Positions 1-64,000 of a DNA stretch of 64,000 bases are shown in pieces. This stretch comes from Lampris incognitus. Its lineage: Eukaryota; Chordata; Actinopteri; Lampriformes; Lampridae. The notes beneath the pieces are model-generated. The model had not been told where the DNA came from. It did not search any database and saw only the letters and a program-made list of their open reading frames with translations. The position numbers and the translations under genes were made by a program. The number at the start of each line of letters is the position of its first letter. Within the stretch, counting starts at the first letter, position 1. The stretch is taken from assembly GCF_029633865.1 (NCBI RefSeq), contig NC_079212.1, forward strand, positions 87,979,986 to 88,043,985, read 5' to 3'.

Positions 1-39
1 CTGACAAGGGCGCAACTGCGCATGCGCTGGTGAACAAAA

Positions 40-261
40 ATGGACGCCGAGAGGTTGTGTGAAGAGGTCCGTCGTTACCCTCATCTTTATAATTCGCCAA
101 TAAAACACTAAAAAGATAACCAGATGGGCGCAAATTCATGGAAGAAAATTGCCAAGACTTTGGGGAAAGGAGGTGTGTACCGACAGAAATGGAAGTATTT
201 GAGAGACAGATTCGTGAAGGCAAGCAAGGGAAGAAGCGCATGCCCTGCACACGCGTGCTGA
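40..261 (+). pseudogene. Broken MADF-domain fragment
   Basis: An ATG-led frame reads through to a stop at 259-261 and resembles a MADF DNA-binding domain. It has an acidic start with ERL, then RRYPHLYN, then SWKKIAK and a C-terminal KWKYLRDRF. The order and spacing of the aromatic and tryptophan positions fit the family. One in-frame TAA at 109-111 breaks it, where a tyrosine codon (TAC) would normally precede KD. MADF proteins in fish are often accessory proteins of PIF/Harbinger transposons, so this is probably transposon-derived. It could also be an exon of a gene extending left of the window; the left edge prevents a decision. Confidence 0.6.
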
Positions 262-589
262 ACTCCCCTTCCTTGGTCCTGTTGTGATTTAGCGACCATT
301 TTCTTGCTTTCCGCTTTTTTCTTTTCTTTTTTTTTCCTCCAATTCAGAATCAGAATACTCCATTCATCCCCGAGGGGGAATTGGGTGCAATTGTGCGAAA
401 TACAACAAACAAAGCAGCTCTTCTACTTCCTGCATGTGCGTCGCCATTTTGCCCGGAAATACGTAACGCCGATCTTCCGCGCATGTGCGAAACGCGTACT
501 CCAAGCGGACTCCAGTAAGTAGTACAAACGGAAGTACTACTCCACGTACGCGTCCGCTCTGGAGCATATCCAGGCCCTAAGAGAGCTCG
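262..589. other. Spacer with a LINE 3'-end-like remnant
   Basis: There is no coding signal. A short T-rich stretch (312-338) precedes sequence at about 345-380 that resembles the common fish non-LTR 3' end (AATCAGAATACT followed by a CCCCGAGGGGGAA block). Nothing else is recognised. Confidence 0.3.
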
Positions 590-1044
590 GTCTGCTGCGT
601 CCTGTGGGCCCGAAGAGGAACACCGAGGGCGGTCTGACAGGACGCGGAAGCGGGGTAGGCTAAGCTAACTGCTAGCCCACGGCCCTGCCCGAGAGGAAAC
701 ACCGAGGCGGTCTGGTGGCGGCCTCGCCTAGCGTGGACTGTGCGGTGTGTTTGTCTGCGTCTGAGTTTGTGTCGTCGTATGGAGTGCGGCGGGGGGGGGG
801 GGTGTTGAGGGTGTCTGGCTGGAGCGCTGGCGTTGGGTCGGCTGGGGGAGCCTGGTTTGCCGCATCAGATGGGCCCAGGGACCTCGGCCCTGCCTGGAGC
901 TTTGCCTGAGGGGGAAACACTGAGGGCAGGCTAGGCTAACTGCTAGCCCATGCAGACCGGAAGTTCCGACAGTCATCCTGGCTGGCGTTGGTTCTCTGGA
1001 CGGTGGAGTTTTTGGACAGTGTTGCACTGGGTGGACTGTGTTGG

Positions 1045-1109
<65 letters not shown>

Positions 1110-1255
1110 TGTGTTTTGGTTTGTTTTTGGATGTTTCTGGTGGTGTCGTTTTTGGATGTTTGTGTCCTTTGTGTTGCATTGCCGTGGGCTGTGGGATTTT
1201 GTTTCTTTTGTGTTCATAGCACATAAGATGAAATGACAAATTAATTGTCCCTGAT
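590..1255 (+). repeat. Interspersed repeat family A, copy 1
   Basis: This is one of five copies in the window of a roughly 450-bp unclassified repeat. The others are at 3494-3945 and 9545-9957 on +, and 37625-38085 and 47928-48425 on -. Shared blocks are GCTAACTGCTAGCCCA, GGGGAAACACTGAGGGCAG, CATCCTGGCTGGCGTT, TTTGGACAGTG and an end resembling GAAATGACAATAAATTGTTCCTGA. No protein is evident. This copy carries a GT microsatellite at 1046-1107. Confidence 0.6.
1046..1107. repeat. (GT)n microsatellite
   Basis: About 31 uninterrupted GT units. The long Cys-Val and Thr-His frames here are artefacts of the repeat. Confidence 0.95.
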
Positions 1256-1671
1256 TTTAGCGACAGTCAAACTTAAGAACTGCCAGTGGGAGAAGAAAAA
1301 TACATTTTAGACTGCATAGACTGTAATGCAAGCAGATGGAATATGTATGTAAACGGGTGTTGGGTTGGACTGAACAGGAGTGGTGGGATGGGGGTTGGAT
1401 TTTGCATTTGTTAACTGTTAGTACTTCAGCCACACCTTCCCGTCACGTCTGTTGTGTTAAGACGTCAGAATGAGAAGAACCCAGGATGTCTCGTGTGCAC
1501 CATTTGTAACTGTCAGTGTAACCTGAGCTCCACAACTATTGCGTTATATACGCATATAGTAAACACAACATGACAGTTTCATATTGTGACACACAGGCCT
1601 GTTGTGGCTTGTCTTGGTAATTACTATTAACCTCCCTAAGTGTCGGTGTGCTGTGTTTGTGCCATTTACAG

Positions 1672-2522
1672 AGATATTGGAGGGAGGGGTCCAGATTATA
1701 CAAAATAAGTTCCTGAGCTTTGCTCCTCAGGTCAACTGGTTGGACATAATGAAGGACCAAACATCTGAGATCATCATCAACAACAATGGGCCTCAAAGTG
1801 AGTAAGAAAGGATGAGAAGAGGCTTCACAGGAATGAGCCTCTGAATAAAATCTGTATCCACCAACTGGCTATGATTGCATGTACACACAAATTTGCTTTG
1901 GTTTGTTCATTTATTTCATTAAATATTTAAATGTATTTGATAATGCATTTGATAATTATCTTTTTTTTTCTTTTTTTTTAATGATCTCAGAGTCCTGTGA
2001 TGAAAAATGTGGTGATGTTCCATGTTGGGGTCCTGGGGATGACGCATGTCAGATCTGTAAGTCCAATAAACATCTCTCCTCCGAATGAACAAAACTCGGA
2101 TCAGTCAGTCAACACAGTATTGACCCCCCCCGTCTCTCTCTCTCTGTCTCTCTCAGTGACCAAGAGTGTGTGTGCCGCCCAGTGTAATGGCCGCTGTTTT
2201 GGACAAAGCCCCAGTGAGTGTTGTCATAAAGAGTGTGCAGGAGGCTGCAATGGACCACTAGACACAGACTGCTTTGTGAGTTTACAGCTGAAGTCATGAA
2301 CATAAGCACGATGCACAGTTTGAAGAAAAGTCTTTGACTATGAGCTGTTTGGTTTATGGAATGGGTGTGACTCTGCGCAGGTTTGCAGCAACTTCAACAA
2401 CTCAGGCTCATGTGTGTCCCAGTGTCCACAGACTCTGATCGACAACAAGCACACATTCAAACTGGAACCCAACCCTAGTGCCAAATACCAGTATGGATCC
2501 ATCTGTGTGGCCCAGTGCCCCA
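1672..2522 (+). CDS. Truncated copy, exons 4-7 (end of domain I and start of Cys-rich domain II)
   Basis: The exons are 126, 66, 119 and 142 nt, matching the downstream copy. All cysteines of the furin-like repeats are kept, for example [14 protein letters not shown] and [22 protein letters not shown]. The dimerization-arm loop in exon 7 reads [14 protein letters not shown], where the full copy has LIYNKHTF. The Tyr-to-Asp codon is 2441-2443. Confidence 0.85.
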
Positions 2523-5500
2523 GTGAGTCCCTGTACAAGCAGCTTTCTATTTATTTATTTTGTTTATTTGTAAGGGACCATGAACAATATTAAACATAAA
2601 TGTTTCCATTTCATGTGTTGTTTATCATTTTCATCTGCAGATCCTTGACCGGGTACTCGTAAAAATACATACATGATTTTCACAAATATAGTATAAAACA
2701 GTATGCAAAAATATAATACATATATCACTAAAGTATATATTTCCCTCTTACCCTTTTTCGGGTGGTGTGTTTCTTCCTCAAGTTCAGGTCCTCTACCAGA
2801 GGCCTAGGAGGGTTCTGCGTGGTATCTTAGCTGTTCCTAGGACTGCACTCTTCTGGACAGAGACCTCAGATGTTCCTGGGATCTGCTGGAGCCACTCTCC
2901 CAGTTTGGGGTCACAGCCCTAGTGCTCCTATTACCACTGGGACTACTGTGGATTTCACCTTCCACATCCGATCTAGTTCTTCCCTCAGCCCTTGGTATTT
3001 CTCTTCTTCTCATGCTCTTTTTTCCTGATGTTGCCGTCGCTCAGGATTGCTACATCAATCACTACTGTTCATCAATCACTACTGTCTTCTGTTCCTTGTC
3101 GACCACCACAATGTCTGGTTGGTTTGCCAGCACCTGCTTGTCAGTTTGGAACTTGAAGTCCCACAGGATCTTTGTTCTTCCATTCTCAACCACTTTTGGC
3201 ACTGTCTCCCATTTGGACTTGGGGACTTCCAGTCTATATTCAGTACAGATATTCCTGTACACTATCCTAGGACTTTGTTATGCCTTTCAGTATACGCTTT
3301 CCCAGCTATCATTTTACACCCTGATGCTAAGTGCTGGATTGTCTCAGAGCCATTTTTGCACAGCCTGCATCTTGGGTCTTGTCTGGTGTGGTAGACCCCT
3401 GCCAAACTGATCTGGTCCTGAGTGCCTGTTCTTGTGCTGCTATGATCAGAGCCTCTGCTGTCCTTCAGTCCAGACATTTCTAGCCATTGGTAGGAAGCTA
3501 ACTGCTAGTCCACGGCCCTGTCTGAGAGGAAACACTGAGGGCAGTCTGGCAGCAGCCTCACCTAGCGTTGACTATGTTTTAGTGTTGTCGTGTGGAGTGT
3601 GGGGAGGTGTGTCGAAGGTGTCTGGCTGGGAGAGCTGGGCGTTGGATCGGCTGGGGGAGCCTGGTCTGCCGCATCAGATGGGCCCAGGGACCACAGCCCT
3701 GCCTGGAGGTGTGCCTGAGGGGGAAACACTGAGGGCAGGCTAGGCTAACTGCTAGCTCATGCAGACCGGCAGTTCTGACGGTCATCCTGGCTGGCGTTCG
3801 TTCTCTGGATGGTGAAATTTTTGGACAGTGTTGCACTGAGTGGATGTGTTGTTAACTGTTTTGTTTTTTGTTTTGTTTTGTTATTTCTTTTGTGTACGAA
3901 AGTACATGAAAGAAATGACAATAAATTGTTCCTGAATCCTGTGATTCATGGCAAGGGTGAAGCGTTAATTGAGATGGTACACCCAGTTATAATCCCCTTT
4001 TCAAGCTGTTGCCAGTCAGATGTTGTGTTCCCAGAAGTGACTCTGAACCTGAAGTTCCTGTAGTAGTTCAGGATGAGGTCTTTGATCTTACTGGGTACAT
4101 AGTGTCAGTCCAGAGTAGTCTTGGTCAGCTTGTGGGTTATTGAGCCGTATGCATTGGCAAGGTCAAGCCGAAGCACAACTAGGTCACCTTTCCATTTGTG
4201 TGCCTCCCTGATCAACTGGGTGACAACTCCAGTCTGTTCTAGACACCCTGGAACTCCAGGAATGCCACCTTTCTGTACCCAAGTATCAATGTAAGCATTC
4301 TTACAGAGGAATTCTGTCATCCTTCTGGATAGGACACTGAACAAAATCTTCCCCTCCACACTGAGGAGCGAGATGGATTTGAACTGCTTCAGATTGTTTG
4401 AGTTCTTGCTTTGGTATCCAAATTCCCTCTGCCTGCCTCCACTGGTCCACCACTACCCTGGAACAAATCATTCCAGAATCTTCCAGAGGATACTGAGGAG
4501 CTCTGGGCAGCGCTTGTATACCCTAGAGGGTGCTCTACTGGGTCCCAGCCAAAGCTGGCCCTGGCTGCAGTAAACCACCCCCTGGACTTCCTTCCAGGTG
4601 GGTTCTCTGGTGTTGAACTCAACCGTGGGCAATGGTATGTACAAAAGAGCTCTGAGAGGTCCTAGCTCGTGCTGTCTATCAGGGTCACTCAGAGTGTTGT
4701 GCAGGAAGTGGTCTACCTCTTCTTTAGAGCGGACAAGATGACCGTTGCGCTTCTGCCCTAACAGCTACGTTGTGAATCCAAATGGATTGGCTATAAACAC
4801 CAGTACGCTTGCTGGCGCTCTTTGTCCTCCGTCTCATGTGCCATTCTTTAAGCAGGGTCATGAGTATCTTCCTGACAATGTAACAGAGCTCAGATAGTGG
4901 TGGTTTCTCCTCCTCGGTTGCTACCTTGAACTGCCTTGCCAGAGTCCGAAGCTCTTTCTTCAATTGGTGGATCTTGTCTATATGTTATATATAAACATTC
5001 AACGGTGAAGTGTGCAAAGTTGCAAAATTTAGAACCCAATGAAAAGTGCATGCATTTCAACCGGTTGGCTAACTTAAGAACATTCTTCGAAACAGTGTTT
5101 TCATATTTGGTTAGCTGTAGGCCAGATTTTAATTTAAATTTAAAACTGCTATAGGAACTATAACTCTTAATATCAATAGGAAGCGTGCTCCATTGTTTAT
5201 TGGCCTTACTAGAGAAAGAGGACTGCCTCTGGAAGAAGTTCAAGAGGATTTATTGCTGCTTTGTGCTTGTAGAATGATAAATTCACGTCGTGGAGGAGGG
5301 GCTAAATTGTGTTAAATTTTGAAAACGAGAAATATGAATAGAATCTGAAGTTCAAAGAAGGTTGATCAGTTCATCTGGATACATTTATTGACAGATAGGT
5401 TTCATCACTCAACTAAGTGACATCTTCAGTCTAAACTGACTGCGTATTCCCACCCTTCCCCCCACCACAAACAGTACAATAAGGGATGGGGATACCTGCA

Positions 5501-8500
5501 GTCAGTGTAGACTGAAGATGTCAGTTGAGTGATGAAACGTATCTGTCAATAAACGTGTCCAGATGAACTGATTCAACCTTCTTTGATTTTCTTACCTGGA
5601 TTATTGAGCATGTTCAAGACAGAATCTGAAGTTCCCAAAACTCAGAAGATTGCGTTTTTGGAGTATATCACAATAATCATATTGAATGGGCATTATCCAG
5701 AATTTTTAATACATTTTTATGTGGGGAATGCTCGGGTTTAATGGCCGTCTCTCCAGCTTGACCCAACATTGTGGCGCAAGACAAACAGTAGAGAATCAGC
5801 ATGCATGAATAACTTGGAAGTAAGTTTCTAATTTGCCTAAAATTGACTGTTGTCATTCTTTGTTTGTTAGAACTGAGGTTGGCATTCAAGGTGATGCAGA
5901 TATATTCATATTCAGAGACCATGTCAATCTTTTCTCCCTGAATTTAAATGTCAGTGTAAAGTGGTTGTTTTGAGGTTTAATAAAAACAAAACCCCAAGCA
6001 TCCCAAAAATTTTGCTTATGTTCAGGCTAAGATACAATTGCTCAAGCCACTGTGTGACTTCAGTCAAGGCCAAAGTAAGCATTGTCGCAACTTGCTCTGC
6101 TATTTTAGCATATCCATACAAAATACTGTCATCAGTGTACATCTGTATATCCACTCCTTGACACTGATGTGGAAGATCATTTATATGTATAAAAATATAA
6201 TAGGCCCAAGACTGATCCTTGTGGCACACCCATTGTGCACTGCAAACCACTAGAAATTAATTTATTTTATTTAACAATCAGTACCCTGTTTGATGGGACC
6301 GAGGCCATCCATGACAGTGCTTCAGAGGAGAAGTCAAACTTGGACAGTTTTGAAATGAGAGCATTGTGGTTGACTGTATCAAGTGCCTTCACTTCACCTT
6401 CACTTCACCTTACACCTCACCTTCACTTCACCTTACGTAAATCAAGTGCCTTGATTTACGTAAGGTGAAGTGACTTGCTCTGAAGCTAAATTGCATACGA
6501 TGTAAAGAAAAATTGCTAGCGATGGGATGTGTTTTCAGTTGGCCAATGTATAGTCTATAATTACTGGCTTCAGAACGGTGGGCAGATTTGCAAACAGGAG
6601 TAACAGTCACCGATTCACTGGTTTCCATGACTTGGGGAATGGACTCTATTGTATAGATAGGTTAATTAGTTGCATAATGGAGGGAGTTGTGATGTTTTTT
6701 GCATTTTTCAGTAAGCATTGTGTCAAGATGGAAAGCATCTTTGTTTTTGCTTTTGTTTTTTTAATCTTTTCAGGAATCAGTGGTTTTGTTCATATGTTCA
6801 TCATTAGTTGGAACTAAATAGAAAACTTGACTGGTGTCATCAATTACACACAAACCCACCTTTACACAGTCCCACCTCACGTAGCGTTGCTGTGAAGCCT
6901 ATATATCAATGTTTGTGTTTTAACAACACAGCATTCATATGTCAAGGCATTCTATATTTTTCCATATAATTATCATTCTTTAACTTAATAGATGAGGATG
7001 TCGTTGAGATTAACTGTAGGAGGAGTTTTGTGACTTAAAGCCAAGCTTACACCGATCAGCCCAAACATTAAAACCACTGACTGGTGAAGTGAATAACAGT
7101 GATCATATTGTTACATCCCACAGAAGAGCTACTGTAGGTCAAATTGCTGTAGAAGTAGATGCTGGCTATGATAGACAGGTGTCACAACACATAGTGCATT
7201 GCAGTTTGCTGCGTATGGGGCTGCACGCCTACAATGGGCACATGAGCATCAGAACTGGACCATGGAGCAATAGAAGAAGGTAGCCTGGTCTGATGAATCC
7301 CCTTTTCTTTAGCATCATGTGGCTGGCCAGGTGCGTGTGTGTCGTTCACCTGGGTAAGTGATGGCACCAGGATGCATTGTAAGAAGAAGGCAAGCTGGTG
7401 GAATGAGTGTGATGCTCTGGGCAATGTTCTGCTGGGAAACCCCGGGTCCGGTCATTCATGTGGACGTCAACCTGACACGTGCAACCTACCTCAACATCGT
7501 TGCAGACCAGGCAGTGGCCTCTTTCAGCAGTGTGGCGCCCCGCCACACTGTACGCATTGTTGGGGGATGGTTTGAGGAACATGATGAAGTGTTCAAGGTG
7601 TCGCCTTGGCCTCCAGATTCTCCAGATCTCAATCCGATCAATCAGCTGTGGGATGTGCCGTGCCGAAAAGTCCGATCCATGGCGGCCCCACCTCCCAATT
7701 TACATGGCTCAAAAGGATATGCTGCTCATGTTTTGGTGACTGATGCCGCAGGACACCTCCAAGGGTCTTGTAGAGTCCATGCCTCAGCGGGTCAGTGCCA
7801 TTTTGGCGGCACGAGGGGGGGGGGGGGGACCTAAACAACATTATGCAGGGGGTTTTCATGTTTTGGCTGATGGGTGTATCTCACCTCTTAAAATTCATTC
7901 TTTATACACTTGCTTTCAAACCTACTTTGTCTTTTGGGGTTTTGCTGTTTAAAGTTGTTTCTTGATGCACCTCATCTTACTTATTTTATTGTGTCTTTGA
8001 GTATAGTGTCTGTCCGTCTGACAGTTAAAGCAGTTTGTTGAAGGGTTTTTAAAAGTGCCAGTCCAATTAAGTTTATTATCAAATTATAATTTAGTAATAA
8101 CTTAATCCATTCAGAGCTATACCTTTACATAGCACTATGTCTCGTCTCTTTTTTTTCCATTTCTTCTGCTCTGTCAACGTTTCACAGCAAACTTTTTTGT
8201 GGATGGCAACTCATGTGTGAGCACCTGCCCCGCTGATAAGATGGAAGTGGAGAAAAAAGGAGTGAAAAGATGTGAGCCGTGTGGAGGCCTGTGTCCAAAA
8301 GGTACTTGATACAGAGTTCACTTACCATTTTAGTTACTACTACTATTACTTTCGGCTGCTGCCGTTAGGGGGCACCACAACGGATCATCCGTTTCCATCT
8401 CTTCCTGTCCTCTGCATCTTCCTCTGTCACACCAGCCACCTGCATGTCCTCCCTCACCACATCCATGAACCTCCTCTTTGGCCTTTCTCTTCTCCTCTTC

Positions 8501-11500
8501 CCTGACAGCTCCATATTCAGGATCCTTCCCCCCATATACCCAGCGTCTCTCCTCCACACATGTCCAAACCATCTCAATTTTGTCTCTCTTGCTTTGTCTC
8601 CAAACCGTCCAACCTGAGCTGTCCCTCTAATATACTCATTCCTAATCCTGTCCTTCATCACTCCTAATGAAAATCTTATCATCTTCACCTCTGCCCCCTC
8701 TAGCTCCACCTCCTGTCTTCCATCAGTGCCACTGTCTCCAAACCATATAACATAGCTGGTCTCACTGCCATCTTGTAAACCTTCCCTTCAACTCTTGCTG
8801 GTACTCTTCTGTCACAAATCACTCCTGACACTCTTCTCCACCCACTCCACCCTGCCTGTACTCTCTTCTTCTGCTCTCCCATTACCATTTCAGTTAATGT
8901 TGATCTATTTATTCATGCAATGATGATATACCCCCAGGATATAACCTGATAGTCCCCCAACCAGCCCCACCGCTTTCTACACACAGAATACATGCTGTGT
9001 GAAGGGCACCACGCCCCCCCGTGGGGTATCAGCCAGCACCCAGAAAAAAAAACTCGTCTTTTTTTCCTTATTTTACTTAATTTGTGTATGAGCTGTAACT
9101 ATCAAAGAAGAATTTAATAAATATTTTCAAAAGAGAATAACTTTGAGTACATTGTAAATTCTAAAAGTTAAGTTTACTTAATAAAATGTAGGAAACCAGT
9201 GACACTTGAGAAAAGTAAGTAAATAAAATTATTTGTGTCAAGTTATGTGAAATGATTTTATGTGAAATGAACTTGACACAACTAAGTTCATTTACTTACC
9301 TTTCCCAAGTGTAATCAGTTTCCTAATCTTTTCTTTTTTAAGTAAGCTTAACTTTTAGGATTTGCCGTGTAGTAATCAATGAACAGTTGTAAACTGTAGA
9401 TTAAAACTGTGAATATTGAAATAATAACTAGTAATAGTAAATAGTTTTAATAGCAGTTGTCATAGAAACTTATAAAATAGTATATATGAACTTGTATAAT
9501 ACATGAAATGGTAAAATTGCTTCATCGCTTGACCAACATTTCTGCTTCGGGTGTGGGAAGAGGGCTGCGCGAATTTGTTTTTGCAGCGGCCTCACCCAGT
9601 GCTGGTGTGGGAAGATGGCGGTGCGAATTCACATTTGCGGCAGCCTCACCCAGTACCGTCAATGCAGTGTCTTTTTCCACGTCTGCGTCTGTCTTCGTTT
9701 GATGGCTGAGGGCGGTCTAACAGGACATGGAAGCGGAGCGGGCTATGCTAGTTGCTAGCCCATGCAGACCGGCGATTCCGACAGTCATCCTGACTGGCGT
9801 TCGTTTCCTTGGACAGTGATTTTTTTGTTTAGTTTGGGAATGTGTGTTAGTTTAGATATGTGTATTCTTGTAGGTTTTGGATGTGTTTTTGTCTTTGTGT
9901 TGCACTGCTGTGGGCTGGGGGAAATGACATAAATAAAGTGTTCCTGATTCCTGACAACTGGTCTCCTGACATGTCTAGGAAAGTACACCAGTGGGGAATG
10001 GAGATGGAGGTGGAGGACACCGTACCTTGTTGGCTCTCACTGGCTCTGAAGTTGAATTAGATTGTCCTCTGCAATGATTTTCTTGACATGCTAGAAATTG
10101 GGGGGGGGGGCGACTTTGCTACCATTTGGCCAGGGGCACTGCTGCCCCCAACTCACCATAAATTGAAACTGCTTCACCCATCTTCATTGTTCTTCTCCTG
10201 TACCTCAGCCTCTCTCTCGTCTTCTTCTTCTCCTCCTCCTCCTCCCAGCTTGCCATGGAACAGGATCTCCCGACAGACAGACTGTAGATGCCCTGAACAT
10301 CGACAGTTTTATCAACTGCACAAAGATCCAGGGCAGCCTTCACTTCCTGGTGACCGGGATCAAAGGGTGAGCAAGACCGCGATGAGTCAAGACTACAATC
10401 CACTACTCCAGTGGTTTTCCTCGAACAAAGTTTATGGGGGTTTTTTTTCTTTGCTTTTTTGTGTCTCACAGTTCATCTGTGTTTTCAATGTTCTTCTTCC
10501 ACTAATACTTACTTTCATTATTTTTCTGTGCAAAGTGACGCTTACACAAACATCCCGGCCCTGGACCCGGAGAAACTACAAGTCTTCAAAACCGTGCGGG
10601 AGATTACAGGTGTGTGTTTGTCTGTGGGAATTTAGAAACTGTGTGTTGTCTCTTAAACTTTTGGTTTGTTCTATATCATCCTCCAGAATGAAAGACATAA
10701 TGCATTGTGCAGCATTCACTTGAACTTGTCAGGATAGAATAAGGATCAAATGAGGCCAATTAGATAATCAGTGACAGCTGCTTGAGGAAAGGTGAGTTTA
10801 CAGAACCAGTCTGTGTGATGTCAGCAGGGAGACTATTCCGGAGAAAAACCTCTGCAACCTGCTGACTTCTTTTATCTCAGAGGAGGCCTGCCCTCACTTT
10901 AGGATCGGAGAGCATGAGGCGTCCGGGTGGCATGGTGGTCTGTTCCGTTACCTGCCAACACGGGGATCGCTGGTTCGAATCCCAGTGTTACCTCCGGCGT
11001 GGTTGGGCGACCCAACAGACACAATTGGCCGTTTCTGCGGGTGGGAAGCCAGATGTGGGTATGTGTTGTGGTCGCTGCACTAGCGCCTCCTCTGGTCAGT
11101 CGGGGCGCCTGTTCGGAAGGGAGGGGAACAGCATGATCCTCCCACGCGCTACGTTCCCCTGGCGATCTAGGTTTTTTTTTTCCTCAGTCAAGAAGTAAGA
11201 CGTTAGAGAGGCGTCCAGGTAGCATAGGGGTCTAGTCCATTGCCTACCAACACGGGGATTGCCAGTTCGAATCCCCGTGTTACCTCCAGCTTGGTCGGGC
11301 GTCCCTACAGACACAATTGGCCGTGTCCGTGGGTGTGATGTCGGATGTGGGTATATGTCCTGGTGACTGTACTAGCGCCTCCTATGGTCGGTCGGGGCGC
11401 CTGTTTGGGGGGGAGGGGGAACTGGGGAGAATAGCGTGATCCTCCCATGCGGTACGTCCCCCTAGTGAAACTCCTCACTGTCAGGTGAAAAGAAGCGGCT

Positions 11501-14500
11501 GGCAGCTCCACATGTATCTGAGAAGGCATGTGGTAGTCTGCAGCCCTCCCCGGATCGGCAGAGGGGGTGGAGCAGCGACTGGGATGGCTCAGAGGATGGG
11601 GTAATTGGCCAAGTACAATTGGGGAGAGAAAAGGGGGAAAATTGAAAAAAAAAAAAGTTAGATGACATCTAGTGTTTAACTGCTTGCTTCTAAAGTGGGT
11701 GTAATGTCTTACTTTACAGGTACGTACAAATAAGTGTCATCTGCATAGCAGTGGACATTGATTCCATAGCTGAGGAAGAGAGATAGGTGAGATATACAAA
11801 GAAGGACCCAGAATTGAGCCTAAGAGTATGCCATGAAGAGTGGTGTCAAAGGCTCCACAAAGATCGAGTAACAATCAGTCTTTTGGACTTGGGCTGTTTC
11901 CAAGGGCAACGTGATGCCAGGCGCCATCTACCAAGGATCAGAGGCATTGTTTACAAATTAGCTAGCACTTTAGCCATTGACTTAGCCATATATTAGCGTT
12001 ACATTTACCTTTACCCTTACCTCACTGAGATGTTTAAAGAACATGATTTATTTGCGTCTCACTGCTGCAACGTAGGCCATCCTGCGCCTCTTGGTTAAGT
12101 CCTCTGTGTTTTTTCCTTCGTTTCTCTTCCAAGAAGGGAAAGAAAAAAAACAACCCATTCTCTGGTTTTTTACCGGAGTGATCGTGGGATTTGCTGTGGC
12201 AATTCTTCACACAACAGGAACACCCAACCATCTCGCCTGCGTGCAGTATCTAATCTAGTATATAGCTATATATCCAATCTAACCTAAAATTTACCTTAAA
12301 ATATATATATATATATACACACACATATAACTTAAAATCTCACCAGAGAAAATCTGTGATCGTAACGTTAATTTGAAAAAATAGTTGACGTACTAATAGA
12401 GTTAGTAAGAAAAATCTGTGCTATCAGCTAACAACAATGATTAACATTACTTGAAAGATGGCGGCGTGTGACATCACGACCGAAAGACCGATAGATTTGG
12501 AATCTGAATCCCTTGCCAGCAGCTCATTTACCACTTTCATAAATGCAATTATAGTAGAATGACCAGAGTTAAATGCAGATCGAAATAGCTCAAAAAGTTT
12601 GTTGTTGAACAAGAAAGCTATAAGTCGCTTAGCCACATTTCTTATACATGGTTACTGTAGTTGAAATATGATGAATGTGGTTGCAGATATTCTCAGTATC
12701 CAGTCGTGGCCTTCAGACATGCCTGATCTGTCGGTCTTCTCCAACCTCCAGATAATTCAGGGCAGAACACCTTACAGGTGACTACCTTTTTCAATGTTTT
12801 TGCTTGTTCTCGTTTCTTTTTCCAGTGCATGTCTATTTGTCATTGTTCTTACTGTTTTACATCTCATCATCCCCCTCATGCCTTTGTCAAATGCCCTCAT
12901 TTTTTCTTTTCATTTTTACCCTATTCAGAAGCATGAGCTCTAAAAGGTAGAGTAAAACATTTAATTTACCTGTCTTTGCTTCTCTCTGTGCAGCAACGTT
13001 TCACATTTCTGCTTTAGTTGTTCCTTATCCGATGCGAGGGTCTCAAGACAAGATGTTGTGTTGCTGTAAAGCTCCTTGAGGCAAATTTGTAATTTGTGAC
13101 ATTGGGCTATACAAATAAAATTGACTGACTTTATATAATGCAGAGCACACATCTAACACAATTCCTCACCTTAAGTACTACTACTACTACTTTCGGCTCC
13201 TCCCGTTAGGGGTCGCTGCAGCAGATCATCCATTTCCATCTCTTCCTGTCCTCTGCATCTTCCTCTGTCACACCAGCCACCTGCATGTCCTCCCTCACCA
13301 CACACATAAACCTCCTCTTTGGCCTTCCTCTTTTCCTGTTCCCTTGCAGTTCCATATTCAGCATCCTTCTCCCAATATACCCAGTATCTCTCCTCCACAC
13401 ATGTCCAAACCATCTCAATCTCACCTCTCTTGCTGTCTCCAAACCGTCCAACCTGCGCTGTCCCTCTAATGTACTCGCTCCTAATCCTGTCCTTCTTTGT
13501 CACTCCCAATGAAAATCTTATCATCTTCAACTCTGCCACCTCCAGCTCCACCTCCTGTCTTTTCGTCAGTGCCACTGTCTCCAAACCATATAACATAGCT
13601 GGTCTCACAACCATCTTGTAAACCTTCCCTTTAACTCTTGCTGGTACCCTTCTGTCACAAATTGCTCCTGACACTCTTCTCCACCCACTCCACCCTGCCT
13701 GCACTCTCTTCTTCACCTCTCTTCTGCACACCCCGTTACTTTGGACAGTTGACCCCCAAGCACTTTGGACAGTTGACCCCCACTGACCCACTTCAGTGTT
13801 GCGTGGAGGTTGGGGACAGTACCTGTGGAGTAGCAGACTGGAGTGGTGGTTCCCATATTCATAAAAGGGGACCGGAGGGTGTGCTCCAGTTATCGGGGCA
13901 TCACATTGCTCAGCCTCCCTGGGAAAGTACTCTAGGGTGCACGAAAGGAGGCTCCAACCAATTGTCAAACCTCGGCTCCAGGAGGAACAATGCAGATTCC
14001 GTCCTGGCCGTGGAACAACGGCCCAACTCTTTACCCTTGCGGAAGTGCTGAGGGGGGCATGGGAGTTTGACCAGCCAGTCTACATGTGTTTTGTGGACTT
14101 GGAGAAGGCTTACAACTGTGTACCCCAGGGCACTCTGTGGGAGATACTGCGGGAGTATAGGGTACCGAGGCAGTTGCTACAAGCCATCCGGTCCTTGTAT
14201 AACCAAAGTGAGAGCTGTGTCCGCATTCTCGGCACAAAGTCAAACACGCTTTCAGTGGGTGTCGGACTCCGCCAAGGTTGTCCTTTGTCTCCGATTCTGT
14301 TTATGATATTCATGGACAGAATCTCAAGGTGAAGCCAAGGTGAGGAGTGTGTCCGTTTTGGGAACCTCAGAATTGCACCTCTGCTCTTTGCATATTATGT
14401 GGTTTTGTTGGCTTCATCAGAATGCAACCTCCAGCGTGAACTGGGGCGGTTTGCAGCTGAGTGTGAAATGGCTGAGATGAGAGTCAGCACCTCCAAGTCT

Positions 14501-17500
14501 GAGGCCATGGTTCTCTACCGGAAAATGGTGGCTTGCTCCCTCCGGGTTGGGGATGAGTTGTTGCCTCAAGTGAAGGAATTTAAGTATCTCAGGGTCTTGT
14601 TCACGAGTGAGGGTAGGATGGAGCGGGAGATTGACAGGCGGATTGGTGCAGCATCCACAGTATTGCGGACGTTGTACCGGATCGTTGTGGCAAAGAAGGA
14701 GCTGAGCCAGAAGGCAAAGCTCTCAATTTACCATTCAATCTTCATTCCAATCCTCACCTATGGGCATGAGCTTTGGTAGTGACCGAAAGGGTGAGATCGC
14801 GGATACAAGTGGTTGAAATTAGTTTCCTCCGCAGGGTGTCTGGGCTCAGCCTTAGAGATAGGGTGAGGAGCTCGGACATCCGGAGGGAACTTGGAGTAGA
14901 GCCGATGCGCCTTCGCATCGAACAGAGCCAGTTGAGATGGTTTGGGCATCTGATTAGGATGCTTCCTGGGCACCTTCCTTTGGAGGTTTACCGGGCACGG
15001 CCAACTGGAAGGAGATCCCGGGGTAGACCCAGAATGCGCTGGAGGGACTACATGTCCAATCTGGCCTGGGAACACCTTGGGATCCCACAGGAGGAGCTGG
15101 AGGGCGTTGCTGGGGAGAGGGACGTCTGGAGTGCCCTACTTAGCTTGCTGCCATCGTGACCCGACCCCGGAGAAGCGGCTGAAGATGAGATGAGACCCCC
15201 AAGTATTTAAACTCATTTGCCTTCGTCACCTCCACTCCTTGCATCCTCACCATTCCACTGTCCTCCCTCTCATTCATGCATAGGTATTCCATCTTGCTCC
15301 TACTGACTTTCAATCCTCTTCTCTCCAGTGCATACCTCCACCTCTCCAGGCTCTCCTCAACCTGCATCCTACTCTCGCTACAGATCACGATGTCATCCGC
15401 GAACATCATAGTCCACAGAGACTCCTGCCTGATCTCGTCCGTCAACCTGTCCATCACCATTGCAAACAAGAAAGGGCTCAGAGCCGATCCTTGATGTAAT
15501 CCCACCTTCACCTTGAACTCATCTGTCACTCCTACTGCACATCTCACCACTGTCAGACTTCCCTCATACATATCCTGCACCACTCCTACATACTTCTCTG
15601 CAACTCCCGACTTCCTCATACAATACCACACCTCCTCTCTCGGCACCCTGTCATATGCTTTCTCTAAATCTAGAAACCCCAATTCCAATGAAGTTGGGAC
15701 GTTGTGTAAAACGTGAATAAAAACAGAATACAATGATTTGCAAATCCTTTTCGACCTATATTCAAGTCAATATACTACAAACACAAGATATTTAATGTTC
15801 AAACTGATACACTTTATTGTTTTTTTGCAAATATTCACTCATTTTGAATTTGATGCCTGCACCATGTTCAAAAGAAGCTGGGACAGGGGCAACAAAAGAC
15901 TGGGAAAGTTGAGGAATGCTCAAAAAACACCTGTTTGGAACATTCCACAGGTGAACAGGTTAACTGGAAACAGGTGAGTGTCATGATTGGATATAAAAGG
16001 AGCATCCCCGAAAGGCTCAGTCGTTCACAAGCAAGGATGGGGTGAGGTTCCCCACTTTGTGAACAACTGCGTGAGCAAACAGTCCAACAGTTTAAGAACA
16101 ACGTTTCTCGCAAGGAATTTAGGGATTTCCTCATCTACAGTCCATAATATCATCAATAGATTCAGAGAATCCGGAGAAATCTCTGCACGTAAGCGGCAAG
16201 ACTGAAAACCAACATTAAATGCCCATGACCTTCGACCCCTCAGGTGGCACTGCATTAAAAACCGACATCATTGTGTAAAGGATATTACCACATGGGCTCA
16301 GGAACACTTGGGAAAACCATCGTCAGTTAACACAGTTCGTCGCTACATCTGCAAGTGCAAGTTAAAACTCTCCCATGCAAAGCCAAAGCCATATATCAAC
16401 ACCACCCAGAAACGCCGCCGGCTTCTCTGGCCCGACCTCATCTGAGATGGACTGACGCAAAGTGGACAAGTGTGCTGTGGTCTGACGAGTCCACATTTCA
16501 AATTGTTTTTGGAAATCATGGACGTCGTGTCCTCCGGGCTAAAGAGGAAAAGGACCATCCAGATTGTTATCAGCGCAAAGTCCAAAAGCCAGCATCTGTG
16601 ATGGTATGGGGGTGTGTTAGTGCCCATGGCATCATGGGTAACTTGCACATCTGTGAAGGCACCATTAATGCTGAAAGGTACATACAGGTTTTGGAGCAAC
16701 ATATGCTGTCATCCAAGCGATGTCTTTTTCAGGGATGTCCCTGCTTATTTCAGCAAGACAATGCCAAGCCACATTCTGCACGTGTTACACCAGCGGGGCT
16801 TCGTAGTAAAAGAGTGCTGGTACTAGACTGGCCTGCCTGCAGCCCAGACCTGTCTCCCATTGAAAATGTGTGGCGCATTATGAAGCACAAAATACGACAA
16901 CGGAGACCCCGGAGTGTTGAGCAACTGAAGCCGTACATCAAGCAAGAATGGGAAAGAATTCCACCTACAAAGCTTCAACAATTAGTGTCCTCAGTTCCCA
17001 AACGCTTATTGAGTGTTGTTAAAAGGAAAGGTGGTGTGACACAGTGGTGAACATAACCTTGTCCCAGCTTTTTTGGAACATGTTGCAGGCATCAAATTCA
17101 AAATGAGTGAATATTTGCAAAAAAATAATAAAGTTTATCAGTTTGAACATTAAATATCTTGTTTTTGTAGTGTATTCAATTGAATATACACTACCGTTCA
17201 AAAGTTTGGGATCACCCAAACAATTTCGTGTTTTCCATGAAAAGTCACACTTATTCACCACCATATGTTGTGAAATGAATAGAAAATAGAGTCAAGACAT
17301 TGACAAGGTTAGAAATAATGATTTGTATTTGAAATAAGATTTTTTTTACATCAAACTTTGCTTTCGTCAAAGAATCCTCCATTTGCAGCAATTACAGCAT
17401 TGCAGACCTTTGGCATTCTAGCTGTTAATTTGTTGAGGTAATCTGGAGAAATTGCACCCCACGCTTCCAGAAGCAGCTCCCACAAGTTGGATTGGTTGGA

Positions 17501-20500
17501 TGGGCACTTCTTTGAGCAGATTGAGTTTCTGGAGCATCACATTTGTGGGGTCAATTAAACGCTCAAAATGGCCAGAAAAAGAGAACTTTCATCTGAAACT
17601 CGACAGTCTATTCTTGTTCTTAGAAATGAAGGCTATTCCATGCGAGAAATTGCTAAGAAATTGAAGATTTCCTACACCGGTGTGTACTACTCCCTTCAGA
17701 GGACAGCACAAACAGGCTCTAACAGGTACTATTTAATGAAGATGCCAGTTGGGGACCTGTGAGGCGTCTGTTTCTCAAACTAGAGACTCTAATGTACTTT
17801 TCTTCTTGCTCAGTTGTGCAACGCGGCCTCCCACTTCTTTTTCTACTCTGGTTAGAGCCTGTTTGTGCTGTCCTCTGAAGGGAGTAGTACACACCGGTGT
17901 AGGAAATTTTCAATTTCTTAGCAATTTCTCGCATGGAATAGCCTTCATTTCTAAGAACAAGAATAGACTGTCGAGTTTCAGATGAAAGTTCTCTTTTTCT
18001 GGCCATTTTGAGCGTTTAATTGACCCCACAAATGTGATGCTCCAGAAACTCAATCTGCTCAAAGAAGTGCCCATCCAACCAATCCAACTTGTGGGAGCTG
18101 CTTCTGGAAGCGTGGGGTGCAATTTCTCCAGATTACCTCAACAAATTAACAGCTAGAATGCCAAAGGTCTGCAATGCTGTAATTGCTGCAAATGGAGGAT
18201 TCTTTGACGAAAGCAAAGTTTGATGTAAAAAAAATCTTATTTCAAATACAAATCATTATTTCTAACCTTGTCAATGTCTTGACTCTATTTTCTATTCATT
18301 TCACAACATATGGTGGTGAATAAGTGTGACTTTTCATGGAAAACACAAAATTGTTTGGGTGATCCCAAACTTTTGAACGGTAGTGTAGGTGGAAAAGGAT
18401 TTGCAAATCATTGTATTCTGTTTTTATTTACGTTTTACACAACGTCCCAACTTCATTGGAATTGGGGTTTGTACAAAGACACAATGCAACTCCTTCTGAC
18501 CTCTATACTTCTCCATCAACATTCTCAAAGCAACCTTCACATCTGTGGTGCTCTTTCATGGCATAAAACCATACTGCTGCTCACTAATCGTCACCTCTCC
18601 TCTTAACCTAGCTTCTATTGCTCTTTCCCACACCTTCATGCTGTGGCTGATCAACTTTATAGCTCTGTAGTTGATACAGTTCTGCACGTCAGCCTTTTTT
18701 CTTTTAAATCTTAAGATGAGGAATTGAAAATTCCTCATCTTAAGTACAATGTTTCACAAATGGTTCAAGTAGGCGACAAGAAGGTGAGGCCAAGCAAGAT
18801 CCAAACGCCAGTTAAAGCTTTTACTGTAGTTATAAATAATGTACATAACAATCATGAAGTGTGGTCATGTGGGAAATCAGTAGTGTGCGTTTGTGTGGCT
18901 GTACGCTGAATATCGTATTAGGGTGTTGGAAAAGATACAAAATAACAAACCAAGCCTAGAAAACAAACAAAGTGTGGAGCCTGTGGAGGAAGGGAAAGCG
19001 AGCCTTCTCTGAAGGTTTTATACGGGCAAAAGCCAGCGTTGCCACCTCATCAGTCTCATGAGCCTCGCAGCTCTGCCCGCAAACTGCCTGTGAGGGAAAC
19101 GAGTACAGGACAACAAGCAGACAGGGTGGGGAGGTACAACAACTTCATACGAACGTTATGAAATGTTATTGTTTAGAGGTTCATGAGGAGGTGATGCTCT
19201 TGCATTTATTTATGAAAATTGATTGATAATTGAAGAGGTATTTATGCCTGTAATTGGGTTGGTCTGTTGTACTTTGAGCAAAATCGTAACTATGGACACT
19301 GATTCATCACGGGCATTTCCTTACTGATTAAACTCCCTCATTCTGACCACTTTTAGGGGCTACTCTCTTCTGGTGATGAAGATTCCCTCTCTGACCTCTC
19401 TGGGACTTAGCTCGCTGCGGAGGATCAATGACGGCGGCGTCTACATCACGGGGAACAAGATGCTGTGCTACCATAACACCGTCGACTGGACACGACTCTT
19501 GGGCAGCAGCGGCTCCCGCCCCCAGCGGCGTCAGAAGCACATCGACGTCAAGGACAACCGTTCACTGAACCGATGTGGTGAGAGACAGACCGAGGGGTGT
19601 TTAGACTGGCATCCTTAACTGGTTTCTCAAAGAAAGTTGAGTCAGTTTATCTGGACACAACGTTTATTGACAGAACCGTTTCAGCACTCATATATCGCCC
19701 CTTTCCCACTACATGGTACCAGCTCAACTCGCAGAGTGTCGTTTTCTGTTACCATACCCCCTCAGTGTAGCTTGTCTGTATTGATTTTGGTATCCGCTCC
19801 AGTTTTTTTGGAACCTGGACAAAGGTGGTACCAGAAAAGTGGTAACAGTTACCAAAATGCCTGTATTTTCCAGTATGGAAAATTAAAAAAATCAGGTTGA
19901 GTTGAGTCGGTACCATTTAGTGGAAAAGGGGCATAAGTGACCTCTTCAGTCTCAACTGACTGCAGGTATCTCCACCCTTATAAACAATACAGTGGCATAA
20001 TGACCGAAACCAATGATCAGTTTCATATGCAAATTGTTGTGACCATTAACTAGAGTTACAACGGCCATGTGTACATTCACAGAGGATTGGGGAATAGTTG
20101 CAATCACAGCATTGTAAGATGGTGACAGATGTACTCTTAGACTGCCCCCCTCAGTTCAGGGATGGTCGTCCCCTCTTCAAACCAGCCTTCCTCCCTATCA
20201 AGGATGTGCACATCCTCATCCATGAAAGAGTGGCCACTGGCCTGTAGATGGTGTAGGGCAGTGTTTCCCAACCCAGTCCTCAAGGAACCCCTGTCCCGCA
20301 GATTTTCTTTGCAACCCTGAATAGGTACCTGTTTGTAGTTATTCAACCAATCAGCAATGAATTATGTCAGATGTTGCACACCTTGCATAATTAAGTGCTC
20401 TGAGATGAACGGTTGAGTAAGTACAAGCAGGGCTATCTATGCAGGGTTACTATGAAAATCTGCAGGATAGGGGGTCCTTGAGGACTGGGTTAGGAAACGT

Positions 20501-22716
20501 TGGTGTAGACTGTAGAGTCCTGGTCTGATGTATTAGCTCTCCTGTGTTGTGCCATCCTCTTGGCCAGCATCTCTTTAGTTTCCCTGATGTACAAGTCACA
20601 GCATTAAAATGTCACCATCTTACACTGCTGTGAATGCAAACATTTCCAAATCCTCTGTGAATAGTACACATGACCATTGAAACTCTAGTTAATGGTCACG
20701 CCTATATTTGCATATGAAACTGATCGTTGGTTACGGTCATTATGCAACTATTGTTTATAAGGGTGGGGATACCTGCAGTCAGTTTAGGGCCCAGACACAC
20801 CAAACCGACATCAGAGAACTAGCGGCGACGAAGGATGACTGTCGTGTCGCCTCACATCACCTGTCTGGGCCAAAAAGTAGCACTTGAACACACGGCAAAG
20901 ACTACGGCCAGCTAACATGTATGTTCTGCAACTGCGTGAGAGGAAAAATTCTTGAAATGTTCCGGTGAGATGAAGACAAAAAAATGAGAAGAGCCTACTA
21001 TGTGTGTGGCCTCTTCATTGTTTACTTGCTTTCGTAACTTCCGTTTCTCTTCTCGTGCACTCACTGACGGGCTCCGCCGCCAATTCAACATGCTGAATCG
21101 GCTGAAAAGCTGCCGACAGGTCCGGCTAGTGGCAACAGTGCGGGACACTCCACAAAAACTAGGGCCACAGAGGCTCACCAACAGCCCGACACTGGCCGAC
21201 CATCGGCCTGGTGTGTCACGGCCTTTAGACTGAATAGGTCACTTAGATGAGTGATGAAACGTAGCTGTTGATGAGTGCTGTGTCCAGATGGACTGATTCT
21301 TACCTGGATTACTGAGCATGCATCAAGACATTTACTGGCTCCTCTTATGTTGGTGTTAACTTTGTAATGTGTGTATTGCAGTTGCAGGGGGCCATGTATG
21401 TGACCCCCAGTGCTCCTCTGATGGATGTTGGGGTCCTGGGCCAAACCAATGTCTGTCCTGCAAGAATTACAGTAGGGGAGGAACCTGTGTCCCACAGTGC
21501 AAGTTCCTCACGGGGTCAGTTTTCACAAAGTCACGATGGTCGAGGTGGAGTATGTTTGCTGTCTCGCTGTGTTTCACGGTAAACATGTTGTTCTCTTTTT
21601 GTGTGTGCAGGGAAAGACGTGAGTTTGCTACTGTGAGAAGCGAGTGTATGCCCTGCCATGCGGAGTGTGAGGTTCAGGAGGGGAAGCCAACCTGTACTGG
21701 CCCGGTATGCTCCTCTCCAGCCTTTGGCTGGCTGACACAGTCAATCAGATCTTACTTTATTCAGACACATAGGTAGGTCCTTATTAAAAAGAAAAATACA
21801 ACACAGGACAAGAACACAAAATACAGCTAACAGCAGTTCACAAGTCCACAATGATTAAAACCTATACAGACATTTGTTCCAGTGTTTCCAGAAACAAGAG
21901 CAGTACCATGTGTCACTTTGTGTAGGCTCAGTTAAGAGCATTATAATTACATTCTTGGAATCAGTTAATCGGCACACAAATTTGTGCATAAAATTCCTCA
22001 ACACAGCGTTAAAAGTGGGAACATTACTAGTCACAAACATAGGACTTGCACTTGTCCATCTTGGAAGCTTGAGCAAGATTCTGAATGCATCATTATATGC
22101 TGCCTGCAGCAGCTTTTTCATTGTTGCTTTGCCATAGTCTCACCACAAGTGGGCAGTATAGAGTGGAGTACAGTAGGCCCCCTCAAAAGAGCAGTTTTAC
22201 CATCATCTGTACACGTATGACATTTGCGTGCCAGCATGTTGGCTTATGCATACAGTTTATGACATTGGCGCTGCACGTCATCATCGTCATCATCATCACA
22301 TAGATGATTGCTAATGATGAGACCCAGATGTCTTACTCTGTTCACCACATTTAGTGCTTGTTCTGCCAAGAAGAATGAAGCACAAAACATGTCAAATTCT
22401 AGAAACATCTGCACACAACCTGGCTCTGTGACACTAATGTTAGGAGCTGGAAGTCAGCTGCTCTCATGTCGTGGCACTATGCTGGAGAGGATTCTTTACA
22501 AGGGGTGTTGAGTTGATTCACGTTTAGCTGTTGTTCATTAGGACAATTGGGAAACAGTACGAGAGAAACGACACAGAAAGCTCCGGGGAGTTCAATCCCG
22601 AGGCAGTAGAGGCCTGTATGTGACTCCACAAGCAAAGGACAAACCAAAATAAGCCACATAACACTGCATTTCTTTCTCTACAGGGAGCAGACGAGTGTGC
22701 GGTTCGAGCGTCCTGA
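1672..22716 (+). CDS. Truncated tandem erbb3 copy: ectodomain exons 4-15, candidate soluble receptor
   Basis: Eleven exons match exons 4-14 of the full erbb3 downstream, with identical lengths and phases: 1672-1797, 1991-2056, 2157-2275, 2381-2522, 8188-8301, 10249-10366, 10536-10609, 12687-12777, 19357-19577, 21382-21514 and 21611-21704. A twelfth starts at 22684. Every acceptor is AG and every donor GT, and no frame is broken. Exon 15 reads [10 protein letters not shown] and then TGA at 22714-22716, where the full copy continues for 51 codons; homology ends near 22700. Encoded regions are the end of domain I, the Cys-rich domain II, domain III and most of domain IV. The transmembrane and kinase parts are absent, and exons 1-3 are not in the window. 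Exon 12 shows about 20 differences in 221 nt from the other copy, roughly half silent. A possible poly(A) signal lies at 23198-23203. It could be a secreted ErbB3-like ligand trap, or a pseudogene that has not yet decayed. Confidence 0.8.
2766..4978 (-). mobile_element. R4/Rex6-like LINE with restriction-like endonuclease, degraded
   Basis: Minus-strand fragments in order are 4724-4963 (basic N-terminal region), 4105-4359 (RT segment with [20 protein letters not shown] and [11 protein letters not shown]) and 3262-3477 followed by 3062-3262. The last two hold a CxxC...H...C zinc knuckle, then RHNKVLGIVYRNIC, then QPDIVVVDK, the PD-(D/E)xK-like core. The C-terminal knuckle followed by a restriction-like endonuclease is typical of R2/R4-type elements. 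Repeat family A is inserted at 3494-3945. It carries frame breaks and is inactive. Confidence 0.6.
3494..3945 (+). repeat. Interspersed repeat family A, copy 2
   Basis: It runs from AGCTAACTGCTAGTCCACGG to GACAATAAATTGTTCCTGAA and contains the same internal blocks as the copy at 590-1255. It sits inside the R4-like LINE, so it is younger than that element. Confidence 0.6.
5390..5429 (-). ncRNA. Candidate hammerhead ribozyme core (left pLTR arm)
   Basis: The minus strand reads CTGAAGA (5429-5423), then a 6-bp stem II (GTCACT paired with AGTGAT, one wobble), GAAA (5403-5400), a short stem III and GTC (5392-5390). The stem II pairing is better here than in the right arm. Confidence 0.42.
5512..5547 (+). 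ncRNA. Candidate hammerhead ribozyme core (right pLTR arm)
   Basis: The core CTGAAGA (5512-5518) fits CUGANGA. A stem II region follows, then GAAA (5534-5537), a 2-3 bp stem III, and a GTC cleavage triplet ending at 5547. Stem I can form from GTTTA-type and TAAAC-type flanks, but with a two-base mismatch beside the core. Hammerhead motifs are known from pLTRs of Penelope-like elements. Activity is not shown. Confidence 0.4.
6390..6475. repeat. CACTTCACCTT tandem repeat with short palindrome
   Basis: Several TTCACTTCACC units are followed by an inverted repeat around 6435-6472, where AAGTGAAG-type and CTTCACTT-type arms flank a TTACGTAAATC / GATTTACGTAA centre. Confidence 0.6.
6660..7050. other. 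Intron 7 of the truncated copy, no element recognised
   Basis: Part of this stretch is ancestral intron. Sequence around 6845-7010 (CACAAACCCACCTTTACACA, TTCATATGTCAAGGCATTC) matches 45025-45080 and 46835-46860 in intron 7 of the full gene. This supports duplication of exons together with introns. Confidence 0.5.
7051..7885 (+). mobile_element. Degraded Tc1-like transposon
   Basis: The terminal repeats read GATCAGCCCAAACATTAAAACC at 7057-7080 and its inverted partner at about 7850-7878. The + strand keeps pieces of a DD34E transposase: [13 protein letters not shown], then a C-terminal [11 protein letters not shown] where the catalytic Glu should follow PI and is Asn. The element is short (about 830 bp) and frameshifted, so it is dead. 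Confidence 0.7.
8188..8301 (+). CDS. Truncated copy, exon 8 (end of domain II)
   Basis: This 114-nt exon has a TTTCACAG acceptor and a GGTACTT donor. It encodes [20 protein letters not shown] and ends [10 protein letters not shown], the standard junction between domains II and III of ErbB receptors. Phase is 1 on both sides. Confidence 0.88.
8312..8888 (-). mobile_element. RTE/BovB-like LINE, 3' fragment
   Basis: The minus strand encodes the C-terminal part of the RTE polyprotein ([43 protein letters not shown]). Its 3' end carries the family's TAGTAGTAGTAA-like tail, seen on + as ACTACTACTATTAC at 8336-8349. It is 5' truncated and frame-broken, and sits just after exon 8 of the truncated copy. 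Confidence 0.75.
8889..9150. other. Intron 8 of the truncated copy, mostly unique
   Basis: A short segment (8935-8965, ending ATAGTCCCCCAAC) matches 47330-47350 in intron 8 of the full gene. The rest, with a C-run and an A-run near 9020-9050, is unrecognised. Confidence 0.4.
9153..9365. mobile_element. Fold-back MITE
   Basis: Inverted arms read TTCTAAAAGTTAAGTTTACTT at about 9157 and AAGTAAGCTTAACTTTTAGGA near 9340-9362. They extend inward through GGAAAC...AGTGACACTTG on one side and CAAGTGTAATCAGTTTCC on the other, and through matching TAAGTAAAT blocks. There is no coding capacity. Confidence 0.65.
9545..9957 (+). repeat. Interspersed repeat family A, copy 3
   Basis: It shares GCTAGTTGCTAGCCCATGCA, CATCCTGACTGGCGTTCGTT and the end block GACATAAATAAAGTGTTCCTGA with the other copies. 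It is diverged and has no coding capacity. Confidence 0.55.
10249..12777 (+). CDS. Truncated copy, exons 9-11 (domain III, first part)
   Basis: Exons are 10249-10366 (118 nt), 10536-10609 (74 nt) and 12687-12777 (91 nt). They encode the L2 ligand-binding domain segments with [27 protein letters not shown] and VREITG, and SNLQIIQGR. All are in frame with each other. Long open frames that run through 10249-10609 without splicing are not real. Confidence 0.85.
10915..11175 (+). mobile_element. tRNA-derived SINE, 3' truncated
   Basis: The head resembles a tRNA gene with an A-box-like GGTGGCATGGTGGTCT and a B box GGTTCGAATCCC. The conserved body includes CAGACACAATTGGCCG and GCACTAGCGCCTCCTCTGG. 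The tail is missing. The same family recurs immediately downstream and at 35391. Confidence 0.75.
11212..11650 (+). mobile_element. tRNA-derived SINE, near full length
   Basis: The tRNA-like head has B box AGTTCGAATCCC. It is followed by the CACAATTGGCCG body, a GGTGAAACTCCTCACTGTCAG segment and an A-rich end at about 11634-11655. It is a second member of the family at 10915, inserted in the same orientation. Confidence 0.78.
11656..12686. other. Intron 10 of the truncated copy, fragmentary repeats
   Basis: At 11735-11760 the minus strand reads HCYADDT, an RT YADD box, so a LINE remnant covers at least about 11730-11900. A TA/CA simple repeat lies at 12301-12327. The remainder shows no recognisable gene. 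Confidence 0.4.
12955..13145 (+). mobile_element. LINE/SINE 3' tail remnant
   Basis: It ends with GTAAAGCTCCTTGAGGCAAA followed by GGGCTATACAAATAAAATTGA. This is the conserved 'TGTAAAGC...TACAAATAAAA' terminus of fish L2-type elements and their SINEs. No coding remains. Confidence 0.5.
13760..15194 (+). mobile_element. Rex3-like LINE insertion
   Basis: The + strand encodes Rex3-type [36 protein letters not shown], then [19 protein letters not shown] and [20 protein letters not shown]. It ends CTGCCATCGTGACCCGACCC plus GAAGATGAGATGAGA, the Rex3-type 3' end. The YADD box region is altered (14391-14401) and the frame breaks more than once. It is 5' truncated and inactive. Confidence 0.75.
15673..18471 (+). 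mobile_element. Tc1-like transposon (outer), with nested second Tc1
   Basis: The terminal inverted repeats are about 75 bp, beginning GAAACCCCAATTCC at 15673 and ending with its complement at 18471. TA duplications lie at 15671-15672 and 18472-18473. A transposase in broken frames spans about 15987-17050. It has an N-terminal helix-turn-helix ([12 protein letters not shown]), WSDES (first Asp), QQDNAKPHS (second Asp) and [11 protein letters not shown] (Glu), so the DD34E residues are all present. A stop near 16203 and frame shifts make it non-autonomous. Confidence 0.85.
17189..18385. mobile_element. Snap-back Tc1: head-to-head palindrome of two 5' ends
   Basis: The element is bounded by TA at 17187-17188 and 18386-18387, with ends CACTACCGTTCAAAAGTTTG. 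The left arm (17189-17723) and right arm (17851-18385) are 535-bp inverted copies around a 127-bp spacer. Each arm begins a Tc1 transposase on opposite strands ([20 protein letters not shown] at 17568 + and 18006 -). Only the right half continues into [19 protein letters not shown]. The arms look nearly identical by eye. Confidence 0.85.
18728..19356. other. Intron 11 of the truncated copy, end
   Basis: No gene is seen. The last 120 bases (TTTATGCCTGTAATTGGGTT and following) match 49690-49806 before exon 12 of the full gene. This is duplicated intron sequence. Confidence 0.5.
19357..22716 (+). CDS. Truncated copy, exons 12-15 (end of domain III, domain IV, premature stop)
   Basis: Exons are 19357-19577 (221 nt), 21382-21514 (133 nt), 21611-21704 (94 nt) and 22684-22716. 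Exon 12 encodes [20 protein letters not shown], exon 13 the [17 protein letters not shown] module, and exon 14 the [16 protein letters not shown] module. Exon 15 stops after [10 protein letters not shown]. The sequence after the stop has no match to exon 15 of the intact gene, so the truncation looks like a rearrangement breakpoint and not a point mutation. Confidence 0.82.
19693..19936. mobile_element. MITE with GCCCCTTTCCCACT termini
   Basis: The terminal repeats read CGCCCCTTTCCCACTACATG and its inverted partner ACTAAATGGTACCGAC region (19905-19936). There is no coding capacity. It interrupts the left Penelope arm between the two hammerhead-core blocks. Confidence 0.65.
20259..20502. mobile_element. 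hAT-type MITE, copy 1
   Basis: The 244-bp element has inverted ends CAGTGTTTCCCAACCCAGTC and GACTGGGTTAGGAAACGTTG. The likely 8-bp target duplications GTGTAGGG and GTGTAGAC match at 6 of 8 positions. It splits the GIY-YIG remnant and is the same family as 25432-25673. Confidence 0.75.
20785..21229. mobile_element. MITE with GGCCCAGACACACCAA termini
   Basis: The ends read GGGCCCAGACACACCAAACC and the inverted GGCCTGGTGTGTCACGGCC. They are flanked by TTTAG on both sides. It lies in the right Penelope arm. No transposase is evident. Confidence 0.6.
21765..22360 (-). mobile_element. LINE 3' fragment
   Basis: The minus strand at 21855-22121 encodes [20 protein letters not shown], then a conserved [10 protein letters not shown] and a [11 protein letters not shown] end. 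This is a C-terminus recurrent in fish non-LTR elements of the jockey/CR1 group. It is in intron 14 of the truncated erbb3 copy. Confidence 0.55.
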
Positions 22717-23392
22717 GAAGCCTACCACCTCCTGCTTCACAAAGGAACACGGAAGACCCCATTTTGTAAAATATTTACTCTCAACATATTTCTTTACTGT
22801 CTTAAATTGACCACACGTACTGTGTACTACAACATGTACTACAAACCATACAGACTATATGTACTACACACAGTAGATCTCCTTTACGGTTTTGCATACG
22901 ATGCCAAAACCAGTCCTGCATGGATGTGCGAAGGACTTGTTCATACATTTACTCTTAACTCCCCTCGTAGTTTCCTGGATATTTGTTTGTAAGCTTGTTC
23001 TGTGTTTTGGGGTTAAACACTTTGACGTCGGCCGTGTCTGTGAAGCAGTTATAATCAATGGGTAAAGTATATATACTTCTTAATGATCCATGCCATATTG
23101 TTACAAGTAGGTGTAACGTGGTGGAGGCCACGTTTCAATGCTGGATGCGTGGGCACGCCTGTATGTGATATAACGAGAGACAATCCTGTCGTATTAAAAT
23201 AAACCTGACTTTCTGTATCATCTGGCTTACTGGTTTTGTGTGAATACAGTTCCTGGAGTCAGTTTAACCCGACATTCACAGTCCTTCTTGTTGTAGCAAG
23301 CTGCCACCTGAAGAGGTCACTCTGTTGCAGCCAGTATGTATAGGTGTGGGTGTTGTGCTACACCAGCTGAACATGCACTGTGTTTGAAATGA
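22717..23392 (+). other. Possible 3' UTR and flank of the truncated erbb3 copy
   Basis: No coding sequence was recognised. A canonical AATAAA at 23198-23203 lies about 480 bases after the exon-15 stop and could terminate a soluble transcript. There is no homology to the full gene after about 22700. Confidence 0.35.
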
Positions 23393-23800
23393 GTTCTTCA
23401 TCTCATCTCGTCTCATCATCAGCTGCTTCTCCGGGGTCGGGTCGCGGTGGCAGCAAGCTAAGTAGGGCACTCCAGACATCCCTCTCCCAGCAACTCCCTC
23501 CAGCTCCTCCTGGGGGATCCCAAGGCATTCCTAGGCCAGATTGGACATGTAGTCCCTCCAGCGAGTTCTGGGTCTACCCCGGGCTCTCCTCCCAGTTGGC
23601 CGTGCCCGGTAAACCTCCAAAGGAAAGGTGCCCAGGAGGCATCCTAATCAGATGCTCGAACCACCTCAACTGGCTCCTTTCGACGCGAAGGAGCAGCGGC
23701 TCTGCTCCGAGCTCCCTCCGGATGTCAGAGCTCCTCACCCTATCTCTAAGGCTGAGCCCAGACACCCTACGGAGGAGTACTTCCTGGAAGTGACTTAGTC
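23393..23800 (-). mobile_element. Rex3-like LINE, 3' fragment
   Basis: The minus strand encodes [20 protein letters not shown] and the [18 protein letters not shown] block of the Rex3 C-terminus. The + strand starts CATCTCATCTCGTCTCATCA, the complement of the Rex3 3' end. Confidence 0.75.
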
Positions 23801-23989
23801 AGGAGCAAAACAACACACTGCCAGCTTTCCTCACTGATGACTAGTTGGTTTTTTAATGAGAATTCCAGTTTTATTTTTAACTTAATTTTTATTTAGTTTT
23901 AAACAGTATTACAATATGTTCTCATACGTCGACGCTTTTCCAGCTGTATCTATACCTTCTTCGCACTGACTTTTAAATATTAAGTAGAC

Positions 23990-24760
23990 AAACGACGAAA
24001 AAGATCCGCTCCGAAGTAAAGTTCCCCTGAAGAATGTTGCTAGAGTCAGGCCCTGCCTCTCCCCGGAAGACACCAAGAAGGTGACGCATGCGCTTCTCTC
24101 TTCGCGTCTAGACCACTGCAGCGCTCCTCGTATGGGTTCACCCACAACAAGCATCGATAGGCTGCAACTAGTACAGAACGCTGGAGCAAGGGCCGTACCA
24201 AAAACCAGGATGAGAGACCACATGACCCCAGTATTAGCGTCTTTACACTGGCTTCCTGTAACACCGAGGAGGAGTTCTTTAACTTGCACCCTCATACCTG
24301 TCTGACCGCTTATCTGATGATGTCCCCGAGCCGGTCTCTCAGGTCCTCTGGTGCTGGACTGCTCACTGTCCCCAGAATGATCTAGAAAAGTGTTTTGTTT
24401 TGATGCACCGACCGCTTGGAATAGACCCCCCCCCCCCCCAACACAACACATAAGAGAAGCAGTGTCCACAGATAGTTTTAAGAATCAGCTCAAGACCCAT
24501 TTTTATGCTCTTGCTTTTAATTAATTCCACTTTATATTTCTTTTATTTTTCATCTGGTACTGTGGCTTTATTTCTGGCCACGTGTTTTTTGCCTAGGTCT
24601 GTGTTTTATTACTTTTAACTTATTTTTATCAGTATTGTGGTTGAGTTTTATTGTTTCCCTTGTTTTAATGTAAAGCACTTTGAGCTGCATTTTATGTATG
24701 AAAGGTGGTGTACAAATAAAGCTTATTATCATCATTATTAATAATAATAATAATAATAAA
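23990..24760 (+). mobile_element. L2-like LINE, 3' portion
   Basis: The + strand encodes VTHALLSSRLDHCSAP, then LQLVQNAGARAV and LASLHWLPV, the conserved L2 C-terminal blocks. It ends TGTAAAGCACTTTGAGCTGC, then TACAAATAAAGC, then an ATT/TAA-type simple tail (24725-24760), the usual L2 terminus. It has frame breaks. Confidence 0.75.
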
Positions 24761-24939
24761 GTAATAGCCACATAAACAAGGGATATGTTATAAACCAGAG
24801 AAACAAGAGAAGAAAGTGGACAGTGAGAGAAGAGAATAAAAAAGAAAAGAGAATAAACCTCCCTGTATTAGTGGAGCCATGACAGGGCCCCACCGCCCAG
24901 TGAATATACATTTTTGGAGCATTCATTGTTTGTTTTGTT

Positions 24940-27780
24940 TTTGTTTATTTCAAACGTTAAATTTAAAAAAAAAAGTATAATAAAAAAAACAAAAGAGAGA
25001 AAACATAAAAACAAGCAAGCAATATCATCAAACATTTGTTTTAAATCTCGGCGGTTGGAAAAGGAGTAGGCACAAGTTAAAAATACAAACTTTTCTAGTC
25101 CTACCCCCTTTTTCTATTGTAGCATTTCAACAGTGAACTGTGTGATTTAAATGCAAACTCAGTCCTCTCCCACCAGTGACCGTGACGTCTATCTAGTAAA
25201 CCACACAAAGATGCTTCATTCAACACAACAAGAACAAAGAATAAATATGTATAATAAAAATATAAATATGTTATTTGCTCCATATGGTTGACGTCCCACA
25301 CGTTTTGTATCCATAAGTTATATGGTGTTGGGAGGGTGGGGGTCCTGGTTTCATCCATTTAATGGTAATACACTTCAGGTCTGCTGTAAGTAGTATTCCT
25401 AGGAGTTATTTCTTAGACCTCCCCTCTAGACCAGTGTTTCTCAACCCAGTCCTCAAGGAACCCCTATCCTGCAGATTTTCTTTGCAATCCTGAATAGGTA
25501 CCTGTTTGTAGTTATTCAACCAATCAGCAATGAATGTCTGAGTTTGCACACCTTGCATAATTAAGTGCTATGAGATGACTGGTTGAATAAGTACAAGCAG
25601 GGCTACCTATGCAGGGTTACAATGAAAATCTGCAGGATAGGGGGGTCCTTGAGGACTGGGTTGAGAAACACTGCTCTAGACCATCAGGTATTAGTGCCAG
25701 TAGCGGCACCATAGGATCTTGTGGGATATTCTGCTGGAACACTTCTTTAAGAGCATCAGACACCTCTCTCCACAAGACATGTAACTTAGGGCGTAACCAC
25801 AATATGTGAGTATGGTTTCCAGTTTGTGCTCCGCAGTTTCTCCAACATGAACCGGTGTGTGTTGGGCCCACCCTTGACACCGTCTCCGGCCTTCGAACAT
25901 ATCTAGCGACGACTTTCCATTTAAATTCCCTCCATGTGTTTGAATTGGTCACTAGGTTTGTGTCTGTGCATATCTCCTCCCAGGTATCCCGTGTTTACCG
26001 ATGTTTAATTCTGATTTTGATATAGTTCGCAGATTATTCTCCTCCCTCCATCCCCTGTAGGAGTTTCCCCCCATTCTTTGTGTGTAGTAAGGAAGCGTCT
26101 TCATTGCAGATATCTGAAGAAGTCTGCTGTAGGGAGATTGAATTCATTTTTTTTATCTGTTCAAATGTCTTAAGATTGCCCTTGTTCAATATCTGATGCA
26201 GTTTAATGAAGCCATGTTCTGGCCATTTTTTAAACCCTGTATCTAAATTGTTAGGCATAACGGTCTTCATATATCCAATGCTTGTTAGTGGCAAGATGGT
26301 TTTGGGTAGTCCATATGCTGATTGTAATTTCCCCCCCATATGTGTAACGTAATTGCAGTTCTTTGTCCCGTTTCTTTTATAGGGGCATCCAAAAAATGGT
26401 AGAACGTGCAGAGGCTCTGAACACACGCTTTTAAGCCATGCAGCATGTATATGTACTATCCTGCATCCACATTAGCAAGGGCTCCATCCGTGCAGCCCAA
26501 AAGCAATATCTTAAGTTAGGAAGTTTAAGGCCCCCATCTGGCTTAGATAGCCGTAATGTTTTAAGCCTAATTCTTGGACGCTTTCTTTGCCATATGAACT
26601 GAGAAATCAATTTATCCAGATTATCAAAAGTAGATTGCGGGACTTCAATAGGTAACATCTGAAATAAATAAAGCAGCCCGGGCAAAACATTCATACGTAT
26701 GCTTTCAATACCGACAAGTAGGGCCCGAGGGAGTACAGACCATCTGTCTAAATCATTACTAACACATCGAGTTATTTTCTTGTAATTGGCATCATAAAGG
26801 TTTTGTACAGAATTGGGATGCATATACCGAGATACTTAATACCATGTTTTACCTTTAAACCCACTCTGGAGTTTTATACGTTGTGGTGTTCTGCCGCTAC
26901 TTCTGTTTTTCCCACAGTGATTTTGTATCCTGAGTAATATCCATATGGTGAAATAAGTTTCCTTAGGTGTGGTATTGTTGTTGTTGGTTCTGTTAAATAT
27001 AGTAGCACATCGTCTGCATAAAGGGACATAAAGGGATGATTTATGCTCTTCTTTATTTATTTCAATTCCTTTTATGTTGTTATCGTCTCTAATGAGCTGT
27101 GCTAACGGTTCAGTGCTAATGGCAAACGGGAGGGGTGAAAGGGAGCAGCCCTGTCTACATCTGCGTTCTTATATAAATCTCTCTGATCTATACCCATTAA
27201 CGTTGACAGCAGCCTGTGGACCTGAGTAAAGTGTTCGTATCCAGTTTATGAAATTAGCGCCGAATTTAAACCGTTTTAGTGTTTGAAATAAGTATTACCA
27301 TGACACACGATCAAAGGCCTTTTGGGCTTCTAATGATATGATTATCACTTCTTTTTTCTCATCCTTTCGATGGGACATTATGCTAAGTAATCTTCTGATA
27401 TTATCTCCATAGTGTCTTCCAGTAATGAAACCAGTCTGATCAGGATGGATAATTTGAGCGATAATTTTACTGACCCGTCTAGCCAAAATTGCTGCTAAAA
27501 TGTGTAAGTCTCCATTCAATGGTGACGTTGGCCTATAGGATTGGCATTCGGTAGGGTCTTAACCCTCGTTATGTATTACCACTTGGTTTGCTTCTCTCCA
27601 GGAGGGGGCCATAACTTTAAACTCAAATGCATGATGGTACCCTTTTAATAACAAGGGAGATAACATGTCTTTAAAGGTTTTGTAAAACTCATTAGTAAAT
27701 CCACCTGGTCTTGGGCTTTTATTATTTTTCAGAGTGGAGGTCAAATTTCAGTTTTAAAGAGACATTTGATACAGAATCCA
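24940..27780 (-). mobile_element. L1-like LINE, 5' truncated
   Basis: Minus-strand pieces in order from 5' are: 27559-27744 (NNKSPRPGGFTNEFYKTF); 27295-27519 (HPDQTGFITGRHYGDNIRR, then EAQKAFDRVSW); about 27000-27030 (the RT YADD block region); 26431-26823 (LPIEVPQSTFDNLDKLISQF, IWQRKRPRI); and 26034-26426 and 25617-25952 (GPTHTGSCWRNC, then DPMVPLLALI). These are L1/Tx1-type RT and C-terminal motifs. Multiple frame breaks make it inactive. A hAT MITE is inserted at 25432-25673. Confidence 0.7.
25432..25673. mobile_element. hAT-type MITE, copy 2, with perfect 8-bp target duplication
   Basis: The inverted ends are CAGTGTTTCTCAACCCAGTC and GACTGGGTTGAGAAACACTG. CTCTAGAC flanks both sides (25424-25431 and 25674-25681). 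The 242-bp length, the ends and the 8-bp duplication fit a non-autonomous hAT element. It is better preserved than the copy at 20259. Confidence 0.88.
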
Positions 27781-28190
27781 AACATGGGATGTAATAAAAG
27801 GTAAGATTGTTTTCATGGACAAAATGCTGGCAGTCTAACACAATGCATGTTCTGTATGTTAGACAAATGCAGTGATGCACTTAAGGGAGTATTATCTGAA
27901 GTCAGATACACGTTCATGTTTCCTTTCAAATAGTCTGTGCAGCAGGTGATTTCACTGTGAAGACAACAGTGAAGAAATATTTTGACTATTACTTCCTGGT
28001 CGAACCAGCAGTGGTGAAATATTAACCATGTTTCTCTGGAATCCAGCCCGTAGGGTTTAAATGGTTCTGACTGAACAACAGACCAAGATATACTCCGTCA
28101 TCAACAACCGACATGTTTTCCCTTTAAGCTGAAAGATTTTGTGATCTCCTCAAATCAAATCAAGAGAGACAGACGGAGAGAGCCAGAGAG
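27781..28190. other. Intergenic, no feature recognised
   Basis: AT-rich unique-looking sequence. No frames, motifs or repeats stand out. Confidence 0.4.
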
Positions 28191-28206
28191 AGAATGCAAG
28201 AGAGAG

Positions 28207-28252
<46 letters not shown>
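28207..28252. repeat. (AG)n microsatellite
   Basis: An almost pure GA run, preceded by imperfect GAGAGCCAGAGAGA units from 28163. The Arg-Glu frame across it is an artefact. Confidence 0.9.
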
Positions 28253-28255
<3 letters not shown>

Positions 28256-28256
<1 letters not shown>

Positions 28257-28890
28257 GGGCTGCAGGTAGAGCCAGTTTCCAGAGAACAGTTGGCTGGCTC
28301 ACCCACTCTCACAGACAGACGGTGTTTGCAGAAAGCTCAAATGACAACCCATCATGGGGACAAGAAACAGAAAGACAGTTTAGGTTCAAGAAAACCAGCT
28401 TTGTCCCTCCTCGTTCTCGTTCTCTTCCTCTCTGTCTTGCTCCAACTCTCTCGTTCTCCACATTTAGTGTGACATGTTTATTTGCTTATTACCGAGCATG
28501 CGTGACATCTTCAGCACAACACATTTTAGACACAAGCCTGGTACTTTTCTCCTTTTCTCCACTTACTTCAAATGAGTCCAGTGGTGGAACAGCCTCACAT
28601 CCCTGGATCAACATGAACAGCATCTGACTGTAACACGTGTGAGGCACAAAGCAAACAGGGAGGAGACTTTTCAATACCCGCTCATCAATGTCATAGAAAA
28701 CAAAATGAACCCATGGCCTGTTTATCTTGAGAAATTAAAACAATAAAAGGGACATTTTATGAGGCATGATCATTTGAAAATCATGACTACAAATGAGTTT
28801 ATGAATCCTGCCCTCAGGTTTCCACACTGATGCTCTTTGGATGTCTTCACACCATAACGGAGGGGAGCCCTGAGGTCTCATCTGCAGAAG
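28256..28890. other. Intergenic, no feature recognised
   Basis: No convincing coding or repeat structure between the GA repeat and the double hairpin. Confidence 0.4.
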
Positions 28891-28893
28891 CCC

Positions 28894-28985
28894 ATCTTCA
28901 GGAGTCATGAGGTCTTGTGGAAGACCTCATGACTCCTGAAGATATTGTGGGAGAAGATCATATCGATGATCTTCTCCCACAATAT
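28894..28985. repeat. Two adjacent perfect hairpins sharing an AT junction
   Basis: Hairpin 1 has 23-bp arms (28894-28916 and 28921-28943) with loop GTGG. Hairpin 2 has 20-bp arms (28942-28961 and 28966-28985) with loop ATCG. Both are perfect by eye and they overlap by two bases. There are no transposon ends or target duplications. Confidence 0.9.
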
Positions 28986-29231
28986 TTGCAGTTTCAACTC
29001 TTTGTTGGACTGTTTGTGCGCACAGACTTAACATTTTTTCCATTAACTGGGCTTAGACGGAGCCAGGGAATATGACTTTCTGACTGAGATCACTGTAAGG
29101 AAAGGGTCAAACACAACTCTTGGTCAGATCAAAGTATTTCTTGATAGGGATTTTGCTTTGTATGTGTACTTTTGAAACGATACTTTTGTTGTTATTGCTG
29201 TAAGGACTCATGTCAGCATGTAATGCTGTAC

Positions 29232-30075
29232 TTAACACTAGAACGACCGGGATTTCAAGCCTACCTAAAACGACCATGGGCGGTCAAAATGACGGCCGGT
29301 TTTTAAACTCTATATTCCTTCGAGATAAATACCCAGTTGAGATATTAATGCATTACATATGTTAGTCTGTCTGTTAAGAAACGACCGACACTAAAGTTAA
29401 CATTTTAACAACCATAATACTATTTTTAAACAATTTAAACTTCAGAGAGACATGGTGGAACTTGAATAGCAAAATTGAAAAAGTGAAAATATTACAAAAC
29501 AGAAAACACATATTGCTAATCTGACAAACGTAACAAGGCCTATAACACGTGACATTTTAAAAAAAAAAGCTGAAAGTAAATATCAAAACAGTCCCAAAGA
29601 ACGACCGGAACTAAAACCTACTAGAACGACCATGGGCGGTCATTTTGACCGCCGCGGTTTTTAAACTCTATATTCTGTCAAGATAAATACCCAGTTGAGA
29701 AATTAATGCATTACATATGTTAGTATGTCTGTTATGAAACTAACTGACACCAAAATTAACATTTTAACAACTTTAATAATATTTTTCAAACAATCTAAAA
29801 TGGCCGCTGTCCAGCGCCTGTAGACGCTGCAGCGCCTCGGTGGTAGTCATGGTGCGTCTGCAACGGCGTCTGCAACCAGACATGCTGGACATAATCACAC
29901 ATCAAGTTTAGACTATTTCTCTCCACTGGAGGGCGCTAGTGTGTTCCTAGGACAGAGCAACGAACTTCACGAAGGAAATGACGCGACCAACACGCGTCAT
30001 CAATACTGACATGACGCGCACGATGACGCACAAATTACGAGACGGTCTATGGTCGTTTTAGGTAGTTCTAATAAT
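29232..30075. mobile_element. Possible piggyBac-type non-autonomous repeat
   Basis: It begins after TTAA (29232-29235) with CACTAGAACGACCGGGATTT. It contains CTAAAACGACCATGGGCGGT at about 29268 and a second, similar block at 29624-29660. Near 30050-30070 lies the inverted GGTCGTTTTAGGTAGTTCTA. A fragment of the same family is at 50745-50968 in opposite orientation. The exact right end is unclear. Confidence 0.5.
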
Positions 30076-30323
30076 ATTTTAGTGCGATTGATCTAAAACT
30101 AATTTTTAATGCAAATATATGCAATTTTAGGAGAATTCAGGGAGCGGCAGGTATGTATCCCCCCCACAAAGTTATTAAACCTTGAAAATCCAAAAACGGT
30201 CATAATGACCGCCTTGGTGGTGGCGTCTATATTTAGTTTGTTTGCAGTGCATTTCCTGCAGAAACGACACCTACCGTATGCATTGTCTCACCTGGTGCAC
30301 TGTGTCATCATCATGACAGCAGA

Positions 30324-30452
30324 GATGAATGAATGAATGAATGAATGAATGAATGAATGAATGAATGAATGAATGCCTTTATTTGTCATTACACAGCTGT
30401 ACGACGAAATTAAATGCAACTCCCCTGTGGTACAAAATAGATAGATAAATAA

Positions 30453-30480
<28 letters not shown>
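30324..30480. repeat. (GAAT)n and (CA)n simple repeats
   Basis: GAAT units occupy 30326-30375 and CA units 30451-30479. Between them is a SINE/MITE-like CCTTTATTTGTCATTACACA end segment. Confidence 0.9.
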
Positions 30481-30483
<3 letters not shown>

Positions 30484-30739
30484 TATATACACATAGTCAA
30501 AATACAAATAGACACACATGTGCAGCACGATCAACCTATAGATAATGTCTGCGTAAGTGTAAAAATAAGTGTAATATCTATTATTGCACTAGGTAAGTAG
30601 TCTGCGTATCCCACTAACCCGAGTCCGCATATTATTTATTTATTTGTTTTGTATAAGTTTTGTTGCACAGCATCACGACATTATTGTGACCTTAAAGTTG
30701 GTTAAGAGTTCAGTTCTTTGGTGGCACTTGGGTAGAAAC

Positions 30740-31274
30740 TGTTCCCGTGTCTGGAAGGACCCGTGCGTCCTCCGTGCGTCTCTGACGAGCGCGTGTGCTC
30801 GTGCGCGTGGTGGCGGAGCTTCCTGCGGAGCGCAGAGCTGCAGGCTATGTGAGCACGGCGGAGCTGGGAACCAGACGCCGCTGCTCGTGATTGGCTCAGC
30901 GCTCCAATCAGTGGCCAGCAGTGATTTTACGCACCGATCCCAGTGGATTGGCAGGAGAGCGCGTTTGTTCGCTTGTATGCGGAGCGGCGACAAAGCTTCC
31001 GACTTTCCCTCATCATGCGGATTTACGCTTAAAATTGGCGCCAGTCCTGACGTGAAACGGGAGAAGAGGGATTCAGAAAACAAGAGGAGGACGCTTCCAT
31101 AAGCTCTCGCGTCATATGCCGGATGAAAGTGTGAGAGGATTAACAACAATTTAATGGATTTAAACGACTTTGTCAGACAAAAGGACGACTAACGGGGTTT
31201 CTGGACGAGAGATCGGGGCACTCCTCTGTTCCGGCGTGATGTTGGTTTGATTCATCCCTAGCCTGGCGGTTTGA
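30740..31274 (+). promoter_or_regulatory. erbb3: CpG-rich erbb3 promoter and 5' UTR
   Basis: CpG density rises sharply from about 30750. Three CCAAT-type boxes cluster upstream of the start codon: ATTGG at 30890-30894, CCAAT at 30904-30908 and ATTGG at 30947-30951. No TATA box is seen, which fits the GC-rich, TATA-less promoters usual for ErbB genes. The transcription start is not defined by sequence alone, but probably lies between 30960 and 31200. Confidence 0.55.
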
Positions 31275-31362
31275 ATGAGGATGAGTCCCCTCCAAGATGT
31301 GCTGCTCCTGTGCGCCGCGCTGACGTGCTTCATCCAGCCCTCGTCTGCTCAGACCCAGGAAG
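31275..31362 (+). CDS. erbb3: erbb3 exon 1: start codon and signal peptide
   Basis: The ATG at 31275 opens [20 protein letters not shown] followed by QPSSAQTQE, a basic start, hydrophobic core and small-residue cleavage region near residue 25. The exon ends in phase 1 at G before GTAAAG and joins exon 2 to give Val-Val-Cys. A methionine two codons downstream (31281) is an alternative start that also keeps the signal peptide. Confidence 0.93.
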
Positions 31363-34348
31363 GTAAAGCCACACTGAGGACACAGCCTGTGTCCTCGGCT
31401 GTAGTACCGTATCCCTCACAGCCAAAACTATCAGCTTTATTTAATCAACCCCCTCGTACAGGAACAGGGTAACCAGAAGCCGGTGCTCTGTGTTATCCGT
31501 GCGGGGGGCTTATCCAGAAGGAGTCTCGGTGCGAGGCAGCGCCGCTGAACCCTGCCTGGCGCGGTACAGTCGCGAAGCCCGCACACACATAACCAGTTCT
31601 GCACATGTAGAACTGGTTGTGAGTCAACTGCACCTCTCCCATGTTTGGGTGTGGGTGTGTGTGTGCGTGTGTCCGTGTGTGTCAATTGTATTAATGTGAC
31701 TTCTGTGGTATTGGGCTGGTGCGCCTTTCACCATCTGCTGATAACACCGCTCAGAGAAAGAACACAATGCTCCACTTGTGTATGAAGTGACTTATTTCAT
31801 GCTGCGGGGTAAGGAGGGGGGAGGGAGGGGGGAGACATGTGAATAAATCCGCGCTGTCGTTGCAGTGACTCACGGGTGTGCGTGTCGCGCCGGAGACGGG
31901 TGTTGTGATTCGAGTCCCAGAGTAACCGCGTGAACTTTGGCTCTAACGCGGCTGTTGTCACCCGCCAGGTGAGCAGGTGAATAAGGCGGTGCTCCGAGCT
32001 CGAGACAAACAGCGTCACGATCAGGTCACGTCGCTGGCGCCTGGCCGACAAACAGACTCCACAACGAGGAAGTCGCCACCATTAACAGACCTGCGCGTTC
32101 AAGCGAAGCTGCACAAAAAGGACACCTGTGCTGTTGACGCGCAGGGGTGTCGGTGGTACGACACGTGTCCTCCTCGCGGTTGCAGCGGGGATGCGTTATT
32201 GCGCCATTGTATCAACATTAAACGTTGTTTTATTAAAACTGATAACAGATTGAGTGCTCGTGTGGCGTGCACTGCGCCCTGCGGAGTTTATGGCCACTCG
32301 TTTGTCACGTGATTTGCTCGATGGCAGCCTGAAATGCAATGGTTAAAGTGATGCAACATGGTACAATTAGCAACTTTTTCCATAATTTGCTAAAGAACAA
32401 AAAAAATTTTTTTAAAAGTGGTGTTAGGTTTGAAATTGATTGATTTGGAAACGTGTTGCTAGATGTGAATACTACTTGGTGCCGTCAACCTCCGGTTTCT
32501 TTGGTTTTGTGTTGTTGGTTTTTACCATGGGTTACCAGTAAGAATGATTTGCAGCAGCCAGTCAGCAGAGAAGCGTTACAGGCATGCTTTGCTTCTGCAC
32601 AACAAAAACTAGTTTTTGTGGAGCAGTTTTGGCACTGACACATTAGTACGAATAGATAAGGTTAACACAAAAAACCACAAAAAAAACCTAAGTTATGATA
32701 GACTTTTGGGGTTGCGGTGAAGCTGCCGGGGGTTAAACACACGTCCTTTCATACGACCCACATTCATGTGATTGCTTCAGATGTGACCTTGTGCACAGGA
32801 TGATTTTTTTTTAACCACAATTTCTGTCTGCTTGGAAACTACATCACATTTAAAGGCAAATGTAAACATGTAAAAAATACTTTTAGTTGCATTTTTAGTT
32901 CAGTATTTTTTTCTCCGGAGTTGCTCAAGAATTTGTGGAAGGAACTATGAGCATGAGGATGGAGGAAGAGTTCGATTTTTGTCTGTCATGCTGTACTTGT
33001 GTAATGCCAGTGCAGCACTATAAGTTTACACTATATGTTACACTATATGTTACACTGTTGCACTATATGTTACACTATATGTTACACTTACACGAAGTTA
33101 CACTATACGTTCCACTATATGTTATACTATATTACACTATACGTTACACCATATGTTACACTGTTGCACTATATGTTACACTGTTGCGCTATATGTTACA
33201 CTATATGTTACACTGTTGCGCTATATGTTACACTATATGTTACACTTACACTAAGTTACACTATACGTTACACAATATGTTATACTATATTACACTATAC
33301 GTTACACTATATGTCACACTATAGTTACACTATATGTCACACAATATGTTATATACATTACACAATATGTTAAACTATATGTTACACTATATGTTACACT
33401 ATACGTTATACTGTATGTTACCCTACACATTACACTATGTTACACTATATGTTACACTATATGTCACACTATAGTTACAGTATATGTCACACTGTTGCGC
33501 TATATGGTACACTTACACTAAGTTACACTATACGTTACACTATATGTTATACTATATTACACTATACGTTACACGAAATGTCACACTATATGTCACATTA
33601 TATGTTATATACATTACACTATATGTTAAACTATATGTTACACTATACATTATACTGTATGTTACCCTATACATTACACTACGTTACACTATATGTTACA
33701 CTATAGTTACACTATATGTTATACTATATTACACTATACGTTGCACTATATGTCACACTGTGTGTTATATACATTACACTATATGTTAAACTATATGTTA
33801 CACTATATGTTATACTATATGTTACCCTATACATTACACTATGTTACAATATACGTTATACTATATGTTACCCCACACATTACACTATATGTTACACTAT
33901 ACGTTATACTATACGGTACACTATACGGTATACTATATGTTACCCTATACATTGCACTATATGTTACACTATATGTTACACTATACGTTATACTATAATT
34001 ACACTATACGTTACACTATACGTTACACTATACGGTGTTGATCGCTTCTATGATAGTGGCTGTAAAGGTGTGACAAAGTGATGTGTTTCTACTAACTAGT
34101 CCGCCAAAAAGCAAATATGTTGTCGCCCCTGTTGTGAAAGCATGTAGCATGATGTGAAAAAAACAGAAAATATGTTGTCGCCCCTGTTACGTGTGCATGT
34201 AGCATGATGTGAAGCAACCTGTGCTCTGTCCTTTGCATATTGACCTGAGTCTGTTCAACTAGAATTTCACGTCGCAGCTCTACACGAACACTGGTCTTAA
34301 ACCAGTCAATGTGCCTTCACATGGAGATACTGTGGAGCACAGGTGCTT

Positions 34349-34421
<73 letters not shown>

Positions 34422-35083
34422 CATGCTTAGTTGTGCAAGAGAGGTATGCATTAATCTTTGGGCCTCCTGTGCCAAGTTTCTGTTTACCTCTCTCATCGCC
34501 TCTGCTGCTGCACTGGACATGTTTATCTCCTCCTACCTCCGTTCTTTTGCCTTCTCCCTCGTCCTGTCTGTGGTCTCGAAGCCTCAAGTTAACAGCCGAA
34601 ATAAAATGACCGCTAAAACCCAGTCTGTCCGCCTGCACTGTGTCATGCATCCTCTGTGTGTAACATTACACTCGAGTACAAGAGACAATAAAGCTGTTAG
34701 GCTGCGAGTTGCTGAATATGACAAAATAAGTCAGGTGAAAGTGGGCTCCAGGAGTATTTGTGTGGAGAGACCCCACTGTTTATGTCGAGGGTGAGAAGAA
34801 ACACCCCGCAGAGACGGCTGAGATAGAGAAAGAGTGGAAGAAAGAGACTTGACTGCAGCAGGCACTTGCTCTGCACTCTTTCAAAATAGGGCCTTTGTGA
34901 GTGTATGTATATTGCCTCGATATCCTCCACCCCATTCCTCTTTTTCTCCTCTGCACCATCCATCTGCCAACACTGAAAGTACCTCTTTGAGCCAGACGAC
35001 CCACCCGGCCTGTCGAGATTTTAAGCTCCTGCAGCTGCGACGTGTGTGTCATCTGTTTGTCTGCAGCTCTTTTCTCGGAGATA

Positions 35084-35119
<36 letters not shown>

Positions 35120-38100
35120 CCCACTTGTTGTGTTCAAGTCTGTACTGCTGACTGTGTGCTGTGGACCGTGCTCACATCAGCTTCCCGTGTAGCACTTTTA
35201 ACATGTGTGTTGGTGGGCAGGGAGTCAGGAGTATTTCCCAACAGGCAGCTCCAGTGCGTCAGGGTGAAGGCCTCCACTGATAGCACCCAACTGCTCTGTG
35301 ATCTAAACCTAGGTGGGGGGGGGGGGTAAAAACCTTCACCTTTGAGCGACACATACATCAACGTCGTCTCAGTCAAAAAGTTTCTAATGAGGCATCCGGG
35401 TAGCGTGGCGGTCTATCCCGTTGCCTACCAACACGGGGATCGTCGGTTCGAATCCCCGTGTTACCTCCGGCTTGGTCGGGAGTCCCTACAGACACAATTG
35501 GCTGTGTCTGCGGGTGGGAAGCCGGATGTGGCTATGTGTCCTGGTCGCTGCACTAGCGCCTCCTCTGGTCGGTCGGGGCGCCTGTTCAGGGGGCAGGGGG
35601 ACCCAGATAGCAAAGAATCTTTGGCCCAAATATGGCCCACATGTGCAGTTATCTTATGGCTCACATCTGGCCTTGAATGACTCAGGGTGAGTGGGGCTGC
35701 CTCAACTCAGCCACACTCGGGCCACATCTGGGCCACATCTGGTCCACATAGTATGTGCTGTAACCCAAGTCAAACCCCGGTTCATCACATGTGGGCCATG
35801 TCTGGCCCACGCAACACTTGCCGTAACCCAAGTCAGGCCCGGATTATGACATCTGGGCCACGTCTGGCTCACACAACAGTTGCTAGTGCCGTAACTGTGC
35901 CGTAAGTACCAAAACTTGCCCCAGACTAGGCCCAAATTTGTCTGCTACCTGGGGAACTGAGGGGAATAGCGTGATCGTCCCACGCGCTATGTCCCCCTGG
36001 TGAAACTCCTCACTGTCAGGTGAAAAGAAGCGGCTGGTGACTCCGCATGTATCGGAGGAGGCATGTGGTAGCCTGCAGCCCTAAATAAATAAATAAAAGA
36101 CATGTGAAACGTCACCAAAAAAGAGAGAGAGAGAGAGAGAGGGAGAGAAAAGTTGCTAACGAGTGAATGCTACAGAAAACCATTTCAAGAATGCCAAGAG
36201 CCCTGAAAGGTGCACTGTGGTATTGGTACCACCCTGACAGAGAGCATCCTGAGGGCCCCGGACACTTGAGGAAAAGCCTGTTTTTAGCAGGCACCACTGG
36301 GTACTTTGGAGACAGATCAGTACGCGTCTGTTCATACTGTTTCGTCCTGCGGCGGGTCACATACATTCTTTTCTCAGAAACGCAATAAAACGAGCGTTAT
36401 CTTAACTTTATTGTGGTCAGGAATGCTCATTGTGCTTTTGTCAATCATTCCCTGACCGGACTGAACTGCTCTGGGTATTTATTCCCCTGTGAGGTGAACT
36501 AATGGCACTAGTTTATGCCTTTGTTTTTGACGCTGTTGTTCAGAGAAGGTTGACTCAGTTCATCTGGATACAGAGTTTATTGGCCGATACGTTTCATCGT
36601 TCATCTAAGTGATATCAGAGACTTAAGAGGTCACTTAGATGAGTGATGAAACGTCTCAATAAACACTGTATCCAACAAACCGCTGGTAAACATTGTATCC
36701 AGATGAACTGATTCAACCCTCTCTGATGTTCTGACCCGGATTCCTGAGCATGCGTCAAGATGCTGTTGTCGTTTACTTATTTCTGTTCGGACAGACGCCT
36801 CTGCGTGGAATTAGTGTACAATGCATGCATGTGTGTGTGTGTATAGGGTTGTGTACTGGCGAGAATCTGACGATACGATACGTATCACCATACAGGGGTT
36901 ATGATTCGATATATCGCCGATATATCGTGAAAGGCGATATATTGCAGTTTCATAGGCCCGTGTTCCTCGTGCTCATGCTACTTCCTGTCTCAGTTTACGT
37001 CGTCGGGTTGGAGTGGACGAGTCAAATGGCTGAAAATAGATCACAACACTGCCGTCTAGCGGTCGTGGGGTTACACACAACACAAAATGTTTGTCACGAA
37101 CCTTTACACAAACAACTAAAAATCCATATAGTGGTTTTGAGAATCGATACAGTGTCACAAAAGATAATATCGCGATACTCCCGTCTATCGATATCCCCCC
37201 CTTGTGTATACATGCGTGTGCGCGTGCGCGTTCACGGAAGCCCCAATTCCTGGACGACTCAGATAACCAACAGATCTTTCCTGTTCCCCCTGACGTTTGA
37301 ATAGCAAACCAGCGTCTCCCAGTGGCAGTGAATGACCGGAGTCAAGTCAAGTCTGTAGAACAAGGCGCTGTGTGTGCTTGTCTCAGAGAGGCAGGACACA
37401 GTCCTTTCCTCGTCCCACACTGCCACACTGCTTTCACTGACGCTTCCTGAGCAGCACAGAGTGGTTTGCAGAAATCAGCATAAGCAGCATTTATAACGGT
37501 TGTCGCTGTTCCTTCGTAAGCAGCTTTAGTGTGATCATATTGTAGCGAAGGCGTGTGATTTGCACTTAATTTAAGTTGTGTGCGGAGTGTTGGACTTTCA
37601 ATCTCTGTTTCTTGTCATTGTGCAAATCAGAATCAGAAAAAAACCCCCAGGGACATTGATGTGTCATTTCATCTCATGCACTTGCACAAATGAAATGAAA
37701 TGACACATGGTTTCCCCCCAGCCCACAGCAGTGCAACACAAAGACAAAAACACACATCCAAAAACTGCAAGAACTACAAGAACACATATATACAAACTAA
37801 CACATATTTTTTTTAAATCACTGTCCAGGAGAACGAACTCCAGCCAGCATGACTGTTGGAACTGCCGGTCTGCATGGGCTAGCAGTTAGCTTAGCAGTTA
37901 GCTTAGCCTGTGCACGTCCTGTCAGATAGCCCTCGGTGTTTCCTCTTCGGCCGCAGCTCCGGTCAGGGCCGTGGTCCGTGGGCCCACAGGACGCAGCAGA
38001 CCAGGCTCCCACAGCCGACCCAACGCCAGCTCTCCCAGCCAGATACCTTCAACAACACCTCCCCACACTCCACACGACGACACTAAAATGTGTTGGATTA

Positions 38101-41100
38101 CCCTTTATGAGCACTTATTAATGAGAACATTTCCCTCTTTCTCCTAGTGGTGGTTTGTTCGGGCACCCAGAACAGTCTGAGCGTGACGGGAAACTCCGAG
38201 ATGGAGTACAAGTTAAAGAAGGAGATGTACACTGGCTGCGAGATCGTAATGGGTAACCTGGAGATCATCATGATGGAGCACTGGAGGGACTTCTCATTCC
38301 TCAAGGTAAGGACAAATGGAAACCACTGGGGTAGCAGGTTGAGAAAAAACATTACCCAGCAGTGCTGCATGTGTCTGCAGCAACCTGTCAATGAAAGAGT
38401 GTGTTACCAATTTGGACAGGGATATGTATGCATGTAGAATAACGGACGAGTCATTTCATAGCACAAAACTGCCAGAAGGAATTCCCCATTTGCTTCTTCA
38501 GACTTCCTGGTGGCACACAGAGATACCATCTACACCAAGCTTCTTATCACTGTCTCAAGTCAATAATGTCACTAGTGTGTGCACACCGAGCTTCCTTGCA
38601 GAACTAAACCTGCTCGCCATTACACACTGCAATCCAGTCACAATGACAAGCAACACAGTAAAAAATATCTATTCCCAGATTGGGATATTGATACCAGCTA
38701 ATATATATTACCAACCCCAAGGCAAGGTGGGGTTACTGATACAATATACAATATATCAAGGTGGGGTTACCGATACAATATATCAAGGTAGGGTTACTGA
38801 TACAATATATAATATATCAAGGTGGGGTTACCGATACAATATACAATATATCAAGGTGGGGTTACCGATACAATACACAATATATCAAGGTGGGGTTACC
38901 GATACAATACACAATATATCAAGGTGGGGTTACCGATACAATATATCAAGGTGGGGTTACTGATACAATATACAATATATCAAGGTGGGGCTACTGATAC
39001 AATATTACCATCAACACCTGCGCTGGTGGTTCCTGTACTTCATAACTGTATAACTTTATTTATCGGGGCGGCACAGTGGCCCAACGGTTAGCACTGTTGC
39101 CTCACAACAAGAAGGTCCTGGGTTCGACCTCCAGGCCATCCCAGATGCTTTCTGTGTGGAGTTTGCATGTTCTCCCTGTGGGTTTCCTCCGGGTGCCCCG
39201 GTTTCCTCCCACCATCAAAAAGACATGCATGCTAGGGTTAATACCCCTGTCTGTGCCCCTGAGCAAGGCAATGGAAAGAATAACTGGAGCTGGTACCCGG
39301 GCGCTGCAGCTGCCCACTGCTCCTATATAATAGCATGGGTTACAGGCAGAGAACACATTTCATTGTAACCTACAATGTCAAATAAATTGGCTTTCTTTCT
39401 TCTATTGCTTTAATTCCCATCCATCCATCCATTATCCAAACCACTTATCCTGCTCTCAGGGTCACGGGGATGCTGCAGCCTATCCTAGCAGTCATTGGGC
39501 GGCAGGCCGGGAGGTACCCTGGACAGGCTGCCAGGCCATCACAGTTCTATAATAAGATCTCTTCTTAATCAAACATGAAAATATATCACGAATTGTGTCT
39601 TTCCTGCAGTCTATCAGAGAGGTGACGGGCTACATCCTGATCGCTGTGAACCAGTTCAGCCGTCTGCCCCTGGACCACCTGCGCGTCATCAGAGGTACAA
39701 CGCTGTATGAAGGCCGCTTCGCCTTGGCTGTGCTTGTCAATTACCAGAAAGATGGGCGGTATGGCCTACAGGAGCTGGGCCTCACACACCTGACAGGTAC
39801 GCACACAACCAGGCACACACACACACATCTACACATGCAGATCCACATGACTTACCACCCTGCACTTGATACAGGTAGACCGCATTCACCTGTTCTCACA
39901 CAGCCGTGAATGTTAGACGTCCTACAGGTAAAACAGTCCTACAGGTAGAACAGTCCTACAGGTAGAACAGCCGTACAGGTAGAACAACCCTAGACGTAGA
40001 ACAGTCCTACAGGTAGAACAGTCCTACAGGTAAAACAGCCCTACAGGTAGAACAGCCCTACAGGTAGAACAAACCTACAAGGTAAAACAGCCCTACAGGT
40101 AAAACAGCCCTACAGATAGAACAGTCCTATGGGTAGAACAGTCCTACAGGTAAAACAGCCCTAGACGTAGAAAAGTCCTACAGGTAAAACAGTCCTACAG
40201 GTAAAACAGCCCTACGGGTAAAACAGTCCTACAGGTAGAACAGCCCTAGACATAGAACAGCCCTACAGGTAAAACAGCCCTACAGGTAAAACAGTCCTAC
40301 AGGTAGAACAGCCCTAGACGTAGAACAGTCCTACAGGTAGAACAGCCCTACAGGTAGAACAGCTCTAGACATAGAACAGCCCTACAGGAAAAACAGCGCT
40401 ACAGGTAAAACAGTCCTACAGGTAGAACAGCCCTAGACGTAGAATAGCCCTACAGGTAGATCAGCCCTAGACGTAGAACAGTCCTACAGGTAGAACAGCC
40501 CTACAGATAAAACAGCCCTAGACGTAGAACAGTCCTACAGGTAGAACCGTCCTACAGGTAAAACAGCCCTACAGGTAGAACAGCTCTACAGGTAAAACAG
40601 CCCTACAGGTAGAACAGTCCTACAGGTAAAACAGTCCTACAGGTAGAACAGCCCTAGACGTAGAACAGTCCTACAGGTAGAACAGCCCTAGACGTAGAAC
40701 AGTCCTACAGGTAGAACAGCCCTACAGGTAGAACAGCTCTAGACATAGAACAGCCCTACAGGAAAAACAGCGCTACAGGTAAAACAGTCCTACAGGTAGA
40801 ACAGCCCTAGACGTAGAACAGCCCTACAGGTAGATCGGCCCTAGACGTAGAACAGTCATCAGAGGTACAACGCTGTATGAAGGCCGCTTCGCCTTGGCTA
40901 TGCTTGTCAATTACCAGAAAGATGGGCGGTATGGCCTACAGGAGCTGGGCCTCACACACCTGACAGGTACGCACACAACCAGGCACACACACACACATCT
41001 ACACATGACGATCCACATGACTTACCACCCTGCACTTGATACAGGTAGACCGCATTCACCTGTTCTCACACAGCCGTGAATGTTAGACGTCCTACAGGTA

Positions 41101-43736
41101 AAACAGTCCTACAGGTAGAACAGTCCTACAGGTAGAATAGCCCTGGATGTAGAACAGCCCTACAGGTAGAACAACCCTACAAGGTAAAACAGCCCTTCAG
41201 GTAGAACAGCCCTAGACGTAGAACAGTCCTACAGGTAGAACAGTCCTACAGGTAAAACAGCCCTACAGGTAGAACAGCCCTACAGGTAGAACAAACCTAC
41301 AAGGTAAAACAGCCCTACAGGTAAAACAGCCCTACAGGTAGAACAGTCCTATGAGTAGAACAGTCCTACAGGTAAAACAGCCCTAGACGTAGAAAAGTCC
41401 TACAGGTAAAACAGTTCTACAGGTAAAACAGCCCTAGACGTAGAACAGTCCTACAGGTAGAACAGTCCTACAGGTAAAACAGCCCTAGATGTAGAACAGC
41501 CCTACAGGTAAAACAGCCCTACAGGTAAAACAGCCCTAGACGTAGAACAGTCCTACAGGTAAAACAGCCCTAGACGTAGAAAAGTCCTACAGGTAAAACA
41601 GTCCTACAGGTAAAACAGCCCTACAGGTAGAACAGTCCTACAGGTAAAACAGCCCTAGACGTAGAACAGTCCTACAGGTAGAACAGTCCTACAGGTAAAA
41701 CAGCCCTAGACGTAGAACAGCCCGACAGGTAAAACAGCCCTACAGGTAAAACAGCCCTACAGGTAAAACAGTCCTACAGGTAGAACAGTCCTAGACGTAG
41801 AACAGTCCTACAGGTAGAACAGTCCTACAGGTAAAACAGCCCTAGACGTAGAACAGCCCTACCGGTAAAACAGCCCTAGACGTAGAACAGCCCTACAGGT
41901 AAAACAGCCCTACGGGTAAAACAGTCCTACAGGTAGAACAGCCCTAGACGTAGAACAGCCCTACAGGTAAAACAGCCCTACGGGTAAAACAGTCCTACAG
42001 GTAGAATAGCCCTGGATGTAGAACAGCTCTACAGGTAGAACAACCCTACAAGGTAAAACAGCCCTTCAGGTAGAACAGCCCTAGACGTAGAACAGTCCTA
42101 CAGGTAGAACAGTCCTACAGGTAAAACAGCCCTACAGGTAGAACAGCCCTACAGGTAGAACAAACCTACAAGGTAAAACAGCCCTACAGGTAAAACAGCC
42201 CTACAGGTAGAACAGTCCTATGAGTAGAACAGTCCTACAGGTAAAACAGCCCTAGACGTAGAAAAGTCCTACAGGTAAAACAGTTCTACAGGTAAAACAG
42301 CCCTAGACGTAGAACAGTCCTACAGGTAGAACAGTCCTACAGGTAAAACAGCCCTAGATGTAGAACAGCCCTACAGGTAAAACAGCCCTACAGGTAAAAC
42401 AGCCCTAGACGTAGAACAGTCCTACAGGTAAAACAGCCCTAGACGTAGAAAAGTCCTACAGGTAAAACAGTCCTACAGGTAAAACAGCCCTACAGGTAGA
42501 ACAGTCCTACAGGTAAAACAGCCCTAGACGTAGAACAGTCCTACAGGTAGAACAGTCCTACAGGTAAAACAGCCCTAGACGTAGAACAGCCCGACAGGTA
42601 AAACAGCCCTACAGGTAAAACAGCCCTACAGGTAAAACAGTCCTACAGGTAGAACAGTCCTAGACGTAGAACAGTCCTACAGGTAGAACAGTCCTACAGG
42701 TAAAACAGCCCTAGACGTAGAACAGCCCTACCGGTAAAACAGCCCTAGACGTAGAACAGCCCTACAGGTAAAACAGCCCTACGGGTAAAACAGTCCTACA
42801 GGTAGAACAGCCCTAGACGTAGAACAGCCCTACAGGTAAAACAGCCCTACGGGTAAAACAGTCCTACAGGTAGAACAGCCCTAGACATAGAACAGCCCTA
42901 CAGGTAAAACAGCCCTACAGGTAAAACAGTCCTACAGGTAGAACAGCCCTAGACGTAGAACAGTCCTACAGGTAGAACAGCCCTACAGGTAGAACAGCTC
43001 TAGACATAGAACAGCCCTACAGGAAAAACAGCGCTACAGGTAAAACAGTCCTACAGGTAGAACAGCCCTAGACGTAGAATAGCCCTACAGGTAGATCAGC
43101 CCTAGACGTAGACCAGTCCTACAGGTAGAACAGCCCTACAGATAAAACAGCCCTAGACGTAGAACAGTCCTACAGGTAGAACAGTCCTACAGGTAAAACA
43201 GCCCTACAGGTAGAACAGCTCTACAGGTAAAACAGCCCTACAGGTAGAACAGTCCTACAGGTAAAACAGTCCTACAGGTAGAACAGCCCTACAGGTAGAA
43301 CAGTCCTACAGGTAAAACAGCCCTACAGGTAGAACAGTCCTAAGGGCCAGTCTGCTGTCATGTTAGTGACAACTGAACTGAATGACCAGGAATCAGTCTG
43401 ACATGTTGGAGTCAATACACTCTGATATGAACTGCTGGAATGTGTGTAAGTGTGCATGTTGTGTGTGTGTGTGTGTGGGGGGGGTGTTGGTGCTGCCAGC
43501 CACACCCACGTAGCTCCACCGCACCTTCAGACCTGTCAGCTGCAGGAATGCTTTGATGTGCTGGGACGTCACGGTGGGAAGAAGCCGAGATGTGGCTCGT
43601 GTGCTCGGCTCTGTGCCGTCACTGCAACCTGAGCTGCACAACTGTTGTGTTACGCTCACATCTAGTAAACACAACACCACAGTTTCATAGTGTGACTCAC
43701 AGGCTTGTTGTGACTCATATTGGGAATTACTATTAA

Positions 43737-43818
<82 letters not shown>

Positions 43819-46800
43819 ATTTGCAGAGATACTGGAAGGAGGGGTCCAGATTAAGCAAAACAAGTTCCTGAGCTTTGCTCCTCAGATCAACTGGCTGGAC
43901 ATAATGAAGGACCAGACGTCCGAGATCATCATCGACGACAACGGGCCTCAGGGTGAGTAAGACAGGACGAGTATTGCCATCGAAAAGGGCAGACACACAA
44001 AACATCTTGGCTACCAAAAGAGCAAAGGATATGTGGTCCCTGTCGGCAGGTGAGGTGGAGACAGAGATGCACTTCCTGCTAAATTGTGAGAAATTCCAGA
44101 ACATAAGAGGAAAACACCAGGAGACATTTGAAAACCAGATTCAAATGTTCTACTGCTGGATGAGAAACTGTAATGTATGCAGCCATGCCAATATAGCATC
44201 ACTGAAGTGAACTGAACTGGACTAAACTGAACTGAACTGGACTGGACTGAATTGAATTGAACTGGATATGAAGAGGCTTCACAGGAATGAGCAACTGTAT
44301 AAACTCTGTATCCATCAACTGGCTATGCTTGCATGGGCAACAAATTTGCTTTGTTTTGTTCTTTATTTCGTGAAATAATTCAATGCATTTGATAATTATC
44401 TTATTTTCATGATCTCAGAGTCCTGTGATGAAAAATGTGGCGATGTTCCATGTTGGGGTCCTGGGAATGACACGTGTCAGATCTGTAAGTCCAATAAACA
44501 TCCCTCCTCCGAATGAACAAAACTCGGATCAGTCAGTCAACACAGTATTGACCCCCCCCCATCTCTCTCGTTCTCTCTCCCTCTCTCTCTCTATCCCCCC
44601 CCCCCTCTTAGTGACCAAGAGTGTGTGCGCCCCCCAGTGTAACGGCCGCTGTTTTGGACGAAGCCCCAGTGAGTGCTGTCATATGGAGTGTGCAGGAGGC
44701 TGCAGTGGACCGCTAGACACAGACTGCTTTGTGAGTTTACAGCTGAAGTCACGGACACAAAAACATGCAGACAGACACGAACACGATGCACAGTCTGAAG
44801 AAAAGTCTTTGACTATGAGCTGTTCGGTTTATGCAGTGGGTGTGACTCTGTGCAGGTTTGCCGCAACTTCAACAACTCGGGCTCCTGTGTGCCCGTGTGT
44901 CCACAGACTCTGATCTACAACAAGCACACATTCAAACTGGAACCCAACCCTAGTGCCAAATACCAGTATGGATCCATCTGTGTGACCCAGTGCCCAAGTG
45001 AGTCCCTGTACAAGCAGCTTTACACACAACCCCACATTTACACAGTCACACCTCACACAGCTACAGGGAAGCTTATATATGTCCCACCGCTTCTCCGCGG
45101 TCGGGTCGCGATGGCAGCGAGCTAAGTAGGGCACTCCAGATGTCCCTCTCCCCAGCAACACCCTCGAGCTCCTCCTGCGGGATCCCAAGGCGTTCCCAGG
45201 CCAGACTGGGCACATAGTCCCTCCAGCGAGTTATGGGTCTACCCCGGGGTCTCCCCCTAGTTGGACGTGCCCAGTAAACCTCCAAAGGAAGGCGCCCAGG
45301 AGGCATCCTAATCAGATGCCCGATTACCTCAACTGGCTCCTTTCGACGGAAAGGAGCAGAGGCTCTACTCCGAGCTCCCTCCGTATGTCAGAGCTCCTCA
45401 CCCGATCTCTAAGGCTGAGCCCAGACACCCTACGAAGGAAACTAATTTCAGCCGCTTGTACCCTTTCGGTCACTACCCAAAGCTCCCGACCATAGGTGAG
45501 GGTTGGAACGAAGATTGACTGGTAAATTGAGAGCTTTACCTTCCGCCTCAGCTCCCTCTGCACCACAACGGCCCGGTACAACGTCAATCTCCCGCTCCAT
45601 CCTACCCTCACTCGTGAACAAGACCCCGAGATACTTGAACTCCTTCACTTGAGGCAACAACTCATCCCCAACCCGGAGGGAGCAATCCACCATGTTCCAG
45701 TAGAGAACCATGGCCTCAGACTTGGAGGTGCTGACTCTCATCCCAGCCATTTCACACTCGGCTGCAAACCGCCCCAGTGCGCGCTGGAGGTCGCGTTCTG
45801 ATGAAGCCAACAAAACCACATCATCTGCGAAGAGCAGAGGTGCAATTCGGAGGTTCCCAAAACGGACACACTCCTCGCCTTGGCTGCACCTTGAGATCCT
45901 GTCCATGAATATCACAAACAGAATCGGAGACAAGGGACAACCTTGGCGGAGTCCGACACCCACCGAAAACGCGTTTGACTTTGTGCCGAGAATGCGGACA
46001 CAGCTCTCACTTTGGTTATACAAGGACAGGATGGCTTGTAGCAACTGCCCCCCAGAGAATGCCCCAGTGTACATGGCTGTAAGCCTTCTTCAAGTCTAAA
46101 AAACACATTTAGACTGGGGGATCAAACTCCCATTCCCCCCTCAGCACTTCCGCAAGGGTAAAGAGTTCGTCCGTTGTTCCACGGCCAGGACGGAATCCGC
46201 ATTGTTCCTCCTGGATCTGAGGTTCGACAATCGGTTGGAGCCTCCTTTCCATCACCCTAGAATAGACTTTTCTAGGAAGGCTAAACAGTGTGGTGCCCCG
46301 ATAATTGGAGCTCACTCTCCGGTCCCCCATCCCTTATAAACATACATGCAGTCAGTTTAGACTGAAGGGGTCATTTAGTTGAGTGATGGAACGTACCCGT
46401 CATTAAACGTTCTGTCCAGATGAACTGATTCAACCTTCTTTTGTTTTCTTACCTGGATTACTGAGCATGCATCAAGACAGTGAAACGGAAGGTTTACAAG
46501 GTGATAGTGAGACCAGCTATGTTATATGGTTTGGAGACAGTGGCACTGATGAAAAGACAGGAGGTGGAGCTGGAGGTGGCAGCGTTGAAGATGCTAAGAT
46601 TTTCATTGGGAGTGATGAAGAAGGACAGGATTAGGAACGAGTATATTAGAGGGACCGCTCAGGTTGGGTGGTTTGGAGACAAAGCAAGAGAGACAAGATT
46701 GAGATGGTTTGGACATGTGTGGAGGAGAGATGCTGGGTATATTGGGAGAAGGATGCTGAATATGGAGCTGCCAGGGAAGAGGAGAAGAGGAAGGCCAAAG

Positions 46801-49800
46801 AGGAGGTTTATGGATGTGGTGAGGGAGGACTATATTCATATGTCAAGGCATTCCTTAGTTACCCACTACATTTGCTTTTAACTTCATACATCAGAACATT
46901 GTTGAGATGAATTGAAAATGATCTGTGTAACTTCATATCAAGCTTTTGTCAACAATTATCACCTCTTTAAATTCAGTTTTTATAAAACTGCTTTCATATT
47001 CCCTTTATTTTTATGGGTATTTTTCGTTTTAAATGTCACTTTATCATAAAATAATAACCTCATCATCTCAGAGCTAGTCTTTATGCTGCGTCTTATGCTT
47101 TTCCTATTTCTTGTACTTTGTCAACGTTCCACAGCAAACTTTGTTGTAGATGGCAGCTCGTGTGTGAGCAGCTGCCCCTCTCATAAGACGGAAGTGGAGA
47201 AAGAAGGAGTGAAAAGATGTGAGCCGTGCGGAGGCCTTTGTCCAAAAGGTACTTGATGCAGAGGTCACTTCCCATTTCAATTAATGGTGACTTATTCGTT
47301 TCCTGTTGTGACCCATATTCCACTGCAAAGGAACCTAATAGTCCCCCAACTCACATCGAAACTGCTTCACCCATCTTCACTCTCCTCCTCCTCCTCCTCC
47401 TCCTCCCAGCTTGCCTTGGAACAGGATCTGCCAACAGGCAGACTGTAGATGCCCTGAACATCGACAGTTTCATCAACTGCACAAAGATCCAGGGCAGCCT
47501 TCACTTCCTGGTGACCGGGATCCAAGGGTGAGCAAGGCTGCGCGACCAGCATGACCCCATTTACAGCTGGCATTAACATCCGGTCTGTATTCAGGTGTCT
47601 TATCTGCATAATGGAGAACGCATGTTAATAAAAAGTGCGAACACACGCAGCACACGTTGACATGGCAGTGGGGTCAGATGTCGGTCAGTCAGCCAGGTGT
47701 AAATGCAATGCGTCCAGCGTGTCCGGATCTGTTCACACTGCGTGCCGAGTCCCTGTGCCAAAGTTTACACTCGAAGGGAATCCTGGTTAGTACCCCTTCC
47801 TCGGCAGAAGTAAAAACAAGTTGTACAATAGGCCTAGCATAAAGTCATCTTGACTCTACAACCGTCATGTGTCTTTTTTAAATGTGTCTGCTGACTTCCC
47901 ACCACCCACCTGCGCAAGAGAGAGACGAATCAGAAACACTTTATTTGTCATTTCATGCACTTGCGCACATTAAATGGAACCAACCGTCGTTTCCTGCAGC
48001 CCACAGCAGTGCAGCACAAAGACAAAACACATATCCCAAAACTGCAAGAACACAAACATCCAAACTCACATATATAGCTAAAAAAAAAATAAAGAAATAA
48101 AATCACTGTCCAGGAGAACGAAAGCCAGCCAGGATGACTGTCAGAACTGCCGGTCTGCGAGGGGCTAGCAGTTAGCTTAGCCTGCCCCGCTTCCGCCTCC
48201 TCTCAGACCTCTTCGGGTGCAGCTCCAGGCAGGGGCCTTGGTCCCTGGGCCCACCAGACGCGGCACACCAAGCTCTCCCAGCCGATCCAGCGCCAGCTCT
48301 CCCAGCCATCAAACGAGGACGAACTTAGACGCAGACGTGGACAAACACACTGCATGGACGGTGCTGGGTGAGGCCGCCGCAAACGTGATTCACACCGCCA
48401 TCTTCTTCCCACACCGGAAGCGGAAGAAGATGAAGATCCGATCCCAAAGAGGACATAACGCGGACAACAGGGATGCATATTAATTAAAAACCAGGTATAA
48501 ATGTAAGGCGCGAGAGCGTATTGTTTACTATCAGATGAGACGTCCGGGTGCAGATCACATGTTAATGCCTGGTGGAACTGGTGTCCATGAGTCAGTACAG
48601 TAAGCAGTATTCCTTGAAGAAAGTGTTTAGCTTGTGGCTCTTTTGTTTCTCACAGTTATGAGTGTCCCCTCCACTAATACTCACTTTCTTTCATTATTTC
48701 TCTGTGTAAAGGGACGTTTACAAAAACATCCCGGCCCTGGACCCAGAGAAACTAAAAATCTTCAGAACTGTGCGGGAGATTACAGGTGTGCAACTATGTG
48801 TTGTTTCTTAGTTTTGCAATACTTCAGATTGAAAAACGGTGTCTTGCGTGGTTAGTGCAGCTGGAAAATGATGCATGTGGTTGCAGATATCCTCTGTATC
48901 CAGTCATGGCCAGCCAACGTGTCCGACCTGTCCGTCTTCTCCAACCTCCAAACCATTCAGGGCAGAACACTTTACAGGTGACTGATCACCTTTCGGGCTG
49001 TTTTTGTTCATTGTTACTCATATTTTCTTTCCCATAGTTTGTCTTATTAGCTTGTGTCACCTCTCTGTTTAACTCTTTAACGCAGGGGTGTCAAACTCCA
49101 GGCCTCGAGGGCCGCAGTGTCTGCAGGTATTTGTTGCAATCATGCACTGCACCACCCGATTAAACTAGTTCCTTTCCCTCCTTGATCCAGGAGGTGAGCT
49201 AATTAGTTAAATCAGGTGGTGTAGTGCACGGTTGCAACAAATACCTGCAGACACTGCGGCCCTCGAGGCCTGGAGTTTGACACCCCTGCTTTAATGTATG
49301 TTTAACTGCATTTTAGACTAGACCACTTGCATTAGTGTCATTGTCCTTACTGTTTTGCATCTCTTCACCCCCCCCCCCTCATACTTCCCTTTGTCACATT
49401 GCCTGGTTCTCCTTTCCATTTTCACCCCATTCAGAGGCGTGAGCTCTCGAAGGTAAAAGAAAATATTTGATTTCTTTGTGTCTGTCTTTCTTTGTCTCTC
49501 TCTGTGTAACATTTCACGCATCCGTTTTAATAAACACAGATAAAACGATTAACACATTTCCTCGTGCCAAATAAAATGCATGCTGCTTGTTATTAAGTGT
49601 TTGTATTTGGGGGTTCATCAGATGGTGGCGGGGGACACAATTGAAGGCAATATTGTTTGTTCAGGTTTACACGATCTCTTGCAAGGGTATTTATGCCTGT
49701 AATTGGGTTGGTCTGTCGTACTTTGAGCAGAATCATAATTATGGACACTGATTGGTCGCGGGCATTCCCTTCCCGATTAAACGCCCCCCATTCTGCCCGC

Positions 49801-52800
49801 TTTTAGGGGCTACTCTCTGCTGGTGATGAAGAGTCCCTCTCTGACCTCCCTGGGACTTCGCTCGCTGCGGAGGATCAACGACGGCGGCGTCTACATCACG
49901 GGGAACAAGCTGCTGTGCTACCACAACACCGTCAACTGGACCCGCCTCTTCAGCAGCAGCGGCTCCCGCCCCCAGCAGCGCCAGAAGATCATCGACGTCA
50001 AGAACAACCGCTCGCCGAACCGATGCGGTGAGAGACAGGCCGAGGGGGTGTTCAGACTGGCACTGGAGCGACGGGCCTTGTTAGGCTTGCTAGTGTAAAC
50101 TACTAATAAGACACGTTAGTCCCAAGCTAACGGGTCTGATCCTGTAGCCGAGCGGTTAGTGATGTCGCCTTGTGGTGCAGTACATCCCGTATCGAATCCC
50201 GTACCGGGCAAGAAAATAACCGGTTACATTGGTGGCAGCGGTGGGATCCGGAAGTGTGCAGATCCTCAGAAGTCTCTTCGGGGCGCGGGAATAACAAAGC
50301 GCGAGGGCGCGCTTCCGGGGAGGGTGACGACTGTATACTACTAATAAGACACGTTAGTCCCTAGCTAACGAGTCTGACCCTTTAGTCGAGCGGTTAGTGA
50401 TGTCGCCTTGTGGTGCAGTACACCCGTATCGAATCCCGCACCGGGCAAGAAAATAACCGGTGGGATCCGGAAGTGTGCAGATCCTCAGAAGTCTCTTCGG
50501 AGCGCGGGAGTAACAAAGCGCGAGGGCGCGCTTCCGGGGAGGGTGACGACTGTAAACTACTAATAAGACACGTTAGCCCCCTAGCTAACGGGTCTGACGC
50601 TTTAGCCGAGCGGTTAGCGATGTTGCCTTGTGGTGCAGTACACCCGTATCGAATCCCGCACCGGGCAAGAAAATAACCGTTTACACTAGATTAGCAACAT
50701 GTGTTTCCGGTTTGCTTTTCAGGTCGTTGGTATTCACGTTCGACCATGTCTCTCTGAAGTTGAAATTGTTTAACATAGTATTACAGCTGTTAAAATGTTA
50801 ATTTTTGGTGTCAGTTAGTTTCTTAACAGGCATTCTAACACATGCAACGCGTTAATATCTCAATTGGGTATTTATCTTGACAGGATATTGAGTTTAAAAA
50901 CTGGCCGTCATTTTGACCGCTCATTGTCGTTTTAGGTAGGAGTGAAATCCCGGTCGTTCTAGTTTAGCTGGCTTGGTGTTAACTGTAATCTTCATCTGGT
51001 GTGTGTGTGTGTGTTGCAGTTGCAAAGGGCCGTGTTTGTGACCCCCTGTGCTCCTCTGATGGATGTTGGGGTCCTGGGCCGAACCAATGTCTGTCCTGCA
51101 AGAATTACAGCAGGGGGGGGACCTGTGTCCCGCAGTGCAAGTTCCTCACGGGGTCAGTTTTCAGAAAGCAACGACGGTCCACATGGAGTATGCTTGCTGC
51201 CTCGCTGAGTTTCACTGTAAACGTGTTGTTCTCTCTTTGTGTGTGCAGGGAGAGACGCGAGTTTGCTACTGTGAAAAGGGAGTGTATGCCCTGCCACGCA
51301 GAGTGTGAGGTTCAGGAGGGGAAGCCGACCTGCACTGGCCCGGTATGCTCCTCTCCAGCCTTTGGCTGGCTGAATACTACTACAATACTGATATAATAAT
51401 ACTAGAAACATCGACACACATTCTGGCGAGATGACACTAATGTTAAGCGCTGGAAGTCAGCTGCTGCCATCTAGTGGTGAATTGCTTCCACCCTGTCAGT
51501 TCACATTCGGCTCTACCGTTGAGACAGGACGGGAACAGAATGGTATGAGTGAAACAGTAGGGGGGGGGGGACGGAAGGAAAAGTTCTGTGGTATTCAACG
51601 CAGGGCCAGGAGCGGCCTGCACATGACTCCAGACACAAAGGACCAAACAAACTAAACTACATAAAGCTGCATCTCCTTCTCCACAGGGAGCCGATGAGTG
51701 TGTGGCATGTGCCAGTTTCAAGGACGGTCCACACTGTGTGTCCACGTGTCCAGAGGGAGTGATGGGAGGGGAGGGAGTTATCTTTAAGTACCCCAACAAA
51801 CAACACCACTGTGAACCCTGCCACGTCAACTGTACCCAGGGGTAAGGGAGGAGGAAAGATGTGTGTGTGCGTGTGTGTCTGTGTTTGTTCACTTTCATAC
51901 ATGTCGTGAATGTCCCTACTGTCTGTGTCCTCTGTACAGGTGCGTTGGCCGTACATTACGGGACTGCATTGGGGACCCTCGAGGAGCCATCTCTAGGTAC
52001 AGTTTTCTTTTTGAACTGAATCACTTTTAACTATTTCCTTTTCGGAGAACGATAGCCAGCGTCCCATGATAATAATCTAACTTCTCTGCTTTGTGCATGT
52101 CCAGCCAAACCACCACAGGCATCATACTGGGAGTGATTGTACTTCTGTTTGTTGGAGTCTCCGTTTTTGCGTTGTGCTTTTTGTACCGCCGCAATCTCGC
52201 CATCCGCCGCAAGCGAGCCATGAGGAGATATTTGGAGAGTGGCGAGGTCAGTCAGAGTCAGTGGTTAAAGTGTTGTGACGGTGCTGGTCTCACACCCGGT
52301 TTGTTTGAGCGTGCAGTCTGTGTGCCTTCAGAGCTTTGATCCTCTGGACCCTGCTGAGAAAGGGGAGAACGTTCACGCTCGCCTCCTGAAGCCCGCGGAG
52401 CTGCGCAAGACCAAGCTGCTTGGTACCGGAGTGTTCGGATCGGTCCACAAGGTAGCAACATCAGCAGCAGCAGCTGCTTGCACCATCGTCCTTTAGGACT
52501 CTGGTCACCAGTTCAACATATGTGTGTGTATCTCTGTTGAATAAACTGGTCTTTTTTCTCGCCACCTGAAAGGGTGTTTGGATTCCTGAAGGAGACACGC
52601 TGAAGATTCCCGTTGCCATAAAGACGATTCATGATCGCACTGGGCGGCAGACCTTCCATGAAGTTACAGATGTGAGACAACACAATTTGAGACCCAATGT
52701 CTCGTTGAACACCCGTTCGTCATCTGTCATATTCTCAGTTAAACCCTTTCCCCCCCTTAATTCTCACTGCAGCACATGTTGGCAATGGGGAGCTTGGACC

Positions 52801-55800
52801 ATACCAATGTTGTCAGGATCTTGGGTATCTGTCCAGGCAGCAGCCTGCAACTTGTCAGCCAGCTCAGCAACCAGGGCTCCTTATTGGAGTACATCAGGCA
52901 CCACAAGAACAAACTCAGCCCTCAGAGGCTGCTCAACTGGTGTGTGCAAATTGCAAAGGTACAAGGCCATTATTTTTTTATTTTTTTTAATTTGATGTGC
53001 GTGCATTCATTTTTCCATGCATGTGTCCTGCTTGTGTCATTCAAGGAGACAGCACAGACTTTCAACATGCATGTCTTTGACTTTCCCGACAGGGTATGTA
53101 TTACTTGGAGGAACATAGGATGGTCCATAGAAACCTGGCTGCCAGAAATGTTCTCCTGAAGACGGATAACGTGGTCCAGATCTCAGGCTACGGCATTGCA
53201 GACCTGTTTTATCCCGACGAAAAGAAATATGTTTACAACGAGGTCAAGGTCTGTCATGTTCCAATAAAGATATAGTTATCTAAGGTTGCAGATACTTGCG
53301 TTAGAGGATCAAGGTCCATTAACAGAGGCTTGTCGTGGATTTTCCATTAAAAAAATACTGTGCGGAGGCTGCAGCTCTAGGCTAAAATTGTCTAGCCACC
53401 TAATTTTTATTTCTGTCTGCTCACATTCGTTGACCAATTTGCTGCCAGCATGAAAAATGGTTCATTTTCAGTGTTTTTGTAAATGCGATCAAGAGACACC
53501 AAATCATATTTATTATTTTATGTATTTTTCCCCCCATTTCTTCATTCTAGACACCAATAAAATGGATGGCACTAGAGAGCATCTTGTTTCGCAGATACAC
53601 CCATCAGAGTGATGTCTGGAGTTACGGTGAGTTTTCTGCAGATGTTTGAAATGACATTTATCACACGAGCATCCCTCGTAAGATTTAAAAATTGCAGGAA
53701 ACGGTGGGCTTGTGTGCTTTTGCGCAACTATATCAATCCCCTTGCTGTAGGTGTGACAATATGGGAGATGATGTCTTACGGGGCAGAGCCGTACGCAAAC
53801 ATGAGGTCACAGGAGGTACCTGATCTGTTGGAGAAGGGCGAACGTCTCTCCCAGCCTCACATCTGCACTATAGATGTCTACATGGTCATGGTCAAGTGTA
53901 AGTACCTGTACTGCTCTGTAGCTCAGTCTTATCTGCTCTGAAACAAAGTATAGCACCACTGAGATTGCATTAGTACACAATAACACCACCGCCTGACCTC
54001 ATAATATTGAACCGTGAATTGATTCGATTCTGCTTCTGTTATTTTGAATTGCTTATTCAAAAACTCCATGACACTTGAGCATGTTGCAACCTGCAACAAC
54101 AACTTTGTTTTGTAGAGCGCCTTTCAAGGAACCCAAGCATGCTTTACACTAGATAAGAAAAAAAAGAAGAAGATTAAAACAAAGCTCAAAAGACTAAACA
54201 CCACAGGCCTTAGTAAAAAGGGAGGTTTTCAGTAGTATTTTAAAATTGTCCAAAGAAGCAGCGTTGCAGATCTCTGCTGGAATAGAGCTCCAGAGGGTGG
54301 GGGCTGCCACATTAAAGGCTTTATCCCCTTAAGTCTACAGGCTGGTGCGGGGGATGGAAAACAGGCCCGTTTCTGCGGACCGCAGATTCCGGGATGGAAT
54401 ATAGGGGTTGAGGAGGTCTGATAGGGACTGGGGGGTATGGGCATGGAGGGATTTATAGGTGAGGAGGAAGATTTTATAATAAATGCAGGATTTGACTGGG
54501 AGCCAGTGAAGGTGGACAAGGGTGGGAGTGATGTGTTGCCAGGGCTTAGTGCGGATGAGCACCCTGGCAGCTGAATTCTGCATGTACTGAAGCCTCCCTA
54601 GGGCTCTTCTAGGTATCCCAAACAGGACTCCATTGCAATAATCCAGACGGGAGTTGATGAAGGCATGGATGAGGTCTCTACCACGGAGTCTGAGAGTAAT
54701 AGCCAGAGTCGGGAGGTGTTTTTGAGGTGAAAGAAAGCAGATTTGGTGACAGATTTGATGTGTGACTGGAATGAGAGGTTGGAGTCCATAATGACACAAA
54801 GGTTGTGGACTTCTGGGGATAGGCAGATGGAGCAGCCATCCACATGTAGGAGAAGATCTCCAACCTTCCAGAGCAGTGCCTTGGAAGCCAAAACTATGAG
54901 CTCAGTCTTATTGGTATTTAGCTTGAGTAGATTTGATTACATCCAGATTTTTATTTGGTGGAAGCAGTTAACAAGGGATTGTGGGGGGAGCTGAGACGAT
55001 GGTCTAGTGCTGAGATAAAGCTGCATGTCATCAGCATAGTAATGGAAACTTAAACCTAAACTTAGAACTTAATGGAAACTTAAACTAGGACTCTTGACCT
55101 CCCTCCCCAGGTTGGATGATTGACGAGAATGTCCGCCCGACCTTTAAGGAGCTGGCCAGTGAGTTCACTAAAATGGCCAGAGACCCGACCCGCTATCTTG
55201 TGATCAGGGTAAGGCTGTCTCTGCCTATGTCAATATAGATGTAATTTAGCTATATAGAATCATGGATTGAGACCAGAAATTTGACATTTCACGACTGATT
55301 ATATCTTTTTTCCACCAGGAGGACTGCGGCCCTCAAGAGTCTTCTCTAGATGAGCTTCACCAGAGAAGCACAGACCTGGTCGGGTTAGATGGTGAGCTGG
55401 AGGAGCAGGAGGTGGATGGGTTGAAGGACGGGACGAACCCACATGCCCTCTCTTGCCCTCAGTCCAGGAGCCTCTCTCACCTATCCAAGATGGACAGTCA
55501 CAAAGTAGGAGGATGACACATTTTTAGAGAGGCCTATGCTCATAGTGTCCTTTCCTGAATTAATGTTGCTTTTTCATCTTTTCTTCTAAAGGTGGTCCTG
55601 ACATCATCAAGCCTGGCTGGTTACCTGCCCATGACTCCAGGTGTTGATAGCCCAGGACAGGTTAGACTATTAGGCTATTGTGTGTTTTAATAGGGTTAGA
55701 TCTCCAGCCACTGAGGCTGCACAAGCCAGTGCATCCTTAGTGCCGGTCCCAAGCCCAGACAAATGGGGAGGGTTGCGTCAGGAAGGGCATCCGGCGTAAA

Positions 55801-58800
55801 ATCTTTGCCAAATCAAATATGCGGATCATAAATAAGACTTGCATACCGGATCGGTCGAGGCCCGGGTTACCAACGACCGCCACCGGTACTGTTAACCAGC
55901 AGGGTGTCGGTGGAAACTATGCTACTGTTGGGCGAAGGAGAAGGAGAGGGGGAAAGCATGTCCAGAGGCAGCTAGAGAGGAGGAAGAGTAGGCATGTGGA
56001 GGTGAGAGTTGGAACTTTGAATGTTGGCACTATGACTGGTAAAGGGAGAGAGCTGGCTGACATGATGGAAAGAAGAAAGGTAGGCATACTGTGTGTGCAA
56101 GAGACCAGGTGGAAGGGGAGTAAAGCCAGGAGTATCGGAGGTGGCTTCAAACTCTTCTACCATGGTGTGAATGGGAGGAGTAATGGGGTAGGGGTAATTC
56201 TGAAGGAAGAGTATGTCAAGAGCGTGTTGGAGGTGAAGAGAGTGTCAGACAGAGTGATGAGTATGAAGCTGGAAATTGAAGGTTTATTGCTGAATGTTAT
56301 CAGCGCATATGCCCCGCAAGTTGGGTGTGAGATGGATGAAAAAGAAGAATTCTGAAGTGAGTTGGACGACATGGTGGAGAGGGTACCCAAGGAGGAGAGA
56401 GTGGTGATTGGAGCGGACTTCAATGGACATGTTGGTGAAGGGAACAGAGGTGATGAGGGGGTGATGGGAAGGTATGGAGTCAAGAAGAGAAATGTGGAAG
56501 GACAGATGGTGGTGGATTTTGCGAAAAGGATGGAAATGGCTGTGGTGAATACATATTTCAAGAAGAGGGAGGAACACAGGGTGACATACAAGAGTGGAGG
56601 AAAGTGCACACAGGTGGACTATATCTTATGTAGAAGGCGCCATCTAAAAGGGATTGGAGACTGCAAGGTGGTGACAGGGGAGAACGTAGCTAGGCAGCAT
56701 CGGATGGTGGTCTGTAGGATGACTTTGGAGACCAAGAAGAGGAAGCGAGTGAAGACACAGCCGAAGATCAAATGGTGGAAGTTGAAGAAGGAAGACTGTT
56801 GTGTGGAGTTCAGGCAGGAGTTAAGACAGGCACTGGGTGGTAGTGAAGAGTTGCCAGATGGCTGGACAACCACTGCAGAAATAGTGAGGGAGACAGCTAG
56901 GAAGGTACTTGGTGTGTTATCAGGACAGAGGAAGGAAGACAAGGAGACTTGGCGGTGGAATGAGGAAGTACAGCAAATTATACAGAGGAAAAGGTTGGCA
57001 AAGAAGAAGTGGGATAGTAAGAGAGATGAAGAAAGTAGACAGGAGTACAAGGAGATGCAGCGTAAAGCAAAGAGAGAGGTGGCAAAGGCAAAGGAAAAGG
57101 CGTATGGTGAGTTGTATGACAGATTAGACACTAAGGAAGGAGAAAAGGACTTGTACCGATTGGCTAGACAGAGGGACCAAGCTGCAAAGGATGTGCAGCA
57201 AGTTAGGGCAATCAAGGATAGAGATGGAAATATGCTGACAAGCGAGGAGAGTGTGCTAAGAAAGTGGAAGGAATACTTTGAGGGGCTGATGAATGAAGAA
57301 AATGAGAGAGAGAGAAGGTTGGATGATGTAGGGATAGTGAATCAGGAAGTTCAGCGGATTAGCAAGGAGGAAGTGAGGGCAGCTATGAAGAGGATGAAGA
57401 GTGGAAAGGCAGTTGGTCCTGATGACATACCTGTGGAGGCATGGAGATGTTTAGGAGAGATGACAGTGGAGTTTTTAACTAGATTGTTTAACACAATGCT
57501 GGAAAGTGAGAGGGATGCCTGAGGAGTGGAGAAGAAGCATACTGGTACCGATTTTCAAGAACAAGGGTGATGTGCAGAACTGTAACAACTACAGAGGTAT
57601 AAAGTTGATCAGCCACAGCATGAAGATTTGGGAAAGAGTAATAGAAGCTAGGTTAAGAGGAGAGGTGATGATCAGCGAGCAGCAGTATGGGTTCATGCCA
57701 CGAAAGAGTACCACAGATGCGATGTTTGCTTTGAGAATGTTGATTGAGAAGTATAGAGAAGGCCAGAGAGAGTTGCATTGTGTCTTTGTAGATTTAGAGA
57801 AAGCTTATGACAGAGTGCCGAGAGAGGAGGTGTGGTATTGTATGAGGAAGTCAGGAGTTGCAGAGAAGTATGTAGGAGTGGTGCAGGATACGTATGAGGG
57901 CAGTGTGACAGGGGTGAGGTGTGCGGTTGGAATGACAGATGGGTTCAAGGTGGATTCAAGATTCAAAAAAGGACTGGTTGTTAAAATCCCTAGTGTTTAC
58001 ACTGCAACAGATTCAGTGGAGATCAAACTGGAGATGTCTGCCAAGGTGACATTGCCACCACCAGGACACATCATCAGTTGTGTACCTCAGCATCACAGGG
58101 TGTTTCGGCCTTTTATCACAAGACGCCCTCCGCTGAGGCAGGCCCACCACAGGTTGATCGGTCCTGGGTGTGTGACCTGTGGTTAGCTGTTCACCCTGGC
58201 AGCCCAGACGGCGTCTCTCCTTTTGAGCCAGATCCAGTGGCTAGTCCTCTCAGCAGTGTTGGCTAGCTCTTTGATCACTCTCCTGTGGGCCTGCCCCCTG
58301 ACTCCTAGTTCCCTCAGGAGTTTTGCTGTGGAGCTGGCAACAAAGCCCCTACAACCCACCTCCACAGGGCGCACCTTCACCTTCCAGCCTCTGTCCTCTG
58401 CTTCGGCTGCTAGGTTGGCGTACCGCAGCTTCTTACGCTCGTACGCTTCATCGACTGCATCCTCCCAGGGGACTGTGAGCTCAATGATGTAAGCGAGCTG
58501 GTTAGAATTGGACCAGAGGACGAGGTCTGGTCGCAAGGTGGTTGTTGTGATCTCTGTCGGGAAGATGAGCTTCTGGCCTAAGTCCACTTGCATTTCCCAA
58601 TCCCTGGCTGAGTTTAGTGAGCCTAAGTTGGGAAGTGAAGGGTTGGCCTTCAGTTTATCCCCCTCTCGGATGAAAGCTGGAAACCGCCGGGGCCCTTCCT
58701 GGTTGTTGAAGGGTTGGGCATTGATGGAAACCCTCTTGCAATCGAGTTCAGCTGCCAAGCACCTGAGCACCTGATTGTGTCACCAGGTGTATCTGCCTTG

Positions 58801-61800
58801 GGTAAGGCTGGTCTTGCAGCCAACCAAGATATGCCTGAGGGTTGCTGGGGCTGTACACAGGGAGCAAGATGGATTCTCTCCAAACCAGAGATCTAGATTT
58901 ATGGGAGAGGGCAGGACATCATATGTGGCCTTGATGATGAAACTCAGCCTGTTTGATTCCATGCTCCAGAGCTCACTCCATGTGAGTTTCCTCTTTTCAA
59001 CACCCTCCCACCTCATCCAGCGACCCTGTTTGGCTTGTGCTACGGCTTTAGCACATCTGGCTGCTTCTTCCTGTCGGCGGACCTCCTCAACCACCATAGT
59101 TCGCCGTTCGGTAGTAGTCGCCTTTTGCCAGGTAGGTGTTTTTATTCCCAGGCCAAGGCCGCCTCTGCCTTGTTGAACATGGCCTACTACGTCTCGGTGG
59201 CGGAGGGCAGATTTCCCCTCCAGTACAGCTGCAGCCGGGGTCCATTTCTTCCCTGTTGCTAGGGTTGGAGCAACTCCTCTCACTATTGGGTCTCAGGATT
59301 CTGTGAGGGACATGTCCAGCCTGGAGGTGGGATTACATTAGGATCGGCTCTGAGCCCTTTCTTGTTTGCAATGGTGATGGACAGGTTGACGGACAAGATC
59401 AGGCAGGAGTCTCCATGGACGATGATGTTCGCGGATGACATTGTGATCTGTAGTGAGAGTAGGGTGCAGGTTGAGGAGAGCCTGGAGAGGTGGAGGTATG
59501 CACTGGAGAGAAGAGGAATGAAAGTCAGTAGGAGCAAGACAGAATACCTATGCGTGAATGAGAGAGAGGACAGTGGAATGGTCAGGATGCAAGGAGTGGA
59601 GGTGACAAAGGCATTTGAGTTTAAATACTTGGGGTCAACTGTCCAAAGTAACAGGGAGTGCAGTAGAGAGGTGAAAAAGAGAGTGCAGGCAGGTTGGAGT
59701 GGGTGGAGAAGTGTGTCAGGAGTGATTTGCGACAGAAGGGTACCAGCAAGAGTTAAAGGGAAAGTTTACAAGATGGTTGTGAGACCAGCTATGTTATATG
59801 GTTTGGAGACAGTGGCACTGGCGAAAAGACAGGAGGCGGAGCTGGAGGTGGCAGAGTTGAAGATGCTAAGATTTTCACTGGGAGTAACGAAGAAGGACAG
59901 GATTAGGAACGATTATATTAGAGGGACCGCTCAGGTTGGACAGTTTGGAGACAAAGCAAGAGAGGCAAGATTGAGATGGCTTGGACATGTGTGGAGGAGA
60001 GATGCTGAGTATATTGGGAGAAGGATGCTGAATATGGAGCTGCCAGGGAAGAGGAGAAGAGGAAGGCCAAAGAGGAGGTTTATGGATGTGGTAAGAGAAG
60101 ACATGCAGGTGGCTGGTGTGACAGAGGAAGACGCAGAAGACAGGAAGAAATGGAAACGGATGATCCGCTGTGGCGACCCCTAACGGGAGCAGCCGAAAGT
60201 AGTAGTAGTAGTAGATCTGGTGGGGCAGTAAGTCCCTGCACATTGAAAATCCTCAAACTGTGAGCGAACTGATTTACATCTGAATCAGTGAGGCCATATG
60301 TGATGATTTTGCCTAATTGGTATTTAAATTATGCATGCAGTTTAGTGTTCCCAAATTTCAATGACCACTGATAACAAACAAAGCAGAAATATTTGTTGTC
60401 CTTACAAAACATATCCAAACCAGCTTTCTGCACCCCAACCTGTTTGCACCCTAATATCATCTTCAGATACCATTTTTTACTGAACACAGTGCTGTTTGTG
60501 TTTACTTTGTGCAGGTGATGTGGCAGTCACGCTCACGGCTAAACTCGGCCCGGACGGTGTCTGAGAGCTCAGAAGGCCATGGCATGGTGGTGGAACTAGA
60601 ACTGAATGAGGACCTCTCATTAGCTGGAAGTCTGAAGAGGAAACGTCATCGCACGGACAGCGCTTATATGTCACAGAGGGATAGCATGTCTGGCGAGCCT
60701 CCTGAAACTCCGTCTCCAGACATGGAGGATGAGGAAGACCAGAATGGATATGTGCTCCCTGGAGACAGCCCAGAACGAGGTAATATTGTTGATGGCATAT
60801 CATGTGCATTTCTCTACCAGGCTTTCAGTCAGAAACAGTCTAGGACCCTTTTTCCACTCTCCCATTGCCTCAGCAAGAAAGGAAAACACTAAAGATGAGT
60901 GGACTGTCCATTCTCCTTATAAAAACACCATCATTATACCTTGCCCTAGCTGGTCTCTTGCCTAGAAAAGGGGGACATTTATAAGAAACCTAAAATGTTG
61001 TTGTTTTTTTTACTCAGAATTACTTATTAACCTTCAAGATGCATTGCTTTAGCACAAAGTAGAGTTCCACCTGTGCAAGAAATCAGAACTTTTCTTGCTA
61101 GACCAACACCTCACTGCTATTTGTAAAAGAGGTCTTGCTTTCCAGGATAATTGCAGAAACAATCAGTCTGTATGCAAATATGAGTTTTGAACCCTTACTA
61201 AATCTAGACAACTCTCAATTACTTTCTAGACACCATCCTGTCCACTTGTCGAGGCATTCGGTCACATGACAGGATGCGCAAGGCTCACTCATCAGAACTC
61301 TTGGGAGGTCCAGACAATGATGAATACGAGTACATGAACAAACAGACGTGCCGACCATCTCCCCCAACCAGGCAGGGCAGCACTCTCAAAGACAACACCC
61401 TGTGGCTGAAGATGAGTAAGAGGCAAGCTTCCTCACAAGTGACCGCAGGCTCAGGTGACACCACATGGTCTGCAGAGGATAGGGAAGGGTGCACAAGACA
61501 CGAGGATTCAAATCCAGATCCAAAAGACCAGGACTCTCACAATGTTCAATATGAATACATGGACATAAGAGGCTGTGAAATAGAGGACTACGGTCCCCCA
61601 ACGTATAACCCCCCTCACCAAGCATCAATGGTAAATGAACAAGCGGGAGTTAGAGGAGGAGAGGCAGAGGATGAAGAGGAGGAAGACTATGTGGAGGACA
61701 GTAACTATCAGTACACCAACAAACAGCCAAAGTTGCGGCAGGCTCTCCAAAGCAGGAAGGAGCAGAGGGTGCAGGGAAGGAGTAAGGGCGAAGCCTGCGA

Positions 61801-62035
61801 GTATGAAGAAATGGACTCCCTCGTAGGTGCAGGAGCTTGGGATGAGGCAGTTTACCAGAATGTTCAAGGGCAGGTGGAGGGGGCTACAGGGGGCACAGAG
61901 ACACAGCAGTGTGAATTGGACCCCTATGTAAAGGTGCAAACCGGAGTTGGAATCAGGGAACCTCGGGGTGGAGACCAGTCTTTTGACAATCCAGGTTACT
62001 GGCACAGCAGGATGTTCCTTAAGACAAAGGCATGA
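31275..62035 (+). CDS. erbb3: ErbB3 receptor tyrosine pseudokinase, complete 28-exon gene
   Basis: Neuregulin receptor at the plasma membrane; it pairs with ErbB2 or ErbB4 and recruits PI3K through YxxM motifs. Exons: 31275-31362, 38148-38305, 39610-39796, 43827-43952, 44419-44484, 44612-44730, 44856-44997, 47135-47248, 47410-47527, 48712-48785, 48887-48977, 49807-50027, 51020-51152, 51249-51342, 51687-51841, 51940-51996, 52105-52246, 52332-52451, 52573-52671, 52773-52958, 53093-53248, 53551-53626, 53751-53897, 55111-55208, 55319-55504, 55592-55660, 60515-60779, 61230-62035. They total 4293 nt, 1430 residues, with no internal stop. Domains: signal peptide 1-25, ectodomain I-IV to about 650, transmembrane 654-675, kinase-like about 715-980, C-tail to 1430. 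Kinase marks: GTGVFG 726-731, VAIK lysine 752, His 769 in the helix C region where active ErbBs have Glu, HRN 842-844, GYG 862-864 in place of DFG. Fish carry erbb3a and erbb3b; which one this is cannot be told here. Confidence 0.97.
31363..33005. other. erbb3 intron 1, first part
   Basis: No coding exon is seen. GC-rich sequence continues to about 32300, extending the CpG-rich promoter area. A G-rich run at 31806-31834 has several runs of three to six G and could form a quadruplex on the + strand. Confidence 0.4.
33015..34047. repeat. AT-rich minisatellite, about 12-bp unit
   Basis: Units of TTACACTATATG with variants (TACACTATACGT, TTATACTATATG, TTACACTGTTGC) repeat for about 1 kb. The unit length is a multiple of three, so long open frames of HYMLHYML type appear in several registers. 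These are not genes. Confidence 0.92.
34350..34417. repeat. (GT)n microsatellite
   Basis: About 34 GT units in erbb3 intron 1. Confidence 0.95.
34420..35390. other. erbb3 intron 1, middle
   Basis: A shorter GT repeat lies at 35086-35119. No gene or known element was recognised in the rest. Confidence 0.4.
35391..36083 (+). mobile_element. tRNA-derived SINE split by a MITE
   Basis: The same family as 10915 and 11212. The tRNA-like head has B box GGTTCGAATCCC at 35446-35457 and a CACAATTGGCTG body. The GTGAAACTCCTCACTGTCAG part resumes after the insertion at 35604-35953. Confidence 0.78.
35604..35953. mobile_element. MITE with CCCAGATAGCA termini and GGCCCACATCTGG-like internal repeats
   Basis: The ends read CCCAGATAGCA and TGCTACCTGGG, which are inverted. 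The interior is diverged tandem units around GGGCCACATCTGG and TGTAACCCAAGTCA. The insertion interrupts the SINE cleanly. Confidence 0.6.
36543..36760. mobile_element. Minimal Penelope-like pLTR fold-back
   Basis: It has two inverted pLTR arms with almost nothing between, plus the family tail (CCGGATTCCTGAGCATGCGT). Flanks GACGCTGTTGTTC and GATGCTGTTGTC suggest a target duplication. The hammerhead core is degraded. Confidence 0.6.
36841..37205. repeat. ATATCG-rich inverted repeat element
   Basis: Many GATACGATA and CGATATATCG motifs, with inverted similarity between about 36860-36945 and 37140-37195. It is probably a degraded MITE. No coding sequence. Confidence 0.4.
37625..38085 (-). repeat. 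Interspersed repeat family A, copy 4
   Basis: On the minus strand it carries the GCTAACTGCTAAGCTAACTG block, CATGCTGGCTGGAGTTCGTT and the 3' end at 37625 (complement of CTGATTCTG). It lies just before erbb3 exon 2. Confidence 0.55.
38148..43952 (+). CDS. erbb3: erbb3 exons 2-4: domain I (L1, ligand binding)
   Basis: The exons are 158, 187 and 126 nt. Residues include [42 protein letters not shown] and [12 protein letters not shown]. Intron 3 is enlarged by a 17-bp minisatellite. The exon-4 acceptor is preceded by a long GT repeat and only a short pyrimidine stretch. Confidence 0.95.
38728..39003. repeat. 34-bp minisatellite in erbb3 intron 2
   Basis: About eight units of an AAGGTGGGGTTACCGATACA plus ATATACAATATATC type, some lacking the last 12 bases. 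AT-rich with a fixed GGTGGGG core. Confidence 0.9.
39063..39405 (+). mobile_element. tRNA-derived SINE, second family
   Basis: The head has GGCGGCACAGTGGCCCAACG and GTTAGCACTG (A-box region) and GGGTTCGACCTCC (B-box-like). A conserved GGAGTTTGCATGTTCTCCCT body and an AATAAATTGGCTTTCTTTCTT tail follow. It resembles the Mermaid-type SINEs of vertebrates, but the family name is uncertain. Confidence 0.65.
39418..39545 (-). mobile_element. LINE 3'-end fragment with CATC repeat
   Basis: CCATCCATCCATCCATTATCC followed by ACCACTTATCCTGCTCTCAG and a GGGCGGCAGGCCGGG block. This is the complement of a widespread fish non-LTR 3' end that finishes in a GGATGGATGGATGG tail. Confidence 0.55.
39918..43345. 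repeat. 17-bp minisatellite with higher-order structure, intron 3
   Basis: Roughly 190 units of AACAGYCCTACAGGTAR, with a common variant AACAGCCCTAGACGTAG, fill most of intron 3. A higher-order period of 869 bp is visible: the marked sequence GGTAGAATAGCCCTGGATGT starts at 41131 and again at 42000. A piece of exon 3 is embedded at 40855-41095. Most units contain CAG followed by GTARAA. Confidence 0.95.
40855..41095 (+). pseudogene. Duplicated 3' part of erbb3 exon 3 plus donor and intron start
   Basis: This repeats 39685-39925 at an offset of 1170 bp. It covers the last 112 nt of exon 3 (GTCATCAGAGGTACAACGCT to CACCTGACAG, 40855-40966), the GTACGC donor and about 130 nt of intron. Only a few substitutions separate them (GCTGTG to GCTATG at about 40899). 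The bases before it end AACA and no pyrimidine tract is present. If used as an exon it would shift the frame (112 nt). Confidence 0.9.
43740..43815. repeat. (GT)n abutting the erbb3 exon 4 acceptor
   Basis: About 38 GT units end 11 bases before the exon 4 start at 43827, leaving only CTATTTGCAG as the acceptor context. The equivalent site in the truncated copy (1640-1671) has no repeat. Confidence 0.95.
43985..44215 (+). mobile_element. LINE zinc-knuckle fragment
   Basis: The + strand reads [20 protein letters not shown], the C-terminal H...C part of the zinc knuckle that follows the RT in several fish LINEs. It lies between exons 4 and 5 and is followed by a short GAACTG repeat (44208-44262). 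Confidence 0.5.
44419..47248 (+). CDS. erbb3: erbb3 exons 5-8: domain II (Cys-rich, dimerization arm)
   Basis: The exons are 66, 119, 142 and 114 nt. The furin-like cysteine modules are intact. The dimerization arm in exon 7 reads [20 protein letters not shown], with the conserved Tyr 269 at 44916-44918. Intron 7 (44998-47134) holds Rex3, Penelope and RTE fragments. Confidence 0.96.
45075..46335 (-). mobile_element. Rex3-like LINE, 5' truncated
   Basis: Minus-strand RT blocks include [48 protein letters not shown] and [19 protein letters not shown], with the upstream [20 protein letters not shown] near 46200. The YADD-type box is FADD and intact, but frames break at about 45590 and 46080. 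It lies in intron 7 of erbb3. Confidence 0.78.
46340..46479 (+). mobile_element. Penelope-like pLTR, single arm with tail
   Basis: The right arm only (CAGTCAGTTTAGACTGAAGG, TCCAGATGAACTGATTCAAC) plus the tail TTACCTGGATTACTGAGCAT, ending CAAGAC at 46479. The hammerhead-like core is mutated (CTGAAGG and GGAA). Confidence 0.6.
46482..46830 (+). mobile_element. RTE/BovB-like LINE fragment
   Basis: The + strand encodes [40 protein letters not shown] and [17 protein letters not shown]. It then joins ancestral intron sequence (TTCATATGTCAAGGCATTCC). It is truncated at both ends, so it arrived by rearrangement or was later deleted. Confidence 0.72.
47410..50027 (+). CDS. erbb3: erbb3 exons 9-12: domain III (L2, ligand binding)
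   Basis: The exons are 118, 74, 91 and 221 nt, with [57 protein letters not shown] and [17 protein letters not shown]. Exon 9 is one codon shorter than the mammalian exon. Confidence 0.95.
47928..48425 (-). repeat. Interspersed repeat family A, copy 5
   Basis: It starts on + with AATCAGAAACACTTTATTTG and TCATTTCATGCACTTGCG, the complement of the family's end. It contains AGCCAGCCAGGATGACTGTC and GCTAGCAGTTAGCTTAGCCT, and ends near a CGCCATCTTCTTCCCACACC block shared with 9600-9630. It is in erbb3 intron 9. Confidence 0.55.
49083..49288. mobile_element. hAT-type palindromic MITE
   Basis: It begins CAGGGGTGTCAAACTCCAGG, and the inverted partner ends CCTGGAGTTTGACACCCCTG. Target duplications CTTTAACG (49075-49082) and CTTTAATG (49289-49296) match at 7 of 8. 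206 bp, non-coding, in erbb3 intron 11. Confidence 0.88.
50094..50685 (+). mobile_element. TRIM-like mini LTR retrotransposon with three LTRs and tRNA-like promoter
   Basis: Three direct repeats each start TGTA: LTR1 50094-50228 (135 bp), LTR2 50332-50460 (3' end deleted) and LTR3 50551-50685 (135 bp). LTR1 and LTR3 end TTACA. Internal segments of about 100 bp lie between them. The first starts with a primer-binding-site-like TTGGTGGCAGCGGTGGGA (50229) and ends with a G-rich tract before LTR2. CTAG flanks the whole (50090-50093 and 50686-50689). Each LTR holds an A-box-like TAGCCGAGCGG (50145-50155) and a B-box-like GTATCGAATCC (50189-50199). There is no coding capacity. A tandem tRNA-derived SINE is the alternative reading. 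Confidence 0.6.
50745..50968 (-). mobile_element. Fragment of the piggyBac-like repeat
   Basis: It contains GGCCGTCATTTTGACCGCTC and ends GAAATCCCGGTCGTTCTAGT, the complement of the start of the repeat at 29236. It also shares CTCAATTGGGTATTTATCTTG. It lies in erbb3 intron 12. Confidence 0.6.
51020..51996 (+). CDS. erbb3: erbb3 exons 13-16: domain IV (Cys-rich, membrane-proximal)
   Basis: The exons are 133, 94, 155 and 57 nt, with [48 protein letters not shown] and [12 protein letters not shown]. Exon 15 (51687-51841) is the one truncated in the upstream copy. Confidence 0.95.
52105..52246 (+). CDS. erbb3: erbb3 exon 17: transmembrane helix and juxtamembrane start
   Basis: It encodes the hydrophobic stretch [20 protein letters not shown] (residues 653-672) and continues FLY. 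The basic stop-transfer [20 protein letters not shown] follows. RAMRRYLE is highly conserved in ErbB juxtamembrane regions. Confidence 0.96.
52332..55208 (+). CDS. erbb3: erbb3 exons 18-24: pseudokinase domain
   Basis: The exons are 120, 99, 186, 156, 76, 147 and 98 nt. The glycine loop and VAIK lysine are kept. The catalytic-loop aspartate is Asn (HRN, codon 53132-53134), as in other ErbB3. The DFG motif is GYG (53186-53194), so the metal-binding Asp is also gone. [23 protein letters not shown] and [20 protein letters not shown] are intact. The domain can act as an allosteric activator of its partner but is not expected to phosphorylate. Confidence 0.95.
53249..53550. other. erbb3 intron 21
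   Basis: 302 bases between kinase exons. No element recognised; the acceptor has a good T/C tract. Confidence 0.6.
54097..55060 (-). mobile_element. L2-like LINE fragment in intron 23
   Basis: The minus strand encodes [45 protein letters not shown] and [12 protein letters not shown], the L2 C-terminal blocks. The upstream RT YADD box is near 55015-55040. The element is frameshifted. Its + strand start at 54105 (AACAACTTTGTTTTGTAGAGC) fits the complement of its 3' end. Confidence 0.75.
55319..55660 (+). CDS. erbb3: erbb3 exons 25-26: proximal C-tail
   Basis: Exon 25 (186 nt) is acidic and low in conservation. Exon 26 (69 nt) holds [12 protein letters not shown], with YLPM (residues 1062-1065) as the first PI3K-type YxxM motif. 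Exon 26 is followed by an intron enlarged to 4.9 kb by an RTE LINE. Confidence 0.9.
55697..60218 (+). mobile_element. RTE/BovB-like LINE, nearly full length, with nested LINE
   Basis: Flanked by TAGATCT at 55697-55703 and 60212-60218. ORF parts are 55819-56355 (apurinic endonuclease start, [13 protein letters not shown]), 56362-57522 (endonuclease end with GADFNGHVG and [12 protein letters not shown], then linker and [19 protein letters not shown]), 57506-57952 (RT with [16 protein letters not shown]) and 59323-60183 ([13 protein letters not shown] to the C-terminus). Three lesions are visible: a TGA at 56353-56355 where Trp is expected, a frame shift near 57500, and an insertion at about 57953-59322. 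The 3' tail is TAGTAGTAGTAG. Inactive, in erbb3 intron 26. Confidence 0.85.
57953..59322 (-). mobile_element. 3' half of a LINE with restriction-like endonuclease, nested in the RTE
   Basis: The minus strand encodes a region with [20 protein letters not shown], then a zinc knuckle [17 protein letters not shown]. The endonuclease core follows as [20 protein letters not shown] then [16 protein letters not shown], and a tail ends [13 protein letters not shown]. The order knuckle then PD-(D/E)xK is that of R2/NeSL-type elements. It is 5' truncated and inserted opposite to the host RTE. The 58183-58770 stretch is open, but there is a frame change near 58780. Confidence 0.7.
60219..60514. other. 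erbb3 intron 26, end
   Basis: About 300 bases before exon 27, AT-rich, no element recognised; the acceptor is TTTACTTTGTGCAG. Confidence 0.5.
60515..60779 (+). CDS. erbb3: erbb3 exon 27: C-tail
   Basis: A 265-nt exon with [20 protein letters not shown], the [12 protein letters not shown] block that matches the mammalian DSAYHSQRHS, and an acidic [14 protein letters not shown] that matches the EEEDVNGYVMPD block. It ends phase 1. Confidence 0.93.
60780..61229. other. erbb3 intron 27
   Basis: 450 bases with no recognised element. The exon 27 frame stays open after the donor to 60892, so intron retention would give an alternative short C-tail. No evidence supports its use. Confidence 0.5.
61230..62035 (+). 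CDS. erbb3: erbb3 exon 28: terminal C-tail with PI3K and Shc docking sites
   Basis: The exon contains YEYM near residues 1195 and 1270, YEEM near 1355, and the terminal [12 protein letters not shown], an NPxY-type Shc site at the expected place. The repeat that aligns with a third mammalian YEYM reads NYQYTNKQ (61703-61726). Its Met is Thr, so that PI3K docking site is lost. The stop is TGA at 62033-62035. Confidence 0.95.
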
Positions 62036-62590
62036 AGAAAAATGTCCCAACAACCATGAAACAATGTTTCATTTAAAGCTATCATCTTCCCTTTGACATC
62101 TATTCAATGAAGGACCTTGGAAGGGCAAATGCAATCAAAGGCCATCTTAAGAATGTAGCCTATGACACAAAAACAACAACAATGCATTATTCTTTTAACA
62201 CTGTCCTGTCTGTTACAGGTTGACATGTTATGTCTTTAGACATTACACCTCTTGGGTATCCTCTGTAATGAGGATGGCACTGAATGTTGGAAACAATATC
62301 AAATATGACCAGATTACAAGCTCTATTTTCAGTTTACTTATTGAAAAACGAACAAAATGTGTGTGTGTGTGTTATTTTTGTAAAAACAAACAATTTCTTC
62401 TTTCGGAGTTTGGATTTCCATGCGTTGAAATGTCTTCTAGTGATTACGGCTCATATCCAACATATTTTCCACACACTGGAATAAAAGATGTTTAATTTCT
62501 GTAAAGACCGATTAGGGTTTATATCCAACATATTTTCTGCACACTGGAATAAAAGAAGTTTAATTTCCCTAAAGACCATTTTTGTTTGAT
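62036..62590 (+). other. erbb3: erbb3 3' UTR with duplicated poly(A) signal
   Basis: Non-coding sequence follows the stop. Two 68-bp tandem copies (62453-62520 and 62521-62588) each carry AATAAA after CACACTGG or GCACACTGG. Either could direct cleavage. Confidence 0.6.
62479..62553 (+). terminator. Tandem AATAAA polyadenylation signals
   Basis: AATAAA occurs at about 62480 and 62548 within the 68-bp duplicate. They are the only canonical signals close to the erbb3 stop codon and ahead of pa2g4. Confidence 0.6.
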
Positions 62591-62814
62591 CCGTGCGGCG
62601 ACAGATTAACCCATCTAATGCATGAAACGACAAGAATATGATCTTCTATATGAAATTGGGTTTTTTTGAAAAGTGCAGCATGCGGACTTTGATCACTGAT
62701 TCGGGAAAGTCGGGTGTTTAGTGCAAGACAAACTCCACATCAACGTACGGCGGTTCCTGCCCTGGCGCGTCTTTCATGTTGCTGTGGTTTCTTATCAGAG
62801 CAGAGAACTGCAGT

Positions 62815-62945
62815 GGGCTAACGGTCCCATGCAGCCTGACCAAACAGCCTCCCTGACAGGTGAACAATGAAAGCTGGCGGAGGCGGCAGTCCCATGCAGC
62901 CTTACCCAACAGCCTCCCCTGAACGCTGGCGGAGGCGGCACATTC
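62815..62945. repeat. Short tandem duplication in the erbb3-pa2g4 gap
   Basis: GTCCCATGCAGCCT...CAACAGCCTCCC...GCTGGCGGAGGCGGCA appears twice (about 62823-62889 and 62889-62942), with a 14-bp segment missing from the second. Confidence 0.75.

Positions 62946-64000
<1,055 letters not shown>

Follow-up and report, generated by a model that had tools for sequence, protein, structure and literature searches.

The short erbb3b copy that lies upstream of, and in tandem with, full-length erbb3b in Lampris incognitus is probably a functional gene for a secreted ErbB3b ectodomain, acting as a soluble neuregulin trap. It has the make-up of a decoy receptor: a signal peptide (judged by eye) and ligand-binding domains, with no membrane anchor. 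We refer to the short copy as copy A and to the full-length gene as copy B. Both belong to the region of a 64,000-nucleotide window (C2:87979986-88043985) within the 1.48-Gb genome; window positions are C2 positions minus 87979985, and sites upstream of the window carry negative coordinates. The gene order is fkbp11, copy A, copy B and pa2g4, with fkbp11 on the minus strand at about -79.0 to -79.9 kb, upstream of copy A (tblastn); between these two neighbours the kinase-less copy and the full-length gene form a tandem pair. RPS26, sought as a neighbour by tblastn, gave no match, and a tblastn search for further erbb3 copies between fkbp11 and copy A, using the copy B ectodomain, returned only three weak matches (E 2.4-4.8). 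The 164 kb examined contain zero N. Large tandem-repeat arrays lie ~55-58 kb upstream of the window start, with BLAST offsets suggesting periods of ~22-23 bases, and erbb3a (C2:22.245-22.254 Mb) is found on the same contig as erbb3b, ~66 Mb apart.

Copy A consists of 15 exons that, spliced in silico, form a single open frame of 587 codons (Table 1). All 28 splice-site dinucleotides are GT-AG, the phases are as in copy B, and a search of the 587 codons and 28 splice sites revealed no stop, frameshift or lost splice site. A sequence-only reading of the window had described exons 4-14 as keeping the splice sites, lengths and phases of the intact gene. Splicing against copy B bore this out: together these exons amount to 1,298 nt, equal copy B in length and phase, and have AG/GT at each boundary. 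The same reading placed the end of the frame ten codons into exon 15, with an AATAAA about 480 bases on; the TGA falls exactly there, and the AATAAA lies 482 nt past it, followed by a GT-rich stretch. Exons 1-3, for which it had advised looking upstream and whose absence it would have taken as a refutation, are all present with a start codon and signal peptide, 41.6, 25.2 and 12.6 kb before the window start, open and correctly spliced. When the exon-1 region of copy B was searched against the genome, the single strong match elsewhere was at -42218 (737 bits) and contained copy A exon 1, the 38 other listed matches all being at or below 75 bits. Exons 2 and 3 were located with a stretch of human ErbB3 as query. 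The first residues of copy A are signal-peptide-like by eye, and the proposed in-frame, transmembrane-less ErbB3 ectodomain is upheld. Between exons 11 and 12 of both copies there is also an 18-nt microexon candidate, at which A and B differ in 4 of 18 sites; the copy A product would be 593 aa with it and 587 aa without. In the erbb3a intron, a 9-nt microexon candidate was seen by eye.

Table 1 Features of the erbb3b locus. Positions refer to the window unless given on C2.
Feature	Position	Strand	Basis or remark
Copy A promoter and 5' flank	from C2:87937767	+	upstream of window
Copy A exon 1, start codon and signal peptide	C2:87938258-87938345 (-41727..-41640)	+	match to copy B exon-1 region; splicing
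Copy A exon 2	C2:87954677-87954834 (-25308..-25151)	+	ErbB3-query match; splicing
Copy A exon 3	C2:87967234-87967420 (-12751..-12565)	+	ErbB3-query match; splicing
Copy A exon 4	1672..1797	+	splicing
Copy A exon 5	1991..2056	+	splicing
Copy A exon 6	2157..2275	+	splicing
Copy A exon 7	2381..2522	+	splicing
Copy A exon 8	8188..8301	+	splicing
Copy A exon 9	10249..10366	+	splicing
Copy A exon 10	10536..10609	+	splicing
Copy A exon 11	12687..12777	+	splicing
Copy A possible in-frame microexon, 18 nt	12929..12946	+	AG before, GT after; same place in copy B
Copy A exon 12	19357..19577	+	splicing
Copy A exon 13	21382..21514	+	splicing
Copy A exon 14	21611..21704	+	splicing
Copy A truncated exon 15: ten codons, then stop TGA (22714-22716)	22684..22716	+	splicing
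Copy A candidate 3' UTR	22717..23197	+	between stop and AATAAA
Local repeat S3 in copy A 3' flank	22998..23394	+	genome search
Copy A candidate polyadenylation signals, ATTAAA (23193) and AATAAA (23198)	23193..23203	+	
Copy B promoter and 5' flank	30783..31274	+	54 of 483 aligned columns differ from copy A
Copy B exon 1, signal peptide	31275..31362	+	splicing
Copy B exon 2	38148..38305	+	splicing
Copy B exon 3	39610..39796	+	splicing
Copy B exons 4-15 (ectodomain) with introns	43827..51841	+	splicing
Copy B microexon candidate, 18 nt	49435-49452	+	AG before, GT after
Copy B transmembrane exon, missing in copy A	52105..52246	+	checked
Copy B pseudokinase and tail exons with introns	52247..62035	+	read by eye, exons unjoined
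pa2g4 first coding exon, downstream neighbour	63196..63277	+	tblastn, ends checked

Copy B looks intact: exons 1-15 were spliced, the transmembrane exon was checked and the remainder was read by eye. On that reading its pseudokinase loop is of the HRN type, which we take to be the mark of a pseudokinase, and the tail ends at 62035. Intron 3 of copy B holds a second, partial and near-identical copy of exon 3 (40855-40991), with AG before it and a donor after. Another copy B intron carries LINE-type reverse-transcriptase-like open reading frames at 55741-60183, into which a further element seems to have inserted (open reading frame list, by eye).

The copy A protein is of the ErbB3 type. In a search against PDB, ErbB3 chains score best (E 8.9e-61 with exons 4-7, 1e-121 with exons 8-15), ahead of ErbB4, EGFR and ErbB2. 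Pfam recognised both L domains (PF01030, two stretches), the furin-like domain (PF00757) and GF_recep_IV (PF14843). The protein starts with the signal peptide, continues through domains I, II and III, ends halfway into domain IV and has no transmembrane segment. GF_recep_IV (132 positions) was matched at positions 1-76 in copy A versus 1-121 in copy B, whose query ended with exon 15, and domain IV is thus partial in copy A. Exon 7 presumably carries the domain II dimerisation arm. In exons 1-14 there are 42 cysteines in each copy, with a cysteine differing at two positions; one at residue 142 of copy A is absent from both copy B and erbb3a. Three N-glycosylation motifs of copy B are missing in copy A. 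By EGFR numbering, copy A should retain all six disulfides of the N-terminal part of domain IV. The last copy A residue matched to the ErbB3 chain 1m6b is 556, and in human ErbB3 the domain IV segment serving as tether for domain II probably begins at about residue 562. As copy A ends just before the expected position of the tether loop, the tethered low-affinity state should be out of its reach. The features of a full-length receptor (transmembrane segment, pseudokinase) are absent from the frame, which ends in exon 15; past the stop, a tblastn search of 22.6-31.2 kb for later exons, with the copy B ectodomain and transmembrane peptide as query, gave only three weak matches (E 1.8-3.5).

Copies A and B are collinear in pieces from the 5' flank through exon 15, inside which homology breaks off at ~22702. 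The copy B 5' flank from ~23.07 kb matches that of copy A from ~-44.9 kb, with later insertions present. Matching 5' flanks are expected of a direct tandem duplication of erbb3b with one end at the promoter and the other within exon 15, and such an event would have given rise to copy A. A haplotype or assembly artefact was ruled out by the divergence, which is 10% over exons 1-14 and reaches 19-26% in some intron segments, and by the lack of N in the sequence examined. The S3 repeat downstream of copy A occurs in three places among the matches listed, all at the erbb3b locus (the others being C2:87925702-87926078 and C2:87935552-87935850). With three sites at one locus, the locus may have been duplicated more than once, and S3 may mark a lost third unit. 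This short repeat carries an AATAAA and sits near the promoters of A and B, plus once further upstream. The stretch 22702-22998 had no match elsewhere in the searches made.

We then asked how the two copies have diverged. Across exons 1-14 (1,731 nt) they show 176 differences, with a dS of 0.280, a dN of 0.064 and a dN/dS of 0.229. Exon 12 (221 nt) contributes 21 of these, 10 synonymous and 11 non-synonymous, close to the earlier count of about 20, half of them silent. Changes were polarised using erbb3a from the same genome, covering 530 of 577 codons. The 67 amino-acid changes fell 16 on A and 14 on B, with 37 ambiguous, and synonymous-codon changes 30 on A and 23 on B, with 27 ambiguous. 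When either outgroup was accepted, the amino-acid changes numbered 18 on A, 14 on B and 40 ambiguous (binomial p 0.60).

A three-branch codon model returned an omega of 0.235 for A and 0.187 for B. An omega of 1 on the A branch was rejected with A and B lengths equal (2dlnL 52.5), with A half of B (26.2) and with A twice B (76.5); with all branch lengths free it went unrejected (2.7, not significant) because the erbb3a outgroup is distant. Equal omegas for the two copies were accepted with free lengths (2dlnL 0.06), equal lengths (0.52) and A twice B (2.0). They were rejected with the A branch at half of B, where omega was 0.35 for A and 0.14 for B (2dlnL 8.2), and A may accordingly be the less constrained copy. 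A dN/dS near 1 had been named in advance as evidence against a working gene. The pairwise ratio lies far below that value, and on the A branch itself an omega of 1 is excluded only if the clocks of A and B agree within about twofold. Provided that the neutral rates of the two copies differ by no more than twofold, the protein sequence of copy A is under constraint, and copy A has probably been constrained for most of its life.

The divergence is patchy. Across the 14 exons, synonymous changes are heterogeneous (chi-square p 0.0036) and non-synonymous changes are not (p 0.77). Exons 2-4 are the most diverged, with a dS of 0.54 and a dN/dS of 0.13. Exons 7-10, with a dS of 0.12 and a dN/dS of 0.58, look relaxed (Fisher p 0.012 versus the rest, from rounded counts and for exons chosen after seeing the data), their ratio being close to that expected for a neutral A beside a constrained B. 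Noncoding divergence ranges from 0 of 31 sites in one piece, 6-9% in introns 5 and 6 and 3-9% in the far 5' flank, through 12-15% in parts of introns 1, 4, 12 and 13, to 19-26% in parts of introns 1, 2, 3, 11 and 14. Gene conversion is the likely cause of this pattern: given the uneven synonymous divergence and the low values in introns 5-6, it may have refreshed copy A. The same heterogeneity, together with low divergence in introns 5-6 and a portion of the 5' flank beside high divergence in parts of introns 2, 3, 11 and 14, would also be produced if copy A were a pseudogene held open by repeated conversion from copy B. In that case, the strongest constraint would hardly be found in the most diverged exons, nor would polarised amino-acid changes be balanced between the copies, and we regard this explanation as very improbable.

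The promoters differ in a more directional way. In promoter and 5' flank there are 41 CpGs in B versus 12 in A; 23 of the B promoter CpGs are TG or CA in A, and none the other way round. The observed/expected CpG ratio over promoter and exon 1 is 0.97 in B (30783-31450) and 0.41 in A. Outside CpG, 23 of 402 promoter and 5' flank sites differ (5.7%), for which constraint or conversion may be responsible. The CpG difference more probably arose by loss on A than by a gain of that size on B, a direction judged from comparing the two copies. Such a pattern would be left by germ-line methylation of the copy A promoter and fits tissue-restricted use or silencing. The coding exons contain 76 CpGs in B and 48 in A. 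When these were polarised by erbb3a, B showed 13 gains and 3 losses and A 4 gains and 4 losses; the coding difference is thus mostly gain on B, which rules out coding-exon CpG loss as a sign of the death of copy A.

The one-directional promoter difference could instead indicate a gene that was long functional and has lately lost its expression, its open frame and splice sites being leftovers. The high dN/dS of exons 7-10 points the same way, as do the 259 positions at which erbb3a and human ErbB3 agree: copy A is the only one to depart from the shared residue at 8 of them and copy B at 2, while both do so at 32. Such a death would have to be very recent. In neutral simulations at the estimated branch length, the frame stayed free of stops in 2 runs when started from A and in 1 when started from B, out of 4,000 each. 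With as little as 0.06 changes per site, roughly half of the exon 7-10 dS, no more than 3-4% of runs were stop-free and the probability that all 56 splice-site bases stay unchanged was 0.035, with indels coming on top. The low dN/dS of exons 2-4, the most diverged, also argues against it, and we consider a recently dead gene unlikely.

Constraint on copy A could also arise if it served as an alternative ectodomain, with read-through transcripts joining its exon 14 to exon 15 of copy B, such that it was maintained as part of a membrane receptor. Copy A lies upstream of copy B on the same strand, its exon 14 donor is intact and the two exons are phase-compatible. Yet copy A retains its own exon 15 acceptor, stop and polyadenylation signal and, in the published account of Amphiprion clarkii, PCR from short into long erbb3b genes gave no bands (PMC9997566). 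This arrangement therefore seems to us quite improbable.

Returning to the favoured reading, a neuregulin trap, copy A would be transcribed up to the AATAAA at 23198 and its product secreted, with neuregulin predicted to bind through domains I and III. The product could then act as a soluble trap, possibly doubling as a dominant-negative partner by way of the dimerisation arm, so that ErbB2/ErbB3b signalling would be damped. As the promoter no longer has a CpG island, expression is probably confined to a few tissues. By analogy with human p85-sErbB3, which is reported to bind heregulin, copy A should trap neuregulin. The main role of a secreted product might instead be that of an additional dimerisation partner or of a transcriptional co-activator, rather than of a ligand trap. 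The authors of the anemonefish study propose extra dimerisation arms or transcriptional co-activation for the short copies of those fish (PMC9997566), and the furin-like domain II, which holds the arm, is present in copy A. The ligand site in domains I and III is nonetheless retained as well, and human p85 is reported to act by binding ligand (PMC10670120, PMC4022415); we give this alternative little weight.

In fish, neural crest, Schwann cells and pigment cells depend on ErbB3b and its neuregulin ligands for guidance of their development. With a soluble ectodomain encoded by a gene of its own, this pathway would have a heritable brake under independent regulation. Here such a copy is found in another genome, with a complete structure, signs of constraint near those of the intact gene and an end just before the tether. 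A more speculative extension, which we hold to be possible though doubtful, is that short erbb3b is old and widely kept in spiny-rayed fish, as a tether-less neuregulin trap selected over tens of millions of years and used in restricted tissues to tune ErbB3b in neural crest and epithelia. If true, this would be a vertebrate receptor decoy of the ErbB family that has a gene to itself and does not depend on splicing or shedding for its production.

Soluble receptors of related design are known. EGFR ectodomains cut before the tether (sEGFR501 and the like) have been engineered or are produced by splicing, and without the tether region of domain IV they should bind ligand more tightly. They share with copy A the loss of this region and differ in deriving from EGFR, not ErbB3. 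Within the same genome, erbb3a has the same ectodomain exons as A and B and is an older paralogue at a separate locus. The human proteins p85-sErbB3 and p45-sErbB3 are, like the copy A product, secreted ErbB3 ectodomains without membrane and intracellular parts; they come from alternative splicing of ERBB3, whereas copy A is a separate gene. According to the published descriptions, p85-sErbB3 binds heregulin about as well as full-length ErbB3 (PMC10670120) and blocks activation of ErbB2, ErbB3 and ErbB4 (PMC10670120, PMC4022415, PMC13259870).

The closest counterparts are the short erbb3b genes of anemonefishes. Among the open-licence papers listed, the anemonefish study (PMC9997566) and a review mentioning it (PMC10624958) were the only ones recognised as dealing with extra erbb3b genes. 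As described there, A. clarkii has two (gene1 and gene2, 636 aa), A. ocellaris has one and the other anemonefishes tested have one by PCR; the genes encode the extracellular part only and stand in tandem with full-length erbb3b, with fkbp11 and pa2g4 on either side (PMC9997566). In A. clarkii, liver, gall bladder and intestine show high expression of all three erbb3b genes, and the authors, who describe a pigment role for erbb3b, link the short copies to melanism (PMC9997566). The sections of the paper examined contain no test for selection on these copies (PMC9997566). A dedicated tandem gene for a soluble ErbB3 ectodomain, which the sequence-only reading had supposed to be new, was therefore already on record, and copy A belongs to a known kind.

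On the published account, the anemonefish genes resemble copy A in having 15 exons, an extracellular product without a kinase, a tandem position and fkbp11 and pa2g4 as neighbours. Compared by that description, copy A, at 587 aa, is 49 aa shorter than the 636-aa anemonefish proteins, which stop later, at exon 17 of the long gene by the authors' placing, as against exon 15 here. The long A. clarkii gene has 29 exons, including an 'exon 12' missing from the short genes (PMC9997566), which is perhaps the 18-nt microexon seen here; if so, copies A and B both keep an exon that the anemonefish short genes are without.
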